DNA of 64,000 nucleotides from Cymodocea nodosa (Eukaryota > Streptophyta > Magnoliopsida > Alismatales > Cymodoceaceae). Each line of letters starts with the position of its first letter. Within the stretch, counting starts at the first letter, position 1. The stretch spans positions 4,179,501 to 4,243,500 of the forward strand of contig CM072345.1 of assembly GCA_036874045.1 (NCBI GenBank), in the 5' to 3' direction. Of the stretch, positions 1 to 64,000 are shown one piece after another. The notes below the pieces were generated by a model. The model had not been told where the DNA came from. It did not search any database and saw only the letters and a program-made list of their open reading frames with translations. Made by a program: the position numbers and the translations under genes.

Positions 1-742
1 AACTAACTAGTACCCCTACAATGTCATATAAATTTGGCTTAGGATTTGATTATCCTGAATATCCCGAATCTCAAGCAAATAAAGGATTTATTAGTTACAA
101 TTCAAGTAATCTAAGACTAAAATTCCTTTTATCATGAAACAAGGTAATAAAAATGTAGAAATAGGTAATTCAAGGGATGAATCATGTAGTAATAATAAAA
201 ATCAATGTGATTTGTCTAAATGTACTTCTAACATGACTATTAATGTTTCTAAAAATCTTGTTTCTTGTTTTGGAAATTCAGTTTCTAATGTTTCTAAAAT
301 TTCAGACAATTGTAGTAAACTAAAAATTCAAAAACCTGAGCATGTAATTCAAAACACTGGTGTAAGACCAATTACTCATTCTACATGTGATAAATCTAAA
401 AATTCTTGTGTAGAAAAAGATTTTGTATGTACTGAAAATTCAAATACAAGTACAAAATCTTAGTATGAACTTACTAAAATGTATGAGCATGACCAAAATA
501 AATTAACATCTAATAAAAATCAATTTGGTCTTAGTTATACTACATCTGAAAACAAAAAGAATGATTATAAGAGCAATAATGCTATAAATAAGTATGATGC
601 TAATGATAAGTCTATAGTACTTACAACAAATAAGAATGTAAATGATAATGTTAAACTGTTTTTAAGCAAAAAGAAGAAATAGGCGTTTAATGAACTTAGT
701 TCTCAACAACATTGGGTACCAAGAAAAAGTTTTTCTTAATTT
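1..742 (+). pseudogene. Co1 gag C-terminal remnant
   Basis: Two open stretches (134-463 and 479-682) encode Asn/Ser/Lys-rich polypeptide of low complexity, as at the end of SIRE-type gag. At about 710-724 the translation gives the tail motif HWVPRK, just upstream of the protease; Co5 has the equivalent IWVPK in the same place, which supports the assignment. No capsid domain or zinc knuckle is in the window. Several stops are present. The exact frame before position 134 is uncertain. Confidence 0.55.
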
Positions 743-3700
743 GTTTTGCAAGAGGAAACAACATCAAAATGGATCTTGGACAGTGGAGCATCAAGTCACA
801 TGACCGAACAGAAAAGTCTACTACAAAATTTTACAAATACCATGAAAGGAAGTATAACATTTGGAAACAAAAGCAGGGATAAAATCATAGGTATGGGTAA
901 TGTTCAAATAACTCCGACTTGTGTTATTTCAAATGTACTATATGTAGAAAACCTAGGATTTAATTTGCTGAGTGTTATAAAACTAATTGAGAATGGATAT
1001 TATGTAGTGTTTGAAGATAATGAATGCAAAATTATTGATAAAAATACATATGAAATTAAGTTTATTGTTAAAAGAAATGGTTCTATATGTATTTTATCTT
1101 TACCTTCTAGTGTAGTTGATTTAAATTCATGTTTGCTAGATGAAACTAGTGATGCATGTCTATGGCATAGAAGGATAGGGCATATAAATATGAAAATGTT
1201 ACATAAACTATCTAGAAAATATTTAGTGAGAGGTTTACTAAAGATTAGATACTCAAAGGACTTTATGTGTGATGCATGTGAGTTAGGTAAACTTCAAAAA
1301 AACTCTTTTAAATCCAAAACTGATATTTCAAGCAAGAGAGTCTTAGAACATATACATATGGATCTATTTGGACCAACAAGAATCATGAGTCTTGGTGGTA
1401 AAAGGTATGTATTTATTTTAGTAGATGACTTCTCTAGATACACTTGGGTATATTTTCTAACATCTAAGACAGAAGTTTTTGAAAAATTTAAAATGTTTTG
1501 CAATCTTGTTCAAAATAAACAAAGTGTCTCTATTCAAAAACTTACGAGTGATCATGGTACTGAATTTGATAATGATCAAATGAATAATTACTATATAGAT
1601 CATGGCATTGATCACAGATTTTCTTTTCCAAGAGCACCGTCTCAAAAGTATGTTGTTGAGAGAAAGAATATATCACTTCAGGAAATGGCCAGAACTATGT
1701 TGAATGAACATAAGTTACCTCAAAATCTTTGGGCTGAAGTAGTAAATACAGTTTATTATGTTATTAACAGAAGTTACTTATGACCTCGTGTTAATAAAAC
1801 TCCTTTTGAAATTATGTTTAATAAGGTTCCAAAAATTTCCTATATGAAATCATTTGGCTGCAAGTGTTTTATTCTTAATACTAAGGATAAAAGAGATAAA
1901 TTTCAAGCCAAAGCGGACGAAGGAATTTTTGTAGGCTACTCTACTAGAAGTAAAGCCTATAGAGTATATAACAAGACATCTAGAACTATTGAAGAAACCC
2001 TCCATGTAAGCTTCAATGAAAATTCTTTTAGAGAATCTCAATCTAAAGTTGATAATGATGATTTGATCAATTTCCCAAAAGAGTTAGAGATCAATAAAGA
2101 GATTGAAGATTTATCTGAGAAAATCAAAAATATGAACTTAGATGATCAAACTAATGATGAAAGTGATGGACTTTCAGATGTTGATGAGAATATTGAGGAA
2201 AATCAGAGAAATTGGCGTTATTCTTCATCACATCTCATTACTCAAGTCATTGGTAATATTAATGAAGGAGTTAAAACAAGAGCTTCAGTAAATTTAAATA
2301 GTATGTGTATTTTTATTTCTATGGTGGAACCAAGGAATAAGGAAGAATCATTATCTGATGAAAATTGGATGGTGGCAATGCAAGAAGAACTAAATCAATT
2401 CATCAGAAATGATGTTTGGGAATTAGTCTCTCTACCAGAAATTTAGTCCATAAAAGGTAAAAAATGGATCTTTAGAAATAAAACTAATAAAACTGGTCAA
2501 GTTATAAGAAACAAAGCTAAATTAGTTGCGCAATGGTATACACAGGAAGGACTAGATTATGGTGAAGCATTTGCTCCTATGGCTAGGTTAGAAAGTATTA
2601 GAATATTATTGGCCTATGCTTGTTATATGGATTTTAAATTATATCAAATGGATGTAAAGAGTGCATTTCTAAATGGTTTAATTAATGAAGAAGTCTATGT
2701 AAAACAACCACCTGGATTTGAAGATATTAAAAATCTTGACTTTGTGTATAAATTGAAGAAAGCCTTATATGGTTTGAAGCAAGCACTTAGATCATGGTAT
2801 GAAAGATTATCTACTTTTTTAATAGAACAAGGTTATATCATGGGAAAAGTGGATCATACTCTATTTATCAAAAGAGATGGTAAAGATCAGATTGTTGTTC
2901 AAATATATGTGGATGATATAATCTTTGGAGAAACCTTTGATAAACTAATAAAAATATTTTCTGAAGAGATGACTAGTCAGTTTGAAATGAGTACGATAGG
3001 AGAACTTTCATATTTTCTAGGACTTCAAATTAAGCAAATGGATAAAGGTATATTTTTAAATCAGGAAAAATATGCAGATAAAATGCTTAAGAAAATTAAT
3101 TTTAATGATAAAGGATTTGAGGAACTCCTATGTGTACTTCTTTAAAGTTAGATATTGATGACATAGGAAAATCAATAGATCAAAGAAAATACAGAAGCAT
3201 GATTGGTTCTTTACTTTATTTGACAGCTAGTAGACTTGATATTATGTTTGTTGTGTGTGCTTGTGCTAGATTTCAATCTAATCCTAAAGAATCACACTCA
3301 AGTGCTGTTAAAAGAATATTTAGATATATAAAAGGAACTAAAAATTTTGGACTATATTATTCTAAGGATAGTTCAATAGATCTTATAGGATATACTAATG
3401 CTGATTATGCAAGATCTAAATTTGATAGAAAGAGTACTAGTGGCACATGGCAATTATTGGGAAATAAATTGTTATCATGGTTTAGTAAAAAGCAAAACTG
3501 TGTAGCACTTTCTACTACAGAAGCTGAATATGTTGCTACTACAGTGTGTTGCACTCAAATTCTATGGATAAGGCAAACTTTAGAAGATTTTGGATTATCT
3601 TATGATACAACTGAGATTTATTGTGACAATAATTCTGCAATAAATCTTTCCAAAAATCCTGTATTACATTCTAAAGCAAAGCATATAGAGGTTAGACATC

Positions 3701-3855
3701 ATTTTCTAAGAGATAACGTAATTAAAAGAAAAATTAAATTAGAATTTGGGTCTAATAAAAATCAATTAGCTAATATATTTACAAAACCTTTAAACGAAAA
3801 TACATTATGCAACATAAGATTAAATTTGGGTATTTGTAGGCTATGTGATATGTAA
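743..3855 (+). pseudogene. pol: Co1 pol polyprotein (PR-INT-RT-RNase H), broken
   Basis: Copia pol, which would process the polyprotein, copy the RNA and insert the cDNA. The protease motif DSGASSHMT is near 780-806. An H-H-C-C pre-integrase finger follows (WHRRIGH ... CDACELG, about 1,162-1,290). The integrase core has D in HMDLFGP, D in SDHGTEF and E in VVERKN, although the usual TQNG before it reads SQKY. RT runs from about 2,340 (EELNQFIRN) through QMDVKSAFLNG to the catalytic YVDD at about 2,905. RNase H ends with LANIFTKPL. Breaks: TGA at 1,781, TAG at about 2,444 where a relative has Gln, and a frameshift at about 3,118-3,130. Frames resume directly after each break, so one polyprotein is inferred. 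Confidence 0.9.
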
Positions 3856-5434
3856 AATGCTTAGACTCCACAAAAAGATAAATATTATTGATGATGTTGT
3901 TCACCTTATAGATATTATATACTTATCATAAATATTTAAGTAATATCTAAATTACTACTTAAGATACTATGTAATTATTGTAAAATCATAGTAATATCTT
4001 ATTGATTTTAAGTAGTTTATCAATTTTTATGGTTTTCACGATTTTAAGTGGAAGTGTAAATAAAAAACATTAAATACTTCTGAAATTCTAAAATTTTGAT
4101 TAAGTGTTTTCTTTGAATCAAGGAAAGTGCATATGATCATGCATAAATTTGACTTGATTGATTAAACTTGTAGAATAATTTATATGTAAATCATCTTAAA
4201 CTGTTAATCAAAAGTATGAGCTTATTGAAACTGATTCATATTTTCAGTAAAATCATAGAAGTAAAAATTGTATGAGATTTGTGTTTTATTGCATTTGTAT
4301 TAATGGAATACATATATATTGTGCTTAAAATGAAAAGTGCTTACAAAGTGAAAGTCTTTGAGAGTTTATTGATCAGTTTGATCAGGAACCTTTTGTACTT
4401 GAGCAAATAGGTATGTAAGGATTGTTGTCCTAAAAAATGATTCTTTAAATCTGGCAACCTAAGGTCCTGATCAGATTTGGGATTGTTGACTGAAAGCTCA
4501 TTACACAGGTACATTAAAAAGCTCTTGTATGATTCATGCTTTTCAAAATAACTTTTAAAGAAAATTATCAATATTTACTATTTTGAAAAAAAAAAAAAGT
4601 TGTTTCATTAATTATAGATATCTTTGAATCGAATATAGTTTCTACCAATATGACTACTGATTTATTGAATCAACATTAGTACTTTTGAAAACATTTATTT
4701 GAGATACATTCTTTTATTCTCCTTGAATTAATCATATTGACTTCAAAGTTGTGTTTTGATTCATATACAATAGGAATTGATTCTGAAAATCATTTTTGAT
4801 GAATTCAGGATAACGAAAGTTTCTAAAAAGAAAATTTAAAAGTATAGTTATACTTAACATCTATTATTAATATAAGTATATTTTGTATGTTATTGAATAC
4901 ATTTGAAGTATATTTGTAAGGGGAGGATTAACAATGTCCAAAATAGATTAATATAGTTCAGAATACAAATCTTGATTAATCTAAATTTAAGTCCTCTTAA
5001 GATCTTGATGAAACAATTTAAAAGAAAAATGAACTATTTTAGATTCATAAGAAAAGAATGTTAGAATAGTTTACAATGTTCTCAAGATAATGTTAAGTGT
5101 AGCATTTATGTTGTCTTCGGAAGGAAGCATCCGAAACTTGATTTTAGTAAAGTGTACTAACTGAACGTTATATTATATAAGGTAACGTGTAGAACTGCCT
5201 CTAGACAATGTTTTACTCGTTAGGTTAGTTAACTCAATGAGTTATACTTGAATATATCGGGTACCTTGATTGAATAAACTATATTCAATATTCATTTAAA
5301 ATCCAAACCTAACTTATACACATTGAGTTATTCACCTAAAAATCCTATTTAAACACTTATTACATAGGCACTTAGGTTATTTGTAAACCTTTGTTTGAAA
5401 TCTTTCCCGCTTGTTGCTGTTACAACCTGCGAAG
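3856..5434 (+). other. Co1 spacer between pol and the envelope-position ORF
   Basis: No coding frame over 76 codons and no recognisable protein. By eye, about 4,100-5,000 aligns with the reverse complement of about 18,840-19,760, the 3' UTR of gypsy Gy2. A more distant version follows RNase H of Co6 (60,369-60,920). The last 300 bases contain TATA-like and palindromic motifs (separate entry). Confidence 0.6.
5174..5351 (+). promoter_or_regulatory. candidate internal promoter upstream of Co1 envelope-position ORF
   Basis: TATATAAGG lies at 5,174-5,182, an inverted repeat TAACTCA-A-TGAGTTA at 5,230-5,244, and a second TATA-like TATTTAAAC at about 5,343-5,351. The ATG at 5,435 is about 85 nt downstream. 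The same TAACTCA/TGAGTTA half-sites recur before ORFs of Gy2. Promoter activity is inference only. Confidence 0.3.
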
Positions 5435-7698
5435 ATGATCTTCAAGTTCTACAAAGGTCGTGGCAGAGGAAAATGCAAAAGCAAAGGAAATGCAAAAGGA
5501 AAAGAAATAGATACTGATGAAGTTCCACGCACTTGGTTCAAGAAAATACTTCGAGTAGACAAAAGGTTAGCACAAATTTACAGTGAATACTTCTTTTCTC
5601 AAGGTATACTAGATGAAGTTAGACAAGAGCTTCAAAATACTGATGCAAATATTACATATATGGGTATTCGAAATAAATATGATAGAGAATACAAAATGAA
5701 ATGTGCTGAAATTGCATTTTTAGAATAGTATGCAAAATATTTGAAAAAAGGTGTAGGTACATCAACAAGAATTCCTCAAATACCAATAAACGGTACAAGG
5801 TTACATGCATTTGAGAAGGAACATGAATCAGCTATCCCTACTCCTTTGTATTCAAAACAACTAGAATCAAATATTGTTGTAGATAAAAGAAAAGTTGACA
5901 GTCTTCGAAAGGCTATAGTAATAGAAAGTACTTTTGAAGAATTAAAGTAGAAAACTTTTATGGAGCAATTTGAAAAGAAAACAACAATACTTGAAGAGGA
6001 GAAACAAAAATTTTATAGAAGAAGGAAAATCAAAAAAATTATGACTAAGGAAACAAAGTCTGCTGAAAAAGGAAAATCGAATGAGCATTTATTTCCAAAG
6101 GACAATGTATGTCTAGACATTGTACCTTATAGTGCATCTGATAAACTCATTAGTTCTGAGCATACTGAAATTGATGAAGATAATGAGACTTTATTTTCCC
6201 TTCCTAGAAAACTTGAGAAGAAATGCAAGTCAAATATGAGCTCAAGTTTTTCTATTAGTTCAAGTCCTGATGATATAGAAATTGAAAAATCAGAGCATCA
6301 AGCAAGTGACATTGAATAAGTTATTGCATATATAATTGGCAATGTTGAGGCAGTAACTAGCTCACAAGCTGAATTGTCTAGAGTAGCAAATATTGAGAAA
6401 GTTAAGACTCTAGAAGAGCTAAACGTCAATCAACTTTCTTCAGAATCTATAGAAGAATAGTCTGAGAATTCACAACATGTATCAATGGAGATATCTGTTG
6501 AACAAAATGAACAATTACAAACAGATACACTGACTGTAAAATTTGTGGAAAAATTGAACTCTGATCATTCTATAGAGACTGAACAGATGAATGTTGAGCA
6601 TAATGAAGAAGTTCCTTACAATGTTGAAGCTAAAAAATCAAGCTTACCTGAGCAACTTCAAGAAAATATTTTCACAAAGGAATAATATGACATTCATTTT
6701 GAAAAAGAAGTTCCTGAAGATGAATTAAACTCTAAATCACGGCTTCAGGTATCACCTTCTTTGTGTACAATATTACAAATTCAAGGTAATTCAATTCATT
6801 TTAGATCTAAGGAAGTAGTGCAGAAATACAATAATCTGATTACATGTCAGATTCTGCATGCTCGTCCAATAAAATTAAGAAATTTGATTGATATGAGAGA
6901 TCTATTTGAGTATCAAGGCCTCATTCAATTCTTGCCAGTTGGAACGAAATGGAAGCAATACATAGAGCTTATTTAGCTTTTTATAGCAATCTAGTCAAGA
7001 ATGAAAATATACTGAAAAATCAAATAAATAAATAGGAGTTAATATTGTCTCTTGAATTAATTTTTGAAGTTTTGGGATTAAAGAATGAAGGTGTTGTTAC
7101 AAACAGATTTGACAAGATTAGACAACTAGAATGAAACATTCAGTCTTTATCAAAAATTCCAAATGTATATACTGAAATGAGATTAATGGAAAATCTAAAT
7201 GCAAAGGCAAGGTTTATTGCAAATATATTGCATGCCAATTTATTTCAGAGAGTTGGACACAATATGGAAGTCAGCAGAAGTTGTTTATATGCAACTTATG
7301 GTCTACTGAATAGAATTCAAATCAATTGATTTGATGTTTTCACTTCTCAACTACAACATATGAGTTCAAAGTTATTTTATGGTAATGTTGTATGTAGACT
7401 CCTTGCAAGCCAATTGAATTTATCTGATTAGCCCTTTGAAACTAAAGGCATGAGAGCTTTTAGTGTAAACGATTTGCAAAAATTCCAAGCCATGCATCAA
7501 CCTCAATGACAACAACAACAACCTAATTGTACAGACCATATACAATAACAACAGCCAAGTTATTCAATTCAAGCAGAACAACAAACCCAGCTACCTCCTG
7601 ACCTAGATGATGTACTTGACGACATCAGAAATGATATTAGGCATCTAGGAGATAAAATATGTAATGCTATAAGTGATATACTTAGGAGGAATAGATAA
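5435..7698 (+). pseudogene. Co1 envelope-position ORF with domain shared with gypsy Gy2, broken
   Basis: Long decayed frame in the position of the SIRE env-like ORF. The N-terminal part is basic (Lys/Gly-rich, about 5,450-5,510); the middle is acidic and Ser/Glu-rich. From about 6,760 comes a conserved domain with DLFEYQGLIQF, FYSNL, LGLKNEG, ARFIANIL and RIQINW. A Gln-rich stretch (about 7,500-7,600) and a short hydrophilic tail end at TAA 7,696-7,698. The FYxNL ... LGL pattern recalls the putative plant transposon protein domain found in env-position ORFs of plant elements; I make that link from memory. I see no signal peptide or clear membrane segment. In-frame stops occur at about 5,726, 5,948, 6,317, 6,458 and 6,683, with a frameshift near 6,960. 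Start chosen at the first ATG in frame. Confidence 0.6.
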
Positions 7699-7872
7699 CT
7701 GTTTGTTTGCTTGTATCTGAATACAAAATGTAATGTTTGTATTCATTGTTTGATTCATTGAACAATACATTTTTCTGTAAATGTTTTCAATTCTTATTAT
7801 TGTTTATAGAAAGAGTTGTAAATATATCTCTTACTATATATATTCTATGTAATTATCTTTTTGATTAATGAC

Positions 7873-7885
7873 AAAAAGGGGGAGA
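7873..7885 (+). other. upstream polypurine tract of Co1
   Basis: AAAAAGGGGGAGA, nearly the same as the PPT 350 bases downstream. It is not followed by an LTR start, so it may be an auxiliary plus-strand primer site or a relic. Confidence 0.5.
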
Positions 7886-8223
7886 CATGTTATAAAAGAA
7901 GATGATTATGATTTTAATTGCATATATTATAAAGGGAGATGATATTTATATGGGTATTGTAATCTGACAGATGACAATGTAATCTAAAAGAAAATTGTAT
8001 GGTTATTAAATTATATAATGAAAGGAAGAGAAATGATACTTATGTAATTATTGACATCTGAAAGTTTTATTTCTGAGAGGTGAAATTTACACAAACAATA
8101 GAAATAAGCTTAAGTGAACTTAAGTCAACAAATTTGTTTGTTGAATTAAAAGTTAACCCAACGAAAGTGCTTTGTTGAGTTAAATATATTTCATAATTGA
8201 TTTAATATAGTTTTGTCATCATC

Positions 8224-8237
8224 AAAAAGGGGGAGAT
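8224..8237 (+). other. polypurine tract (PPT) of Co1
   Basis: AAAAAGGGGGAGAT directly abuts the LTR start TGTTGAG at 8,238, as expected for the plus-strand primer of an LTR retrotransposon. Confidence 0.9.
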
Positions 8238-9893
8238 TGTTGAGTATTTTGTTTTGATGATGTGTGCTAAATGAAAATAATCATATTTGCTCAATTACTA
8301 TTGCTTGTGAAAAGAAATTAAAATCATCAATTAATACAGAAAAAGCTTACTGATATAAATATTTGTCTGTATTAGATCTGAAATTATACTAAGTTAATAA
8401 CTAATCATTTCGTTGCATTAATTTCTCATTTAACTAAACATTAAGTTAACGTGTGTTTCTATTGAAATGCATGATATGTTTTAAAGTTATATCTTCTGTA
8501 TCATGAACAGTGCACGTTTAGACAACTCGTTAAGTTAGAGTTTTGTTCATATAGAGGTCACGTGAGAACTCGTTAAGTTAGAGGCTTAAAGGTTAAAATA
8601 GGTCACATGAGAACTCATTAAGTTAGTGAGTAAAAGAAGAGACGAACTCGTTAAGTTAGTGTTGTACATGTGGTGAAGTTATAAGTTACAAATGTTATAT
8701 TGTATCACGTGAGGTGCACATGTTTAACTCGTTAAGTTAACATAACTAAACACATTGAGTTACTATATTGAACACTAAGGCAACGCATTAGGTTAGCGTT
8801 ATAAACTTAAGTTGTTATTTATGCATGTGGTAAAATTCTTATTATAAAAATATTTGTTTATTATTGGTTTGTTGAGTTATTTGTAACACAACAGAGATGG
8901 TTCGTTGAGTTATCTGTAATACCACAGAGATGGTTCGTTGAATTAGCGTAACACCACAGACTTAGTTCGTTGAGTTAGCTCTAGTACTTGTCACGTGAGT
9001 TGGCACATAAGGAACTCGTTAAGTTAGAAACGTTAAGTTATATATATACTTGTGTTACTCGTTTAGTTAACATTAAAGTAACGACTTCTTATTATACTTG
9101 ATGAAAAATTTTAGAAGAGAAAGTTTATTTTGCATGAAATTTTTCAAAGATCCAAAATTAATGATTAAAGAAAATTTGAAATGTAAACGTGGGTCAGAAC
9201 GTGTGTAATTCCCGTGTATAAGGAAAAAGAAAAGACGTGAAGAAGTGGAAGACTAATAGTGATTAAACATGGAGGATATGCATGAAATGAAGATACAGTA
9301 TAAAAGGCAATAGAATTCTCGTTCATCAGTTATCCCTGCACACCAAGAGAAAAATCTTTTTAGGGATCAAAAACACCTCTTTGAGGAAAAGCTCTTAGGT
9401 GAAAAAATTCAGTGAAGTAGAAAAAGATAAGATATATGTCACTGAAGATTTGAAGTATCAGATGGAAGAAAATTCAGTGAAGCAGAAAAAGGTAAGATTT
9501 ATGTCACTGAAGATCTGAAGTATCAGAAGAAAGCAAATTCGGTGAAGTAGAGAAAGATAAAATATTCATCACTGAAGAATTGCTGAAGAAGAAAAAGAAG
9601 AAGAAGAAGAAGAAGAAAGATCTCAAATAGGGAGAAATGTTTTAAATTTCGCAAATTAATTTTCTCTATTTATAGTTATGAAATTGTATAGATGAAACAT
9701 GGTATCGATATATAATTGCATCTACAATTTCTGAGGAGAATTGAATTGTATATTGTAATTGAAACCTTGAATAAAAATGATTTTATGAAAACAGTGTCTC
9801 GACTTGTTTTTAAGTTTTAAAGTTTCAATTATATTCGAAAATGTTGAAAAACACAATTCACCCCCTCTTGTATAGCCGTACGATCCTACTACA
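8238..9893 (+). repeat. Co1 3' LTR (family LTR-a)
   Basis: Starts TGTTGAGTATTTTG after the PPT and ends near CGATCCTACTACA (exact end 9,889 or 9,893). Minus-strand copies of the same family are at 46,087-47,668 and 49,677-51,429. The U3 half holds many repeats of AACTCGTTAAGTTA, several next to G-box-like CACGTG or CACATG. A TATA box and a GAA/AAG-rich tract (about 9,590-9,620) follow. Confidence 0.88.
9299..9306 (+). promoter_or_regulatory. LTR-a core promoter (TATA box)
   Basis: TATAAAAG in the LTR, with the same sequence in inverted form in the other LTR-a copies near 46,641-46,655 and 50,236-50,250. It probably marks the U3/R boundary, with transcription starting about 25-35 bases downstream. 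Confidence 0.65.
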
Positions 9894-10010
9894 TAGTTAA
9901 AATACAAATTGGACTTAATATCTAATTTGTGTGAAAGGTTGTTTGTTTACTTCTAAAAGAATTTATTAATATAATCATAAAAACAAATCAAACAAGTTCT
10001 GATTTAGCTT
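9894..10010 (+). repeat. fragment of Gy2-family LTR
   Basis: About 115 bases match the reverse complement of the start of the LTR at 17,026 (shared run around GGTTGTTTGTTTACTTCTAA). It is the 3' tip of such an LTR in plus orientation, left next to the Co1 LTR. Confidence 0.65.
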
Positions 10011-11516
10011 TTTACAAACATTCAAATAGTAGACAAGTTGATACAGATAGTTTAGAAATTACTACTAGAGAAAAATAGGATTTTCGGAAGGTTACCAGGC
10101 TTAAGTATCCAAAAGAAATGAATCTTTAGTGAATTATAAGCTTAAGTATCTGAAGAGTCAATTTGAAGTAGTAGATACACCCTCGGATAGTTAGAAGGAT
10201 AACTATCCAAAATTACAATGCCTTCGGAAAGTTTGAAAGATAGTTGGTTGAATGATCGAAGGGTTAGGAACGCTAACTATCCAAAAATTCAAGGAAATCG
10301 GAAAGTTAGGAAGGCTAACTATCTGAAACTTAAGTCATTTAATTACTCACGTGCAGAAATTTAGTTGGAAGCTTACGAGGAAATTCAAAAGGTTACTATA
10401 GCTAACAATTTGAAATTTAAAACACTTTAGTAAGTTAACAGCTACAACTATCCGAAAATTAAGTTACTTAAATACACATGTGTAGAGTTCAGAAATCCAA
10501 TTGGAAGCTTAAAAGGATTTTCGGAGAGTTAAAAAGCTAACTATCCGAAAAACAAGAAGTTTCGAAAGGTTACAGACTTAACTATCTAAAACTTAAGTCA
10601 TTCAATTATGCATGTGCAGAAATAAAGAAATATGTGTCAAGCAGTCAAAAGCCTTGAAGTATAACTGTTCAAGTTTTTCGAAGGGTTACAAGATGATTGT
10701 TCGAGTTTTTCGGAGAGTTACAAGCTAACTGACCAAAACTAAGAAGCCTCATGTATATGACTTAAAATCCCACATGACACAGAAAAAAGGAATTTAGTGG
10801 ATTTTCAGTGAGTTACGACTATCCTTCAGAGAGTTACACAACTAACCACCCAAAAATCAAAGGAAATCGGAAGGTTACAAGTTGGATAGTATACAAAACG
10901 GTAACTTACTAGTTTTGGGACTAACTACACAATAAGTACAGTAGAAAACATCCGTTAGAAATGAATATGATCGTTATACCTCTTAGTATAAATATGATAA
11001 GTAAAGGGAAGATAAAAACAACGATAATCATATATTGAGAGCTACTAAAAAATTCCAAAAAAATACTTTGTCTGCTAATACAGAAGTGATAAACTCTCAA
11101 GCATACTAAAGCACAAAGGCTCCCTACACTCAAGTTTTGATTTGAAACTCAATGCTATTGGCTCATGAGTTTGTACCTGAAAACTCACTGTTGGTTAAGA
11201 GCTTGGACCTGAAAGCTCAAGAAAAGTTGGTTGCTGAACTTCTACCTGAAAGCTCAAGTGTTAGTTCTTACTTCAACCTGAAAGCAAGTGTTGTAAGTAG
11301 TTATATACTTAGTGAAGCCTAAGTGAACCTTGGGGGTGGACTAGCCAAGTTGGTGAACCACCTAATATCTCCTTGTGTTCATTATTCTTTATTACTTTGC
11401 ATGCATATTCATTATTTAAACTCACAATTTAATCAAATCAACTAGTAAAGTTTAAAAAGAACCTAATATTACACATAGATCACCATTCAACCCCCCTCTA
11501 GTGAGCCATATGTTCC
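10011..11516 (+). repeat. 5'-truncated copia LTR (family LTR-b type)
   Basis: The right half matches the LTR ending at 52,209: the stretch CTTGGGGGTGGACTAGCCAAG and the end CACCATTCA(C7)TCT are shared. It ends near GTTCCTAAT. The left half is rich in CGGAnAGTTAnAA and TATCCGAAA modules. TATAAATA is at 10,987-10,994. No start (TGTTAG) is found, so the 5' side is truncated. Confidence 0.65.
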
Positions 11517-12065
11517 TAATAGTTATTACTGTGCACCTGTACATGATTTAAATATATGCAAATAAAATAGATCATGCTTAATATTATAAAACCACACTTA
11601 AATCAAGTTTTTAGATCACGACACGTATCATAAGTAAGTTTTATGATAAAAAGATATTTCAAATACTTGCAAACCTAACTATCTGATGCTCAAACACATT
11701 TCGGATAGTTAGCATCTAACTTACCGAAAATCCACTTAAGTCATGTATTAAGGTTACAACACGTGTACTCTAGGAAATAATAAAATATTATTTAAGCATT
11801 TAAAACATAATTGTCCGGTATAAGAAATGTAACTCTTCGAAATAATAGACAATTTGGATACTTAAGAATTACAAAGCCTGTAACTCACCGATAGTGCAAA
11901 AATGTACTTAATTAACACTAATTCCCTGAAATTATGTAGATTCTTTCATTAAAGCATATAATAGTGCAATTATAACATAATGGCTTAATTCTCATATGAT
12001 AAACTAAATATTATGCAATTAACCATTATTTAACCGTTAATATTGTGCACTTTTTATTCTAAACA
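11517..12065 (-). repeat. partial Gy2-family LTR
   Basis: Matches 14,105-14,644 of the solo LTR closely (shared CACCTGTACATGAT and the end TCTAAACA). Only one end of the LTR is present. Confidence 0.7.
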
Positions 12066-12359
12066 AGCCTTATGGGAGAATTGAAATTCTTTTTGGGATA
12101 ACAGATTCATCAATTACAACATGGAATCTTCCTGAACCAAGAAAAATTTTGTAAAGAGATTCTTTTAAAATTTGGCATGGATAAATCCAAAGAGGCTCAC
12201 ACACCTATGAATTCAAATGAAAAGCTTGATAAAGATATTTCTAGTACTTCTGTAGATAAAAAGAAATATAGATGTATGATTGGATTACTTCTATATTTAA
12301 CAGCCAGCAGACCAGATATAATATTTAGTGTGTGTGCATATGCAAAATATCAAGCCTCT
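12066..12359 (+). pseudogene. copia RT fragment Co2, left part
   Basis: Translation gives the palm/thumb end of a SIRE-like RT ([41 protein letters not shown]), interrupted by one TAA near 12,102. It is closest to Co5 by eye. The frame stops abruptly at 12,359, where a solo LTR is inserted, and resumes at 14,650. Confidence 0.8.
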
Positions 12360-14644
12360 TGTTTTGTTGTGAAAAGTTAAATCATAAACTTGTTTATACA
12401 GCAGTGCTAGAAAAACTTGTTTAATTTTGTTTTTATGCTTATATCAATAATTACTTTTAGAAGTAAACAAACAACCTTTCACACAAATTAGATATTAAAT
12501 CCAATTTGTATTTTTAATTGCAAGTGCACAATGTATATTGTATTTGTGTGCAAGTACAGGTCAATTCTACAAAGATTGAGTAAGAATTGTGTACTATTCT
12601 TATTTTTATATTAGAATTTATATGTGTTCAGTTAAACACTCTATTGAGTTATAGTTAACACAATGGACTTAGTTTGTGGAGTTATGGCTAACTCAACAAA
12701 CTAACCTCATGGACTTAAGTTAACTCCACGAGCCTACCTTTCTAGTTAAATACTACTATTTATACATGAATTCGGCCAACTATTGGGCGATTCCACAAAA
12801 TGTAAATAACATCAATTAAACTCTTTAATGTTAGTTAATATTAGATTTATCATCAATTAAACTCATTAAGCAACACTAACATTTAGATATTTCAAACAGT
12901 AATCATTAAAATCTTTAAGTATCTAGAACGAATCAATTTCAGTAAACAATAAAACTATTTTCTATTTTCTAAATCAAACAAATATAAAAAATTCACAATA
13001 CTGACAATGATAACATTAATCACGATACAAAACAAACAATATAATACTTTAATACTAAATGTAAACATAGATAATTTGTTGTTTTTGGTATTTTATTTTG
13101 ATATGTTCTTGAAGATGAATAAAAGGTGAAATGTAAAAATCTCTATCGATAGTAAAAACTTCTATCACTACATGCAACGTGATTACACCACTGAAAACTT
13201 AATCACTTACAATCTTGCCCCCTCTCCCTATAGAATCGCGAACTAAGAATTGTAAGATGATCTCCTCTTTAGCATACTGGCATCAACCTAAAACCAAGGC
13301 TAGAAGTTTTACAATCTTCTGAGATATAAGTCGGTGCTTGGTGAACATAGTTTCCTTTCCCATGACGCGATCACTCCTCACAGTGGTTGTCAATCACTAT
13401 GTTTAGCTTGAAATTGACCCAACATCAGGAAAGTATCCTCATAGACCTCCAATAGTTGGTGATTTTGGTGGTGGTGTGGAGCTTTAGGGAACTTCTGACG
13501 CTTCCTGCAGTTAGCGTGGTTCTCCACCTTTGCACACACACCTTTTTCTTCGTCTTTCTTCTCTTCTTTTATATTTCTTTCTATAGTAATGCTTCTGCTT
13601 AGATGATCGATTGGATTTCCTTCATTCTTATTAATGATGGTGATTTCTTCTTCATTCCACGAGTGAATTCCTACATGATACGTGCAATCGTGGTTTTCCT
13701 TCGAATTTCCTATTTCTACAACTACTATAGTGAACATATTAGAAAATAAATGGTCCATGGAGTTATAGATAACTCAACAAAGTTACTTCGTTGATTTAAC
13801 TATAAAACACGTGCAATAAAGAAATAACTTATAAGCTACTAACACAACACATTACCTTAGTGTATATTCAAGTAACTCAACGCGTATAGTTATGCTAACT
13901 TAACGAGTTAAACATGTGCAGCTCACATGACATAATAAAGCATTTAAATTCAACACATGTATAATTCTAACTTAACGAGTTCAGACTTACGATTTTTACT
14001 TAATAACTCAACGAGTTCTCACGTGATCTTTTTATACCTTTAAACTTGTAACTCAACGAGTTGGCACGTGATCTTTCAACAAAAAGAACACTAACTGAAC
14101 GAGTTGTTACTGTACACCTGTACATGATATAAATATATGCAAATAAAATAGATCATGCTTAATACTATAAAACCACACTTAAATCAGGTTTTCAGATAAC
14201 GACATGTGTCCTTAGTATGTTTTATGATAAAAAGATATTTCGGATACTTGCAAACCTAACTATCCGATGCTCAAATGCATTTCAAATAGTTAATAGATAA
14301 CTTACCAAACATTCACTTAAGTCATGCATTGAGGTTACAACACGTGTACTCCAAGAAATAAAATATTCTTTCAACATTTAAAACATAACTATCTAGTACA
14401 TGCAATATAACTCTCTGAAATAACAAAAAATTTGGATACTTAAGAATTTCAAAGCTTGTAATTCACCGATAGTTCAGAAATATACTTAATTAACGTTAAT
14501 ACCCTGAAATTATGCAGATTCTTTCATTAAAGCATATAATAGTGCAATTATAACATAATGGCTTAATTCTCATATGATAAGCTAAATATTCTGCAATTAA
14601 CCATCATTTAACCATTAATATTATGTACTTTTTCATTCTAAACA
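12360..14644 (-). repeat. solo LTR of the Gy2 family with TSD CCTCT
   Basis: Plus-strand ends TG...CA (TGTTTTGTTG at 12,360; TCTAAACA ending 14,644) are flanked by the 5-bp duplication CCTCT at 12,355-12,359 and 14,645-14,649. There is no internal sequence, so this is a solo LTR from intra-element recombination. It is 2,285 bp against 1,708 bp for the Gy2 3' LTR; the extra part is mainly about 13,805-14,350, with AACTCAACGAGTT and CACGTG modules. Confidence 0.88.
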
Positions 14645-14811
14645 CCTCTCCCAAAGCATTACATTTAAAAGCAGTTAAACGAATCTTTAAATACCTATAG
14701 GGTACAAAAGATTTTGGTTTGTTTTACTCTTCACAAATTCCATTAATTTAACTAGTTATAGTGACACTTATAATGTAAGATGCAAGTTAGATAAAAAAAA
14801 GCACTAGAAAA
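14645..14811 (+). pseudogene. copia RNase H fragment Co2, right part
   Basis: Continues the Co2 frame after the solo [15 protein letters not shown], a TAG, then GTKDFGLFYS, and after a frameshift NLTSYSD. This is the RT/RNase H linker and start of RNase H. It is cut at about 14,811 by an LTR fragment. Confidence 0.75.
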
Positions 14812-15183
14812 AGTTCAAAATTCTAAGCAATTTCAGAAAAGGAGTTGCAACATAAGAAGTTTGGAAAATTTGACAATTAGAGAAGAAAAGATACAGAAGC
14901 TAAGCAAAAAGAAAGAAAAGGAGCTATGTGCATAAAGATCATGTTTTATACAATTCGAAATTAGCTTAGAATAAGGATTTTATTTTCTCTTTGAATTGTA
15001 TATTGAACTTTATTGTATCATAACCAACAAGAAGGGAATTAAGTTGAAAAGAGATTGTAAATTCTTTCTTTAAAGTCTATAAAGATTAGAATTTAATTTA
15101 CGGGTGTTTGTGCTCTTGTTTTATTCGCTAGTAATTTTAATTACTAAAGACACAATTCACCCACCCTCTTGTGATACTACGAT
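14812..15183 (+). repeat. LTR fragment, family LTR-c, 3' half
   Basis: Matches the reverse complement of about 48,440-48,800 (GGAGCTATGTGCATAAAGATC; end TACGATCCTATA). The boundary to the next fragment lies just after GATCCTATA. Confidence 0.65.
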
Positions 15184-15751
15184 CCTATAGAAAGCTATTA
15201 GAAAGGAATATGATCGTTATGATTCTCGATATAAATACAAACAACAATCAAGAGAAGAATAGAGAACAGAATATACACATCTATACACTAAGCTCCACAA
15301 ATACTATAGAATACATTCAAGATCAAACTCTCAGCAAAGTACAAACTCAAGTCAAGAGCTTTCTACACAAACAATCTCTGATCTTTTCAAGCTAGTAGTT
15401 TGTTGAAGTTTCCCATTGAAAACTTCAAAGATAGGTTAGTTGGAGCTATGACCAGAAAGCTTAGATTGATCGATTAGTTCTTACTTTGACCTTAAAGCAA
15501 GTGTTTGTAAGTTTAGAAAAGTTAGTGAAGCTCAAGTAATCCTTGGGGGTGGACTAACCATTAGTGGTAAACCACCTAAAATCCCTATGTGCATTATCTT
15601 CATTTACTTTGTATTTTCACTAGGAAGATTGTTTTATGTTTGCTAAAATTTAACTATAAATCAACCATTTACTATTAAGTCTTGAACTTGTTTAAAAATT
15701 ATTAAATCTTACCATTCACCCCCCTTTGGTAAGCCATTAGGTCTTAATAAA
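15184..15751 (+). repeat. LTR-b type fragment, 3' half
   Basis: Resembles 10,950-11,516: the TATA region (TATAAATA at 15,230-15,237), CCTTGGGGGTGGACTA and the pyrimidine-rich end CACCATTCACCCCCCTTT. It lacks its U3. Confidence 0.65.
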
Positions 15752-16665
15752 TGTTACATACCTTAGAAATAAATATATTTCAAGTTCATGACTAGAGTTA
15801 TTTTTGGCATGTATTACTAACATTACATGCATGACTTAAATGGATTTGATTATAGGTTAATGAGGGCCCTTAGATCAAGCTTTGGGATCATCAATTCCTT
15901 GATGATGAAAATACTCTATAAACAAGCCTTGGGATCCAAAAGAGTCACTCCTCCTCACTCCAATTTTTGGAATTCCCCTTGGTGCTCCAAGCAAGGTGAA
16001 GGAAGCTCCATTCTTGGTTGCCACTCCTCCAAACATCCCTTGGAGGTAAGGTTCTTCTTCTTCTTGTCTTCTCCAATACTCCATCTAGCATTCTACATCT
16101 TGAGGAGGTGAATTGCTGCTACAAATTCCCTCTTGTTGGTGTTGAATCTATGGATGAAGCTCCATTGGAGATACACTTGAAGGTGTGGAACCTTGCATCC
16201 AAGAGAGCTCTCCAATTGTTTTCTACGTTTGCTGCATTCTCTCCAACATTGGAACTCCAATTTGTGGAGAGAACAAGCTACCTTGGATGTGGACGATTGT
16301 TGGAGAAGGTGACCATCTCTAGTGATTCAAGCAAGGAGTTGACATCCCTTGAGTTCAAGCACTTAGAGTTATGATTTCAAGGTAATAGGAGAAGGCATTT
16401 GAGTGGAGATGGAGTTGTAATTTCAATGTTAGTTGTATATGTTTGTGAATAATTGTTGTTTGTGTATTCCATGTGATTTCCCTTTAGTATATTGTTGATT
16501 CTAATGTTTTTTAATTCTAAGTTTAGTTTGAGTTTTTGCCTTCTATGTGTTTGATGTTATGCTTCTTGGTCTGGATTCTACTCAATGTTTGTTCCTCTAA
16601 CTCTTGTTGGGTGAGTAGTACAAGTGTGGAGTATGCCACAAGAAGTCTAGGTTCAGTCGGAAACT
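15752..16665 (+). repeat. unassigned LTR-like segment
   Basis: Begins TGTTACATACC, has a TATA-like CTCTATAAACA at about 15,915-15,923 followed by a pyrimidine-rich leader, then AT-rich sequence. It interrupts LTR-b type sequence, which resumes at about 16,666. Open frames inside (94 and 118 codons) have no recognisable domain and I do not call them genes. The right end is approximate and no TSD was found. Confidence 0.4.
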
Positions 16666-17025
16666 TGTTAGCAGTAAGTCTCTGACATATTTATGATTTC
16701 AGAAGGTTACTAGGTCGAAGTATCTGAAATAACGTTTCAGTTAGAAGGCTTTGAGCTAACTATCCGAAAGTCAAGAAATTTCAAAGGGTTACTGGTTGTA
16801 ACCATCCGGAATGACTTAAAGGACACTTAAGTGGATGTTCGGACAGTTATGAAGCTAAGTATCTAAAAGTCAGACACTTAAGTGGATGTTAAGCTAGTTA
16901 AGAAGTCAAGTATCCAAAAGATAATGACTTAAGTGGATCTTTGGATAATTAGATAGTAACTATCCGAAAGTCATGAGTTTTTCAAAAGCTTACAACTACA
17001 ACCTTCCGAAGTGACTAAAGAGACA
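16666..17025 (+). repeat. LTR-b type central segment
   Basis: AGAAGGTTACTAGG and repeated CTATCCGAAAGTC modules like those at 10,080-10,600 and 57,450-58,100. Gy2 begins directly after it at 17,026. Confidence 0.5.
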
Positions 17026-18733
17026 TGTTTGGGGTTGTTAAGTTAATTCTTAAACTTGTTTAATTTGTCTTTATGCTTATATCAATAATTACTTTTAGAA
17101 GTAAACAAACAACCTCTCACACAAATTAGATATTAATTTCAATTTGTATTTTTACTGCAAGTGCACAATGTATATTGTATTTGTATGCAAGTACAAGTCG
17201 ATCCCACAAAGATTGAGTAAGAATTGTGTATTATTCCGATTTTTATATTGGAGTTTATATGCGTTTAGTTAAGCACTTCATTGAGTTACAGTTAACACAA
17301 CGGACTTAATTCATGGAGTTATGGCTAACTCAACGAACTGACCTTGTGGACTTAAGTTAACTCCACGAGTCTATCTTTCCAATTAAATACTATTATTTAC
17401 AGGGGAATTCGGTCAACCATTGGGTGGTTCCACAAAATGTAAATAACATCAATTAAGCTTTTTAATGTTAGTTAATATTAGATTTATCATTAAGCAACGC
17501 TAACATTTAGATATTTCAAACAGTAACCATTTAAATCTTTAAGTATCTAGAATGAATCAATTTTAGTAAACAATAAAACTATTTTCTATTTTCTGAATCA
17601 AACAAACATAAAACATTCATAATACTAACAATGATAACATTAATCCCAATATGAAACAAACAATACAACACTTTAATGCTAAATGTAAACACAGATAATT
17701 TGTTGTTTTTGGTATTTTTGTTTTGATATGTTCCTGAAGATGAGCGAAAGGTGAAATGTAAAAATCTCTATCGACAATAAAAACTTCTATCACTACATGT
17801 AACGCAATTACACCACTGAAAACTTAATCACTTACAATCTTGCCTCCTCTCCTTATAGAATCACGAATCCAAAATTGTAAGATGATCTCCTCTTCAGCAT
17901 ATTGGCATCAACCCAAAACCAAAGCAAAAAGTTTTACAATCTCTTGAGATATGAGTCGATGCTTGGTGAAAATGGCTTCCCTTCCTACAAAGCGATCACT
18001 CCTCATAGTGATTGTCAGTCTCTGTGTTTGGCTCGAAATCGACCCGACATCAGGAAAGTATCTTCACAGACCTCCAATGGTTGGTGATTTTGGTGGTGGT
18101 TTGGAGCTTCAGGGAACTTTCGACGCTTCCTGTAGTTAGTGCGGTTCTCCACTTTGCACACACACTTTCTTTGTCTTTCTCATCTTCTTTTATATTTCTT
18201 TCTATAGTAATGCTTCTGCTTAGATGATCAGTTGGATTTCCTTCATTCATATCAATGATGGTGATTTCTTCTTCATTCCTCAAGTAAATTCCTACATGAT
18301 GCATGTAATCGTGGTTTTCCTTTGAATGTCTTGTTTCTACAACTACTATAGTGGCATATTAGAAAATAAATGGTCCGTGGAGTTACAGATAACTTAATGG
18401 ACTTACTTTGTTGATTTAACTATAAAGCATGTGTACTTCAAGAAATAAAAAAATATTCTTTAAGCGTTTAAAGCATAACTATCTAGTACATGTAATATAA
18501 CTCTCCGAAATAATAGAAAATTCGGATACTTAAGAATTAAAATCCTGCAACTTACCGACAGTTCAAAAATGTACTTAATTAACGTTAATTCCTTGAAATT
18601 ATGTAAATTTCATCATTAAAGCATATAACAGTGCAATTATAACATAATGGCTTAATTCTCAGATGATAAGCTAAATATTATGCAATTAACCATCATTTAA
18701 CCGTTAATATTATGCACTTTTTCATTCTAAACA
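17026..18733 (-). repeat. Gy2 3' LTR
   Basis: Plus-strand ends TGTTTGGGG (17,026) and TCTAAACA (18,733); sense-strand ends are therefore TGTTTAGA...CCCCAAACA. It abuts a PPT on the right. It contains GAGTTA/TAACTC modules at about 17,280-17,380 and 18,370-18,420. Small open frames around 17,900-18,300 have no recognisable domain. Confidence 0.85.
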
Positions 18734-18750
18734 CTTCCCCCATACTTAAA
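18734..18750 (-). other. Gy2 PPT
   Basis: On the minus strand TTTAAGTATGGGGGAAG directly precedes the LTR start TGTTTAGA, matching the purine-rich PPT of plant gypsy elements. Confidence 0.8.
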
Positions 18751-20365
18751 TTTTGCTAGTCCCTTAGTAAACTAAGATCTAACTAGTTGGTCTTTCTTAA
18801 GTTCTAGAATTAATTCTTCATTTCGTATCTTTAGAATACATAAATTAGATTACTATATATATATTCTGTATTTTTCAGTAATCTATTTTACATTGTTTTC
18901 TCCTCTTCAACCTGCAAATATATTTAAAACATATGTAAATTACATACAAAATATATTAGCATCACATAGGTGGTAATTATATTATCATTTTTTTTCTTTT
19001 TTTCTTTTTTTCAACATTTGTTATCCTAAATTTTCTAATATGATTTCCAGAATAAATTTCAACTACATACGAATCAAAACACAATCCAATTCAATATAAT
19101 TAAAACAAGTAGAATAATGAATTGTATCTCAAATAAACAACTTTAAAAGTCTATTCTAGATTCATACTTCAATAATCTTAGATAACAGAAAATATACTTG
19201 ATTCAAAAGATTTTTGTATTTCACAAAACACTTTTATCTTTTCAGAACAATATATGCATATTTGCACTTTAAAAGTTAATTTGAAAAACTTGAATCATAC
19301 AAGAGCTTTCTAGTATACCCATGTATCGAGCTTTCAGTCAACAATCTCAAATCTGATCAGGATCTTAGGTTGCCAGATTTAAAGAGTCATTTTTCAGGTC
19401 AACAATCCTTACATACCTATCTGCTCAAGTACAAAAGGCTCATGATCAAACAAGTCAATAAACTCTCAAAGTTTTTCTCTTTTTTTCCTTTTTTTCTTTT
19501 CAACACAGTATATATACGTATTTCATTAATACAGATGCAATAAAACATAAATCTCATATAGTCCTACTTCCATAATTTACTGAAAATTTAAATCTAAATC
19601 AATAAGCTCATACTTTTTCTGTAATTTAATAAGATTTACACATAAATCATTCTGCAAGTTTAATCACTCAAATTAAATGTATCCTTGATCATATGCATCT
19701 CATTTAATCCAAAAATAAACATTTCAGCTCTTTCAGAATTTCAAATAATTTACTGAATTTCAGTTAAGCATTTTGTTTTCTTTTTAAAATCGTGAAACTA
19801 TTAAACTCATAAAATTCAGTGAAAACATAAGATACTATATCCAAGTTTGTATTAATTGTAATATTTGTAGCATCTTATATAAGACTATAAATATAACATT
19901 CAAGCAACTACAGTTCTTAAAAATTTTACAGTTTCAATTAGTGGATAGTTACAGCAAATTCATAAAAAAAATTTTCAATTTCCACAGAACTTTGCAGCAC
20001 CATTCTAATTCCTCTAATTAACAAAATTACTTGGATTTTAACTTAATTACCTCCCCCCATACCAACATTTTGCATTATCCTCAATGTAAAAGATTTTACA
20101 GTAAATATAGTAATTGTTAGTAGGCATGAATATTGTTTTGTTGACTTAGCACCTAACTCAACGAACTTAATTCATTGAGTTAATGAATAACTCCATGAAC
20201 TGAGTTTAAATCTAAATTCAGGATAAGTAATCAATCACATATCTTGTTCTTTTGTATCTCCTTCAATATCTTTCGACTTTTGATTCTGAAAAACTTTTCA
20301 TTCACACATAAAAGCAGAATATATATAACAAAATAACATTTAATAACAAAACATAAATTGTTAAT
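18751..20365 (-). other. Gy2 3' UTR, left of the Gy1 insertion
   Basis: No coding frame. About 18,840-19,760 aligns (reverse complement) to Co1 4,100-5,000, for example around CTGATCAG, GATTGTTGACT and TATGAGCTTATTGA. Pyrimidine runs at about 18,988-19,010 and 19,475-19,500 read as purine runs on the element's sense strand. Confidence 0.6.
20361..20365. repeat. TSD of Gy1, left copy
   Basis: TTAAT immediately before the left LTR; an identical copy is at 31,298-31,302. Confidence 0.9.
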
Positions 20366-21901
20366 TGTTGAGCTATATTTTTAGCTCAAGCTTTACTGCA
20401 AGTGCATAGTTCTTTTGGTGTACATGGCAAATACAGGTCATTCTTCCACAAGGATTGTGTTTATGACTTAATCAACTATTACTCAACTTGTTCTTCAAGC
20501 TCTTAGGTATACTTCAGTAAATTAATGACATGTGAATGTAGAATAATCAAAGTTAACACAAGCTCACAAATCATGCAATTTCAAGGCAATTTGTAGTGGA
20601 AAATGGTGATGTGAATCAATTTCTTTACTTGTAAATCTATCAACTCATTCAATTATAACATGCACACAAGTTCCACGTGATTTCAGAAGTGATATCAATG
20701 CATCAATATTAAGGAAAGAAAAATAAAACAACAAGGTTCAATAGACTATACTACTCTATTCTAATTTATACTAAATGCATGCAACTATGCTATTTGCTAA
20801 TCTAGCTAAACTATACTATACTACTTGCATTAGAAATTCTTTTTGGAGATTGATTAGGACAAAATGTGATCTATATAAGATATAACAAAATCAATTAACT
20901 ACTGAAATTAAAATTAACAACTAGATATAAGTGATAGGTTCTTCATTCAAATGAACATCAACACTTATTTTCTTCTTCTTTCAATTCACACCTTCTTCTC
21001 AAATGCACCAAGCCACCATTGATGAGTGTCATTCACTCGTGTGAAAGCCTCACCAACAGCCCCAACAATACATGTGAATAGAGGATGCAAATTAGAAGTT
21101 GAAAAGAAGAATTAAACATTCATATACATTCATTGAACTCTATCTAGCTAAGAAGACATATAATTGAGATGTTCACTACCATTTCTCATCAATTCTTCCT
21201 TCTATACAAGAAAATAATAAACTCTAAGAGTTGTCACTACCTTAGGAGCTTCTTATCTTCTTCTCTAGAGCTTTGAATTCAATGGAACTTGGCAGCAAAT
21301 CCACCTCCAAGCTTGGACGTCTTCTCCTTAGCCCTTGGAATGGTGAATAGCATCAATGGATGGTCTCCTTGCAAGCATAAGCCTCACCTCCAAGCTTTCT
21401 TCTCTTCTTTCTTTCTCTCGTTGGAAGCACCAAGGTGTTGGCCGAAAATCCTCTCCCCTTGTATTTATGTTGTTTTGTCTTCTCTCTCTTTGATGTGGCA
21501 CCTTGGTTTTATCACCAAGCCAATAAGATGTCATAGATCTAGGAGGGCCAATAAGGTGTTGGCATGTCCTCTTCTTTAAAGTTTAGTCCACCAACTTTTG
21601 ATTCTTTACATCTTCTTTGGTCTTTTGCATTAAGCTCCTCCCATATATATGTTACCTACAATTAATGGAAGTTGAACTCCAAGAGACGTTAGCTAACATA
21701 GGACATGCAAAATAAATCAATGTGTTTCATGTAAAATTATATCCAATGGGGGATGCACTTGTTAATTAAATTTCTATATTGCACTATATTTCAAGACTTA
21801 TATTACCCATAATTAATATCATTTATCCATCATAGATATATAATATCATGCAAAATTACTTATAAAATTCATTAAAAATAGGCAAAATTAAAGCTTGAAC
21901 A
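20366..21901 (-). repeat. Gy1 3' LTR
   Basis: Plus-strand ends TGTTGAGCTA and AAGCTTGAACA. Nearly identical to 29,762-31,297. A TATA-like ATAAATAC lies on the minus strand near 21,458-21,465. The 96-codon frame at 21,289-21,579 is within the LTR and repeated in the other LTR; I do not call it a gene. Confidence 0.95.
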
Positions 21902-21917
21902 CCCCCCCACACTTAAA
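21902..21917 (-). other. Gy1 PPT
   Basis: On the minus strand AAGTTTAAGTGTGGGGGGG abuts the LTR start TGTTCAAGC, the expected plus-strand primer site. Confidence 0.88.
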
Positions 21918-23492
21918 CTTTGCTAGTCCTCTGGCAAAATTTAAGAAGAAAATATTAAGGAACCCCTTTTAAACAAACAAACACAATAAAGAAAATTAAG
22001 GCAAATTAAATTCTCACTAAGTAATGCAACAATACTTATATATAATCTCCACTCACAAGCTTAGTTCCTATAATGGTGAGGAATATAGAATAGATATCTA
22101 ATGCCAACCTAAGGAAAATAAGTTTTTAAAGATACTATTAAGTGCAAAGTGCTTAGACCCATAATCAATAGCATCTAGGTTCATCTCACTTAATCCAAGA
22201 ATACATGAAGGTTTCTTTAGGCTTCTATCCTCTAGTACATTGCCCCCTTTATTTTCAATTGAGTTTTTTTTTTTTTTTTATTCTATAAAAGTATTTTCTT
22301 TGTTCATTCTATAGAACTTCTTCTTCTTCTTCTTTTTCTTTTTCTTTTTTTTTTTTCTTTTTTTTTTTGAAACCTCTCTTTTCTCACATCCTACCACTAC
22401 CCTTAGGATACCTCCCATAAAGGGTTTACATGTGAAGACTAAGAGGTTACTTAGCCTCCGTCCCCAGCAACCTTATGAGAACAGGTATCAAACCTTATTC
22501 CCAAATTCATATATCTACCCTTCTCATGGGACAACCTATTGGAAAGATTTCCTAAGCCACTCCTCAAGATTCATGTCATAAGAAGAGTCCTCTAGATACC
22601 ACATGATTAAGAGTCTAGTGCAAGAATGTGTATATGTTATAAGTAAGAAACTATGGTTGGCATCTCAAATGCATATTCCTATCCTCACCTTAAAGATAAG
22701 CTCAGCTCTAAGTGTACGACATCATAAGGAAAGAACATTACTGAGGAAAATTCAACATGCCACAAAAAGAAATTAAGTTCAAATGAAAACAAAGCTAAAA
22801 CTAATAAAGAATTAATGATCTTAACCTTAAGAGCATACAATGGAGATTGAGTAGTATGCTAGTAAGGCTAAGATGCAATAATTCAAAATCAAAATTAAAC
22901 TAACAAAGCTATTTCCTAAAAAAAAATAAAATTGACATGCAAGTTCTTATCATGGATACACATAAAACATGGTGGCATGCAACATATAGAACGAATTTTC
23001 AAACTTACCACCAACCTGCTTGTGAAAGAAACTTACATTTGGAAAATTTTCAATTTCATTGCTGTAGTATGCATCCTAAAACATTTTTTTACTTTCTCCT
23101 CCCCCCCGCACTTAGTTCCTGCATTGTCCTCAATGTAGAAAGGATTGTTTCAACAATAAGAATAAGTAAAAAAAAATGTTAGTGCATACCTGTTGTGCAC
23201 TGCTCTTCAAGTGGTGTAGATAAAATGTATTTAACTCTAATTATGGTTGAACATCAATTTGTCAAACAAACACATGATATCATGATAAAGTCTTTCAACC
23301 CATTCTACACCCTTCAAGTATTTGAAAATCATGCATCTAACTACTTTCAAATATATCATCAAATTCTGTTCTTTAAAATTAAACATGTCAAGCATGAAAT
23401 AAAATAAGTCTCTTATCAAATAAGCCAAGCATAAGTTGTGGAGATAAAAGGTTGCCTCTAGCTATCTTGTTGATTGCAAGTGATTCTTCTCT
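21918..23492 (-). other. Gy1 3' UTR
   Basis: No gene between the gag stop and the PPT. On the sense strand there are A- and GA-rich tracts (plus-strand T runs at 22,266-22,283 and TTC/CTTT repeats at 22,315-22,370) and a C/G run at about 23,100. A second TTTAAG/GGGGG-like block is at about 23,098-23,115 (plus CTCCTCCCCCCCGCACTTAG), perhaps a duplicated PPT-like motif. Confidence 0.55.
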
Positions 23493-24821
23493 TTACTTTT
23501 CTCCTGAAGTTGTCTCCACTTGGTTGACACGTGGATTTGTGATAGCTTGGCTTGGAATGGTTCCTTTCTCCCTCTCGCAAAGCCTTGCTGATATTTGGGA
23601 TAGTTGTGCCTCTATCTTGCTGATTGATTGTGCATTAGCATGCACAATTGGTTGATACTTAGCATTGTTTATGGCAAATGCTTCCATGCCTTTGATCAAG
23701 CTGTCCATCTTCTTTCCCATGTCTTCTATTGCTGCTGAATGATCATTTTTCTTAGCCAATTCCATAGTATTTCGTGTAGGTTGATTGCCTTGAAAATTTA
23801 AGGATTCACCATGTTGATTATCTTGAAAATGTGAGTTTCTCCATGAAAAGTTTGGGTGGTTCCTCCAAGATGGGTTGTAGGAGTTGCCATAAACTTCTTG
23901 CCTTTGATTGTTCCTTGTGTATATTTCCTGAACATCAGTAGAAGGGTTAGCCAACATAGGACATTCATTCACAATATGGCCTACCATATTACATCCCAAG
24001 CACTTGAGTGGTTCTTTCCCTTTTCCTTCTATTGCTTCAACCCTTTTCAATAGGCTTCCATATTTCATTTCAAGGGCTGTGGTTGTATTTATGGAATGAA
24101 TGCCCTTCTCTTGCCTTGTTTCAGATCTTGGAGAGGATTTCTCCCAACTTAATGTCTTTGCCGCCAACTCTCCCAAGAAGTTCCATGCCACTATGTCTTC
24201 AAGATTTGCAAAGTCTCCTTGCACCATGGATTCCAGCAAGCCCTTTACTAATGTAGGGATTCCATCATACACGATTTGGCATTGTCTCCACAAGGGTATC
24301 CCATGATGTGGACACCTCACAAGCAATTCATTGAACTTGCTAAAGAAATTAGCAAATGATTCTTCTGGCATTTGATAGCAAGAATTAATAACCTTTCTCA
24401 TCTCATTTGTTTTGGCAATTGGATAGAATCTTTTCAAAAAGATGGCACTAAATTGCTCCCATGAAGTAATAGAGTTGGGTGGTAAACTTTGAAGCCACCT
24501 TCTTGCTTGGTCTCTCAAGGCAAAGGGAACAAATCTCAATAGGATGGAATCATCTGTCAGATTTTGTATCTTCATTAAGTTGCATACATCTTCAAATTCT
24601 TCAAGGAAGCCATAAGCATCTTCATCATCGTGTCCCATGAACTTTGGTAATTGGCTGATGTAGTGGGATTTCAACTCAAAATGTGCTCCATTCTCATCTG
24701 GTAGTTGAATGCAAGTGATCCTACTTCTCTGTGTAGGATAGAACATGTCCTTGAGCACCACCCTCCTCTCATTATTATTTGCTGCCATGTGTGTTTCTTT
24801 TTGATTCTCTATGCGTATCAA
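23493..24821 (-). CDS. gag: Gy1 gag (capsid and nucleocapsid), located 3' of pol
   Basis: Open frame of 442 residues. Residues about 45-230 form a Retrotrans_gag-type capsid domain (FVPFALRDQARRWLQSLPP, SWEQFSAIFLKRFYP, RCPHHGIP), typical of Athila-lineage elements. A CCHC zinc knuckle CLGCNMVGHIVNEC lies at about residues 275-290, followed by an Asn/Gln-rich tail with a WRNHPNFSWRN repeat. It would assemble virus-like particles and bind the RNA. It starts 342 bases after the integrase stop and cannot come from the usual gag-pol fusion; how it is translated is unknown. I chose the first ATG; a second in-frame ATG (MAANNNER) lies 11 codons in. It is the longest unbroken structural gene here. 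Confidence 0.9.
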   Translation of the reverse strand: MIRIENQKETHMAANNNERRVVLKDMFYPTQRSRITCIQLPDENGAHFELKSHYISQLPKFMGHDDEDAYGFLEEFEDVCNLMKIQNLTDDSILLRFVPFALRDQARRWLQSLPPNSITSWEQFSAIFLKRFYPIAKTNEMRKVINSCYQMPEESFANFFSKFNELLVRCPHHGIPLWRQCQIVYDGIPTLVKGLLESMVQGDFANLEDIVAWNFLGELAAKTLSWEKSSPRSETRQEKGIHSINTTTALEMKYGSLLKRVEAIEGKGKEPLKCLGCNMVGHIVNECPMLANPSTDVQEIYTRNNQRQEVYGNSYNPSWRNHPNFSWRNSHFQDNQHGESLNFQGNQPTRNTMELAKKNDHSAAIEDMGKKMDSLIKGMEAFAINNAKYQPIVHANAQSISKIEAQLSQISARLCEREKGTIPSQAITNPRVNQVETTSGEK

Positions 24822-25163
24822 CCTGTTATCTGCGCCTCTCTCCTAACTTTTCATGCACTAAGACATTCACATCAGTTATGTAATTCAAGAGTATATGCAA
24901 GAGTTATTTACATGGTGAAATATCATCAAAGTATACAAGTACCATCATATATCATAAAATTTCAGCATGAATGGTTCACCATATAAATTCAAGATGACAT
25001 GAAACAACAAGGATAGATGCATGATAATAAGCATATAAAATTTTGACGTGAACTTGCAATAATAAATTTTATTGTTAACTACTAACACACTAATACATAG
25101 AATGAAAAATTACTAAGAATTAAGAAAAGAAAAACTACATCTACAACTAAATGCATACAAACA
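24822..25163 (-). other. spacer between Gy1 integrase and gag
   Basis: No frame. On the sense strand a pyrimidine tract ending in TTCTTAG (plus 25,108-25,125) resembles a 3' splice site, which would bring gag close to a spliced leader. No convincing TATA box is seen. Confidence 0.35.
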
Positions 25164-28100
25164 CTAATTATAATTGGGTTCCAACAACAAAGCACTCTCT
25201 CCATGATTGTAGGTTTTTCCAGGATAATATTCTTCAAGTCTTTGACCATTCACTACAGTTTTAAATCCTGTCTTACAATTTTCTATAGCTATAGCTCCAT
25301 GATTATATATATGTTTAATGATGAATGGTCCTGTCCATCTAGTCTTAAATTTTCCAGGGAACAAACGTAATCTAGAGTTATATAATAAAACTTCTTGTCC
25401 CTCATGAAAGTCCTTTCTCAAAATTTTCTTGTCATGGAATGCTTTTGCTCGTTCTTTTGCAATTTTTGCATTTTCATAAGCCTCTCTTCTTATTTCTTCC
25501 AGCTCATTGAGTTGATATTTTCTTGCTTTTCCTGCATCATCAACACACATGTTAAATGTTCTAATAGCCCATTCTGCTTTATGTTCTATTTCTATAGGTA
25601 AATGACATGCTTTCCCATAAACTACTCTAAATGGTGACATTCCCAACACAATTTTATGGGCAGTCCTATAACCCCAAAGTGCATCATTAAGCTTTTCTAC
25701 CCAATCCTTCTTACTTGGTTTGATTACTTTTTCGAGCATGTGCTTGATTTGTCTATTGGATACCTCAACTTGCCCACTTGTTTGAGGGTGATATGGTGTT
25801 GCTAACTTGTGAGTAACCCCATACTTCCTCAAAGCCATTTGAAATACTCTGTTGCAAAAGTGAGGTCTATTATCACTAATTATAGCTCTTGGAATACCAA
25901 ATCTAGCAAAAATGTTAGATCTAAGAAAATCAACAACAACTTTAGCATCATTTCTCTTAGTTGGGATAGCTTCAATCCATTTAGAAACATAATCAACGGC
26001 CAACAAAATATAAGAATAACCAAAAGAAATGGGAAATGGCCCCATGAAATCAATGCCCTAAACATCAAAAATTTCAACTTCAATGATAGGATTCAAAGGC
26101 ATCATATTTCGTTTGGAAATTTTTCCCATTCTTTGGCATCTATCACAATGTCTACAATGATCTTTAGAGTCTTTAATTAGAGAAGGCCAATAAAATCCAC
26201 ATTCAAGAATTTTCAAAGAAGTTTTTCTATGGCTAAGATGACCTCCACAAGCATGATTATGACAAAAATTTAAGACATTAGCAATTTCATCTTCAGGAAG
26301 ACATCTTCTTAAAATTTGATTAGAACCCATTTTATACAAATAAGGTTCCATCCAAACATAATGTTTAGCCATGTACCTCAATCTTTTCTTATCTGGTTTA
26401 GATAAATCAATTGGTATTAACCCTGTAGCAAGATAGTTAGCAATGTCTGCAAACCAAGGTAACTTACCAACTAGAAATAAACTCTCATCAGGAAACTTTT
26501 CATTAATTACATTATTGCATGCTGGAATATTTTCTAATCTAGAGAGGTGATCAGCAACTAAATTTTCTTTTCCAACCTTATCTTTAATTTCTATGTTGAA
26601 TTCTTGCAGCAATAAAACCCAACGAATTAATCTTGGTTTTGCATCTTTTTTACTCATCAAATGTTTAATAGCTGCATGATCAGTATGCACAATAACTTGA
26701 TTGCAAACTAAATATGGTCTAAATTTATCTAGAGCAAAAACAACAGCAAGAAATTCTTTTTCTGTGGTAGTATAATTTACTTGAGCTTCATTCAAAGTTT
26801 TACTAGCATAGCATATGACATGATGTTTCTTATCAATTATTTGCCCAAGTACTGCACCTACTGCATAATTGGAGGCATCACACATAATTTCAAAAGGATA
26901 ATCCCATATTGGGGCATGAATTATAGGAGGAGATATTAATGCATGCTTAAGTTGATTAAAGGCAGCAAGACAATGTTCATCAAAAACAAACTCAAAATCT
27001 TTTGCAAGTAAATTAGTTATAGGTCTTGCTATCTTGCTAAAATCATGAATAAATCTACGATAAAAACCAGCATGTCCTAAAAAGCTTCTAACCTCCTTAA
27101 CAGATTTAGGTGGCTGCAAATGAGATATAACGTCAATTTTTGCCTTATCCACCTCAATCCCTCTATTAGATATCACATGCCCAAGAACTATGCCTTCATT
27201 CACCATGAAATGGCACTTTTCCAAATTTAAAATAAAATTCTTTTCAACACATCTTTGCAAAACCATATCTAAATGATGTAAACAAATATCAAAATTTTTG
27301 CCAAAAATAGAAAAGTCATCCATGAAAATTTCTAAAAATTTTTCATTCATATCATAAAAAATTCATGCCATGCATCTTTGAAATGTTGCAGGCGCATTAC
27401 ATAAACCGAAAGGCATACGCCTAAAAGCATAGGTTCCGCTTGGATAAGTAAAAGTAGTCTTTTCTTGATCCTCAGAGATTATGGGTATTTGATTGTACCC
27501 AGAGTATCCATCAAGAAAACAATAAAATTCATGTCCAACTAACCTTTCTAGCATCTGATCAACAAATGGCAATGGGAAATGATCTTTACGAGTTGCAGAA
27601 TTCAATTTACGATAATCAATACATACCCTCCAACTAGTTTTTATTCTAGTAGGCACTAACTCATGATCTTGATTTTCAACTACTGTAAAGCCCGATTTCT
27701 TAGGTACTACATGCACAGGGCTTACCCACCTACTAGCACTAATAGGGTATATAATGCCACTGTCAAGCCATTTAACTATCTCCTTCTTTACCACCTCACT
27801 CATTTGGGGATTTAATCTACGTTGAGGTTCTCTAAAGGCATAGTTCTCATCTTCTAGGATAATTCTATGTTGAACTATAGTGGGACTAACTCCTACAATA
27901 TCACTCAATTGCCAACCAAGAGCTCTCTTGTTTTTACTTAATATCTTCATTAATTTTTCTTCTTGGTTTGGGGTTAAGTTTGCTCCAATTATAATAGGAT
28001 ATTCATTTTGCTTATCTATAAATGCATATTTCAGATTTTGTGGGAGTGCTTTTAATTTATTCATTTCCTTAACTTCTAAAATCAAGTCATTATTCATTTC

Positions 28101-29612
28101 ATGCTCACCACTATTCTCTTGTAACGATGCCTTGTGTTCTAGATTATCTTCAATGTCTAGAAAGCAAATTTCAGCACTAAGTTCTTCCTCATTACTACTA
28201 TTTTCGACTTCTTCAAATAATTCAGAAATGCTTACACTAATGTTGTCATCTACTTGATGGTTTATAGTCCTATCTCTTTTAAAAATGTTCAATGATATCA
28301 TCTTATTGTTAAAGGAGATTGACATTTTACCATTTCTGCAATTAATGTGGGCATTAATAGTTGCTAAGAATGGTCTCCCTAGGATCAATGTAGATTCATT
28401 TGGTTCACAAGTTGGTGCATTGGTTTCTAAAATGATAAAGTCGGCTGGGTATATAAAATCTTCAATTTGAATTAAGACATCTTCTACAATACCCATGGGA
28501 CTCCTATATGATCTATTAGCTAGTTTAATTAGTGTTCTAGTTTTCTTAATTCCTGTGATTCCCAATTGCTCATATAAGTGTTTTGGCATCACGTTAACTC
28601 CTGCACCAAGATCTAATAATGCTTTTTCAATTAAAACATTCCCTATTAAGCAAGTTATTAGAGGAACACCAGGATCATTGAATTTTTTAGCTAAACTATC
28701 AAGCAACATTGAACTACTTAACTCGGTTAAATAAACTTGCTTACTTAATTTTTTTCTTGGCTTCCTATGCTTGGTACAAAGGTTTTTAAGCACCCTCCCA
28801 TATGCTAGAATTTTTCTAATTAATTCTAACATAGGCATATTAACATTGATTTTCTCAAATATGGTTCTTATAGCTTCATTTTCCTCATTTTCTTTGTTGT
28901 TGTCAAGCCGACTAGGAAATGGTGGTTTGTTGTTCATATTTTCAGATGTTTCTTCTTTCTTTTTATCCATTTCTAAGTCTATAACAAGGTTTTCTTCAAT
29001 TAATTTTTCATTAGTTTCATCCATTAGACATTTTTCAAGTTCAACTCCTTCATGTTCTAGTTCTACATCCTTATGTTCATCTCTTATCAACATATTTTCT
29101 TCCTTTTCATCTACGTTTTCTTCACTTTTTTTTTCTTCACTTTCATGTTCTAATATGTTTCTTTCTATGGTTTTTCCAGATCTTAAGATTAAATTCACGT
29201 TTTTATCTACATTAGAGTCTTCTTCATCATCTATGACAATTACATCTTCTTTTTGTTGTAGGAGCTTAGTGGCAACATAATAGCTATCTCCTAACTCTAT
29301 GATTCTCTCTATATTCCTCATGGACTCTTCTATAGAACTACTACTAACATGAGAGCAATCACAAACATCATTTCTTTCATCAATATGAGATTTATGCATA
29401 TCAAAATCGTAATAAAATTCACTAGCATCATGCAAGACATCATATTCATCACTAACATGAGTTGTTTCTTCTACTGGTTGAATTTTTATATTAAATAACT
29501 TACTGGTACATATGCTTTCATCATGACCTTTTACATGGCAATAAGAACAAGCACTTTCAGATAAAAAATCATTTATAAACTTAAAAGGATCATCATGAAG
29601 AAAATTTGACAT
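25164..29612 (-). pseudogene. pol: Gy1 pol (CCHC-PR-RT-RNase H-INT), two in-frame stops
   Basis: Begins about 125 bases after the PBS. Near the N terminus is a CCHC knuckle CSYCHVKGHDESIC, then a Glu-rich linker with LRSGK, protease LLDLGAGVNVMP, RT (WVSPVHVVPKKSG, CIDYRKLN, CFLDGYSGYNQI, catalytic FMDD), RNase H ([44 protein letters not shown]), an integrase H-H-C-C finger (CHNHACGGH ... CRHCDRC), and the DDE core (GIDFMGPFP, SDNRPHF, GQVEVSNRQ) with a C-terminal domain. The motifs are Athila-like. TGA at 27,363-27,365 falls just before FMDD, and TAG at 26,058-26,060 replaces the Trp of DVWGIDF. The frame is otherwise continuous. The first in-frame ATG is 29,612; the frame is open 7 codons further upstream from a TTG. 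Confidence 0.92.
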
Positions 29613-29737
29613 ACTTGCAAGAAATTTAAGCAATAAAATTCACAACTAAGCACAAGAAAGATATGTTTATCAAAATTTGTCAAACAACCAACTAAGAACT
29701 TCAAATATGGTAAAAATAAACTAAGCCAAATTGCCAA

Positions 29738-29755
29738 TCCCCGACATCGGCGCCA
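29738..29755 (-). other. Gy1 PBS, tRNA-Asp type
   Basis: Minus-strand TGGCGCCGATGTCGGGGA lies 6 bases inside the 5' LTR. It differs at two positions from the complement of the plant tRNA-Asp 3' end as I remember it (TGGCGCCGTTGCCGGGGA), the primer of Athila elements. Confidence 0.85.
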
Positions 29756-29761
29756 AAAACT

Positions 29762-31297
29762 TGTTGAGCTATATTTTTAGCTCAAGCTTTATTGCAAGTA
29801 CATAGTTCTTTTGGTGTACATGGCAAATACAGGTCATTCTTCCACAAGGATTGTGTTTATGACTTAATCAACTATTACTCAACTTGTTCTTCAAGCTCTT
29901 AGGTATACTTCAGTAAATTAATGACATGTGAATGTAGAATAATCAAAGTTAACACAAGCTCACAAATCATGCAATTTCAAGGCAATTTGTAGTGGAAAAT
30001 GGTGATGTGAATCAATTTCTTTACTTGTAAATCTATCAACTCATTCAATTATAACATGCACACAAGTTCCACGTGATTTCAGAAGTGATATCAATGCATC
30101 AATATTAAGGAAAGAAAAATAAAACAACAAGGTTCAATAGACTATACTACTCTATTCTAATTTATACTAAATGCATGCAACTATGCTATTTGCTAATCTA
30201 GCTAAACTATACTATACTACTTGCATTAGAAATTCTTTTTGGAGATTGATTAGGACAAAATGTGATCTATATAAGATATAACAAAATCAATTAACTACTG
30301 AAATTAAAATTAACAACTAGATATAAGTGATAGGTTTTTCATTCAAATGAACATCAACACTTATTTTCTTCTTCTTTCAATTCACACCTTCTTCTCAAAT
30401 GCGCCAAGCCACCATTGATGAGTGTCATTCACTCGTGTGAAAGCCTCACCAACAGCCCCAACAATACATGTGAATAGAGGATGCAAATTAGAAGTTGAAA
30501 AGAAGAATTAAACATTCATATACATTCATTGAACTCTATCTAGCTAAGAAGACATATAATTGAGATGTTCACCACCATTTCTCATCAATTCTTCCTTCTA
30601 TACAAGAAAATAATAAACTCTAAGAGTTGTCACTACCTTAGGAGCTTCTTATCTTCTTCTCTAGAGCTTTGAATTCAATGGAACTTGGCAGCAAATCCAC
30701 CTCCAAGTTTGGACGTCTTCTCCTTAGCCCTTGGAATGGTGAATAGCATCAATGGATGGTCTCCTTGCAAGCATAAGCCTCACCTCCAAGCTTTCTTTTC
30801 TTCTTTCTTTCTCTCGTTGGAAGCACCAAGGTGTTGGCCGAAAATCCTCTCCCCTTGTATTTATGTTGTTTTGTCTTCTCTCTCTTTGATGTGGCACCTT
30901 GGTTTTATCACCAAGCCAATAAGATGCCATAGATCTAGGAGGGCCAATAAGGTGTTGGCATGTCCTCTTCTTTAAAGTTTAGTCCACCAACTTTTGATTC
31001 TTTACATCTTCTTTGGTCTTTTGCATTAAGCTCCTCCCATATATATGTTACCTACAATTAATGGAAGTTGAACTCCAAGAGACGTTAGCTAACATAGGAC
31101 ATGCAAAATAAATCAATGTGTTTCATGTAAAATTATATCCAATGGGGGATGCACTTGTTAATTAAATTTCTATATTTCACTATATTTCAAGACTTATATT
31201 ACCCATAATTAATATCATTTATCCATCATACATATATAATATCATGCAAAATTACTTATAAAATTCATTAAAAATGGGCAAAATTAAAGCTTGAACA
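29762..31297 (-). repeat. Gy1 5' LTR
   Basis: Same length and ends as 20,366-21,901; about 11 substitutions and no indel seen by eye. Confidence 0.95.
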
Positions 31298-31302
31298 TTA
31301 AT
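31298..31302. repeat. TSD of Gy1, right copy
   Basis: TTAAT, identical to 20,361-20,365. Gy2 sequence resumes here. Confidence 0.9.
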
Positions 31303-31517
31303 TCCATGTCTTGTGTGGAACCTAGGCTCCTATACCTTCGGTGGCTCACAAGCAAGCCAATTGGTTTCCCAAAGTAGATACCAACAAACTAGATTGATAT
31401 TTTGTTTTTCTTTTCTTTTTCTTTTTATAAAATAAAACTAAAACTAAAAATTTTCTTTCTTTTTTTTTTCTAAAAATAAATGCAGATTACACAACATTAA
31501 AAGCATAGAATCACACT
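31303..31517 (-). other. Gy2 sequence 3' of the F-box ORF
   Basis: No gene. Contains pyrimidine runs on the plus strand (31,405-31,430 and 31,451-31,470), that is, purine runs in the element's sense. Confidence 0.4.
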
Positions 31518-32656
31518 TTAAGAACATGATTGAAAAGTAGTAACAAATGGAATAAACGTGTTAGTCCAAGCAAACTTTTTAAGCATAATTCTTCTTGCTA
31601 TTAATTCTGTTTTAATGCAATCTGTTTTCCTTTTTAACTTGTAAACTTGTAGTATGTTAACAATATTAAATATAAGTGTATTACCATTAATGAAATGAAA
31701 TGCAGAAAGGGATCCTCTTCTGTTCCAAGATAATGTAATTGTTTCTATTTCTACATATATTTCAATATATTTCTCTTGACACTTCCATTTATTTAGGTCT
31801 TTCATAATCTATATTTGAAATTTCCTCAATTCATCCTACCATCTTATCAGACATAAAGTAGGATCATCATATTCATTATACCACATTCCTAATTGAATTT
31901 TATCATATTCTGTAGACGGTGGTTTAGCTATATCACTTGGTATAGGTAATATTTCTATAAAGTCATTATCATAACTATCTATACTTACTATATATAAATC
32001 AGATCTAAAGCAACTGATATATTTGTGACTAGATATATATATCCATCAAGTATGACATGTATGTTATTAATTAATGCTTTCTGTCCTAAATATATCATAG
32101 TATTATTAGTCCAATATCTATTCAAAAAATTATACACACTTAAGCATAAATCTTCATCCCAATTTCCAATTAGTCTCCAGTAATATAATTCTTCAGGAAT
32201 GGTCGAATTTTTATCAAAAAATGTTAAAGCTGACCCACAATTTTCAATTGGTACTTCAAATCTATTAGGTCTTCTTCTATTCCATTCTTCTTTTGTGATA
32301 GGATTTCTAATCAAAATGTCAGGTAACAAAATTGCATACCTTAGTTTGGTTTTGTAAATAATTAATCCTTCATCTATCCCCATAATATGATCTATTCCTT
32401 CTAATGTATTAGGTGGAATTCCAGTAGTTTCTTTCATATTCAAATATTCATAGCTAATTGAACTACGATTAAATGACTTCTATAAAAATCCATCTCTAAT
32501 CTTAGTCATTTTTGCAGCTTGTAGTCCATGAAAATATTTTTCTCTAACAAAGTCTTTGATTTCCTTTAACACACTAAGCAATCTGCACAGATCTTTAGCT
32601 GACAAGTTACTTAGTACTTCCCTTAGTGCATCCAATGGTAATTTCATCAATTCCAT
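31518..32656 (-). pseudogene. Gy2 F-box protein ORF, broken
   Basis: The N terminus MELMKLPLDALREVLSNL ... KDLCRL is an F-box, the roughly 45-residue motif that binds SKP1 in SCF ubiquitin ligases. About 330 more residues follow; they look like an F-box-associated C-terminal region but I cannot name a fold. The Gy3 copy at 63,112 is homologous (about 83% identical residues over 215 by eye). Breaks: TAG at about 32,480 (Gy3 has Trp), a one-base deletion near 32,005, and two more TAGs in the stretch before 31,805 at positions where Gy3 has Trp. The ORF lies between gag and the 3' UTR on the same strand. The open frame extends to an ATG at 32,710, but Gy3 conservation supports 32,656. It was probably captured from a host gene. 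Confidence 0.75.
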
Positions 32657-32829
32657 CTGTTGTGATTCTGTATAACATAAACAAAAATTTAACAGAGATA
32701 AAATTAACATAGCTACTTACTTACCCTCGTGGAGTTAGGCCATACCTTAATGGACTAAGTTCGTTGAGTTAAGTAATAACTCCACAATATTACTAACTAC
32801 AATTAAACTTACATTTTTTCTTTTATATA
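32657..32829 (-). promoter_or_regulatory. candidate promoter and leader of the Gy2 F-box ORF
   Basis: TATATAAAAG on the minus strand at 32,820-32,829 is 164 nt before the ATG. Downstream are TAACTCAACGAAC (about 32,763-32,775), a donor-like GGTAAGTAAGT (32,724) and an acceptor-like TTATACAG (ends 32,668), which would bound an unusually short 57-nt leader intron. Gy3 keeps the TATA and acceptor but not the donor. Confidence 0.35.
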
Positions 32830-32879
32830 TTTTTACTGCTTACTATATTATACATAGTTACTTTAGTTATACTGCTTTA

Positions 32880-34225
32880 TTCAACTTCCCTCCTATAAGA
32901 GGTATCAATTTCATTAATAGTTCTGTTGACAGGGTTAGGTACTGCTTGCATTGGCAATCCTGCTGTAGGTCTAACTTCCATTGATTCCTTCTATCTAGGG
33001 GGTATATTTCTATTCATAATTTGATTTTGAGTAATAGCATTTCCAAATACAAGATCTAGACAATTGTTTAATTGTTGAATTATCTTTTCTAACTTCTCTA
33101 TTCTAGATTAATTGTTCAATTAATGCTTCATAACTTATATTTTTGTCATTTATATTTCTCCTCACTAGAAGTTGTTATTTCTCCAAGATAGATTCGGGTG
33201 ATTTCTCCAATTAGGCTTATAAGAGTTTCCAAAGTTGTCTTTCTAATTTCTAGCATAAATAATATCTAAGTCATTAACATTTGCATTCTTTTCTGCTAGT
33301 TTTTGATTTAATGATAACTCTTCTATTTTCTTTGTTAATTCAGTTAATTTAACTTCAAGCATAGTGCTTAAATCTATTTCATGCATTCCCCTTAGCAATA
33401 TTCTTTTATCTGTAATAGCTTCAGCTGAGTTTTCCCACTGTGTAGTTTTTTTTGCAAAGTTTTCTAAATATGCCCATGCTTCTTCACTACATAGTTTTAA
33501 AAATCCATTCTGACAAGTAGATTCTAATAGAGATTTTGTTGAAACATCTATGCCTTCATAAATTATACCTATTAATTGTGCTTTACTCATTGCATGATGT
33601 GGACATTAAGTTAGTAAATCTTTAAATCTTTCAAAATATTTCCAAAATGATTCTCCCTTTTTTGGCTACACATTAATATTTCCTTTTTCTTTTTAATCGT
33701 TTGATGTGTTGGACAATTTTTTTCCAAAAAAACAGAGCAAAATTCAGTGTATGCAGAAATTGAATCATGCGACAAAATATATAATCATCTCTTAGCTGTG
33801 TCTTTTAAAGCAAAAGGGATATATCTAAGTTTAATAGCATCAATACTCATGTTCAACATTTTCATCATTTGACAAACTTTGTTAAATTCTCTAAGGAAAT
33901 AATAAGCATCCTCTCTTTCTAATCCATGAAAGTGTGGCAATTGACTAATATAATTAGATTTCAGTTCAAACCTATCTCCCTCAAAGTTTGGCAATCAAAT
34001 ACATGAAGGTTCATCAACTAATTCAAGATACAGAATTTCCCCTAATGGTTTTTCTACTAGAGCAGTCATATCTTCGTTCTCTTTTAAAGAAAGGTTAGCT
34101 ACACCCCTAGGGATTTCATTAAAGTCCAATTCAAAAAATATTTCAGTACACCTCTATGTTAAATAATCCTATGTAGGTGTTCTTACTAATTGTTTAGTAC
34201 TAGGAGAATGAATCTATGTGCTCAT
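32880..34225 (-). pseudogene. gag: Gy2 gag, broken, lacks zinc knuckle
   Basis: Homologous to Gy1 gag: RFELKSNYISQLPHF and IPFALKDTAKR (33,785-33,994), then CPHHAMSKAQLIGIIYEGID and a coiled-coil-like LTELTKKIEELSLNQK (33,243-33,600), then the GNSYKPNWRNHPN tail near 33,190. In Gy1 a CCHC knuckle precedes that tail; here the equivalent stretch has no cysteines. Stops occur at about 33,985, 33,784 and 33,610, and more in the tail. Start taken at an ATG at 34,225, uncertain because early stops follow. It lies 3' of pol and of the envelope-position ORF, as in Gy3. Confidence 0.75.
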
Positions 34226-34403
34226 AAACTCTTAACATAAGGTAAAATAGCAAAAGATTAATTACATACCAGTCTGAAGCTTTGTTTTCAGTAAATAGTT
34301 GTTGACGGATGAAGTTGAATCAGCTACTTCTCCTTTTAGTTCCCTAACAAATTTTCTTTTCTTTCCTCAAGTGCTGGTAACTCCTAAATAACATTCTGTT
34401 CTA

Positions 34404-34411
34404 TATTTATA
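34404..34411 (-). promoter_or_regulatory. TATA-like site upstream of Gy2 gag
   Basis: Minus-strand TATAAATA lies about 180 nt before the gag ATG, a spacing like that of the F-box ORF (164 and 174 nt in its two copies). Confidence 0.35.
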
Positions 34412-35198
34412 ATGCACATCCATAAAGCAAATGAATCTTGTTGCAAGAACGTGTCTTGTAACGTGCAGTATGGTTCTTATTTTTATGGATACGTGTTCCA
34501 CTTTTAATTTCAAATTTCAATAACTACTAAACCCATGAAGTTTCGTTCATGGCTAAAAGAATAATTGTTCAGCTTAATCCACGAACTAACCTCGTTGAGT
34601 TACAGTTAACTCAACGGACTAGCTTTGGTTACTTATTTGCTAACTCCACGGACTAACCTCGTTGAGTTACAGATAACTCAATGGAGTAAACTTATATTTT
34701 ATTATTGACCTTGTGGAGTTAAGGTTAACTCAACGGACTTACTTCATTGAGTTAACACTTAGCAAATTTCTCTAAAACTTACTCCTCGTATTAACTTCTA
34801 TATTTTTTTCTCTCCTACATTTTGTCAACTTAAATAAAGTTAAATACATGTCATTAATGCAGTTTCTAATTTAACTCATTTAAATCTGAACATTATATGC
34901 ATATTTAACTTACAATTCATTTCCTATTGTGTAGAATTTATATTTTACTTTTTAGCATACAGATATATTCAAGCATTAACCAATTATCATGCATTTAACC
35001 ATGTCATTCATAAAATTTGTAAATCTTTTAAACAATCTTGCACATTGTTCAAACAGTTATATAATATTCAATACAATTCTCAATTATATCATTCATTCTC
35101 AAACATGAATTTAAAAGCATCTAAAAAATATTCATTTATATATATATTGTTTTACAATCAATCAGATATTTTTAATATAAGTAGATGAATAATACATT
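34412..35198 (-). other. Gy2 spacer with hairpin repeats between env-position ORF and gag
   Basis: Non-coding. At 34,593-34,616 there is a perfect 24-nt inverted repeat with arms CGTTGAGTTA and TAACTCAACG and loop CAGT. A near copy is at 34,653-34,676 and looser copies at about 34,710-34,760. Confidence 0.6.
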
Positions 35199-37430
35199 TT
35201 AATTTTTCTTCCTAAGTTCATCTACTTCCTTCTGGAGCTTTTCTAATTGTTGCTCTAATTGATTTATCCTCTCTACAACTCCTGTAATGCCTCTAGAAGG
35301 TACAGTCATCTCAACAGCAGTATAATTTCTGTATTCTTTCACTAAAGTGGTTCTTGATCTCATCCTTTTGGATGTCCATTTCATGAAATCAATACTATCC
35401 ACCATCAAATAATTTCTTCAGTACTACTCTAAATTTGGAGATAAAAACTGAAGACCAATTTATTTGAATTTTGTTCACAACTGCATATGTGGCCCACTTG
35501 ACAAATTGACTAAGTTCATTATCATGGCCTTGTCGTTGGTAAACATTTTTAATCAAAATGTTAGCTATCATGTATGCTTTACCATTTAAGTACTCCAGTC
35601 TGTTTAATAATGGTACACCAAGATTGATAGCTAAACAATCCTTTATTATCTGTTCTGTCCACTCGACTGCAGTTGTACTTTCTAGAATTTCTATTCCTTC
35701 ATTCTTTAGTCCGAAAATATTGTGGAGAAGCTCTAGTGTTATCTATACATCAGCTTGCTCCATCTTGGAAATTAATCTACTTTCTCCTTCTCTCAAATTG
35801 GCATAGAAATAGGGCACTAGATTTTCATATACTGCATGCCCTCTCTACTAAGAAATAAATTGTAGTAGACCTTGGAACTCAAATAAGTCCTTAATTTCTT
35901 ACATACCGTCCCAATTTACTGGTCTATTGTAAATAATATCATACCCCTTTATCTCTTGATATTTATTATAAGCTTCCTAACTCCAAAAGTGTACTTCATT
36001 TAGAATGGTAGCTTCAATCGGATCAAAAATTTGAATTTGTTGCTCTAGAGGGGTTTGTTCTTGAATTTCTTCCTCCATTTGCTGAACTTGAATTTGTTGG
36101 AAATGCTCATCAAATTCCTGCATTTTGCTTCTATTTCTGTTTGTGGTGGAGAGCTAGCAAAACTCTCCACTCTTCTTTCTTGAATCCTCTCTAAAATTTG
36201 CTAAAAAGTCTCTCCCTCTTTAGTGGAATCTGTCGAGTCATTTCTTTCTTGTTCAATGTGTACTTGTTTAGCTTCTTGTTCAGTTACTTCTCTTTCTTCT
36301 TCCTCCTGACTACCAATCTATATTGTCACTATTCTTTCTGATTCTGTGGTAGATTGAGATGGAGTCACGAGCAAATCAACTTCTACCCTAATTTCAGTTT
36401 CTTCTGTTTATACAGGCTATAGACTAATTTTAGCCTATTTTTCTTCCTCTCTTTGCTTTCGCTACTACTGCTCCTGCTCCTCCTTAGATTCGGATAACAA
36501 GTCTACAAAAATCGGCTCTACAAGCCCTATTGATATTTGCATCTCAGATTTAATCTCTTCTTGAGGTACAAGCACTATCTCTTTTCCTTTCCTTCTTCTA
36601 ATTAACTATACCTGGTCTTCCTCTTCCTCTTCTAAGATTAAATCTACAAAAATGGGCTCTATAGGCCCTCGAGCCACAAGTACTAGCTCTTCCTGTTTTA
36701 CTTTTTCTATAACTACTGGTCTCGAAGGACCAGCTTCCATTTCTTTTGCAGCCATTGATCTAGCTGCTTCCTAATGCTACTCTACTTTAATTTTGTACTA
36801 GGCCTTCAACTTATCTACGGCCCTTTTCTTGCAGAGTGCATCATATAGCAAAGGTGATTTTGCCACAACCATATCCTTAGAATTTCCTTGGCTCTTGGCA
36901 ACTTTGACAAGCTCTACAAAGGTGATTTCTTTCCATTCATCTGGTATCGATGGCCCCAAAAATGCTGCTCTTTCTACCAGCCTTGGTAATGGAATGGATG
37001 ATCTTGGCTGTTATTCCTCAATAACAAGTCTTTTAGCAGCTGGCTCTACAGCTGCAAGTTCTTTAGCTACTTTCCTCTATTGCTTTTGCCTAATTTCACC
37101 CCTTGCACAACCAGCAATTTCTCTTAAGAACCATAACCTAGCCTTGTGTTGGAACAATTCTAGGGCAACTTCATTGTTTGGCCTGATTCTTCTTTCTCTG
37201 TTTACTACAACTTATGTTGCTACTTTAATCCTCGTCTCCACAATCTGAGGTATAGTGATATCTAAATCTACCAAGACCTTTCTCTAGTAGAAAATGTCAG
37301 ATTCTACCTTTTGGAGTTCTTTCTCCCTCGTTGTATTCCTAATCTTTTGTCTTGTGTGCCATTCCTCTAATTCTCTAAGAAATCTTGTGGTGTTTATCTC
37401 CTTCCAGAACTCTAGCGTCATCTTTGTCAT
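35199..37430 (-). pseudogene. Gy2 envelope-position ORF, homologous to that of copia Co1, broken
   Basis: The sense frame starts MTKMTLEFWKEINTTRFL at 37,430, continues through a long acidic, Glu/Pro/Gln-rich region (about 35,950-36,750), then a domain with DLFEFQGLLQF, PYFYANL, FGLKNEG, AYMIANIL and KIQINW, and ends in a short Leu/Gln/Glu coiled coil (ends KKN at 35,199). The same motifs occur in the same order in Co1 (6,760-7,370). Many TAG/TAA stops and at least one frameshift (about 36,480) are present. No signal peptide or transmembrane segment is obvious, so an envelope function is not supported; the name only reflects position. Confidence 0.65.
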
Positions 37431-38149
37431 CGTGGTGTGATGGAACGGAACGGAATCACTCTGATCTCTACTGTGCTAAGTTCTAAATGAGTCTGCGGAT
37501 AATGCCCCTAAATCCTAAGTTTTAGTATAAATAAACCCTAAGTTTTAGGTGAGTAATTGGGTCATTTTCCACGCAAACTCTCGCTCTCTCATTCACTTCT
37601 CCATGGAGTTACAGTTAACTCTACGGACTAAGTCCATGGACTTAACTACAGTACTCCGTTGAGCTACAGTTAACTCAACGAGGTAAGTTCGTTAACTTAT
37701 CCTAGACTCAACGAAGTAAGTTCGTTGAGTTAAGTGCAACTCAAAGGACTTTTCGTAAAGTTATAACTAATAAAAATACTTATAATAATAATTTTTACTT
37801 CAGTCAAGACCGAAGAATTTCCGGTCTAACAAACTCTTAATTTTTCAACATTTTAGCATTTCGATCAAACCGTTATATTCCTCAGTTGAACCGAAATTAA
37901 ATACTCTCTTCTTCTTTTTCTTCTAGTTGAACTGATATTATGCTTCGATAAAATCAACATTTTTACTTAATATAATATATAGATTTTTTTATGTTTTGGT
38001 TAGACCGATGGATCTTGTCAGTTGAACCGATATATTTTTTCTTTTAATATATGTTTCGATAAAAACGATAATTTCTTTTGATTAAGCCGTGACTATGTTT
38101 AAATACGTTTTTTTTTTTTTTATATAACACACACTTAGATAATTTCTTT
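37431..38149 (-). other. Gy2 spacer between integrase and envelope-position ORF
   Basis: Non-coding. Contains an inverted repeat at 37,657-37,680 (CGTTGAGCTA/TAACTCAACG), related half-sites at 37,600-37,740, a TATA-like element about 95-105 nt upstream of the ORF (plus GTATAAATAAA at about 37,525), and another (minus TATATAAAA) near 38,118-38,128 just after the integrase stop. Confidence 0.5.
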
Positions 38150-41100
38150 CTAAGTAAAGCTTGAGTAGTCTTCTACTCTTACTTCTTCTAAAATTCCAAA
38201 GGAACTTTTTGATATCTTCAAAATAGGTCTAAGTCTTTGTCCATTTACTTTAAATATATTCTGATTTTTAGGATTTTCAATTTCAATAGCTCCATAGGAA
38301 TAAATATTTTGAATTATGTAAGGTCCTGCCCATCTAAATCTTAATTTTCCTAGATGGTTATGGAGTCTAGTCATGTAAAGATATACTTTTTGTCCGATTT
38401 CAAAGGTTTTTGAAATAATTTTCTTATCATGCTAGAACTTCATTTTCTCTTTTTCTCTTACAGTCTTCGAATAAGCTTCATTCCTAAATTCTTCTAATTC
38501 AATCAATTGTATTTTCCTATTTTCAGCAACTTGATTTAAATTAGTGTTCAGAGTTTTTAATGCCCAATAAGCTTTATATTCAATTTCAGTTGGTAAATGA
38601 CAACTTTTTCCATATACTAGCCTAAAAGGTGGCATACCTAAGCTTGTCTTATAAGCAATTCTATAAGCCCAAAGTGCATCTATTAATCTATTAGCCCAAT
38701 CTTTTCAAGTAGAATTTACTACTTTTTCTAAGATTAACTTAATTAGTTTATTTGCATTTTCTACTTGTCCACTTGTTTGTAGATGACATGATGTTGCAAT
38801 CTTGTGATTTACTTCATATTTCTTCATTAAGGCTTCAAAACTTCTATTACAAAAATGAGTTCCTCTATCACTAGTAATAGCTTTAGGTATTCCAAATCTA
38901 GCAGTTATATTAGTTCCTATAAAATGTTTTACCACTTTGTTGTCATTAGTTTTTGTAGGAATAGCTTCTATCCATTTAGATACATAATCCACCCTAATAA
39001 TATATAATTAAATTGGTTAGACATAGGAAATGGACCCATAAAATCTATTCCCCACACATCAAAGATTTCAACCTCAACAATAGGATTGAGAGGCATCATA
39101 TTCCTCTTTGATATTCTTCCTATTTGTTGACATCTTAAACAACTTAAGCAGTATTTATGAACATCTTTGAATAGTGTTGGCCAATAAAATCCATAATGCA
39201 GAATTTTGGCAGTAGTTTTCCCTGAACCAAAATGCTCTCCACATGCTTGGTCATGGCAGAAAGACAATATGCTTTGATATTCAGTTTCTGGAACACACCT
39301 CCTTAAAACCAGATCAAGACATTTCTTAAATAAGTATGAGTCTTCCCAATAGTAATATTTTACTCTTGAAAAGAATAATTTCTTATCCTGTCTATTTCAA
39401 TCCTTAGGTGTTAAACTAATAACTAAGTAATTAACTATGTTTGCATACCAAGGTATTGTATTGATGGTCATTAATTGTTCATCAGGAAAATTATCCTTAA
39501 TTTCAATATTTGATTTTTCTATTTGTAATCTTAATAAATGATCTGCTACTACATTCTCACAACCTTTTTTATCTTTAATTTCTAGATCAAATTCTTGTAA
39601 TAATAATATCCATCGGATCAATCTAGGTTTAGTCTCTTTCTTTGCTATTAGATATTTTAAAGTTGAATGATCCGTGTATACTATCACTTTAGCTCCAATC
39701 AGATATGATCTAAACTTTTCTAAGGCAAACACAATAGCTAACAGCTCCTTTTCAATAGTTGTATAATTAACTTGAGCAACATTTAAAGTTTTGCTTACAT
39801 AATAAATCACTCTAGGAGATTTTTCTATCTTTTGTCCCAACACTGCTCCTACACCAAAGTCAGATCCATCGCACATTAATTCAAATGGATGACTCCAATC
39901 AAGTGCTTGCATTATAAGAGTTGAAATTAAGCTAGTTTTAAGCTTGAAAAATGCTTCTTTGCAATTTTTATCAAAGTTGAATGGGACATCTTTTAATAGA
40001 TTAGTTAAAGATCTAGCTATTTTGCTAAAATCTTTAATAAATCTTCTATAAAATCTAGCATGTCCTAGAAATGATCTAATATCTTTTATTGATTTAGGTT
40101 TTGGTAGATTAGAAATTACTTCTATTTTAGCTTTATCTACTTCCAATCCTTTCTTTGAAACAACATGTCCCAAGACTACTCCTTGTTTAATCATGAAGTG
40201 ACATTTTTCCCAATTTAGAACCAGACTTTTTTTTTCACAGCATTTTAATACTTGGTCTAAATTGTTTAAACACATTTCATATGAAGTTCCATAAACACAG
40301 TAAAATCATCTATAAATATTTCTAAAAATCTTTAGTCATTCCAATGAATATGCCCTGCATACACCTTTGAAAGTTGGCTAGTGCATTGCATAATTCAAAT
40401 GGTATTCCCTTAAAAGCATAAGTTTTATTAGGACATGTGAAAGTTGTTTTCTCTTGATCCTCTAATGCTACTGGTACTTGGTTGTATCCTGAATACCTTT
40501 CTAGGAAACAAAAATATTTTTGCCCTGTTAATTTTTCTAGCATTTGATCTATAAAAGGTAAGAGAAAATGATCTTTCCTAGTCATAACATTTAGCTTTCT
40601 ATAGTCTATACACACTCTCCAGCCTGATTGAATTCTAGTAGGTATCAAGTCATTACTTTTATTCCTAATTACTGTTAATCTTGATTTCTTGGGAACTACA
40701 TGGATTGGACTAACCCATGAGCTGTCAGAAATCGGATAAATTATGTCATTATCTAACCATTTCACTATTTCTTTCCTGACTACTTCTTTAAGGTTTGGAT
40801 TTAATCTCCTCTCAGGAATTCTAACTAGTTTAGCATTCTCTTCAAAATATATGTAGTGACAGCATAAAGTTGCACTTAACCCTTTTATATCAGTCATAAT
40901 CCATCCTATTGCTTCTTTATAAATTTTTACTACATCTTTTTATTTAGAAATTTGCTCCTCTTTTAAATCTGAAGCAATAATGATTGGACATATTCATTTT
41001 TCTTCCAGAAATATATAGGTTAATTTAGGAGGTAAAGGTTTTAAATCTAAATGTTGACCATCAGAAGCTAGAGCTCCTAATTGAACATTTTCATTTTCAA

Positions 41101-42830
41101 TATTAATCTCTTTTTAATCTCCTTCTATATTTATGCTTTCACTTACTTCTAAAGTTTCAGAATTTAGTTGCCTATTTAATTCTTCTTGAATCACATCATC
41201 TAGCATATCTCTTTCATCCTCTAAAAAGTCTATAGTATGTAAGGACATTTCTAACTCTTCAAACTTTTCTAGTTTGAAAATGTTTAATTAAGTATCCTCA
41301 TTACCATATGTTAACTTCATCACTCCAGTTTTACAATTTATAACAACCCCTAATGTTGCTAAGAATGGTCTTCTCAAAATTAAAGATGTATCATGATTTT
41401 GATGCTTAATTTGTTGGGAATCCAAAATCACAATATCAATAGAATATATGAAGTTTTTGATTTTAATTAGGACATTCTCTATTTTTCCTCTAAGGTATCT
41501 TATACTTCTATTAGCTAATTGAATAACAGTCCTAGTAGGAATTAAGTCTTCTAATCCTAAGGATGCAAATATATCACTCGGCATAACATTTATATCTACA
41601 CCAAGGTCTATTAAGGTTTTTTTTAGAATGGTATTTCCCATGGTGCATGATATAACAAGGATTCCAAGATCAGATAACTTTTTAGGAATTTGTGATAAAA
41701 ATAAGGAACTATTTTGCTCAACTAAAAAGACTTTCCTTAAAACTTTTTTCTCTCTTTTCTTAGTACACCAATCCTTAAGAAATTTAGCACAAGGTGGCAT
41801 TTTCTACGATAAGTCTAACAAAGGAATGTTAACTTGTACTTTTTCAAAAATTTCTCTAATTTTTTCTTGTTTTTCAGGAAATGTTTGTTGTAATATTTCA
41901 GGATAATGTGCTAATGGTTGTGATTTAAGAGATTCTTTGCCTTTAATTTCATTTGTTTGATCATTTTTAGTCTCATTTTCAAATTCAGATTTTTCTTTAG
42001 TGATTTCTACATTTTCATTATCATTTTGATTTTTGTTCTTATCCACCTTTATGTTATTTTTGTTTTGAATCCTTGGTGGTATATCAGTTCCAGATCTTAA
42101 CGTTATACATACATCTTCCAGATTTTCATTACTTTCATGATGTTCTTGTATTTCATTTTCGTGATTATGATCTTCAACTGTTTTTAGTTTTAAATTGTAT
42201 TCTTTAAATTCTATTGCATTGGTATTTTCTTTTGTTTGTGTAACTTACAAATTATGCACATCTGTAACATTATAGTTTTCATTTGTGTTTTCCTGTTGCA
42301 TAACTTGTAATTTCATTGTAAATTCGTCCAATGCTTTTAGTTTTCTTTCCAGATCATCTAATCTCATTACATTCAATTTTTGATCAATTTTCATTATGGT
42401 TTTTTCAGTTTCGTATATAATATCAATTTTAGGTTTTGTATATTCTTCCTTATAGTTTAATTGGTTGACTTCCTGTTGATGACACATATATTGTTCTAGT
42501 TTGTCCATGTATTGCTCTAAGCTATGCTCTAGTCTATCATACTTATCCCAAACTTTCGTGTCTCTCAACATATTACATATTCTAAACTGACCATCAGTTG
42601 GGTAAACTATAGGATTCTCATACTCAACTCTATTATATTGAATATAATTCATTTTTTGTTCATGTGATCTAACCATCTACAATCGTCTCAATTTCAAACA
42701 ATCAGAGATGTCATGACCTTTCAAATTGCAGAATTCACATATGCTAACTACAGGTTTCAGAAATCTTTGAGCATAAGCATATGTCATATTCTCAGTTATA
42801 AAATAAAACACACAACACTCCTCTATTATT
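38150..42830 (-). pseudogene. pol: Gy2 pol (CCHC-PR-RT-RNase H-INT), heavily broken
   Basis: Same domain order as Gy1: CCHC knuckle CEFCNLKGHDISDC near 42,700-42,740 soon after the PBS, a coiled and Glu/Asn-rich linker with LRSG, protease LIDLGVDINVMP (about 41,600), RT with WVSPIHVVPKKS, CIDYRKLN, CFLERYSGYNQV and FIDD at about 40,305, RNase H ([29 protein letters not shown]), integrase finger (CHDQACGEHF ... CLRCQQIG), core (GIDFMGPFP, SDRGTHF, GQVENANK) and C-terminal domain ending at 38,150. Stops lie near 42,677, 42,243, 41,802, 41,286 and elsewhere; frameshifts near 40,300, 38,990 and 38,700. There is no capsid domain between the PBS and the protease. Confidence 0.88.
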
Positions 42831-42867
42831 AAAACAAAACAACACTCACAATTGCTTAGCTTCTCAA

Positions 42868-42885
42868 TCCTCGGCAACGGCACCA
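42868..42885 (-). other. Gy2 PBS, tRNA-Asp type
   Basis: Minus-strand TGGTGCCGTTGCCGAGGA, 6 bases from the LTR; two differences from the tRNA-Asp complement recalled above. Confidence 0.85.
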
Positions 42886-42891
42886 AAAACT

Positions 42892-43435
42892 TGTTTGGGG
42901 TTGTTAAGTTAATTCTTAAACTTGTTTAATTTGTCTTTATGCTTATATCAATAATTACTTTTAGAAGTAAACAAACAAACTTTCACACAAATTAGATATT
43001 AATTTCAATTTGTATTTTTACTACAAGTGCACAGTGTATATTGTATTTGTGTGCAAGTATTGGTTGATCTCATAAAGATTGAGTAAGCATTGTGTACTGT
43101 TCTGATTTTTATATTGGAGTTTATATGTGTTTAGTTAAGCACTTCGTTGAGTTACAGTTAACACAACGGACTTAGTTCGTGAAGTTATGGCTAACTCAAC
43201 CGACTGACCTCATAGACTTAAGTTAACTCCACGAGTCTATCTTTCCAGTTCAATACTACTATTTACAGAGGAATTCGGCCAACTATTGGGCGGTTCCACA
43301 GAATGTAAATAACATCAATTAAGCTTTTTAATGTTAGTTAATATTAGATTTATCATTAAGCAACACTAACATTTAGATATTCAAACAATAACCATTTAAA
43401 TCTTTAAGTATTTGGAATGAATCAATTTCAGTAAA
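42892..43435 (-). repeat. Gy2 5' LTR, truncated
   Basis: Matches 17,026-17,565, starting TGTTTGGGG, then stops at ATTTCAGTAAA where other sequence begins. About 1.15 kb of the LTR is missing to the right. Confidence 0.82.
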
Positions 43436-44690
43436 TGTAGAGTCATAATTTATGCATATTTTATATAGTTAAGTGATGCATTTTATGTGCTTAAAGCCAT
43501 ATACTCATAAGTGTTTAATGAAGATTTAAGTTATAATGCATTTTGGGCAAATAATGTAGTTATGGGCTTAAATGAAAAAAGTAATGCAAAAATGAGACTC
43601 TATTTGTAATTTAGCATTTCATGTAAACACATTTACATCTTGATGGCAACACAATTTCATTTTATTAAGTAGATTAAATTTACTTTAGCACTTAGGATTA
43701 ATTATTTAAATAAGTACATGGGTATTTTTGGAATTCAATGAAAAATGTGATTTTTGGCCCTTTTGAAGTATCCATGTTTAGGAATATATCTTATCTTATT
43801 TCTTGAGTGTTTTAATGTATTTTTTTGAGTTTTATAGGTTGAAGAATAAGAAAAATAAAGCAAATCAAGATAGGAGGAATTTTGGCCCTTGGATTGAAGA
43901 TCAAAGGTGGAGATCAAGTTCCACCACTTGGAGCCTCTATAAAAGGAGAGGCAAGGCCAACAAATCCCTCCTCTTGGACGAGCTTACACCCATTCCAGCC
44001 CTTGAAAGTCGTCAGCCCCTCTCCCCCCCTCAAGAACTCGTGGAAGGTGGTGTTCTCCCCCCTCTCGTGGAGCTCCAAGGTAGAAGACAAGGTTCGGCCA
44101 ACCTCTTCTCTTCTCCTCTTGGTGGTTGCTAGTAGGAGGATGGCTAGGGCATCTTTTCCAGACCTTGTGGGTGCTGTTTGGAGCACATCTGAAGCCGTGC
44201 AACTATCTCCCCTCTTCCATGGATCAGTCTTAGTAGAAGAAAGGCAAGGGTTGTGGACTTTAGGTGGATGACTACTTGTTTCTTGGTGTTTGGTGGTGTT
44301 TGAAGACCTCCCGCTTCCGGAAGAGAACTCGTGTGGTGACAGCCACGAAATTCTTGGCTAGGAGGACGGCTAGGAGCACATCTCATGCACCATTCTTCTC
44401 CAAAACAAGTTTGCACTACAAGGTAAAAAGGGTTGTATTGGTTAAGCTCTTTAGGTTTTCATTTTCTTGTTTTAAGTTGTGTTCTTTGTAATTTAAGTAG
44501 GGTAATGGTAGTTTTAGGTTTAGTTGTAATGTTACATTGTAGTTTAATCATAGAACTTTCATTTCAGTAGTTTATTACGTTTATTTTGAATGAATGGAAA
44601 TGAATTTGGTTTGAATCTTGTGCATATGTGAATATTTGTATGCTAACAAAGCTAATTTGTGGATGTTTATCATCAGTTTAGAATCCTGTA
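43436..44690 (+). repeat. unassigned LTR-like segment with promoter
   Basis: Begins TGTAGAGTCATAAT directly at the break in the Gy2 LTR. It has a strong TATA box TATAAAAG (43,938-43,945), then a GC-richer leader (about 43,950-44,420) and a T-rich tail. The preceding GTAAA also occurs at about 44,691-44,695, a possible 5-bp duplication, but the segment does not end in CA. Overlapping frames at 43,803-44,491 have no recognisable domain. It may be a gypsy LTR from another family. Confidence 0.4.
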
Positions 44691-45886
44691 AATTTGACGA
44701 TTTTGTAATAATGCATGATAAGCACATAATAATTCATCAAAGTTGAAATCTGAATGACTTTCAGGATCAGATATTACCTCAGACTCATCAGCCATGAAGC
44801 ACACATGAGCAATGTCTTCTAACTCTTGTTCTCCTTCTGAATGTGAAGATTTTGATGCTGATTCCTCAAATTCAGACTCTTCAGACGTGCCATCCCAAGT
44901 GACCTTCAAAGCCTTTTTCTTGTAAAACTTTTTCTAAGTTTTTTGAGCCGTCTTCTTCTGATTTGTCCTACTTTGCTTTTCACTTTTCCTCATAGGACAA
45001 TTTGGAGAAAGATGTCCAGGTTTCTTACAGGTGTAACATACATACTTTCTGGATGAAGAATTCTTGTCATTCAATGATTTTGACATTGAGGGTTTATCAT
45101 TTTTGTTCCTTTGTTGTTTCCTAGCTTTCCATGCTTTCTTGAATTTCCTAGTCAGCAAAATCAAATCCTCGTCAGAATCAGTAGATATATCAGAATCTGA
45201 ATTAATTTCGAAGGCTATTTCTTTCTTCATTTTTAGTTTGTTGTGACTCAGTGATTCATTTAATTGAACTTCATAAGCTGTTAAATTTCCTATAAGTTCA
45301 TTCATACTATAAATATTTAAATCTCGTGATTCCTCAATTGATATTACTTTCTGAGACCATTTAGAACTTAGGGATCTGAGAATTTTTCTCACCAAATCCT
45401 TCTGTTCAAAATTCTTTCCTAAACATTTTAAAGAGTTTATGATATCAAGAAATCTGGAAAACATCTTAGAAATATTTTCGTCTTCATGCATCTTAAAGAG
45501 TTCATATTATGAATCAACATGTTTATTTTTGTCTCTTTAACTTGAGAAGTACCTTCATGTGAAACTTCTAATGCATGCCACACCTCATAAGCAGATTTAT
45601 ATGCCAACACTTTATTGAACTGTTCATAACTCAATGCACAAAATAAAATATTTAAGCCATTAGCATTCAAAGTTTCATTTTCTTTTCCAATAATTGTCCA
45701 AGTATTATAAGGAGTAGTTAACAGAATATATAGTTTAGAAATCATGAACCAAAATTTATGATCTATACTTTGAAGAAAAACAGTCATCCTATATTTCCAA
45801 TATTCAAAATGTATTCCATCAAATAAAGGAGGATGATTAAGATTTTGGCCTTCATATAAAGAAAAATTACCATTTCCAATAGCCAT
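44691..45886 (-). pseudogene. gag: Co3 gag, broken
   Basis: Starts MAIGNGNFSL at 45,886. Contains the copia capsid region (PPLFDGIHFEYWKYRM, EVSHEGTSQVKETKI, MFSRFLDIINSLKCLGK) and a CCHC knuckle CYTCKKPGHLSPNC near 45,000, followed by an acidic Ser/Glu tail. The homologous Co5 gag has HEGTSQVKDTKI and the same layout. A frameshift near 45,490 and a TAG near 44,934 break it; it is cut at about 44,690. Confidence 0.85.
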
Positions 45887-46069
45887 TTTACCTTAGATTT
45901 TTCAACCTATTTGATTTTAAACAGTCTAAAAACTTTAAAACAACTTGAGCCTTAAATCAATAGAGTTAAAAGTATGCTCAGATATTAATTTCCGTTTAAA
46001 AATAAGGAAGGTAGAATAAGCAATGATATTAAATAAGTTGGTATCAATTTTATATCAAAGATTATTCAC

Positions 46070-46084
46070 AACGCTCTAATACCA
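46070..46084 (-). other. Co3 PBS, tRNA-iMet type
   Basis: Minus-strand TGGTATTAGAGCGTT lies two bases inside the LTR; it matches the copia primer site TGGTATCAGAGC with one change. Confidence 0.85.
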
Positions 46085-46086
46085 CT

Positions 46087-47668
46087 TGTAGGATCGTATG
46101 GCTACACAAGAGGGGGGTGAATTGTGTATTTTTAATATTTTCTGAAATATAATTGAAACTTTAAAACTCAAAAACAAGTCGAGACATTGTTTTCATAAAA
46201 TCATTTTTATTCAAGGTTTCAATTACAATATACAATTCAATTCTCCTCAAAAATTGTAGATGCAATTATATTTCGATACCATGTATCATCTAAACAATTT
46301 CATAACTACAAACAAAGAAAACTAATTTGTAGAATTTAAAACTTTTCTCCCTGTTTGAGATCTTTCTTCTTCTTCTTTTTCTTCTTCAGTAATTCTTCAG
46401 TGACGAATATCTTGTCTTTTCATGCTTCACCGAATTTGCTTTCTTCTGATACTTCAAATCTTCAGTGACGAAAATCTTACCTTTTTATGCTTCACTGAAC
46501 TTTCTTCCGCTTGAGAGATTTTTTCCGAAGAGGTGTTTTTGATCCCTAAAAAAGATTTATCTTTTGGTGTGCAGGGATGGTTTGATCCTTGAAAAGATTT
46601 ATCTTTTTGGTGTGCAAGGATAAATTGATCAACGAGAATTCTATGCCTTTTATACTGTATCTTCATTTCATGCATATCCTTCACGTTTAACCACTACCAG
46701 TTTTCCACTTCTCCACGTCTTCTCTTTTTCCTTCATCGAAACACACACGTTCTAACCCACGTTTATATTTCGAATTTTCTTTAATCATCAGTCCTGGATC
46801 TCTGAAAAATTTCCTGAAAATAAACTTTCTCGTCCAAAAATTTTTCATTAGTGTAATAAGAAGTCATTACTTTAATGTTAACTAAACGAGTAACACAAGT
46901 ATATATATATAACTTAACGTTTCTAACTTAACGAGTTCACCATGTGCTATTTCACGTGACGAGTACTGTAATTAACTCAACAAACTAAGTCTATGGTGTT
47001 ATGCTATCTCAACGAACCATGTCTATTGTGTTATGACAACTCAACGAACCATAATAAACAAATATTTTTATAATAAGAATTTTACCACGTGCAAAAATAA
47101 CAACTTAAGTTTATAACGCTAACCTAACGTGTTGCCTTAGTGTTCAATATAGCAACTCAACGTGTTTAGTTATGTTAACTTAACGAGTTAAACATGTGCA
47201 CCTCACGTGATACAATACAACATTCATAACTTATAACTTCACCACGTGTATAACACTAACTTAACGAGTTCGTCTCTTCTTTTACTCACTAACTTAACGA
47301 GTTATCACGTGACCTATTTTAACCTTTAAGCCTCTAACTTAAGGAGTTCTCACGTGACCTCTATACAAACAAAACTCTAACTTAACGAGTTGTCTAAGTG
47401 TGCACTATTCATGATACAGAAGATATAACATTAAAACATATCATGCTTTTCAATAAAAACACACGTTAACTTAACGTTTAGCTAAATGAGAAATTAATGC
47501 AACGAAACGACTAGTTATTAACTTCAGATCCAATACAGACAAGTATTTATATCAGTAAGCTTTTTCTGTATTAATTGATGATTTTAATTTCTTTTCCCAA
47601 GCAATAGTAATTGAGGAAATATGATTATTTTCATTCAGCACACATCATCAAAACAAAAATACTCAACA
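46087..47668 (-). repeat. Co3 5' LTR (LTR-a)
   Basis: Plus-strand ends TGTAGGATCG and ACTCAACA. Contains the AACTTAACGAGTT modules with CACGTG, inverted TATA near 46,645, and TTC repeats. Length 1,582 bp. Confidence 0.88.
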
Positions 47669-48439
47669 GAGGACTAGCACCTTATATTTGACATCAGATC
47701 AAGATGATACTATTGCAGTAGTTAGTGATACTGAAGACATTGACTTATGGCATAAAAGACTAAGACACCTCAGTGAGAATGGACTAAAGGTTTTAATGGT
47801 AGAAGGGAAAATCCCTAAGTTGAAGAATGTCAATTTAGGTATATGTGAGGACTGCATTGAGGAAAAGCAGAAGAAAGTCAACATTGCCAAGACTCCTCAT
47901 GATCCAAAGTCACAAAAATTGGAGCTGGTTCACATGAATGTGTGGGAGCCTACCCCTATCAGTTCTTTAGGAGGTGCTCTCTATTATGTCACCTTTATTG
48001 ATGACAGTACCAGGAAGGTATGGATTTATTTTTTGAAACAGAAGTTTGAAGTTTTTCAAGTCGTCAAGAAATGGAAGGTAGAAGTGGAAAATTAGAGTGG
48101 AAGAAAAATCAAATTCATTAGGTCAGATAATGGAGGAGAATATGATAGTCATGAATTTAAAGTCTATTGTGATGAGCAAGGGATTAGAAAGCAGAGGATT
48201 GTAGTTGGAACTCCACAACAAAATGAAGTTGTTAAAAGGATGAATAGTACATTGAATGAACAGGCAAGACACATGAGGCTACATGTAGGTTTTCCTAAGA
48301 CATTCTGAGCAGAAGCTATCAATACAGTTGCCTATCTAATAAATAGAGGACCATCTGTCCCAATGGGGCTCAAAAACCCTAAAGAATTGTGGACTAGGAA
48401 AGAGGTCAACTATGCTCACTTAAAAGTCTTTAGATCTAA
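47669..48439 (+). pseudogene. Co4 integrase region, Tork/TNT1-like copia, first half
   Basis: Pre-integrase finger (LWHKRLRHLSENGL ... CEDCIEEKQ) and integrase core (LVHMNVWEPTPISSLGG, FIRSDNGGEY, KRMNSTLNEQAR), ending HLKVFRS at the junction. The first catalytic Asp of the family motif HTDVWGP is Asn here and the Glu of AERMN is Lys, so the enzyme would be inactive. TAG at about 48,093 and TGA at about 48,306 break it. Protease and gag were lost when Co3 entered at 47,668. The frame resumes at about 60,921. Confidence 0.85.
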
Positions 48440-49490
48440 TATAGGATCGTCTGTATCACAAGAGGGGGGGTGAATTGTGTCTTTAGTAATTAAACTAGCG
48501 GATAAAACAAGAGCACAAATCACTCGTAAATGAAATTCTATTTTTTTATTTCAAAATAGAATTTACAATATCTTTTCAGCTCAATTCCCTTCTTGACAGT
48601 TTTGATACAGTAATTTTTGATATACAATTCAAATAGGAAAACAAAGCTCTTTTTCAAAACTAATTTTAAATTGTATAAAACCTGATCTTTATGCACACAG
48701 CTCTTTTCTTTCTCTTTGCTCAGCTTCTGTATCTCTTCTTCTCCAGTTGTTGAATTTCCAGACTTCTTGCGTTTGCAGCTCCTTTTCTAAAATTGCTTGG
48801 AATTTCAAACTTCTTCTGATGTTGGAGAACTTTTCAGAATATGAATATTCAAACTTAACTTTTCAGTTAGGGATCCAAATTGAATATTCAGACTTGGTTT
48901 CTTTTTTAAGATTGGGATCCCCTATTGTAATGTAGCTCGTACTCTCTATTAGTAGTCGAACTCTATTGTCTTTCACGTTTAGCATGTTCATCCACTTGAT
49001 CCACAATCCATAATCCATAATCCACCTACTAATTTTCTCTTTAATCCAAATTACTTTCTATTTAAATTTCCACTTTCTTCACTAACATTTTGAGTTTCCA
49101 CGATCACCACTCGTAGATTCACTGAAACTTTATCTTCTTGGAGTCTTGTAGAATATCTTCTAAGTCTTCGATTTAGTCGAACATTTATCTTTTAACTCCT
49201 GCAAAACTCGAACACTTATCCTTTAACTCTTCAAGTTTTTGCACCTGCAAAACACGTGACTAAACAAGGAAATTTATCTATTCGTTAATCCTTTTATAAA
49301 ACTCGAACAGTTATCTATCCATGCGTATAAAAACTCGAACAGTTATCTAACTATTCGATTTTTCATTACTAAACGTACATGGAAAGCACGTGATAACTTA
49401 AAACATTAAAAACAGTTTATTACCTGTTACGTGATTATTTTTCACAGTTTATGATATTAAACAGTTTTTGCTTAATCCATAAATCCTATG
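48440..49490 (-). repeat. LTR of family LTR-c inserted in Co4
   Basis: Starts (plus) ATAGGATCGTCTGTATCACAAG, the inverse of the copia LTR end. Related to 14,812-15,183, and its U3 part to LTR-b (shared around TTTTTAATGTTTTAAGTT, reverse complement). Contains CACGTG sites and repeated CTCGAACAGTTATCTA. The right end is uncertain. The small frame at 48,747-48,935 is not a gene. Confidence 0.6.
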
Positions 49491-49670
49491 TATGGTTGAC
49501 ACTATCGTTTTGATTAATATATACTTAGCAAGATATCCTTCCTTAAATTTATAAAACTTAACTTCCTAAAGGAGGAGAAAATAGTTTGTTTACTTTTTTA
49601 TAATGCCAAAAAGGGGAAGATATAAATTATGTGACTTATTAGGTTTTGACATCATCCAAAAGGGGGAGAT
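49491..49670 (+). other. 3' end of a lost copia internal region, with two PPTs
   Basis: AAAAAGGGGAAGA (about 49,608-49,620) and AAAAGGGGGAGAT (49,658-49,670) in SIRE-like spacing; the second abuts the LTR start TGTTAG at 49,671. Confidence 0.6.
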
Positions 49671-52209
49671 TGTTAGTGTAGGATCGTATGGCTACACAAG
49701 AGAGGGGTGAATTGTGTATTTTTAATATTTTCTGAAATATAATTGAAACTTTAAAAATCAAAAACAAGTCGAGACATTATTTTCATAAAATCATTTTTAT
49801 TCATGGTTTCAATTACAATATACAATTCAATTCTCCTTAGAAATTGTAGATGCAATTATATTTCGATACCATATTTCATCTATACTATTTCATAACTACA
49901 AACAGAGAAAACTAATTTGCGGAATTTAAAACATTTCTCCCTGTTTGAGATCTTTCTTCTTCTTCTTCTTTCTTCTTCAGCAATTCTTCAGTGACGAATA
50001 TCTTGTCTTTTTATGCTTCACCGAATTTGCTTTCTTCTAATACTTCAAATTCACAGTGAAGAAAATCTTACATTTTTATGCTTCACTGAACTTTCTTCCA
50101 CTTGAGAGATTTTGCCCGAAGAGGTGTTTTTGATCCCTAAAAAAGATTTTTCTTTTGGTGTGCAGGGATGGTTTGATCCTTGAAAAGATTTTTCGTTTTG
50201 TGTGTAAGGATGGTTTGATCAACGAGAACTCTATGCCTTTTATACTGTATCTTCATTTCATGCATATCCTCCACGTTTAATCACTACCAGTTTTCCACTT
50301 CTCCACGTCTTTTCTTTTTCCTTCATCGAAACACACACGTTCCAACCCACGTTTATATTTCGAATTTCCTTTAATCATCAGTCTTGGATCTCTGAAAATT
50401 TTCTTGCAAAATAAACTTTCTTATCTAAAAATTTTTCATCAGTGTAATAAGAAGTCGTTACTTTAATGTTAACTAAATGAGTAACACAAGTATATATATA
50501 TAACTTAACGTTTCTAACTTAACGAGTTCCTCATGTGCCATTTCACGTGACAAGTACTATAGCTAACTCAACGAACTAAGTCTGTGGTGTTATGCTAACT
50601 CAACGAACCAACTTAACCTTTCTTTCAGAAGGTTAAATGATAACTCACCGAAAATAGTTTAAGTTTCGGATAGTTATAGAAGTAAGTCATCGAAAAACTC
50701 TTTATATTATAAAACTAGTGAGACACGTGTCAAGACCTGGAAGCATGACTTCAGTTACCTTTCGGATAGTTACGACTGTAAGTCTCTAAAAAACTTTAAC
50801 TCACCGATTCAGTAATACACAAATGTTTTTATAATAAGAATTTTACCACATGCAAAAATAACAACTTAAGTTTATAACGCTAACCTAATGCGTTGCCTTA
50901 GTGTTTAATATAGCAACTCAACGTGTTTAGTTATGTTAACTTAACGAGTTAAACATGTGCACCTCACGTGATACAATACAACATTCGTAACTTATAATTT
51001 CACCACGTGTATAACACTAACTTAACGAGTTCGTCTCTTCTTTTACTCACTAACTTAACGAGTTATCACGTTACCTATTTTAACCTTTAAGCCTCTAACT
51101 TAACGAGTTCTCACGTGACCTCTATACAAACAAAACTCTAACTTAACGAGTTGTCTAAACGTGCACTGTTCATGATACAGAAGATATAACTTTAAAATAT
51201 ATCATGCTTTTCAATAAAAACACACGTTAACTTAACGTTTAGTTAAATGAGAAATTAATGCAACGAAATGACTAGTTATTAACTTCAGATCCAATACAGA
51301 CAAGTATTTATATCAATAAGCTTTTTCTGTATTAATTGATGATTTTAATTTCTTTTCACAAGCAATAATAATTGAGCAAATATGATTATTTTCATTCAGC
51401 ACACATCATCAAAACAAAAATACTCAACAGTTAGGTATTTAATTTTGATGATATATGCTTTATTAACGTATTTAAATAAGTCTACATAATATTCTCTAAG
51501 TATATTTCACTAAGTATAATAGTTAACAGATTATCAGAAAGTTTCATTTTTATGTCGGATAAATTAAAGATTTCTGAAGAGCTAGATTTGCAATAGTTAA
51601 ACTTTCAGATAGTTAACGTTTCATTTTTGTCGAATATTTTATGTTAAAAACTCGTATAGTTAAGTTATCTACACGTGTGTTTTTAATGTTTTAAGTTGTC
51701 ACGTGTTTTCCATGTGCATTCAGTAATGAAAAATCGAATAGTTATATAACTGTGAAGTTTGCAAACAATGAAGAATATTCTAAAGATCTACTACAGAAAA
51801 AGCTCTATGCGCAAAAACTCTGATTCAACGATTAAATTTGTTGGTTCGTAGTTTCAACCTGAAAGCTATATACAGTTTTGGTTTGAGTTTCGACCTGAAA
51901 ACTCTAGAGGTTGGTTTACTAAAGTTTATACCTGAAAACTTCTATGTAGTTGGTTCTTGCTTTGACCTGAAAGCAAGTGTGTAAGTGTTGAAACACTTAG
52001 TGAAGCCCAAGTGAATCTTGGGGGTGGACTAGCCAAGTTGGTGAACCACCTAAAATTTGCTGTGTGTTTCTTGTCTCTACTGATTTGCATTCTCTTTGTT
52101 TCATTTCATTACATTTCTATTGAATCATTCGATTCAACATCAAAAGAATTTTAAAAACTACACACTTTCACCATTCACCCCCCCTCTGGTGAGCCTATCG
52201 ATCCTAACA
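49671..52209 (+). repeat. LTR-b, 5' LTR of Co5, split by a solo LTR
   Basis: Starts TGTTAG after a PPT and, once the nested 49,677-51,429 is set aside, continues GTATTTAATTTTGATG and ends CGATCCTAACA at 52,209, followed by a PBS. Own length about 780 bp. Bounded by a PPT on the left and a PBS on the right, so it is shared between two internal regions or is a recombination product. Confidence 0.75.
49677..51429 (-). repeat. solo LTR-a with TSD GTTAG
   Basis: TGTAGGATCG...ACTCAACA flanked by GTTAG at 49,672-49,676 and 51,430-51,434. No internal region. Near-identical to 46,087-47,668 over most of its length but carries about 170 extra bases (around 50,610-50,820) with CGGATAGTTA modules. Confidence 0.92.
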
Positions 52210-52211
52210 AT

Positions 52212-52222
52212 TGGTATCAGAG
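52212..52222 (+). other. Co5 PBS, tRNA-iMet type
   Basis: TGGTATCAGAG two bases after the LTR end, the standard plant copia primer site. Confidence 0.9.
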
Positions 52223-52260
52223 TAAGGTTAATCCTTCATAAGATTTAACCATCTGGATTT

Positions 52261-53810
52261 ATGGCTCAATTTGTTGAGGGACAAAACATCCACAGACCTC
52301 CTCTATTCGATGGTTCCAATTATAACTATTGGAAGAATAGAATGGAGTGCTTCCTTAGGAGTTCAGATGTTAAACTCTAGAAGACTGTTGTTCTTGGAAC
52401 TACACTTCCAACTAGTGATGTTACAAACTGGTCTGAGGAGGATGAGAAAATCATCTAGTTGGATGCTAGGGGGTTGAATGTCATTTATTATGCACTAACT
52501 GCTGATCAATATAATAAGGTATCTACATGTAAGTCTTCTCATGAGGCTTGGAAAATCTTTCAAGTTACTCATGAAGGTACAAGCCAAGTCAAGGATACAA
52601 AAATCAGTATTCTTTTGAGAAAATTAGAACTGTTTAAAATGAATGATAACGAAAACATAACTGAAATGTTTTCTAGATTTACTGAAATCATTAACAGTCT
52701 GAAAGGCTTGGGAAAGGAGTTCTCTTCACATGAACAGGTACAGAAGATCCTGAAAAGCTTAACTGTTGAGTGGAAACAAAAGTCCACATCTATTCAAGAT
52801 TCCAAGGATCTCAACAATTACACAGTTGAAGAACTGTTGGGCAATCTTCTGGCCCACGAAGTTCAAATGAAGGACTGGAAAGAGCAAGAAGGAGCTGTTG
52901 AAAAGAAAGCTGAAAAGAAAAAGGAAATGGCATTTCCATCTATAGAGGAAGCTCTAAGCTCAGACGATGATGAGATCATGTTGTTGGCTAGGAACTTCAG
53001 AAAGTTTATGAAGAAAAAAAATAAGTCCAGCTCTTCTAAAAGAACGGTCCCTACATGTTTCAAATGTAAAAGGCAAGGGCACATATAGACCTTCTGTCCA
53101 TTTCAGACAGAAGAGGATCAAGGAGATAAGAAGAAGAGATTGAAGGACAAAAAGAAGATGGCTCTCAAAGCTATGTGGGATGACAGTAGCTCTTCAAGCT
53201 GTTCATCAGATTCTGAAGAAGAAGCTGCAGCCAATGTTTGTTTTGCAGCACAAGAGGTATGCTCCACTTCCTCTAGTTCAGAAAATGAGCATGATGATTT
53301 AGACATAAATAGCCTTCTATCTATTGTAGATAATTTATATGTGAAGTGTAGAGATTTTAAGAAAGAAATTAAAAGATTAAATCATTGCTTAGAAAATTCA
53401 TTTGCTGAATTAGAATCAACTATAGTTGAAAATACAAATCTAAAATCAAATTTAGAAAAGTTTAGTTGTGATAACTGTGAATTAAAAGATGAAAATAAAA
53501 ATCTATTAACTACTATATCAGATTTAAAAGATACTATATGTAAATTTACTCAAGAACAAAAAGGATTAAATAAAATAATAGGATCTCAACGATCAAATGG
53601 GAATAAATATGGCCTAGGGTATGCTACACCACAGGAAATACCTCATTGTGGTGGAGTGATTCGATCTTATAGAGATGGCACCACTGTGTTTGCCGTCAAA
53701 CGAAGATCAGGTCTTATGTGACTACCAAGAGGCAATAGATTTAATGTTTTAAGGACTAACTCTACTGGACCTAAGAAGATTTGGGTACCAAAAGCTTTAA
53801 TTTCAGTATA
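52261..53810 (+). pseudogene. gag: Co5 gag, broken
   Basis: Starts MAQFVEGQNI at 52,261 (ATG 39 nt after the PBS). Capsid region with PPLFDGSNYNYWKNRME, VTHEGTSQVKDTKI and MFSRFTEIINSLKGLGK, knuckle CFKCKRQGHI*TFC near 53,058 with a TAG inside it, an acidic Ser/Asp/Glu region, a coiled-coil stretch (about 53,330-53,600) and the tail motif KIWVPK near 53,776-53,793. Stops: TAG at about 52,378 and 52,456, TAG in the knuckle, TGA at 53,719. Confidence 0.88.
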
Positions 53811-56800
53811 ATTTGCAGGGTGACAAAGAGTTTCAAGTACGGTCAACTAAATGGATTGTGGACAGTGGATGCTCAAAGCACATGACAGGTAAGAAAAGTT
53901 TTCTTGACTTAGTTAAAAACTTAAGTTCAGGATCTGTTAAGTTTGGAAATAATGAAAAGTGTAAAATAACTGCAATAGGAAATATTACATCTGAAAATGA
54001 TATAATTGAGAATGTTTTGCATGTAAATGGTTTAAAACAAAATTTGTTAAGTGTAGGACAATTATGTGATAAAGGCTATACTATCTCTTTTAATGCTAAA
54101 AACTGCTACATTATTGATCCTGCCACAAATGAAACAAAATTTACTAGTATTAAAAATTGCTAAATATATACATTAAACTTTCCATGTGAAAATTCCGCAA
54201 GCAATTCCTGTTTGGTAGCAATTGGTAAAGACGATTGGGTGTGGCATAGAAGACTTGGTCACATCAATATGAAGAATATCAGAAAGCTATCCATGGGTGA
54301 TCTTATTAGGGGTCTGCCTAAACTCACTTTTAAGAAGGATAGAGTGTGCAGTGAGTGTATGCTAGGGAAGCAGAAGAGAACTGCTCTTCATAGCAAAAGT
54401 GTTGTTTCCACCAAAAGGCCATTAGAACTGCTACATCTAGATTTGTTTGGTCCTTCTCAAGTATCAAGTCTTGGGGGTCGAAAATATACCTTTGTTATTG
54501 TTGATGATTTCTCCAAATTAACTTGGGTGATATTTTGACACATAAAAATGAAACTTGCAATGAGTTCAGGAATTTCTACATAAGAGTTCAGAATCAGAAG
54601 GAACTAACAGTGAAGAAAATTAGAAGTGATCATGGAGGGGAATTTGAAAACTATGAATTTGAAAACCTTTGCAATTCATTTGGAATTCTACATGAATTCT
54701 CCTGTCCTAGAACTTCTACTCAAAATGGAGTGGTGGAAAGGAAAAATAGGACATTACAAGAAATGGCTAGAACTATGCTAAATGCCACGGATCTACCTAA
54801 ATTTCTTTAGGTAGAAGCTGTAGGAATAGCTTGTCACATTTCCAACAGAACTCACATTAGATCCATATTGAATAAGACACCCTTTGTAATTTGGTTCGAT
54901 AAAACTCCAAATGTTGGCTATTTTAAGACATTTGGATGCAAATGTTTTGTCATAAATACATGAAATGCTAAAGACAAGTTTGATGCTAAGTCTGAACCTG
55001 CCATACTTGTTGGTTACTCCGCAAGAAGCAAAGCTTACAGAGTATATTTTGCTGAAGATAGAAGAGTGGAGGAAAGTATAAATGTTTAGTTTGATGAAGA
55101 TCTGATCTAGAATTTCAAGAAGTTGAAGATTAAATATGATAGTGAAAGTGAATACTTTGAAGATGATAACTGCAAGCAGAAACTCAATTCACAACTGTTA
55201 GACCAGAATCTCAACCATAGATATCAGAATCATAACAGTTGGAAGTTTAGATCTAATCATCCCGAGGAACAAATTATTGGAAATATATCAAAAGGGGTAC
55301 AAACTAGAAGCAAAGCACAAGATTTCTGCAATTTTTGTGCATTTGTGTCAGAAATGGAGCCAAAATCAGTAAATGAAGCTTGTAAGGATACCTACTGGAC
55401 AATGGCTATGTAGGAAGAATTAAATCAGTTCCAAAAAAACAATGTGTGGGAACTAATAGAAAAACCTACAGGAAAATCCATCATTGGAACTAAATGGATT
55501 TTCAAAAACAAATTAGATGAAGAAGGTAACATTCTTAGAAATAAAGCTCGATTAGTTGCACAAGGCTACAATCAGCAGGAAGGTATTGACTATGAAGAAA
55601 CTTTTGCTCCTGTAGCCAAGATTGAAGCTATCAGAATGTTGCTTGCCTTAACAAGTAGTATAAAGATAAGATTGTTTCAAATGGATGTGAAAAGTGCCTT
55701 CTTAAATGGAGAAATTCAAGAAGAAGTGTTTGTTAAACAACCTCCTGGATTTGAAGATGAACTCAAGCTGAATCATGTCTACAAACTGAGAAATGCTCTA
55801 TATGGTTTGAAACAGGCACCTAGAGCTTAGTATGAGAAATTTAAAAAAAAATTAACTAAAAACAATTTTTCTATAGGCAAAGTGGACAACACTTTGTTTA
55901 TCAAAACTTTTGATGTGCACATGTTGATTGTACAGATATATGTTGATGATATAGTCTTTAGAGCCACTTCAGAAGATCTCTGTCATGAATTTCAGAATTT
56001 GATGAAAAATAAATTCGAAATGAGCATGATGGGAGAATTGAAGTTTTTCTTGGGATTACAGATTCATCAAGTGCATAATGGTATCTTTGTCAACCAAGAA
56101 AAATACTGCAAAGAGATGTTGAAGAAATTTGGTTATGAAAACATCAAATCCGCAAATACTCCAATGAGTTTAAGCATTAAAATGAAAATGGATGATTCAA
56201 GTGTTGCAATGGATCAAAGGCAATATAGAGGTATGATTGGATCCATGTTATACCATTCAGCTAGCAGGCCAGATATTATGTTCAGTGTATGCTTGTGTGC
56301 TAGATTTCAAGCATCACCAAAGGAATCACATTTGAAATCAATCAAAAGGATTTTCAGATATCTACAAGGAACAAAAGATTTCGGATTGTTCTACTCAGCT
56401 GACAGTAGTTTGATTTTAACAAGCTATAGTGATGCAGATTATGTAGGCAGCAGATCTGATAGAAAAAGCACTAGGGTACTTGTCAATTACTTGGATGTTC
56501 TTTAATCCCATGGTTCAGTAGGAAACAAAATTGTATAGCTTTATCTACTACTGAAGCCAAATATATTGCAGCTGGATTGTGCTATGCACAAATCCTTTGG
56601 ATGTAGCAAACTCTAGAAGATTACAGACTAAAAATTCAGAATTCAATCATATTTTATGATAACTGCAGTGCAATCAGTCTATCTAAGAATACAGTACTTC
56701 ATTCCAGAGCCAAGCATATCGAGATCAGACATTATTTTCTAAGAGATCATGTGGAGAAAGGGAACATTTCACTTAAGTTTGTGCCAACAGAAAATCAACT

Positions 56801-56888
56801 TGCAGATATTTTCACCAAACCTTTAAATGAATCAACTTTTAATCATATTAGATGAAATCTAGGAATATGTTCTTTACAAGATCTTTAA
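53811..56888 (+). pseudogene. pol: Co5 pol (PR-INT-RT-RNase H), broken
   Basis: Protease VDSGCSKHMTG near 53,860; pre-integrase finger WHRRLGH ... CSECMLG; integrase core HLDLFGP, SDHGGEF, VVERKNRT; RT from EELNQFQKN (about 55,415) through QMDVKSAFLNG to YVDD near 55,943; RNase H with SYSDADYVGSRSDRKST, after which a frameshift near 56,490 leaves the rest out of frame to TAA 56,886-56,888. Other breaks: TAA near 54,161, TGA at 54,536 with a frame change, TAG at about 54,808, and TAGs near 55,087, 55,411 and 55,828. Many of these replace Trp or Gln of relatives. Confidence 0.9.
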
Positions 56889-57263
56889 ATATTTTATTCA
56901 TCAAGCTCACAATATGGGAGGTTGTTTTTCTGCTAACCTACTCATGCAGGTTACAGTCAATATCAATTTTACAGTCCTGACCTTTTTATATAATGACAAA
57001 AAGAGAGAGAAGAATTTGGAAATTTGTCAAGTATATGGTCACTTACAATATTTCCAGCAAGAATTGAAAGAGAAAAACTCAACACACATATAGGGGGAGA
57101 AGTCTACTCAAAGTCAGGGGGAGGAATCCCTCCTCGTCAGTATAGTTTTGATAAATTCCTGTTTTATGTTTCTCTGTGTGACTAAATGTATAGAAATACA
57201 CTAGGGAGTGAAATACATGTAAATAATTGTAAAGGTTTTTGTCATTATTAAAAAGGGGGAGAT
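56889..57263 (+). other. Co5 3' UTR and PPT
   Basis: No ORF. Purine-rich tracts near 56,995-57,015 and 57,090-57,125 (GGGGGAGAAG, GGGGGAGGAA), then the PPT AAAAAGGGGGAGAT at 57,250-57,263 abutting TGTTAG. Confidence 0.8.
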
Positions 57264-58113
57264 TGTTAGAACCTGAGTATTTTGATAATGCAAAACCTAT
57301 GTGAAGAAATATATTGTATTTCACAGTTAAGTCTGTACAGCATTAGATCAGAAGACTGTTAGAACAAATTCCAAGCAGATGAACAGATCAAGAAGGTTCT
57401 AGATGATAATACTTTCAAGATATAGCAAAATCGAACAGTTACAAGTTCAAGTATCCGAAGAGTAAAATAGTTTCAAGACTATCGGACAGTTAAAAGAATA
57501 ATTATCCAAATTTTACAAAGCCTTCAGAGAGTTATTTAATCAGACAGTTAAGGGAATTGACTGATCGGATTGTTAAGGAGTTAACTATTCGAAAGCTTAA
57601 AGGACGTTTCAGAGAGTTATAGGTATAACTATCCGAAAGTTAAGTCATTCAATAAACCACGTGCAGAAATACAGAACGGAAGGACTTGTCGGAGAGTTAG
57701 ATAACTATCCGAGTTTTCTTTTCGGAGAGTTAGATAACTATTCGAGTTTTTCGGTAAGTTACAGGCATAACTTTCTGGAACTTAAGTCATTTTATTACGC
57801 ACGTGCAAAATGGAGAAGTCGGTAGTTGAAAGCTTAAAAGGGAAAATCGGAGAGTTAGATAACTATCCGAAATTTCAAAGAGAGTTTCAGTAAGTTACAG
57901 TTTAACTATCCGAAACTTAAGTTATTGAAATTGCCACGTGTATAATTCCAAAAAGAAGATCATTCAAGTTTTCAGAGAGTTAGAAAGATAACTATCCGAA
58001 ATTTCAAAAGTTTCGTGAGTTACAGTTTAACCATCTGAAACTTAAGTCATTGAATTTCCCACATGGAGAATTCTAGAGAGTGGCTCAAATAAGTTTTCGG
58101 AAAGTTAGAAAAA
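57264..58113 (+). repeat. Co5 3' LTR, truncated
   Basis: Starts TGTTAGAACCTGAGT after the PPT. Dense in CGGAGAGTTAGATAACTATCCGA-type inverted modules and CACGTG sites (about 57,420-58,100). It ends without a terminus where Co6 coding sequence begins. Confidence 0.78.
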
Positions 58114-60368
58114 TAGGCATAGATCATAGGTACTCATTTCCAAGAGCTCCTTCACAAAATGAGATAGTAGAACGTAAAAACAGATCACTTTAGGAAATGT
58201 CCAAAACCATGTTAAATGAGAATAAGTTACCCCTTTTTCTCTAGGCAGAAGTAGTTCATACAGCATGCTATGTTATAAATAGAGTACATCTAAGACCAAT
58301 TTTAGATAAAACTCATTATGAGATATGGTATAACAAGGTTCCCAAAATAAGTTATTTAAAACCATTTGACTGTAAGTGTTTTATTTTAAACACTAAGGAA
58401 CGAAGAGACAAATTTAAAGCCAAATCAGATGAAGGGATTTTTGTTGCTTATTCCATTAGAAGTAAAGCATATAGAGTTTATAATAAATCAACAAAAACCA
58501 TTAAGTAAACCTTGCATGTGAAATTTCAAGAAAATTCTCATTTGGATTTAAGACATGCTGAAAACTTTGATTCAGAAATTCTCCTAGAAATAGTACCAAA
58601 TGATGTTGACAGAGAAATTGATAGATTATCTGACGGAATAAGAAATCTAAGTTTAAATGATGAAAATTTAGAAGAAAATAATGTCATACCTATAGAAAAT
58701 ATGGAACAACATAGAAATTGGCGTTATGCTTCATCTTATCCTATTGATTAGATAATAGGCAATCCTAATCAAGGAGTTAGGACTAGGTCATCAGCAGTCA
58801 ACATTTGTGGTGCTTATTCATTTGTTTCTTTACTAGAACCTAAGATAATTGAAGATGCCTTAGAAGATGAATTTTGGTATTTAGCTATGCAAGATGAGCT
58901 AAATCAATTTATAAGAAATAAGGTATGGGATCTAGTTCCACCACCTGAAAATCAATCCATAATAGGAACAAGGTGGGTATTTAGAAACAAAGTAGATCAA
59001 GATGGACATATAGTTAAAAATAAAGCTAGATTAGTTGCTCAAGGTTACAAGCAAGAGGAAGGAATTGACTATGATGAAACATTTGCTCATGTTGCTAGAC
59101 TAGAATCAATACGAATTTTGTTAGCTTATGCTTGTTATATGGATTTCAAATTATATCAAATGGATGTTAAGACTGCTTTTTTAAATAGATATATAAAAGA
59201 AGAAGTGTATGTAAAACAACCTCTAGGTTTTGAAGATTCAAAACATCCTGAGTATGTTTACAAGCTTAAGAAGGCATTATATGGCCTTAAACAAGCTCCT
59301 AGGTCTTGGTATGAAAGATTATCTAAATTTCTTATGGAAAAAGGATATTCTATGCGAAAGGCAGATCACACTCTTTTTATCAAGAAAATGGAAAAAGATA
59401 TATTAGTAGTTCAAATCTATGTAGATGACATCATATTTGGAGCAACAAATGATAAATTAGTTGAGTCCTTTTCGAAAGACATGACTAATCAATTTGAAAT
59501 GAGTATGATGGGTGAACTATCATTTTTCCTAGGCTTACAAATTAAGCAATTAGATCAGGGTACTTTTATTTCACAAGAAAAATATACTCAAGATTTATTA
59601 AAGAGGTTTGGTTTAGACAACACTAAAACAAAGAATACACCAATGAGTACTATCACCAAGTTGGATAAAGATGACTCTAGAAAAACTGTAGATGTAAAAC
59701 AATATAGAAGTATGATTGGTTCATTACTCTATTTAACAGCTAGCCGACTAGATATTATGTTTAGTGTGTGTACTTGTATTAGATATCAATCAAATCCTAA
59801 GGAATCACACCTACTTGCTGTTAAACGAATTTTTAAATATCTATTAGGAACCATCAATTTCGGACTGTTTTACTTTAAACATAGTTCTTTAAACTTAGTA
59901 GGTTATAGTGATGCTGATTTCGTAAGATGTAAGTCTGAAAGAAAAAGCACCAGTGGCACTTGTCAATTGTTAGGTAATTCCTTAGTGTCATGGTTTAGCA
60001 AAAAGTAAAATTGTGTAGCATTATCTATAACTGAAGCTGAATATATAGCTGCTGCACTTTGCTGTGCTCAAATCCTGTGGATCAGACAAACCTTAAAAGA
60101 TTTTAATTTAGACTATGAACCAACTAAGATTTTCTATGATAGTAATTCTACAATTAGTTTATCTAAAAATCCTGTCTTACATTCACGAGCAAAACATATA
60201 GAAGTTCAACATCATTTTCTAAGAGATAATGTTATAAAAGGAAAAATAGTATTAAATTTTGTTCCTACCATAGAACAATTAGCAGATCTATTTACAAAAC
60301 TCTTAGATGAAAGTACATTCTTAAAATTACGATTAGAACTTGGTATCTGTAGGTTATCTAATATTTAA
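58114..60368 (+). pseudogene. pol: Co6: SIRE-like copia fragment (INT end-RT-RNase H)
   Basis: Begins inside the integrase at GIDHRYSFPRAPSQN ... VERKNRSL, then a long open RT frame (58,887-60,008) with [33 protein letters not shown] and YVDD near 59,420, and RNase H with TAA at 60,006 before NCVALS, ending at 60,368. TAGs sit at about 58,190, 58,243 and 58,749. It is closer to Co1 than to Co5 by eye ([23 protein letters not shown]). Gag, protease and both LTRs are missing. Confidence 0.88.
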
Positions 60369-60920
60369 ATGGTCCTGTTCATTGTATTTTGGTTTGTTAT
60401 AAGGTAGTTTTAGAATTTAAGTCTTTATTATTAAAAAAAAAAACAAACAAAACAATTATTTTCGAATTACAGTTTTCTGGTAGTTAAGAATTTATGAAAT
60501 TCTAATTTTTATTGAAGTCAATTTATTTAAGAAAAATTCAGAAAAGATTACTTAAGGAAAAGTTAAATTGATTCAATGTGAGTGCCAACTATATTTTTGT
60601 TACTTATGTATATGCTATTACATAGATTTTAATAGGAAAATACATAGAAAGTATGTACTTTTTATTAAAGGAAAGTTATTAACATTCTATTAGAAAAATT
60701 AAGTCTTGCGGTTGCCTCTAATTTAATTTACTATCTTGTTTTATTTTTGTTTATTTTTTGTCTGTAATTACTTGAGTAATTAAGTCCGTTGGGGGAACTT
60801 AAACCCTAGTCACTTAAACCAACTAGTTTGGGATGTGCTGACTAAAAACCCATTTTGCAAGTAATTCAGATTATATTTTTCAAAAAAAAAAAATTACCTG
60901 TTCTCACTTGTAAACAATTT
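60369..60920 (+). other. Co6 post-pol spacer
   Basis: No ORF. Structure parallels Co1 3,856-4,600: an A-rich start, a TTGAGTAAnTA-like block and TTTGGGAT...TGACT...CCCATTTTGCA. This shows that the spacer is native to the copia family. A-rich runs at 60,434-60,445 and 60,883-60,892. The right boundary to Co4 is approximate. Confidence 0.5.
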
Positions 60921-61653
60921 ATTTAAGTCATTTGTCCACTTGAACAGTGACAAAAGAGACAAGTTGGATTCAAAATCACAGAAGTGTTATTTCATTAGCT
61001 ATGGTAAGGATTATTTTGGTTACAGATTCTGAATAGAAGAAACCAAGAAAATAATCTGTGCAAAAGATGTCACCTTTATTAAATCCAAGATATACAAGCA
61101 TAGAGAAAGTACAAATGAATAGTAGTTAGAGCTTCAATTTGAAAGTACTACTAAGATCAATCTAGATAATGATATTGAACAACTTCAGAAGGAACCTGTA
61201 GAAGAAATTCAGCTTCTAGAAGCTGAACAATAAGAACATATAGATGATCAAGAAGATAAAGTTGTCACCAGACAACTTAGAATATCTGGAAGGGTTTTCA
61301 GACAACTAAAAAGGTATGTACCATCATTTAATTATCTATTGCTAACAGATGATGGTAAACCTGAAACATATCAAGAAGCAATCTATGCAAGTGATACACA
61401 TAAATGGGAGTTAGCAATGAAAAAAGAAATGAAATCCCTAGAGAAGAATAAAACTTGGGAGCTAACTTCATTACCAGAAGGAAAGAAAATCCTAGGAAAC
61501 AAGTGGGTGTTCAAGATGAAAGAACAACTAGATGGCAGCAAGAAATATAAAGCTAGAATTGTAGTCAAGGGTTTTCAGCAAATTCACGATATAGACTATA
61601 CTGAAGTATTCTCTCCAATTGTGAAGATGAATACTATAAGAATAGTCTTAAGG
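60921..61653 (+). pseudogene. Co4 second half: integrase C-terminus and RT start
   Basis: Resumes the Tork-like protein about where 48,439 stopped: NSDKRDKLDSKSQKCYFISYG, GYRF, then the linker and RT N terminus (TYQEAIYASDTHKWELAMKKEM, GNKWVFKMK, KARIVVKGF, NTIRIVL). TAG at about 61,123 and TAA at about 61,231 interrupt the linker. Cut at about 61,653, where gypsy integrase is fused in frame. Confidence 0.82.
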
Positions 61654-62139
61654 AGGTGTGTTCTAGAAACTGAATATCAGAGCATATTGTCTTTCTGCCA
61701 TGACCAAGCATGTGGAGGGGATTTTGGTTCTGGGAAAACTGCTGCTAAAATTCTGTAATGTGGATTTTATTGGCCAACACTATTCAAAGATGCTCATAAA
61801 TATTGCTTAAGTTGTTTAAAATGTCAACAAATAGGAAGAATATCACAGAAGAACATGCTGCCTCTTAATCCTATTGTTGAAGTTGAAATCTTTGATGTGT
61901 GGGGAATAGATTTTATGGGTCTATTTCCTATGTCTAATCAATTCAATTATATATTGTTGGGGGTGGATTATGTATCTAAATGGATAGAAGTTATTCCTGT
62001 AAAAACTAATGACAACAAAGTGGTAATACATTTTATAAAAACCAATATAATTGCCAGATTTGGAATACCTAAAGCTATTATCAATGATAGAGGAACTTAT
62101 TTCTGTAATAGAAGTTTTGAAGCCTTAATAAAGAACTTA
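61654..62139 (+). pseudogene. Gy3 integrase fragment
   Basis: Finger CHDQACGG ... CLKCQQIG and core GIDFMGLFP, VSKWIEVIP, INDRGTYFCNRSFEAL, closely matching Gy2. The second catalytic Asp is kept (NDRG); the region with the catalytic Glu is deleted. TAA at about 61,756. The first 35 codons are fused to copia RT in one open frame (61,339-61,758). Confidence 0.85.
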
Positions 62140-62830
62140 TTTCTGCTAGATTTATTGACTCAATGTCTACATCATGCAATGAGTAAAGCATAGTTAATAG
62201 GTATAATTTATGAAGGCATAGATGTTTCAACAAAATATTTATTAGAATCTACTTGTCAAAATGGATTTTTAAAACTATGTAGTGAAGAAGCATGGGCATA
62301 TTTAGAAAACTTTGCAAAAAGAACTGCATAGTAGGAAAACTTAACTAAAGCTATTACAAATAAAAGAATATTGCCAAGGGGAATGCTTGAAATAGATTCA
62401 AGCACTATGCTTGAAGTTAAATTAACTGAATTAACAAAGAAAATAGAAGAGTTATCATTAAATCAAAAGCTAGTAGAAAAGAATGCAAATGTTAATGATT
62501 TAGATATTATTTATGCTAGAACCAAAAAGATAACTTTAGAAATTCTTATAACCCTAATTAGATAAATCACCCGAATTTATCTTGGAGAAACAACAATTTC
62601 CAGGGAGGAGAAAATATAAATGACAAAAATATAAATTATGAAGCTTTAATTGAACAAGGATCTAGAATAGAGAAATTAGAAAAGATAATCCAACAATTAA
62701 ATAATCGTCTAGATCTTGTATTTGGAAATGCTACAATTCAAAATCAAAATATAAATAGAAATATACCCCCTAGACAGAAAGAATCAATGGAAGTTAGACC
62801 TATTGGAGGATTGCCAATGTAAGTAATACC
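62140..62830 (+). pseudogene. Gy3 gag fragment
   Basis: C-terminal half of gag: HHAMSKA, LIGIIYEGIDVSTKYLLEST, LTELTKKIEELSLNQK, DLDIIYAR, then a broken tail corresponding to the Gy2 WRNHPN region. No zinc knuckle, as in Gy2. TAGs near 62,191 and 62,329 and a frameshift near 62,530. Confidence 0.78.
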
Positions 62831-62937
62831 TAATCCTATCAATAGAACTATTAATGAAATTGATACCTCCTATGGGAGGGTAGCTGAATGAAATAGTATA
62901 ACTGAAGTAACTATGTATAATATAGTAAGTAGAAAAA

Positions 62938-63060
62938 TATAAAAAAGAAAAAAAAATGTAAGTTTAATTATAGTTAGTAGTATCATAGAGTTATTACTTA
63001 ACTCAACGAACTTAGTCCATTGAGTTATGACCTAAATCCACAAGGGTGTGAAGTAGCTAT
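62938..63060 (+). promoter_or_regulatory. candidate promoter of the Gy3 F-box ORF
   Basis: TATAAAAAAG at 62,938-62,947 is 174 nt before the ATG at 63,112; TAACTCAACGAACTT (62,999-63,013) follows. Matches the Gy2 arrangement at 32,657-32,829. Confidence 0.35.
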
Positions 63061-63111
63061 GTTAATTTTGTCTCTACTAATTATTGTTTATGTTATATAG
63101 AATCACAACAG

Positions 63112-64000
63112 ATGGAATTGATGAAATTACCACTAGATGCACTAAGAGAAGTACTGAGTAACCTGTTAGCTAAAGATCTGTGCAGATTGTGTTGTGTATC
63201 AAAGGAAATCAAAGACTGTGTTAGAGAAAAATATTTTCATGGACTACAAGCTACAAAAAAGACTAAGATTAGAGATAGATTTTTATGGAAGTCATTTAAT
63301 TGTAATTCAATCTGCTATGAATATCTGAATATGGAAAAAACTGCTGGAATTCCACCTAATACATTAGAAGGAATAAATCATATTATGGGGAGGGATGAAG
63401 GATTAATTATATATAGAACCAAACCAAGGTATGCAATTCTGTTACCCGACATTTTGATTAGAAATCTTATCACAAGAGAAGAATGGAATATAGGAAGGCC
63501 TAATAGATATGAAGTACCAACTAAAAATAGTGGGTCAGCTTTAATATTTTTTGATAAAAATTTGACCATTCCTGAAAAATTATATTATTGGAGACCAACT
63601 GAAAATTGGGATGAAGATTTATGCTTAAGTGTGTATAATTTTTTGAATAGATCTTGGACTGAAAATACTATGATATATCTAGGACAAAAAGCATTAATTA
63701 ACAGCATGCATGTCATACTTGATGGATATATATATCTAGTCACAGATATATCAGTTGCATTTAGATCTGATTTATACATAGTAAGTATAGACAGTTATGA
63801 TGATTTTATAGAAATATTACTTATACCTAGTGATATAGCTAAATCACCATCTTCAGAATATGATCAAATTCAATTGGGAATGTAATATAATGAATATGAT
63901 GATCCTACTTTATGTTTAATAAGATGGTGGGATGAATTGAAGAAATTTCAAATATGGATTATGAAAGACCTAAATGAATGGAAGTAGGAAGAAGAATATA
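63112..64000 (+). pseudogene. Gy3 F-box protein ORF, continues past window end
   Basis: Open for 257 codons from MELMKLPLDALREVLSNL. F-box at residues about 5-50 with KDLCRLCCVSKEIKDCVREKYF; the rest matches the Gy2 copy (GIPPNTLEG, YAILLPDILIRN, NWDEDLCLSVYNFLNR, TMIYLGQKALI). TAA at 63,883-63,885 follows GM where the Gy2 copy has TGG (Trp); the same frame continues as YNEYDDPTLCLIRWWDEL with Trp codons that are stops in Gy2. Thus each copy is intact where the other is broken over most of the length. The usual role of an F-box is substrate recruitment to SCF ligases; any role for the element is unknown. Confidence 0.8.

What the first reader, a model, noticed from the sequence alone, without database searches (positions are those of the whole stretch)
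20366..31297. Complete gypsy element with gag downstream of pol
Seen: matched 1,536-bp LTRs, TSD TTAAT, PBS beside pol, PPT beside gag, both ORFs on one strand. Pol starts about 125 bases from the PBS and contains no capsid; the capsid/CCHC gag begins 342 bases after integrase. Known: Ty3/gypsy elements, Athila included, are gag-PR-RT-RH-INT. A nested or tandem origin is excluded because LTR, PBS, PPT and TSD are all consistent with one insertion. I know of no described plant lineage with this order but cannot search.
Basis: partly seen in the sequence, partly recalled or inferred. Interest (0 to 1): 0.9.

Follow-up and report, generated by a model that had tools for sequence, protein, structure and literature searches.

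The report
Retrotransposon lineage with pol before gag
A plant-type genome carries an old, recently active group of LTR retrotransposons whose enzyme gene (pol) comes before the capsid gene (gag), the reverse of the usual order, so they probably make and package their enzymes in another way.

Summary
In detail: the element at 20366-31297 (minus strand) has 1,536-bp LTRs, TSD TTAAT, PBS beside pol and PPT on the gag side; pol has no capsid and gag lies downstream. It is not a misassembly or a one-off. In this genome the integrase-gag junction matches at 97% or more in 40 of 40 scored places. Of 40 scored LTR-PBS-pol places, 12 have it 4.58-4.60 kb downstream, 17 have a gag-less junction, none has gag upstream on the same strand. 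Diverged families share the order: a second element in the window and 8 of 8 gag loci fetched without knowing their integrase. PR-RT and gag each form one clade. Downstream gag shows purifying selection. Pol starts with its own CCHC knuckle in 5 of 5 families examined. One locus with gag before pol has a junction seen nowhere else among 40 scored places. Nine literature searches found no report; a reference survey removed elements with unexpected domain order. Separate Pol packaging and a spliced gag RNA are inference.

The parts
20361..20365 (.). target site duplication TTAAT, left copy
   Evidence: both flanks read directly
20366..21901 (-). 3' LTR of element 1 (1,536 bp, TG..CA)
   Evidence: 11 mismatches to the other LTR
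21902..21908 (-). polypurine tract (run of G on the minus strand), on the gag side
   Evidence: same kind of run in the other copies
21909..23492 (-). about 1.6 kb without an ORF of 120 aa between gag and the PPT
   Evidence: conserved in copies
23493..24854 (-). gag downstream of pol; family start codon at 24854 (this copy has a stop at codon 4; ORF listed from 24821)
   Evidence: (PF03732 E 3e-19)
24258..24533 (-). capsid-type (Retrotrans_gag) domain of gag
   Evidence: residues 97-188 of the ORF
24855..25163 (-). integrase-gag spacer, T-rich, no LTR in it; a YAG 3 nt before the gag ATG
25164..29612 (-). pol (CCHC-PR-RT-RNase H-integrase), one frame with two in-frame stops
29508..29549 (-). 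CCHC zinc knuckle (CX2CX4HX4C) at the N-terminus of pol
29738..29755 (-). primer binding site (2 differences from the form common in other copies)
29762..31297 (-). 5' LTR of element 1
31298..31302 (.). target site duplication TTAAT, right copy
17026..18733 (-). 3' LTR assigned to element 2, an older pol-first element in which element 1 is nested
   Evidence: TG..CA; purine tract adjacent at 18734-18741; its first 548 bp match the 5' LTR remnant
33168..34045 (-). gag of element 2, frameshifted
38231..41875 (-). pol (PR-RT-RH-INT) of element 2, degenerate; CCHC knuckle upstream at 42698-42739
42868..42885 (-). PBS of element 2, about 0.1 kb upstream of its CCHC knuckle
42892..43435 (-). 5' LTR of element 2, truncated (92.7% over 548 bp to the 3' LTR)
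61645..64000 (+). third, fragmentary copy of the element-2 family: part of integrase followed by part of gag and the 3' region

Best explanation
This is a member of a distinct lineage of Ty3/gypsy LTR retrotransposons, Athila-like in protease motif and PBS, in which gag came to lie behind pol, most simply once, before the families seen here diverged. SHOWN: the LTR-PBS-pol-gag-PPT-LTR order, its recurrence in many copies and several families, one clade each for pol and gag, purifying selection on the downstream gag, little-diverged LTR pairs, and a CCHC knuckle at the start of pol. INFERRED: the genomic RNA starts in the 5' LTR and Pol is translated first, free of Gag. Its own knuckle helps it bind the genomic RNA and so enter the particle, much as foamy-virus Pol, also made without Gag, needs genomic RNA for packaging. 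Gag, needed in excess, is made from its own start codon on a shorter RNA, most likely spliced from the leader to a site just upstream of the gag AUG. Priming from PBS and PPT and integration are as in any Ty3/gypsy element. Copies that lost gag are mobilised by Gag from complete copies. A possible origin is duplication of gag behind pol followed by loss of the capsid part of the first gag, leaving its knuckle on pol.
For: Structure. Copies: 40 of 40 scored integrase-gag junctions (the window's own included; 135 first-look candidates) at 97% or more. Eight gag-bearing copies fetched, picked because the two junction lists paired there, read LTR-PBS-pol-INT-gag, 6 of them on to the 3' LTR. Of 8 elements with both outer ends complete, 7 have an exact 5-bp TSD and one 4 of 5 bases. 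Other families: 8 of 8 gag loci fetched before any integrase position was known (L040, L041, L042-L047) have integrase upstream on the same strand; of 92 L040-type gag rows 50 have integrase upstream on the same strand (48 at 99-517 bp), 0 downstream on the same strand; element 2 in the window. Trees: PR-RT clade of 7 at SH-aLRT 99.1, bootstrap 100; gag clade of 14 at 100/92. Selection: gag dN/dS 0.05-0.32 in 14 of 15 computable pairs, 0.41 in the recent pair L040-L047; 6 of 21 pairs saturated. Knuckle: 5 of 5. Foamy-virus analogy: PMC3705302, passages.
Against: L049 has gag upstream of pol; it is the sister of element 2 in both trees, and no other of 40 scored places spans its junction (7,050 first-look candidates). 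41 of 92 L040-type gag rows have no scored integrase within 8 kb, so the order there is unknown; 11 of 40 LTR-PBS-pol places pair with neither junction. Gag-less copies are numerous, so part of the lineage may depend on help. The window copy is broken. Most dN/dS pairs have dS above 1.5; only four have dS below 1 (0.20, 0.21, 0.32, 0.41); integrase of the recent pair gives 0.85. There is no transcript or protein evidence: a YAG lies 3-12 nt before the gag AUG at 5 of 8 loci, not at L040, L042 or L045, in T-rich DNA where such sites are common. A donor-like sequence at the pol AUG of element 1 is not seen at the pol start of L040 or L041.
Confidence: 0.8

Rival explanations
1. A single chimeric or rearranged element, or a misassembled contig: a normal gag-pol element whose parts were permuted at this site.
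For: L049 shows that local rearrangements of gag and pol occur in this genome.
Against: The junctions recur in dozens of places and in diverged families that form one clade; exact TSDs on 7 of 8 complete-ended elements.
Confidence: 0.02
2. The ancestral order of these families is gag-pol, and pol-first elements arose several times by recombination between neighbouring or tandem copies.
For: L049 is a copy of the element-2 family with gag before pol; next to it lies an element-2-type copy with LTR and gag but no pol match (L051).
Against: No LTR lies between integrase and gag (48 of 50 paired spacers are 99-517 bp); pol-first pols and gags each form one clade; no other scored place spans the L049 junction; pol of 5 of 5 families examined starts with the same kind of knuckle.
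Confidence: 0.06
3. Pol-first elements are parasites: the working Gag comes from ordinary gag-pol elements, and the downstream gag-like ORF has another role.
For: A gag-less subfamily of element 1 exists: 208 first-look candidates, 40 of 40 scored span the gag-less junction, and 17 of 40 LTR-PBS-pol places pair with it against 12 with gag.
Against: The downstream ORF has a capsid-type domain, CCHC and a conserved start and shows purifying selection; none of the 39 best-scoring places of a gag-first relative in this genome reaches the capsid in frame, and only L049 has a separate capsid match (15,596 first-look candidates, so not exhaustive).
Confidence: 0.12

Closest known systems
Athila-type Ty3/gypsy elements (Athila4, Calypso, Diaspora)
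   Same: Protease motif DLGA, CX2CX4HX4C in gag, PBS a few bases inside the LTR (Diaspora: PBS complementary to tRNA-Asp, protease AMLDLGAS; PMC1142308, passages). A W.RD motif at the start of gag resembles that of P0002, a database gag that continues into the LRSG start of pol.
   Different: Diaspora has one gag-pol ORF; here pol is first and gag is a separate downstream ORF.
Ty3/gypsy lineages of the plant reference survey (PMC6317226, passages)
   Same: PROT-RT-RH-INT order within pol.
   Different: There the Ty3/gypsy order is GAG-PROT-RT-RH-INT; [quoted passage not shown]
Foamy viruses (PMC3705302, passages)
   Same: Pol is made without Gag sequences and its packaging requires genomic RNA.
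   Different: [quoted passage not shown] here the order is reversed and gag would be the spliced product (inferred).
Plant LTR elements with extra sense ORFs between pol and the 3' LTR (PMC7264820, passages)
   Same: A sense ORF between pol and the 3' LTR.
   Different: There the extra ORF is compared with env; here the downstream ORF is gag itself and there is no upstream capsid.
Bdelloid Juno elements (PMC5408684, passages)
   Same: An extra zinc knuckle in pol.
   Different: There the extra knuckle lies upstream of RT after a dUTPase domain, and a gag gene with its own knuckles is present.

Membership tests
Ty3/gypsy LTR retrotransposon | LTRs with TG..CA, short TSD, PBS and PPT | tested here: met
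Ty3/gypsy LTR retrotransposon | enzyme order PR-RT-RH-INT | tested here: met
Ty3/gypsy LTR retrotransposon | gag upstream of pol (usual order; PMC6317226) | tested here: not met
Athila lineage | protease motif DLGA, CCHC in gag, PBS as described for Diaspora | tested here: met
   features from PMC1142308 passages. That this PBS is complementary to tRNA-Asp is recalled, not tested on this genome
Athila lineage | RT clade with named Athila references | not tested
   the trees used database relatives without lineage names
Tat/Ogre/Retand | additional RNase H (aRH) | tested here: not met
   no second RNase H family reported on the pol pieces at E up to 0.1
chromovirus | chromodomain on integrase | tested here: not met
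   none reported on the integrase piece at E up to 0.1
foamy-virus-like expression | Pol and Gag made from separate RNAs, one of them spliced | not testable with these tools
   no RNA data; sequence context only

The most novel reading that the evidence does not exclude
A whole clade of plant LTR retroelements abandoned Gag-Pol fusion: Pol is the first ORF of the genomic RNA, carries its own nucleocapsid-type knuckle for RNA-mediated packaging, and Gag is made from a spliced subgenomic RNA. This would be a foamy-virus-like strategy reached independently by relocating gag, and filters on domain order would have kept it out of reference collections.
Probability: 0.4. Interest if true: 0.88.

Novelty: new variant of a known kind. 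Interest (0 to 1): 0.8.

Why it matters
Gag before pol is the usual order in LTR retroelements, where it helps to set the excess of Gag and couples Pol to the particle by fusion (recalled). A successful, selected lineage with the reverse order shows that this rule can be broken, and gives natural material for asking how Pol is packaged without Gag and how the Gag:Pol ratio is set. In practice, pipelines that require the canonical order, or discard others as mispredictions (as stated in PMC6317226), would miss such elements, which are numerous in this genome.

Tried and rejected
Rejected: misassembly or one-off chimera; tandem arrays sharing an LTR (no LTR in the integrase-gag spacers). L049, first taken as possible evidence for a gag-first family, was tested and no other scored place spans its junction. 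An idea that L049 keeps 3' untranslated sequence was dropped, because its match ends inside the gag C-terminus. A donor-like sequence overlapping the pol AUG of element 1 was not seen at the pol start of L040 or L041 and is not used as evidence. LTR and PBS of L040 were not resolved. A scan of viral contigs with the gag alignment confirmed no relative. The host species was not identified. Supports printed after rerooting sit on the wrong nodes; those quoted are from the unrooted tree. Controls with gag-first relatives P0066 and P0001 on this genome did not complete.

Literature: nine answered searches of the held open-licence papers listed no report that I recognised of pol before gag in plant elements; most subscription papers are outside that library, and beyond the passages named I saw only titles and the starts of abstracts.
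Full report
OBSERVATION. The element lies on the minus strand at 20366-31297. Its LTRs (20366-21901 and 29762-31297) differ at 11 of 1,536 positions, begin TG and end CA, and are flanked by TTAAT on both sides. The PBS (29738-29755) is next to the 5' LTR and a run of G (21902-21908) next to the 3' LTR. Pol runs in one frame from the ATG at 29612 to 25164 with two in-frame stops, and its pieces match protease (weakly, E 0.0018), reverse transcriptase, RNase H and integrase families. Gag (PF03732, E 3e-19) follows it.

OTHER COPIES. The window lies in an unnamed assembly of 374.6 Mb in 28 contigs. First-look candidate numbers below are not copy numbers, and each DNA search scored 40 places. A 601-bp query across the integrase-gag junction gave 135 candidates; 40 of 40 scored places, the window's own included, match at 97% or more over at least 594 bases of the query. 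A query across LTR, PBS and start of pol gave 526 candidates and 40 of 40 scored places at 98% or more. Pairing these lists: 12 of the 40 LTR-PBS-pol places have the integrase-gag junction 4,582-4,600 bp downstream on the same strand; with the gag rows also 12 have gag downstream on the same strand, 2 have a gag on the opposite strand, 26 have none within 9 kb, and 0 have gag upstream on the same strand (83 of the 96 rows were used, the 13 dropped being 12 diverged ones at 37-42% and one 33-residue fragment). Of the same 40 places, 17 have the gag-less junction 4,504-4,583 bp downstream, none has both, 11 have neither. Ten copies were fetched: eight picked because the two junction lists paired there, and two with the shorter LTR spacing. 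The eight read LTR-PBS-pol-INT-gag; 6 of them go on to the 3' LTR, one is rearranged at its 3' end, one is partial; the two others lack gag. Of 8 elements with both outer ends complete (the window copy and the two gag-less ones included), 7 have an exact 5-bp TSD and one has 4 of 5 bases; LTR pairs of nine elements differ by 2 to 22 mismatches, gaps aside. At a recalled plant rate of 1.3e-8 per site per year the closest gag-bearing pairs (4 mismatches) are about 0.1 million years old. Of 46 gag hits covering at least 436 of 442 residues, 14 have no stop in the matched stretch (counted by hand).

GAG-LESS SUBFAMILY. A query across the junction left by the missing gag gave 208 candidates, with 40 of 40 scored spanning it at 97% or more. 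The two sides share a short similarity at the junction, as expected for a deletion by template switching (inference). Because gag lies after pol in other families too, the gag-less form is most simply derived.

OTHER FAMILIES. In the window an older element (element 2) has a PBS (42868-42885) and CCHC followed by pol (to 38231), then gag (34045-33168) on the same strand, then a 3' LTR assigned to 17026-18733; element 1 is nested in its 3' region. Its spacer of about 4 kb holds repeated and inverted arms, taken as a later insertion. L040 and L041, with gag about 37-40% identical to element 1, have pol then gag. Six further gag loci, chosen from the gag lists before any integrase position was known, have integrase upstream of gag on the same strand, 6 of 6. 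For the L040 type, 92 gag rows (a few rows are pieces of one locus) were paired with 143 integrase rows: 50 have integrase upstream on the same strand, 48 of them at 99-517 bp and two at 1,127 and 2,153 bp; none downstream on the same strand; 1 on the opposite strand; 41 without a scored integrase within 8 kb.

PHYLOGENY. Among database proteins, 42 of 42 that match both gag and PR-RT over at least 20% have gag first; a split pol-gag pair cannot show up in such single proteins. In an IQ-TREE of 47 PR-RT rows, a hand-picked part of 117, element 1, element 2, L040, L041, L048, L049 and database protein P0018 form one group (SH-aLRT 99.1, bootstrap 100). In an IQ-TREE of 43 gag rows (coverage above 55%), the ten pol-first gags, L049 and database proteins P0003, P0004 and P0138 form one group (100/92). 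FastTree gave the same two groups (0.999 and 0.997). Alignments were anchored on element 1 and low-coverage rows were dropped, which are limitations. P0018 is a pol ORF that begins without capsid, and P0004 is a gag ORF ending where the gags of element 1 and L040 end; both come from JGI-sourced contigs without an organism name, so a second host is likely but unproved.

FUNCTION. Between subfamilies gag dN/dS is 0.05-0.32 in 14 of 15 computable pairs and 0.41 in the recent pair L040-L047; 6 of 21 pairs are saturated, and only four pairs have dS below 1 (0.20, 0.21, 0.32, 0.41). For integrase it is 0.09-0.13 in 5 of 6 computable pairs and 0.85 in the recent pair. This indicates selection on gag in its downstream place. 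In 5 of 5 families examined (element 1, element 2, L040, L041 and the pol-only L048) a CX2CX4HX4C knuckle lies near the start of pol; the pattern occurs 4 times in the six frames of the whole window. A gag start motif of the form M..W.RD...RL(I/V)R was found in 9 of 10 stretches examined (element 1 and L022 being one family; not in L043), and resembles the start of database gag P0002.

COUNTER-EVIDENCE. L049 (element-2 family, 90% identical) has gag before pol. The stretch between is full of stops. An 801-bp query across the junction matches fully only at its own place: of the other 39 scored places 38 match only the gag side and one only the middle (7,050 candidates, best ones scored). I read it as a local rearrangement. 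Next to it an element-2-type copy on the other strand has LTR, then gag and 3' region without a pol match. L048 has pol but no gag match within the 10 kb fetched.

CANONICAL CONTROL. The gag-first relative P0020 gave 39 scored places in this genome; all start at query residue 436-575, so none reaches the capsid in frame, and only L049 had a separate capsid match. This suggests that gag-first close relatives are rare here, but 15,596 candidates were seen and only 39 scored. Further controls with P0066 and P0001 did not complete.

MECHANISM. Shown: order, recurrence, selection, knuckle. Inferred: Pol is the first ORF and is not a Gag-Pol fusion. [quoted passage not shown] the knuckle would serve RNA binding. 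Gag would come from a spliced RNA: nine spacers measured are T-rich (42-53%) with 3 to 16 ATGs, which disfavours simple reinitiation, and a YAG lies 3-12 nt before the gag ATG at 5 of 8 loci (element 1, L041, L044, L046, L047; not L040, L042, L045). This is weak evidence.

LITERATURE. PMC6317226 (passages) reports GAG-PROT-RT-RH-INT for Ty3/gypsy and removed elements with unexpected domain order. The passages shown of PMC7264820, PMC11963269, PMC1142308, PMC8775202, PMC12477816, PMC12440569 and PMC5408684 describe no such order. Nor did the nine searches listed under Tried and rejected.

VERDICT. A new variant of a known kind, well supported as a lineage; its expression and packaging remain open.

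Noticed in passing
17026-18733 to 42892-43435, minus strand: Element 1 is nested in the 3' region of an older pol-first element, whose integrase-gag spacer contains inverted arms near 34572-34740 and 37581-37751.
   Followed up: partly
L036, L037: A gag-less subfamily shares LTRs and pol with element 1; 208 first-look candidates, 40 of 40 scored span the junction.
   Followed up: partly
L048 (C17:65400-75300): A pol-only relative inside the pol-first clade with CCHC near the start of pol and no gag match in the 10 kb fetched.
   Followed up: partly
L051 about 3125-9501, + strand: An element-2-type copy with LTR, then gag and 3' region but no pol match.
   Followed up: no
34572-34740, 37581-37751, 43124-43239: Short repeated units occur both in the element-2 LTR and in its spacer.
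   Followed up: no
44934-45886, minus strand: Two ORFs that look like a copia-type gag with a CCHC knuckle (judged by eye, not searched).
   Followed up: no
8238-9893, 46087-47669, 49677-51430: A repeat of about 1.6-1.8 kb present three times in the window; the same repeat sits inside an element-2-type spacer next to L049.
   Followed up: no
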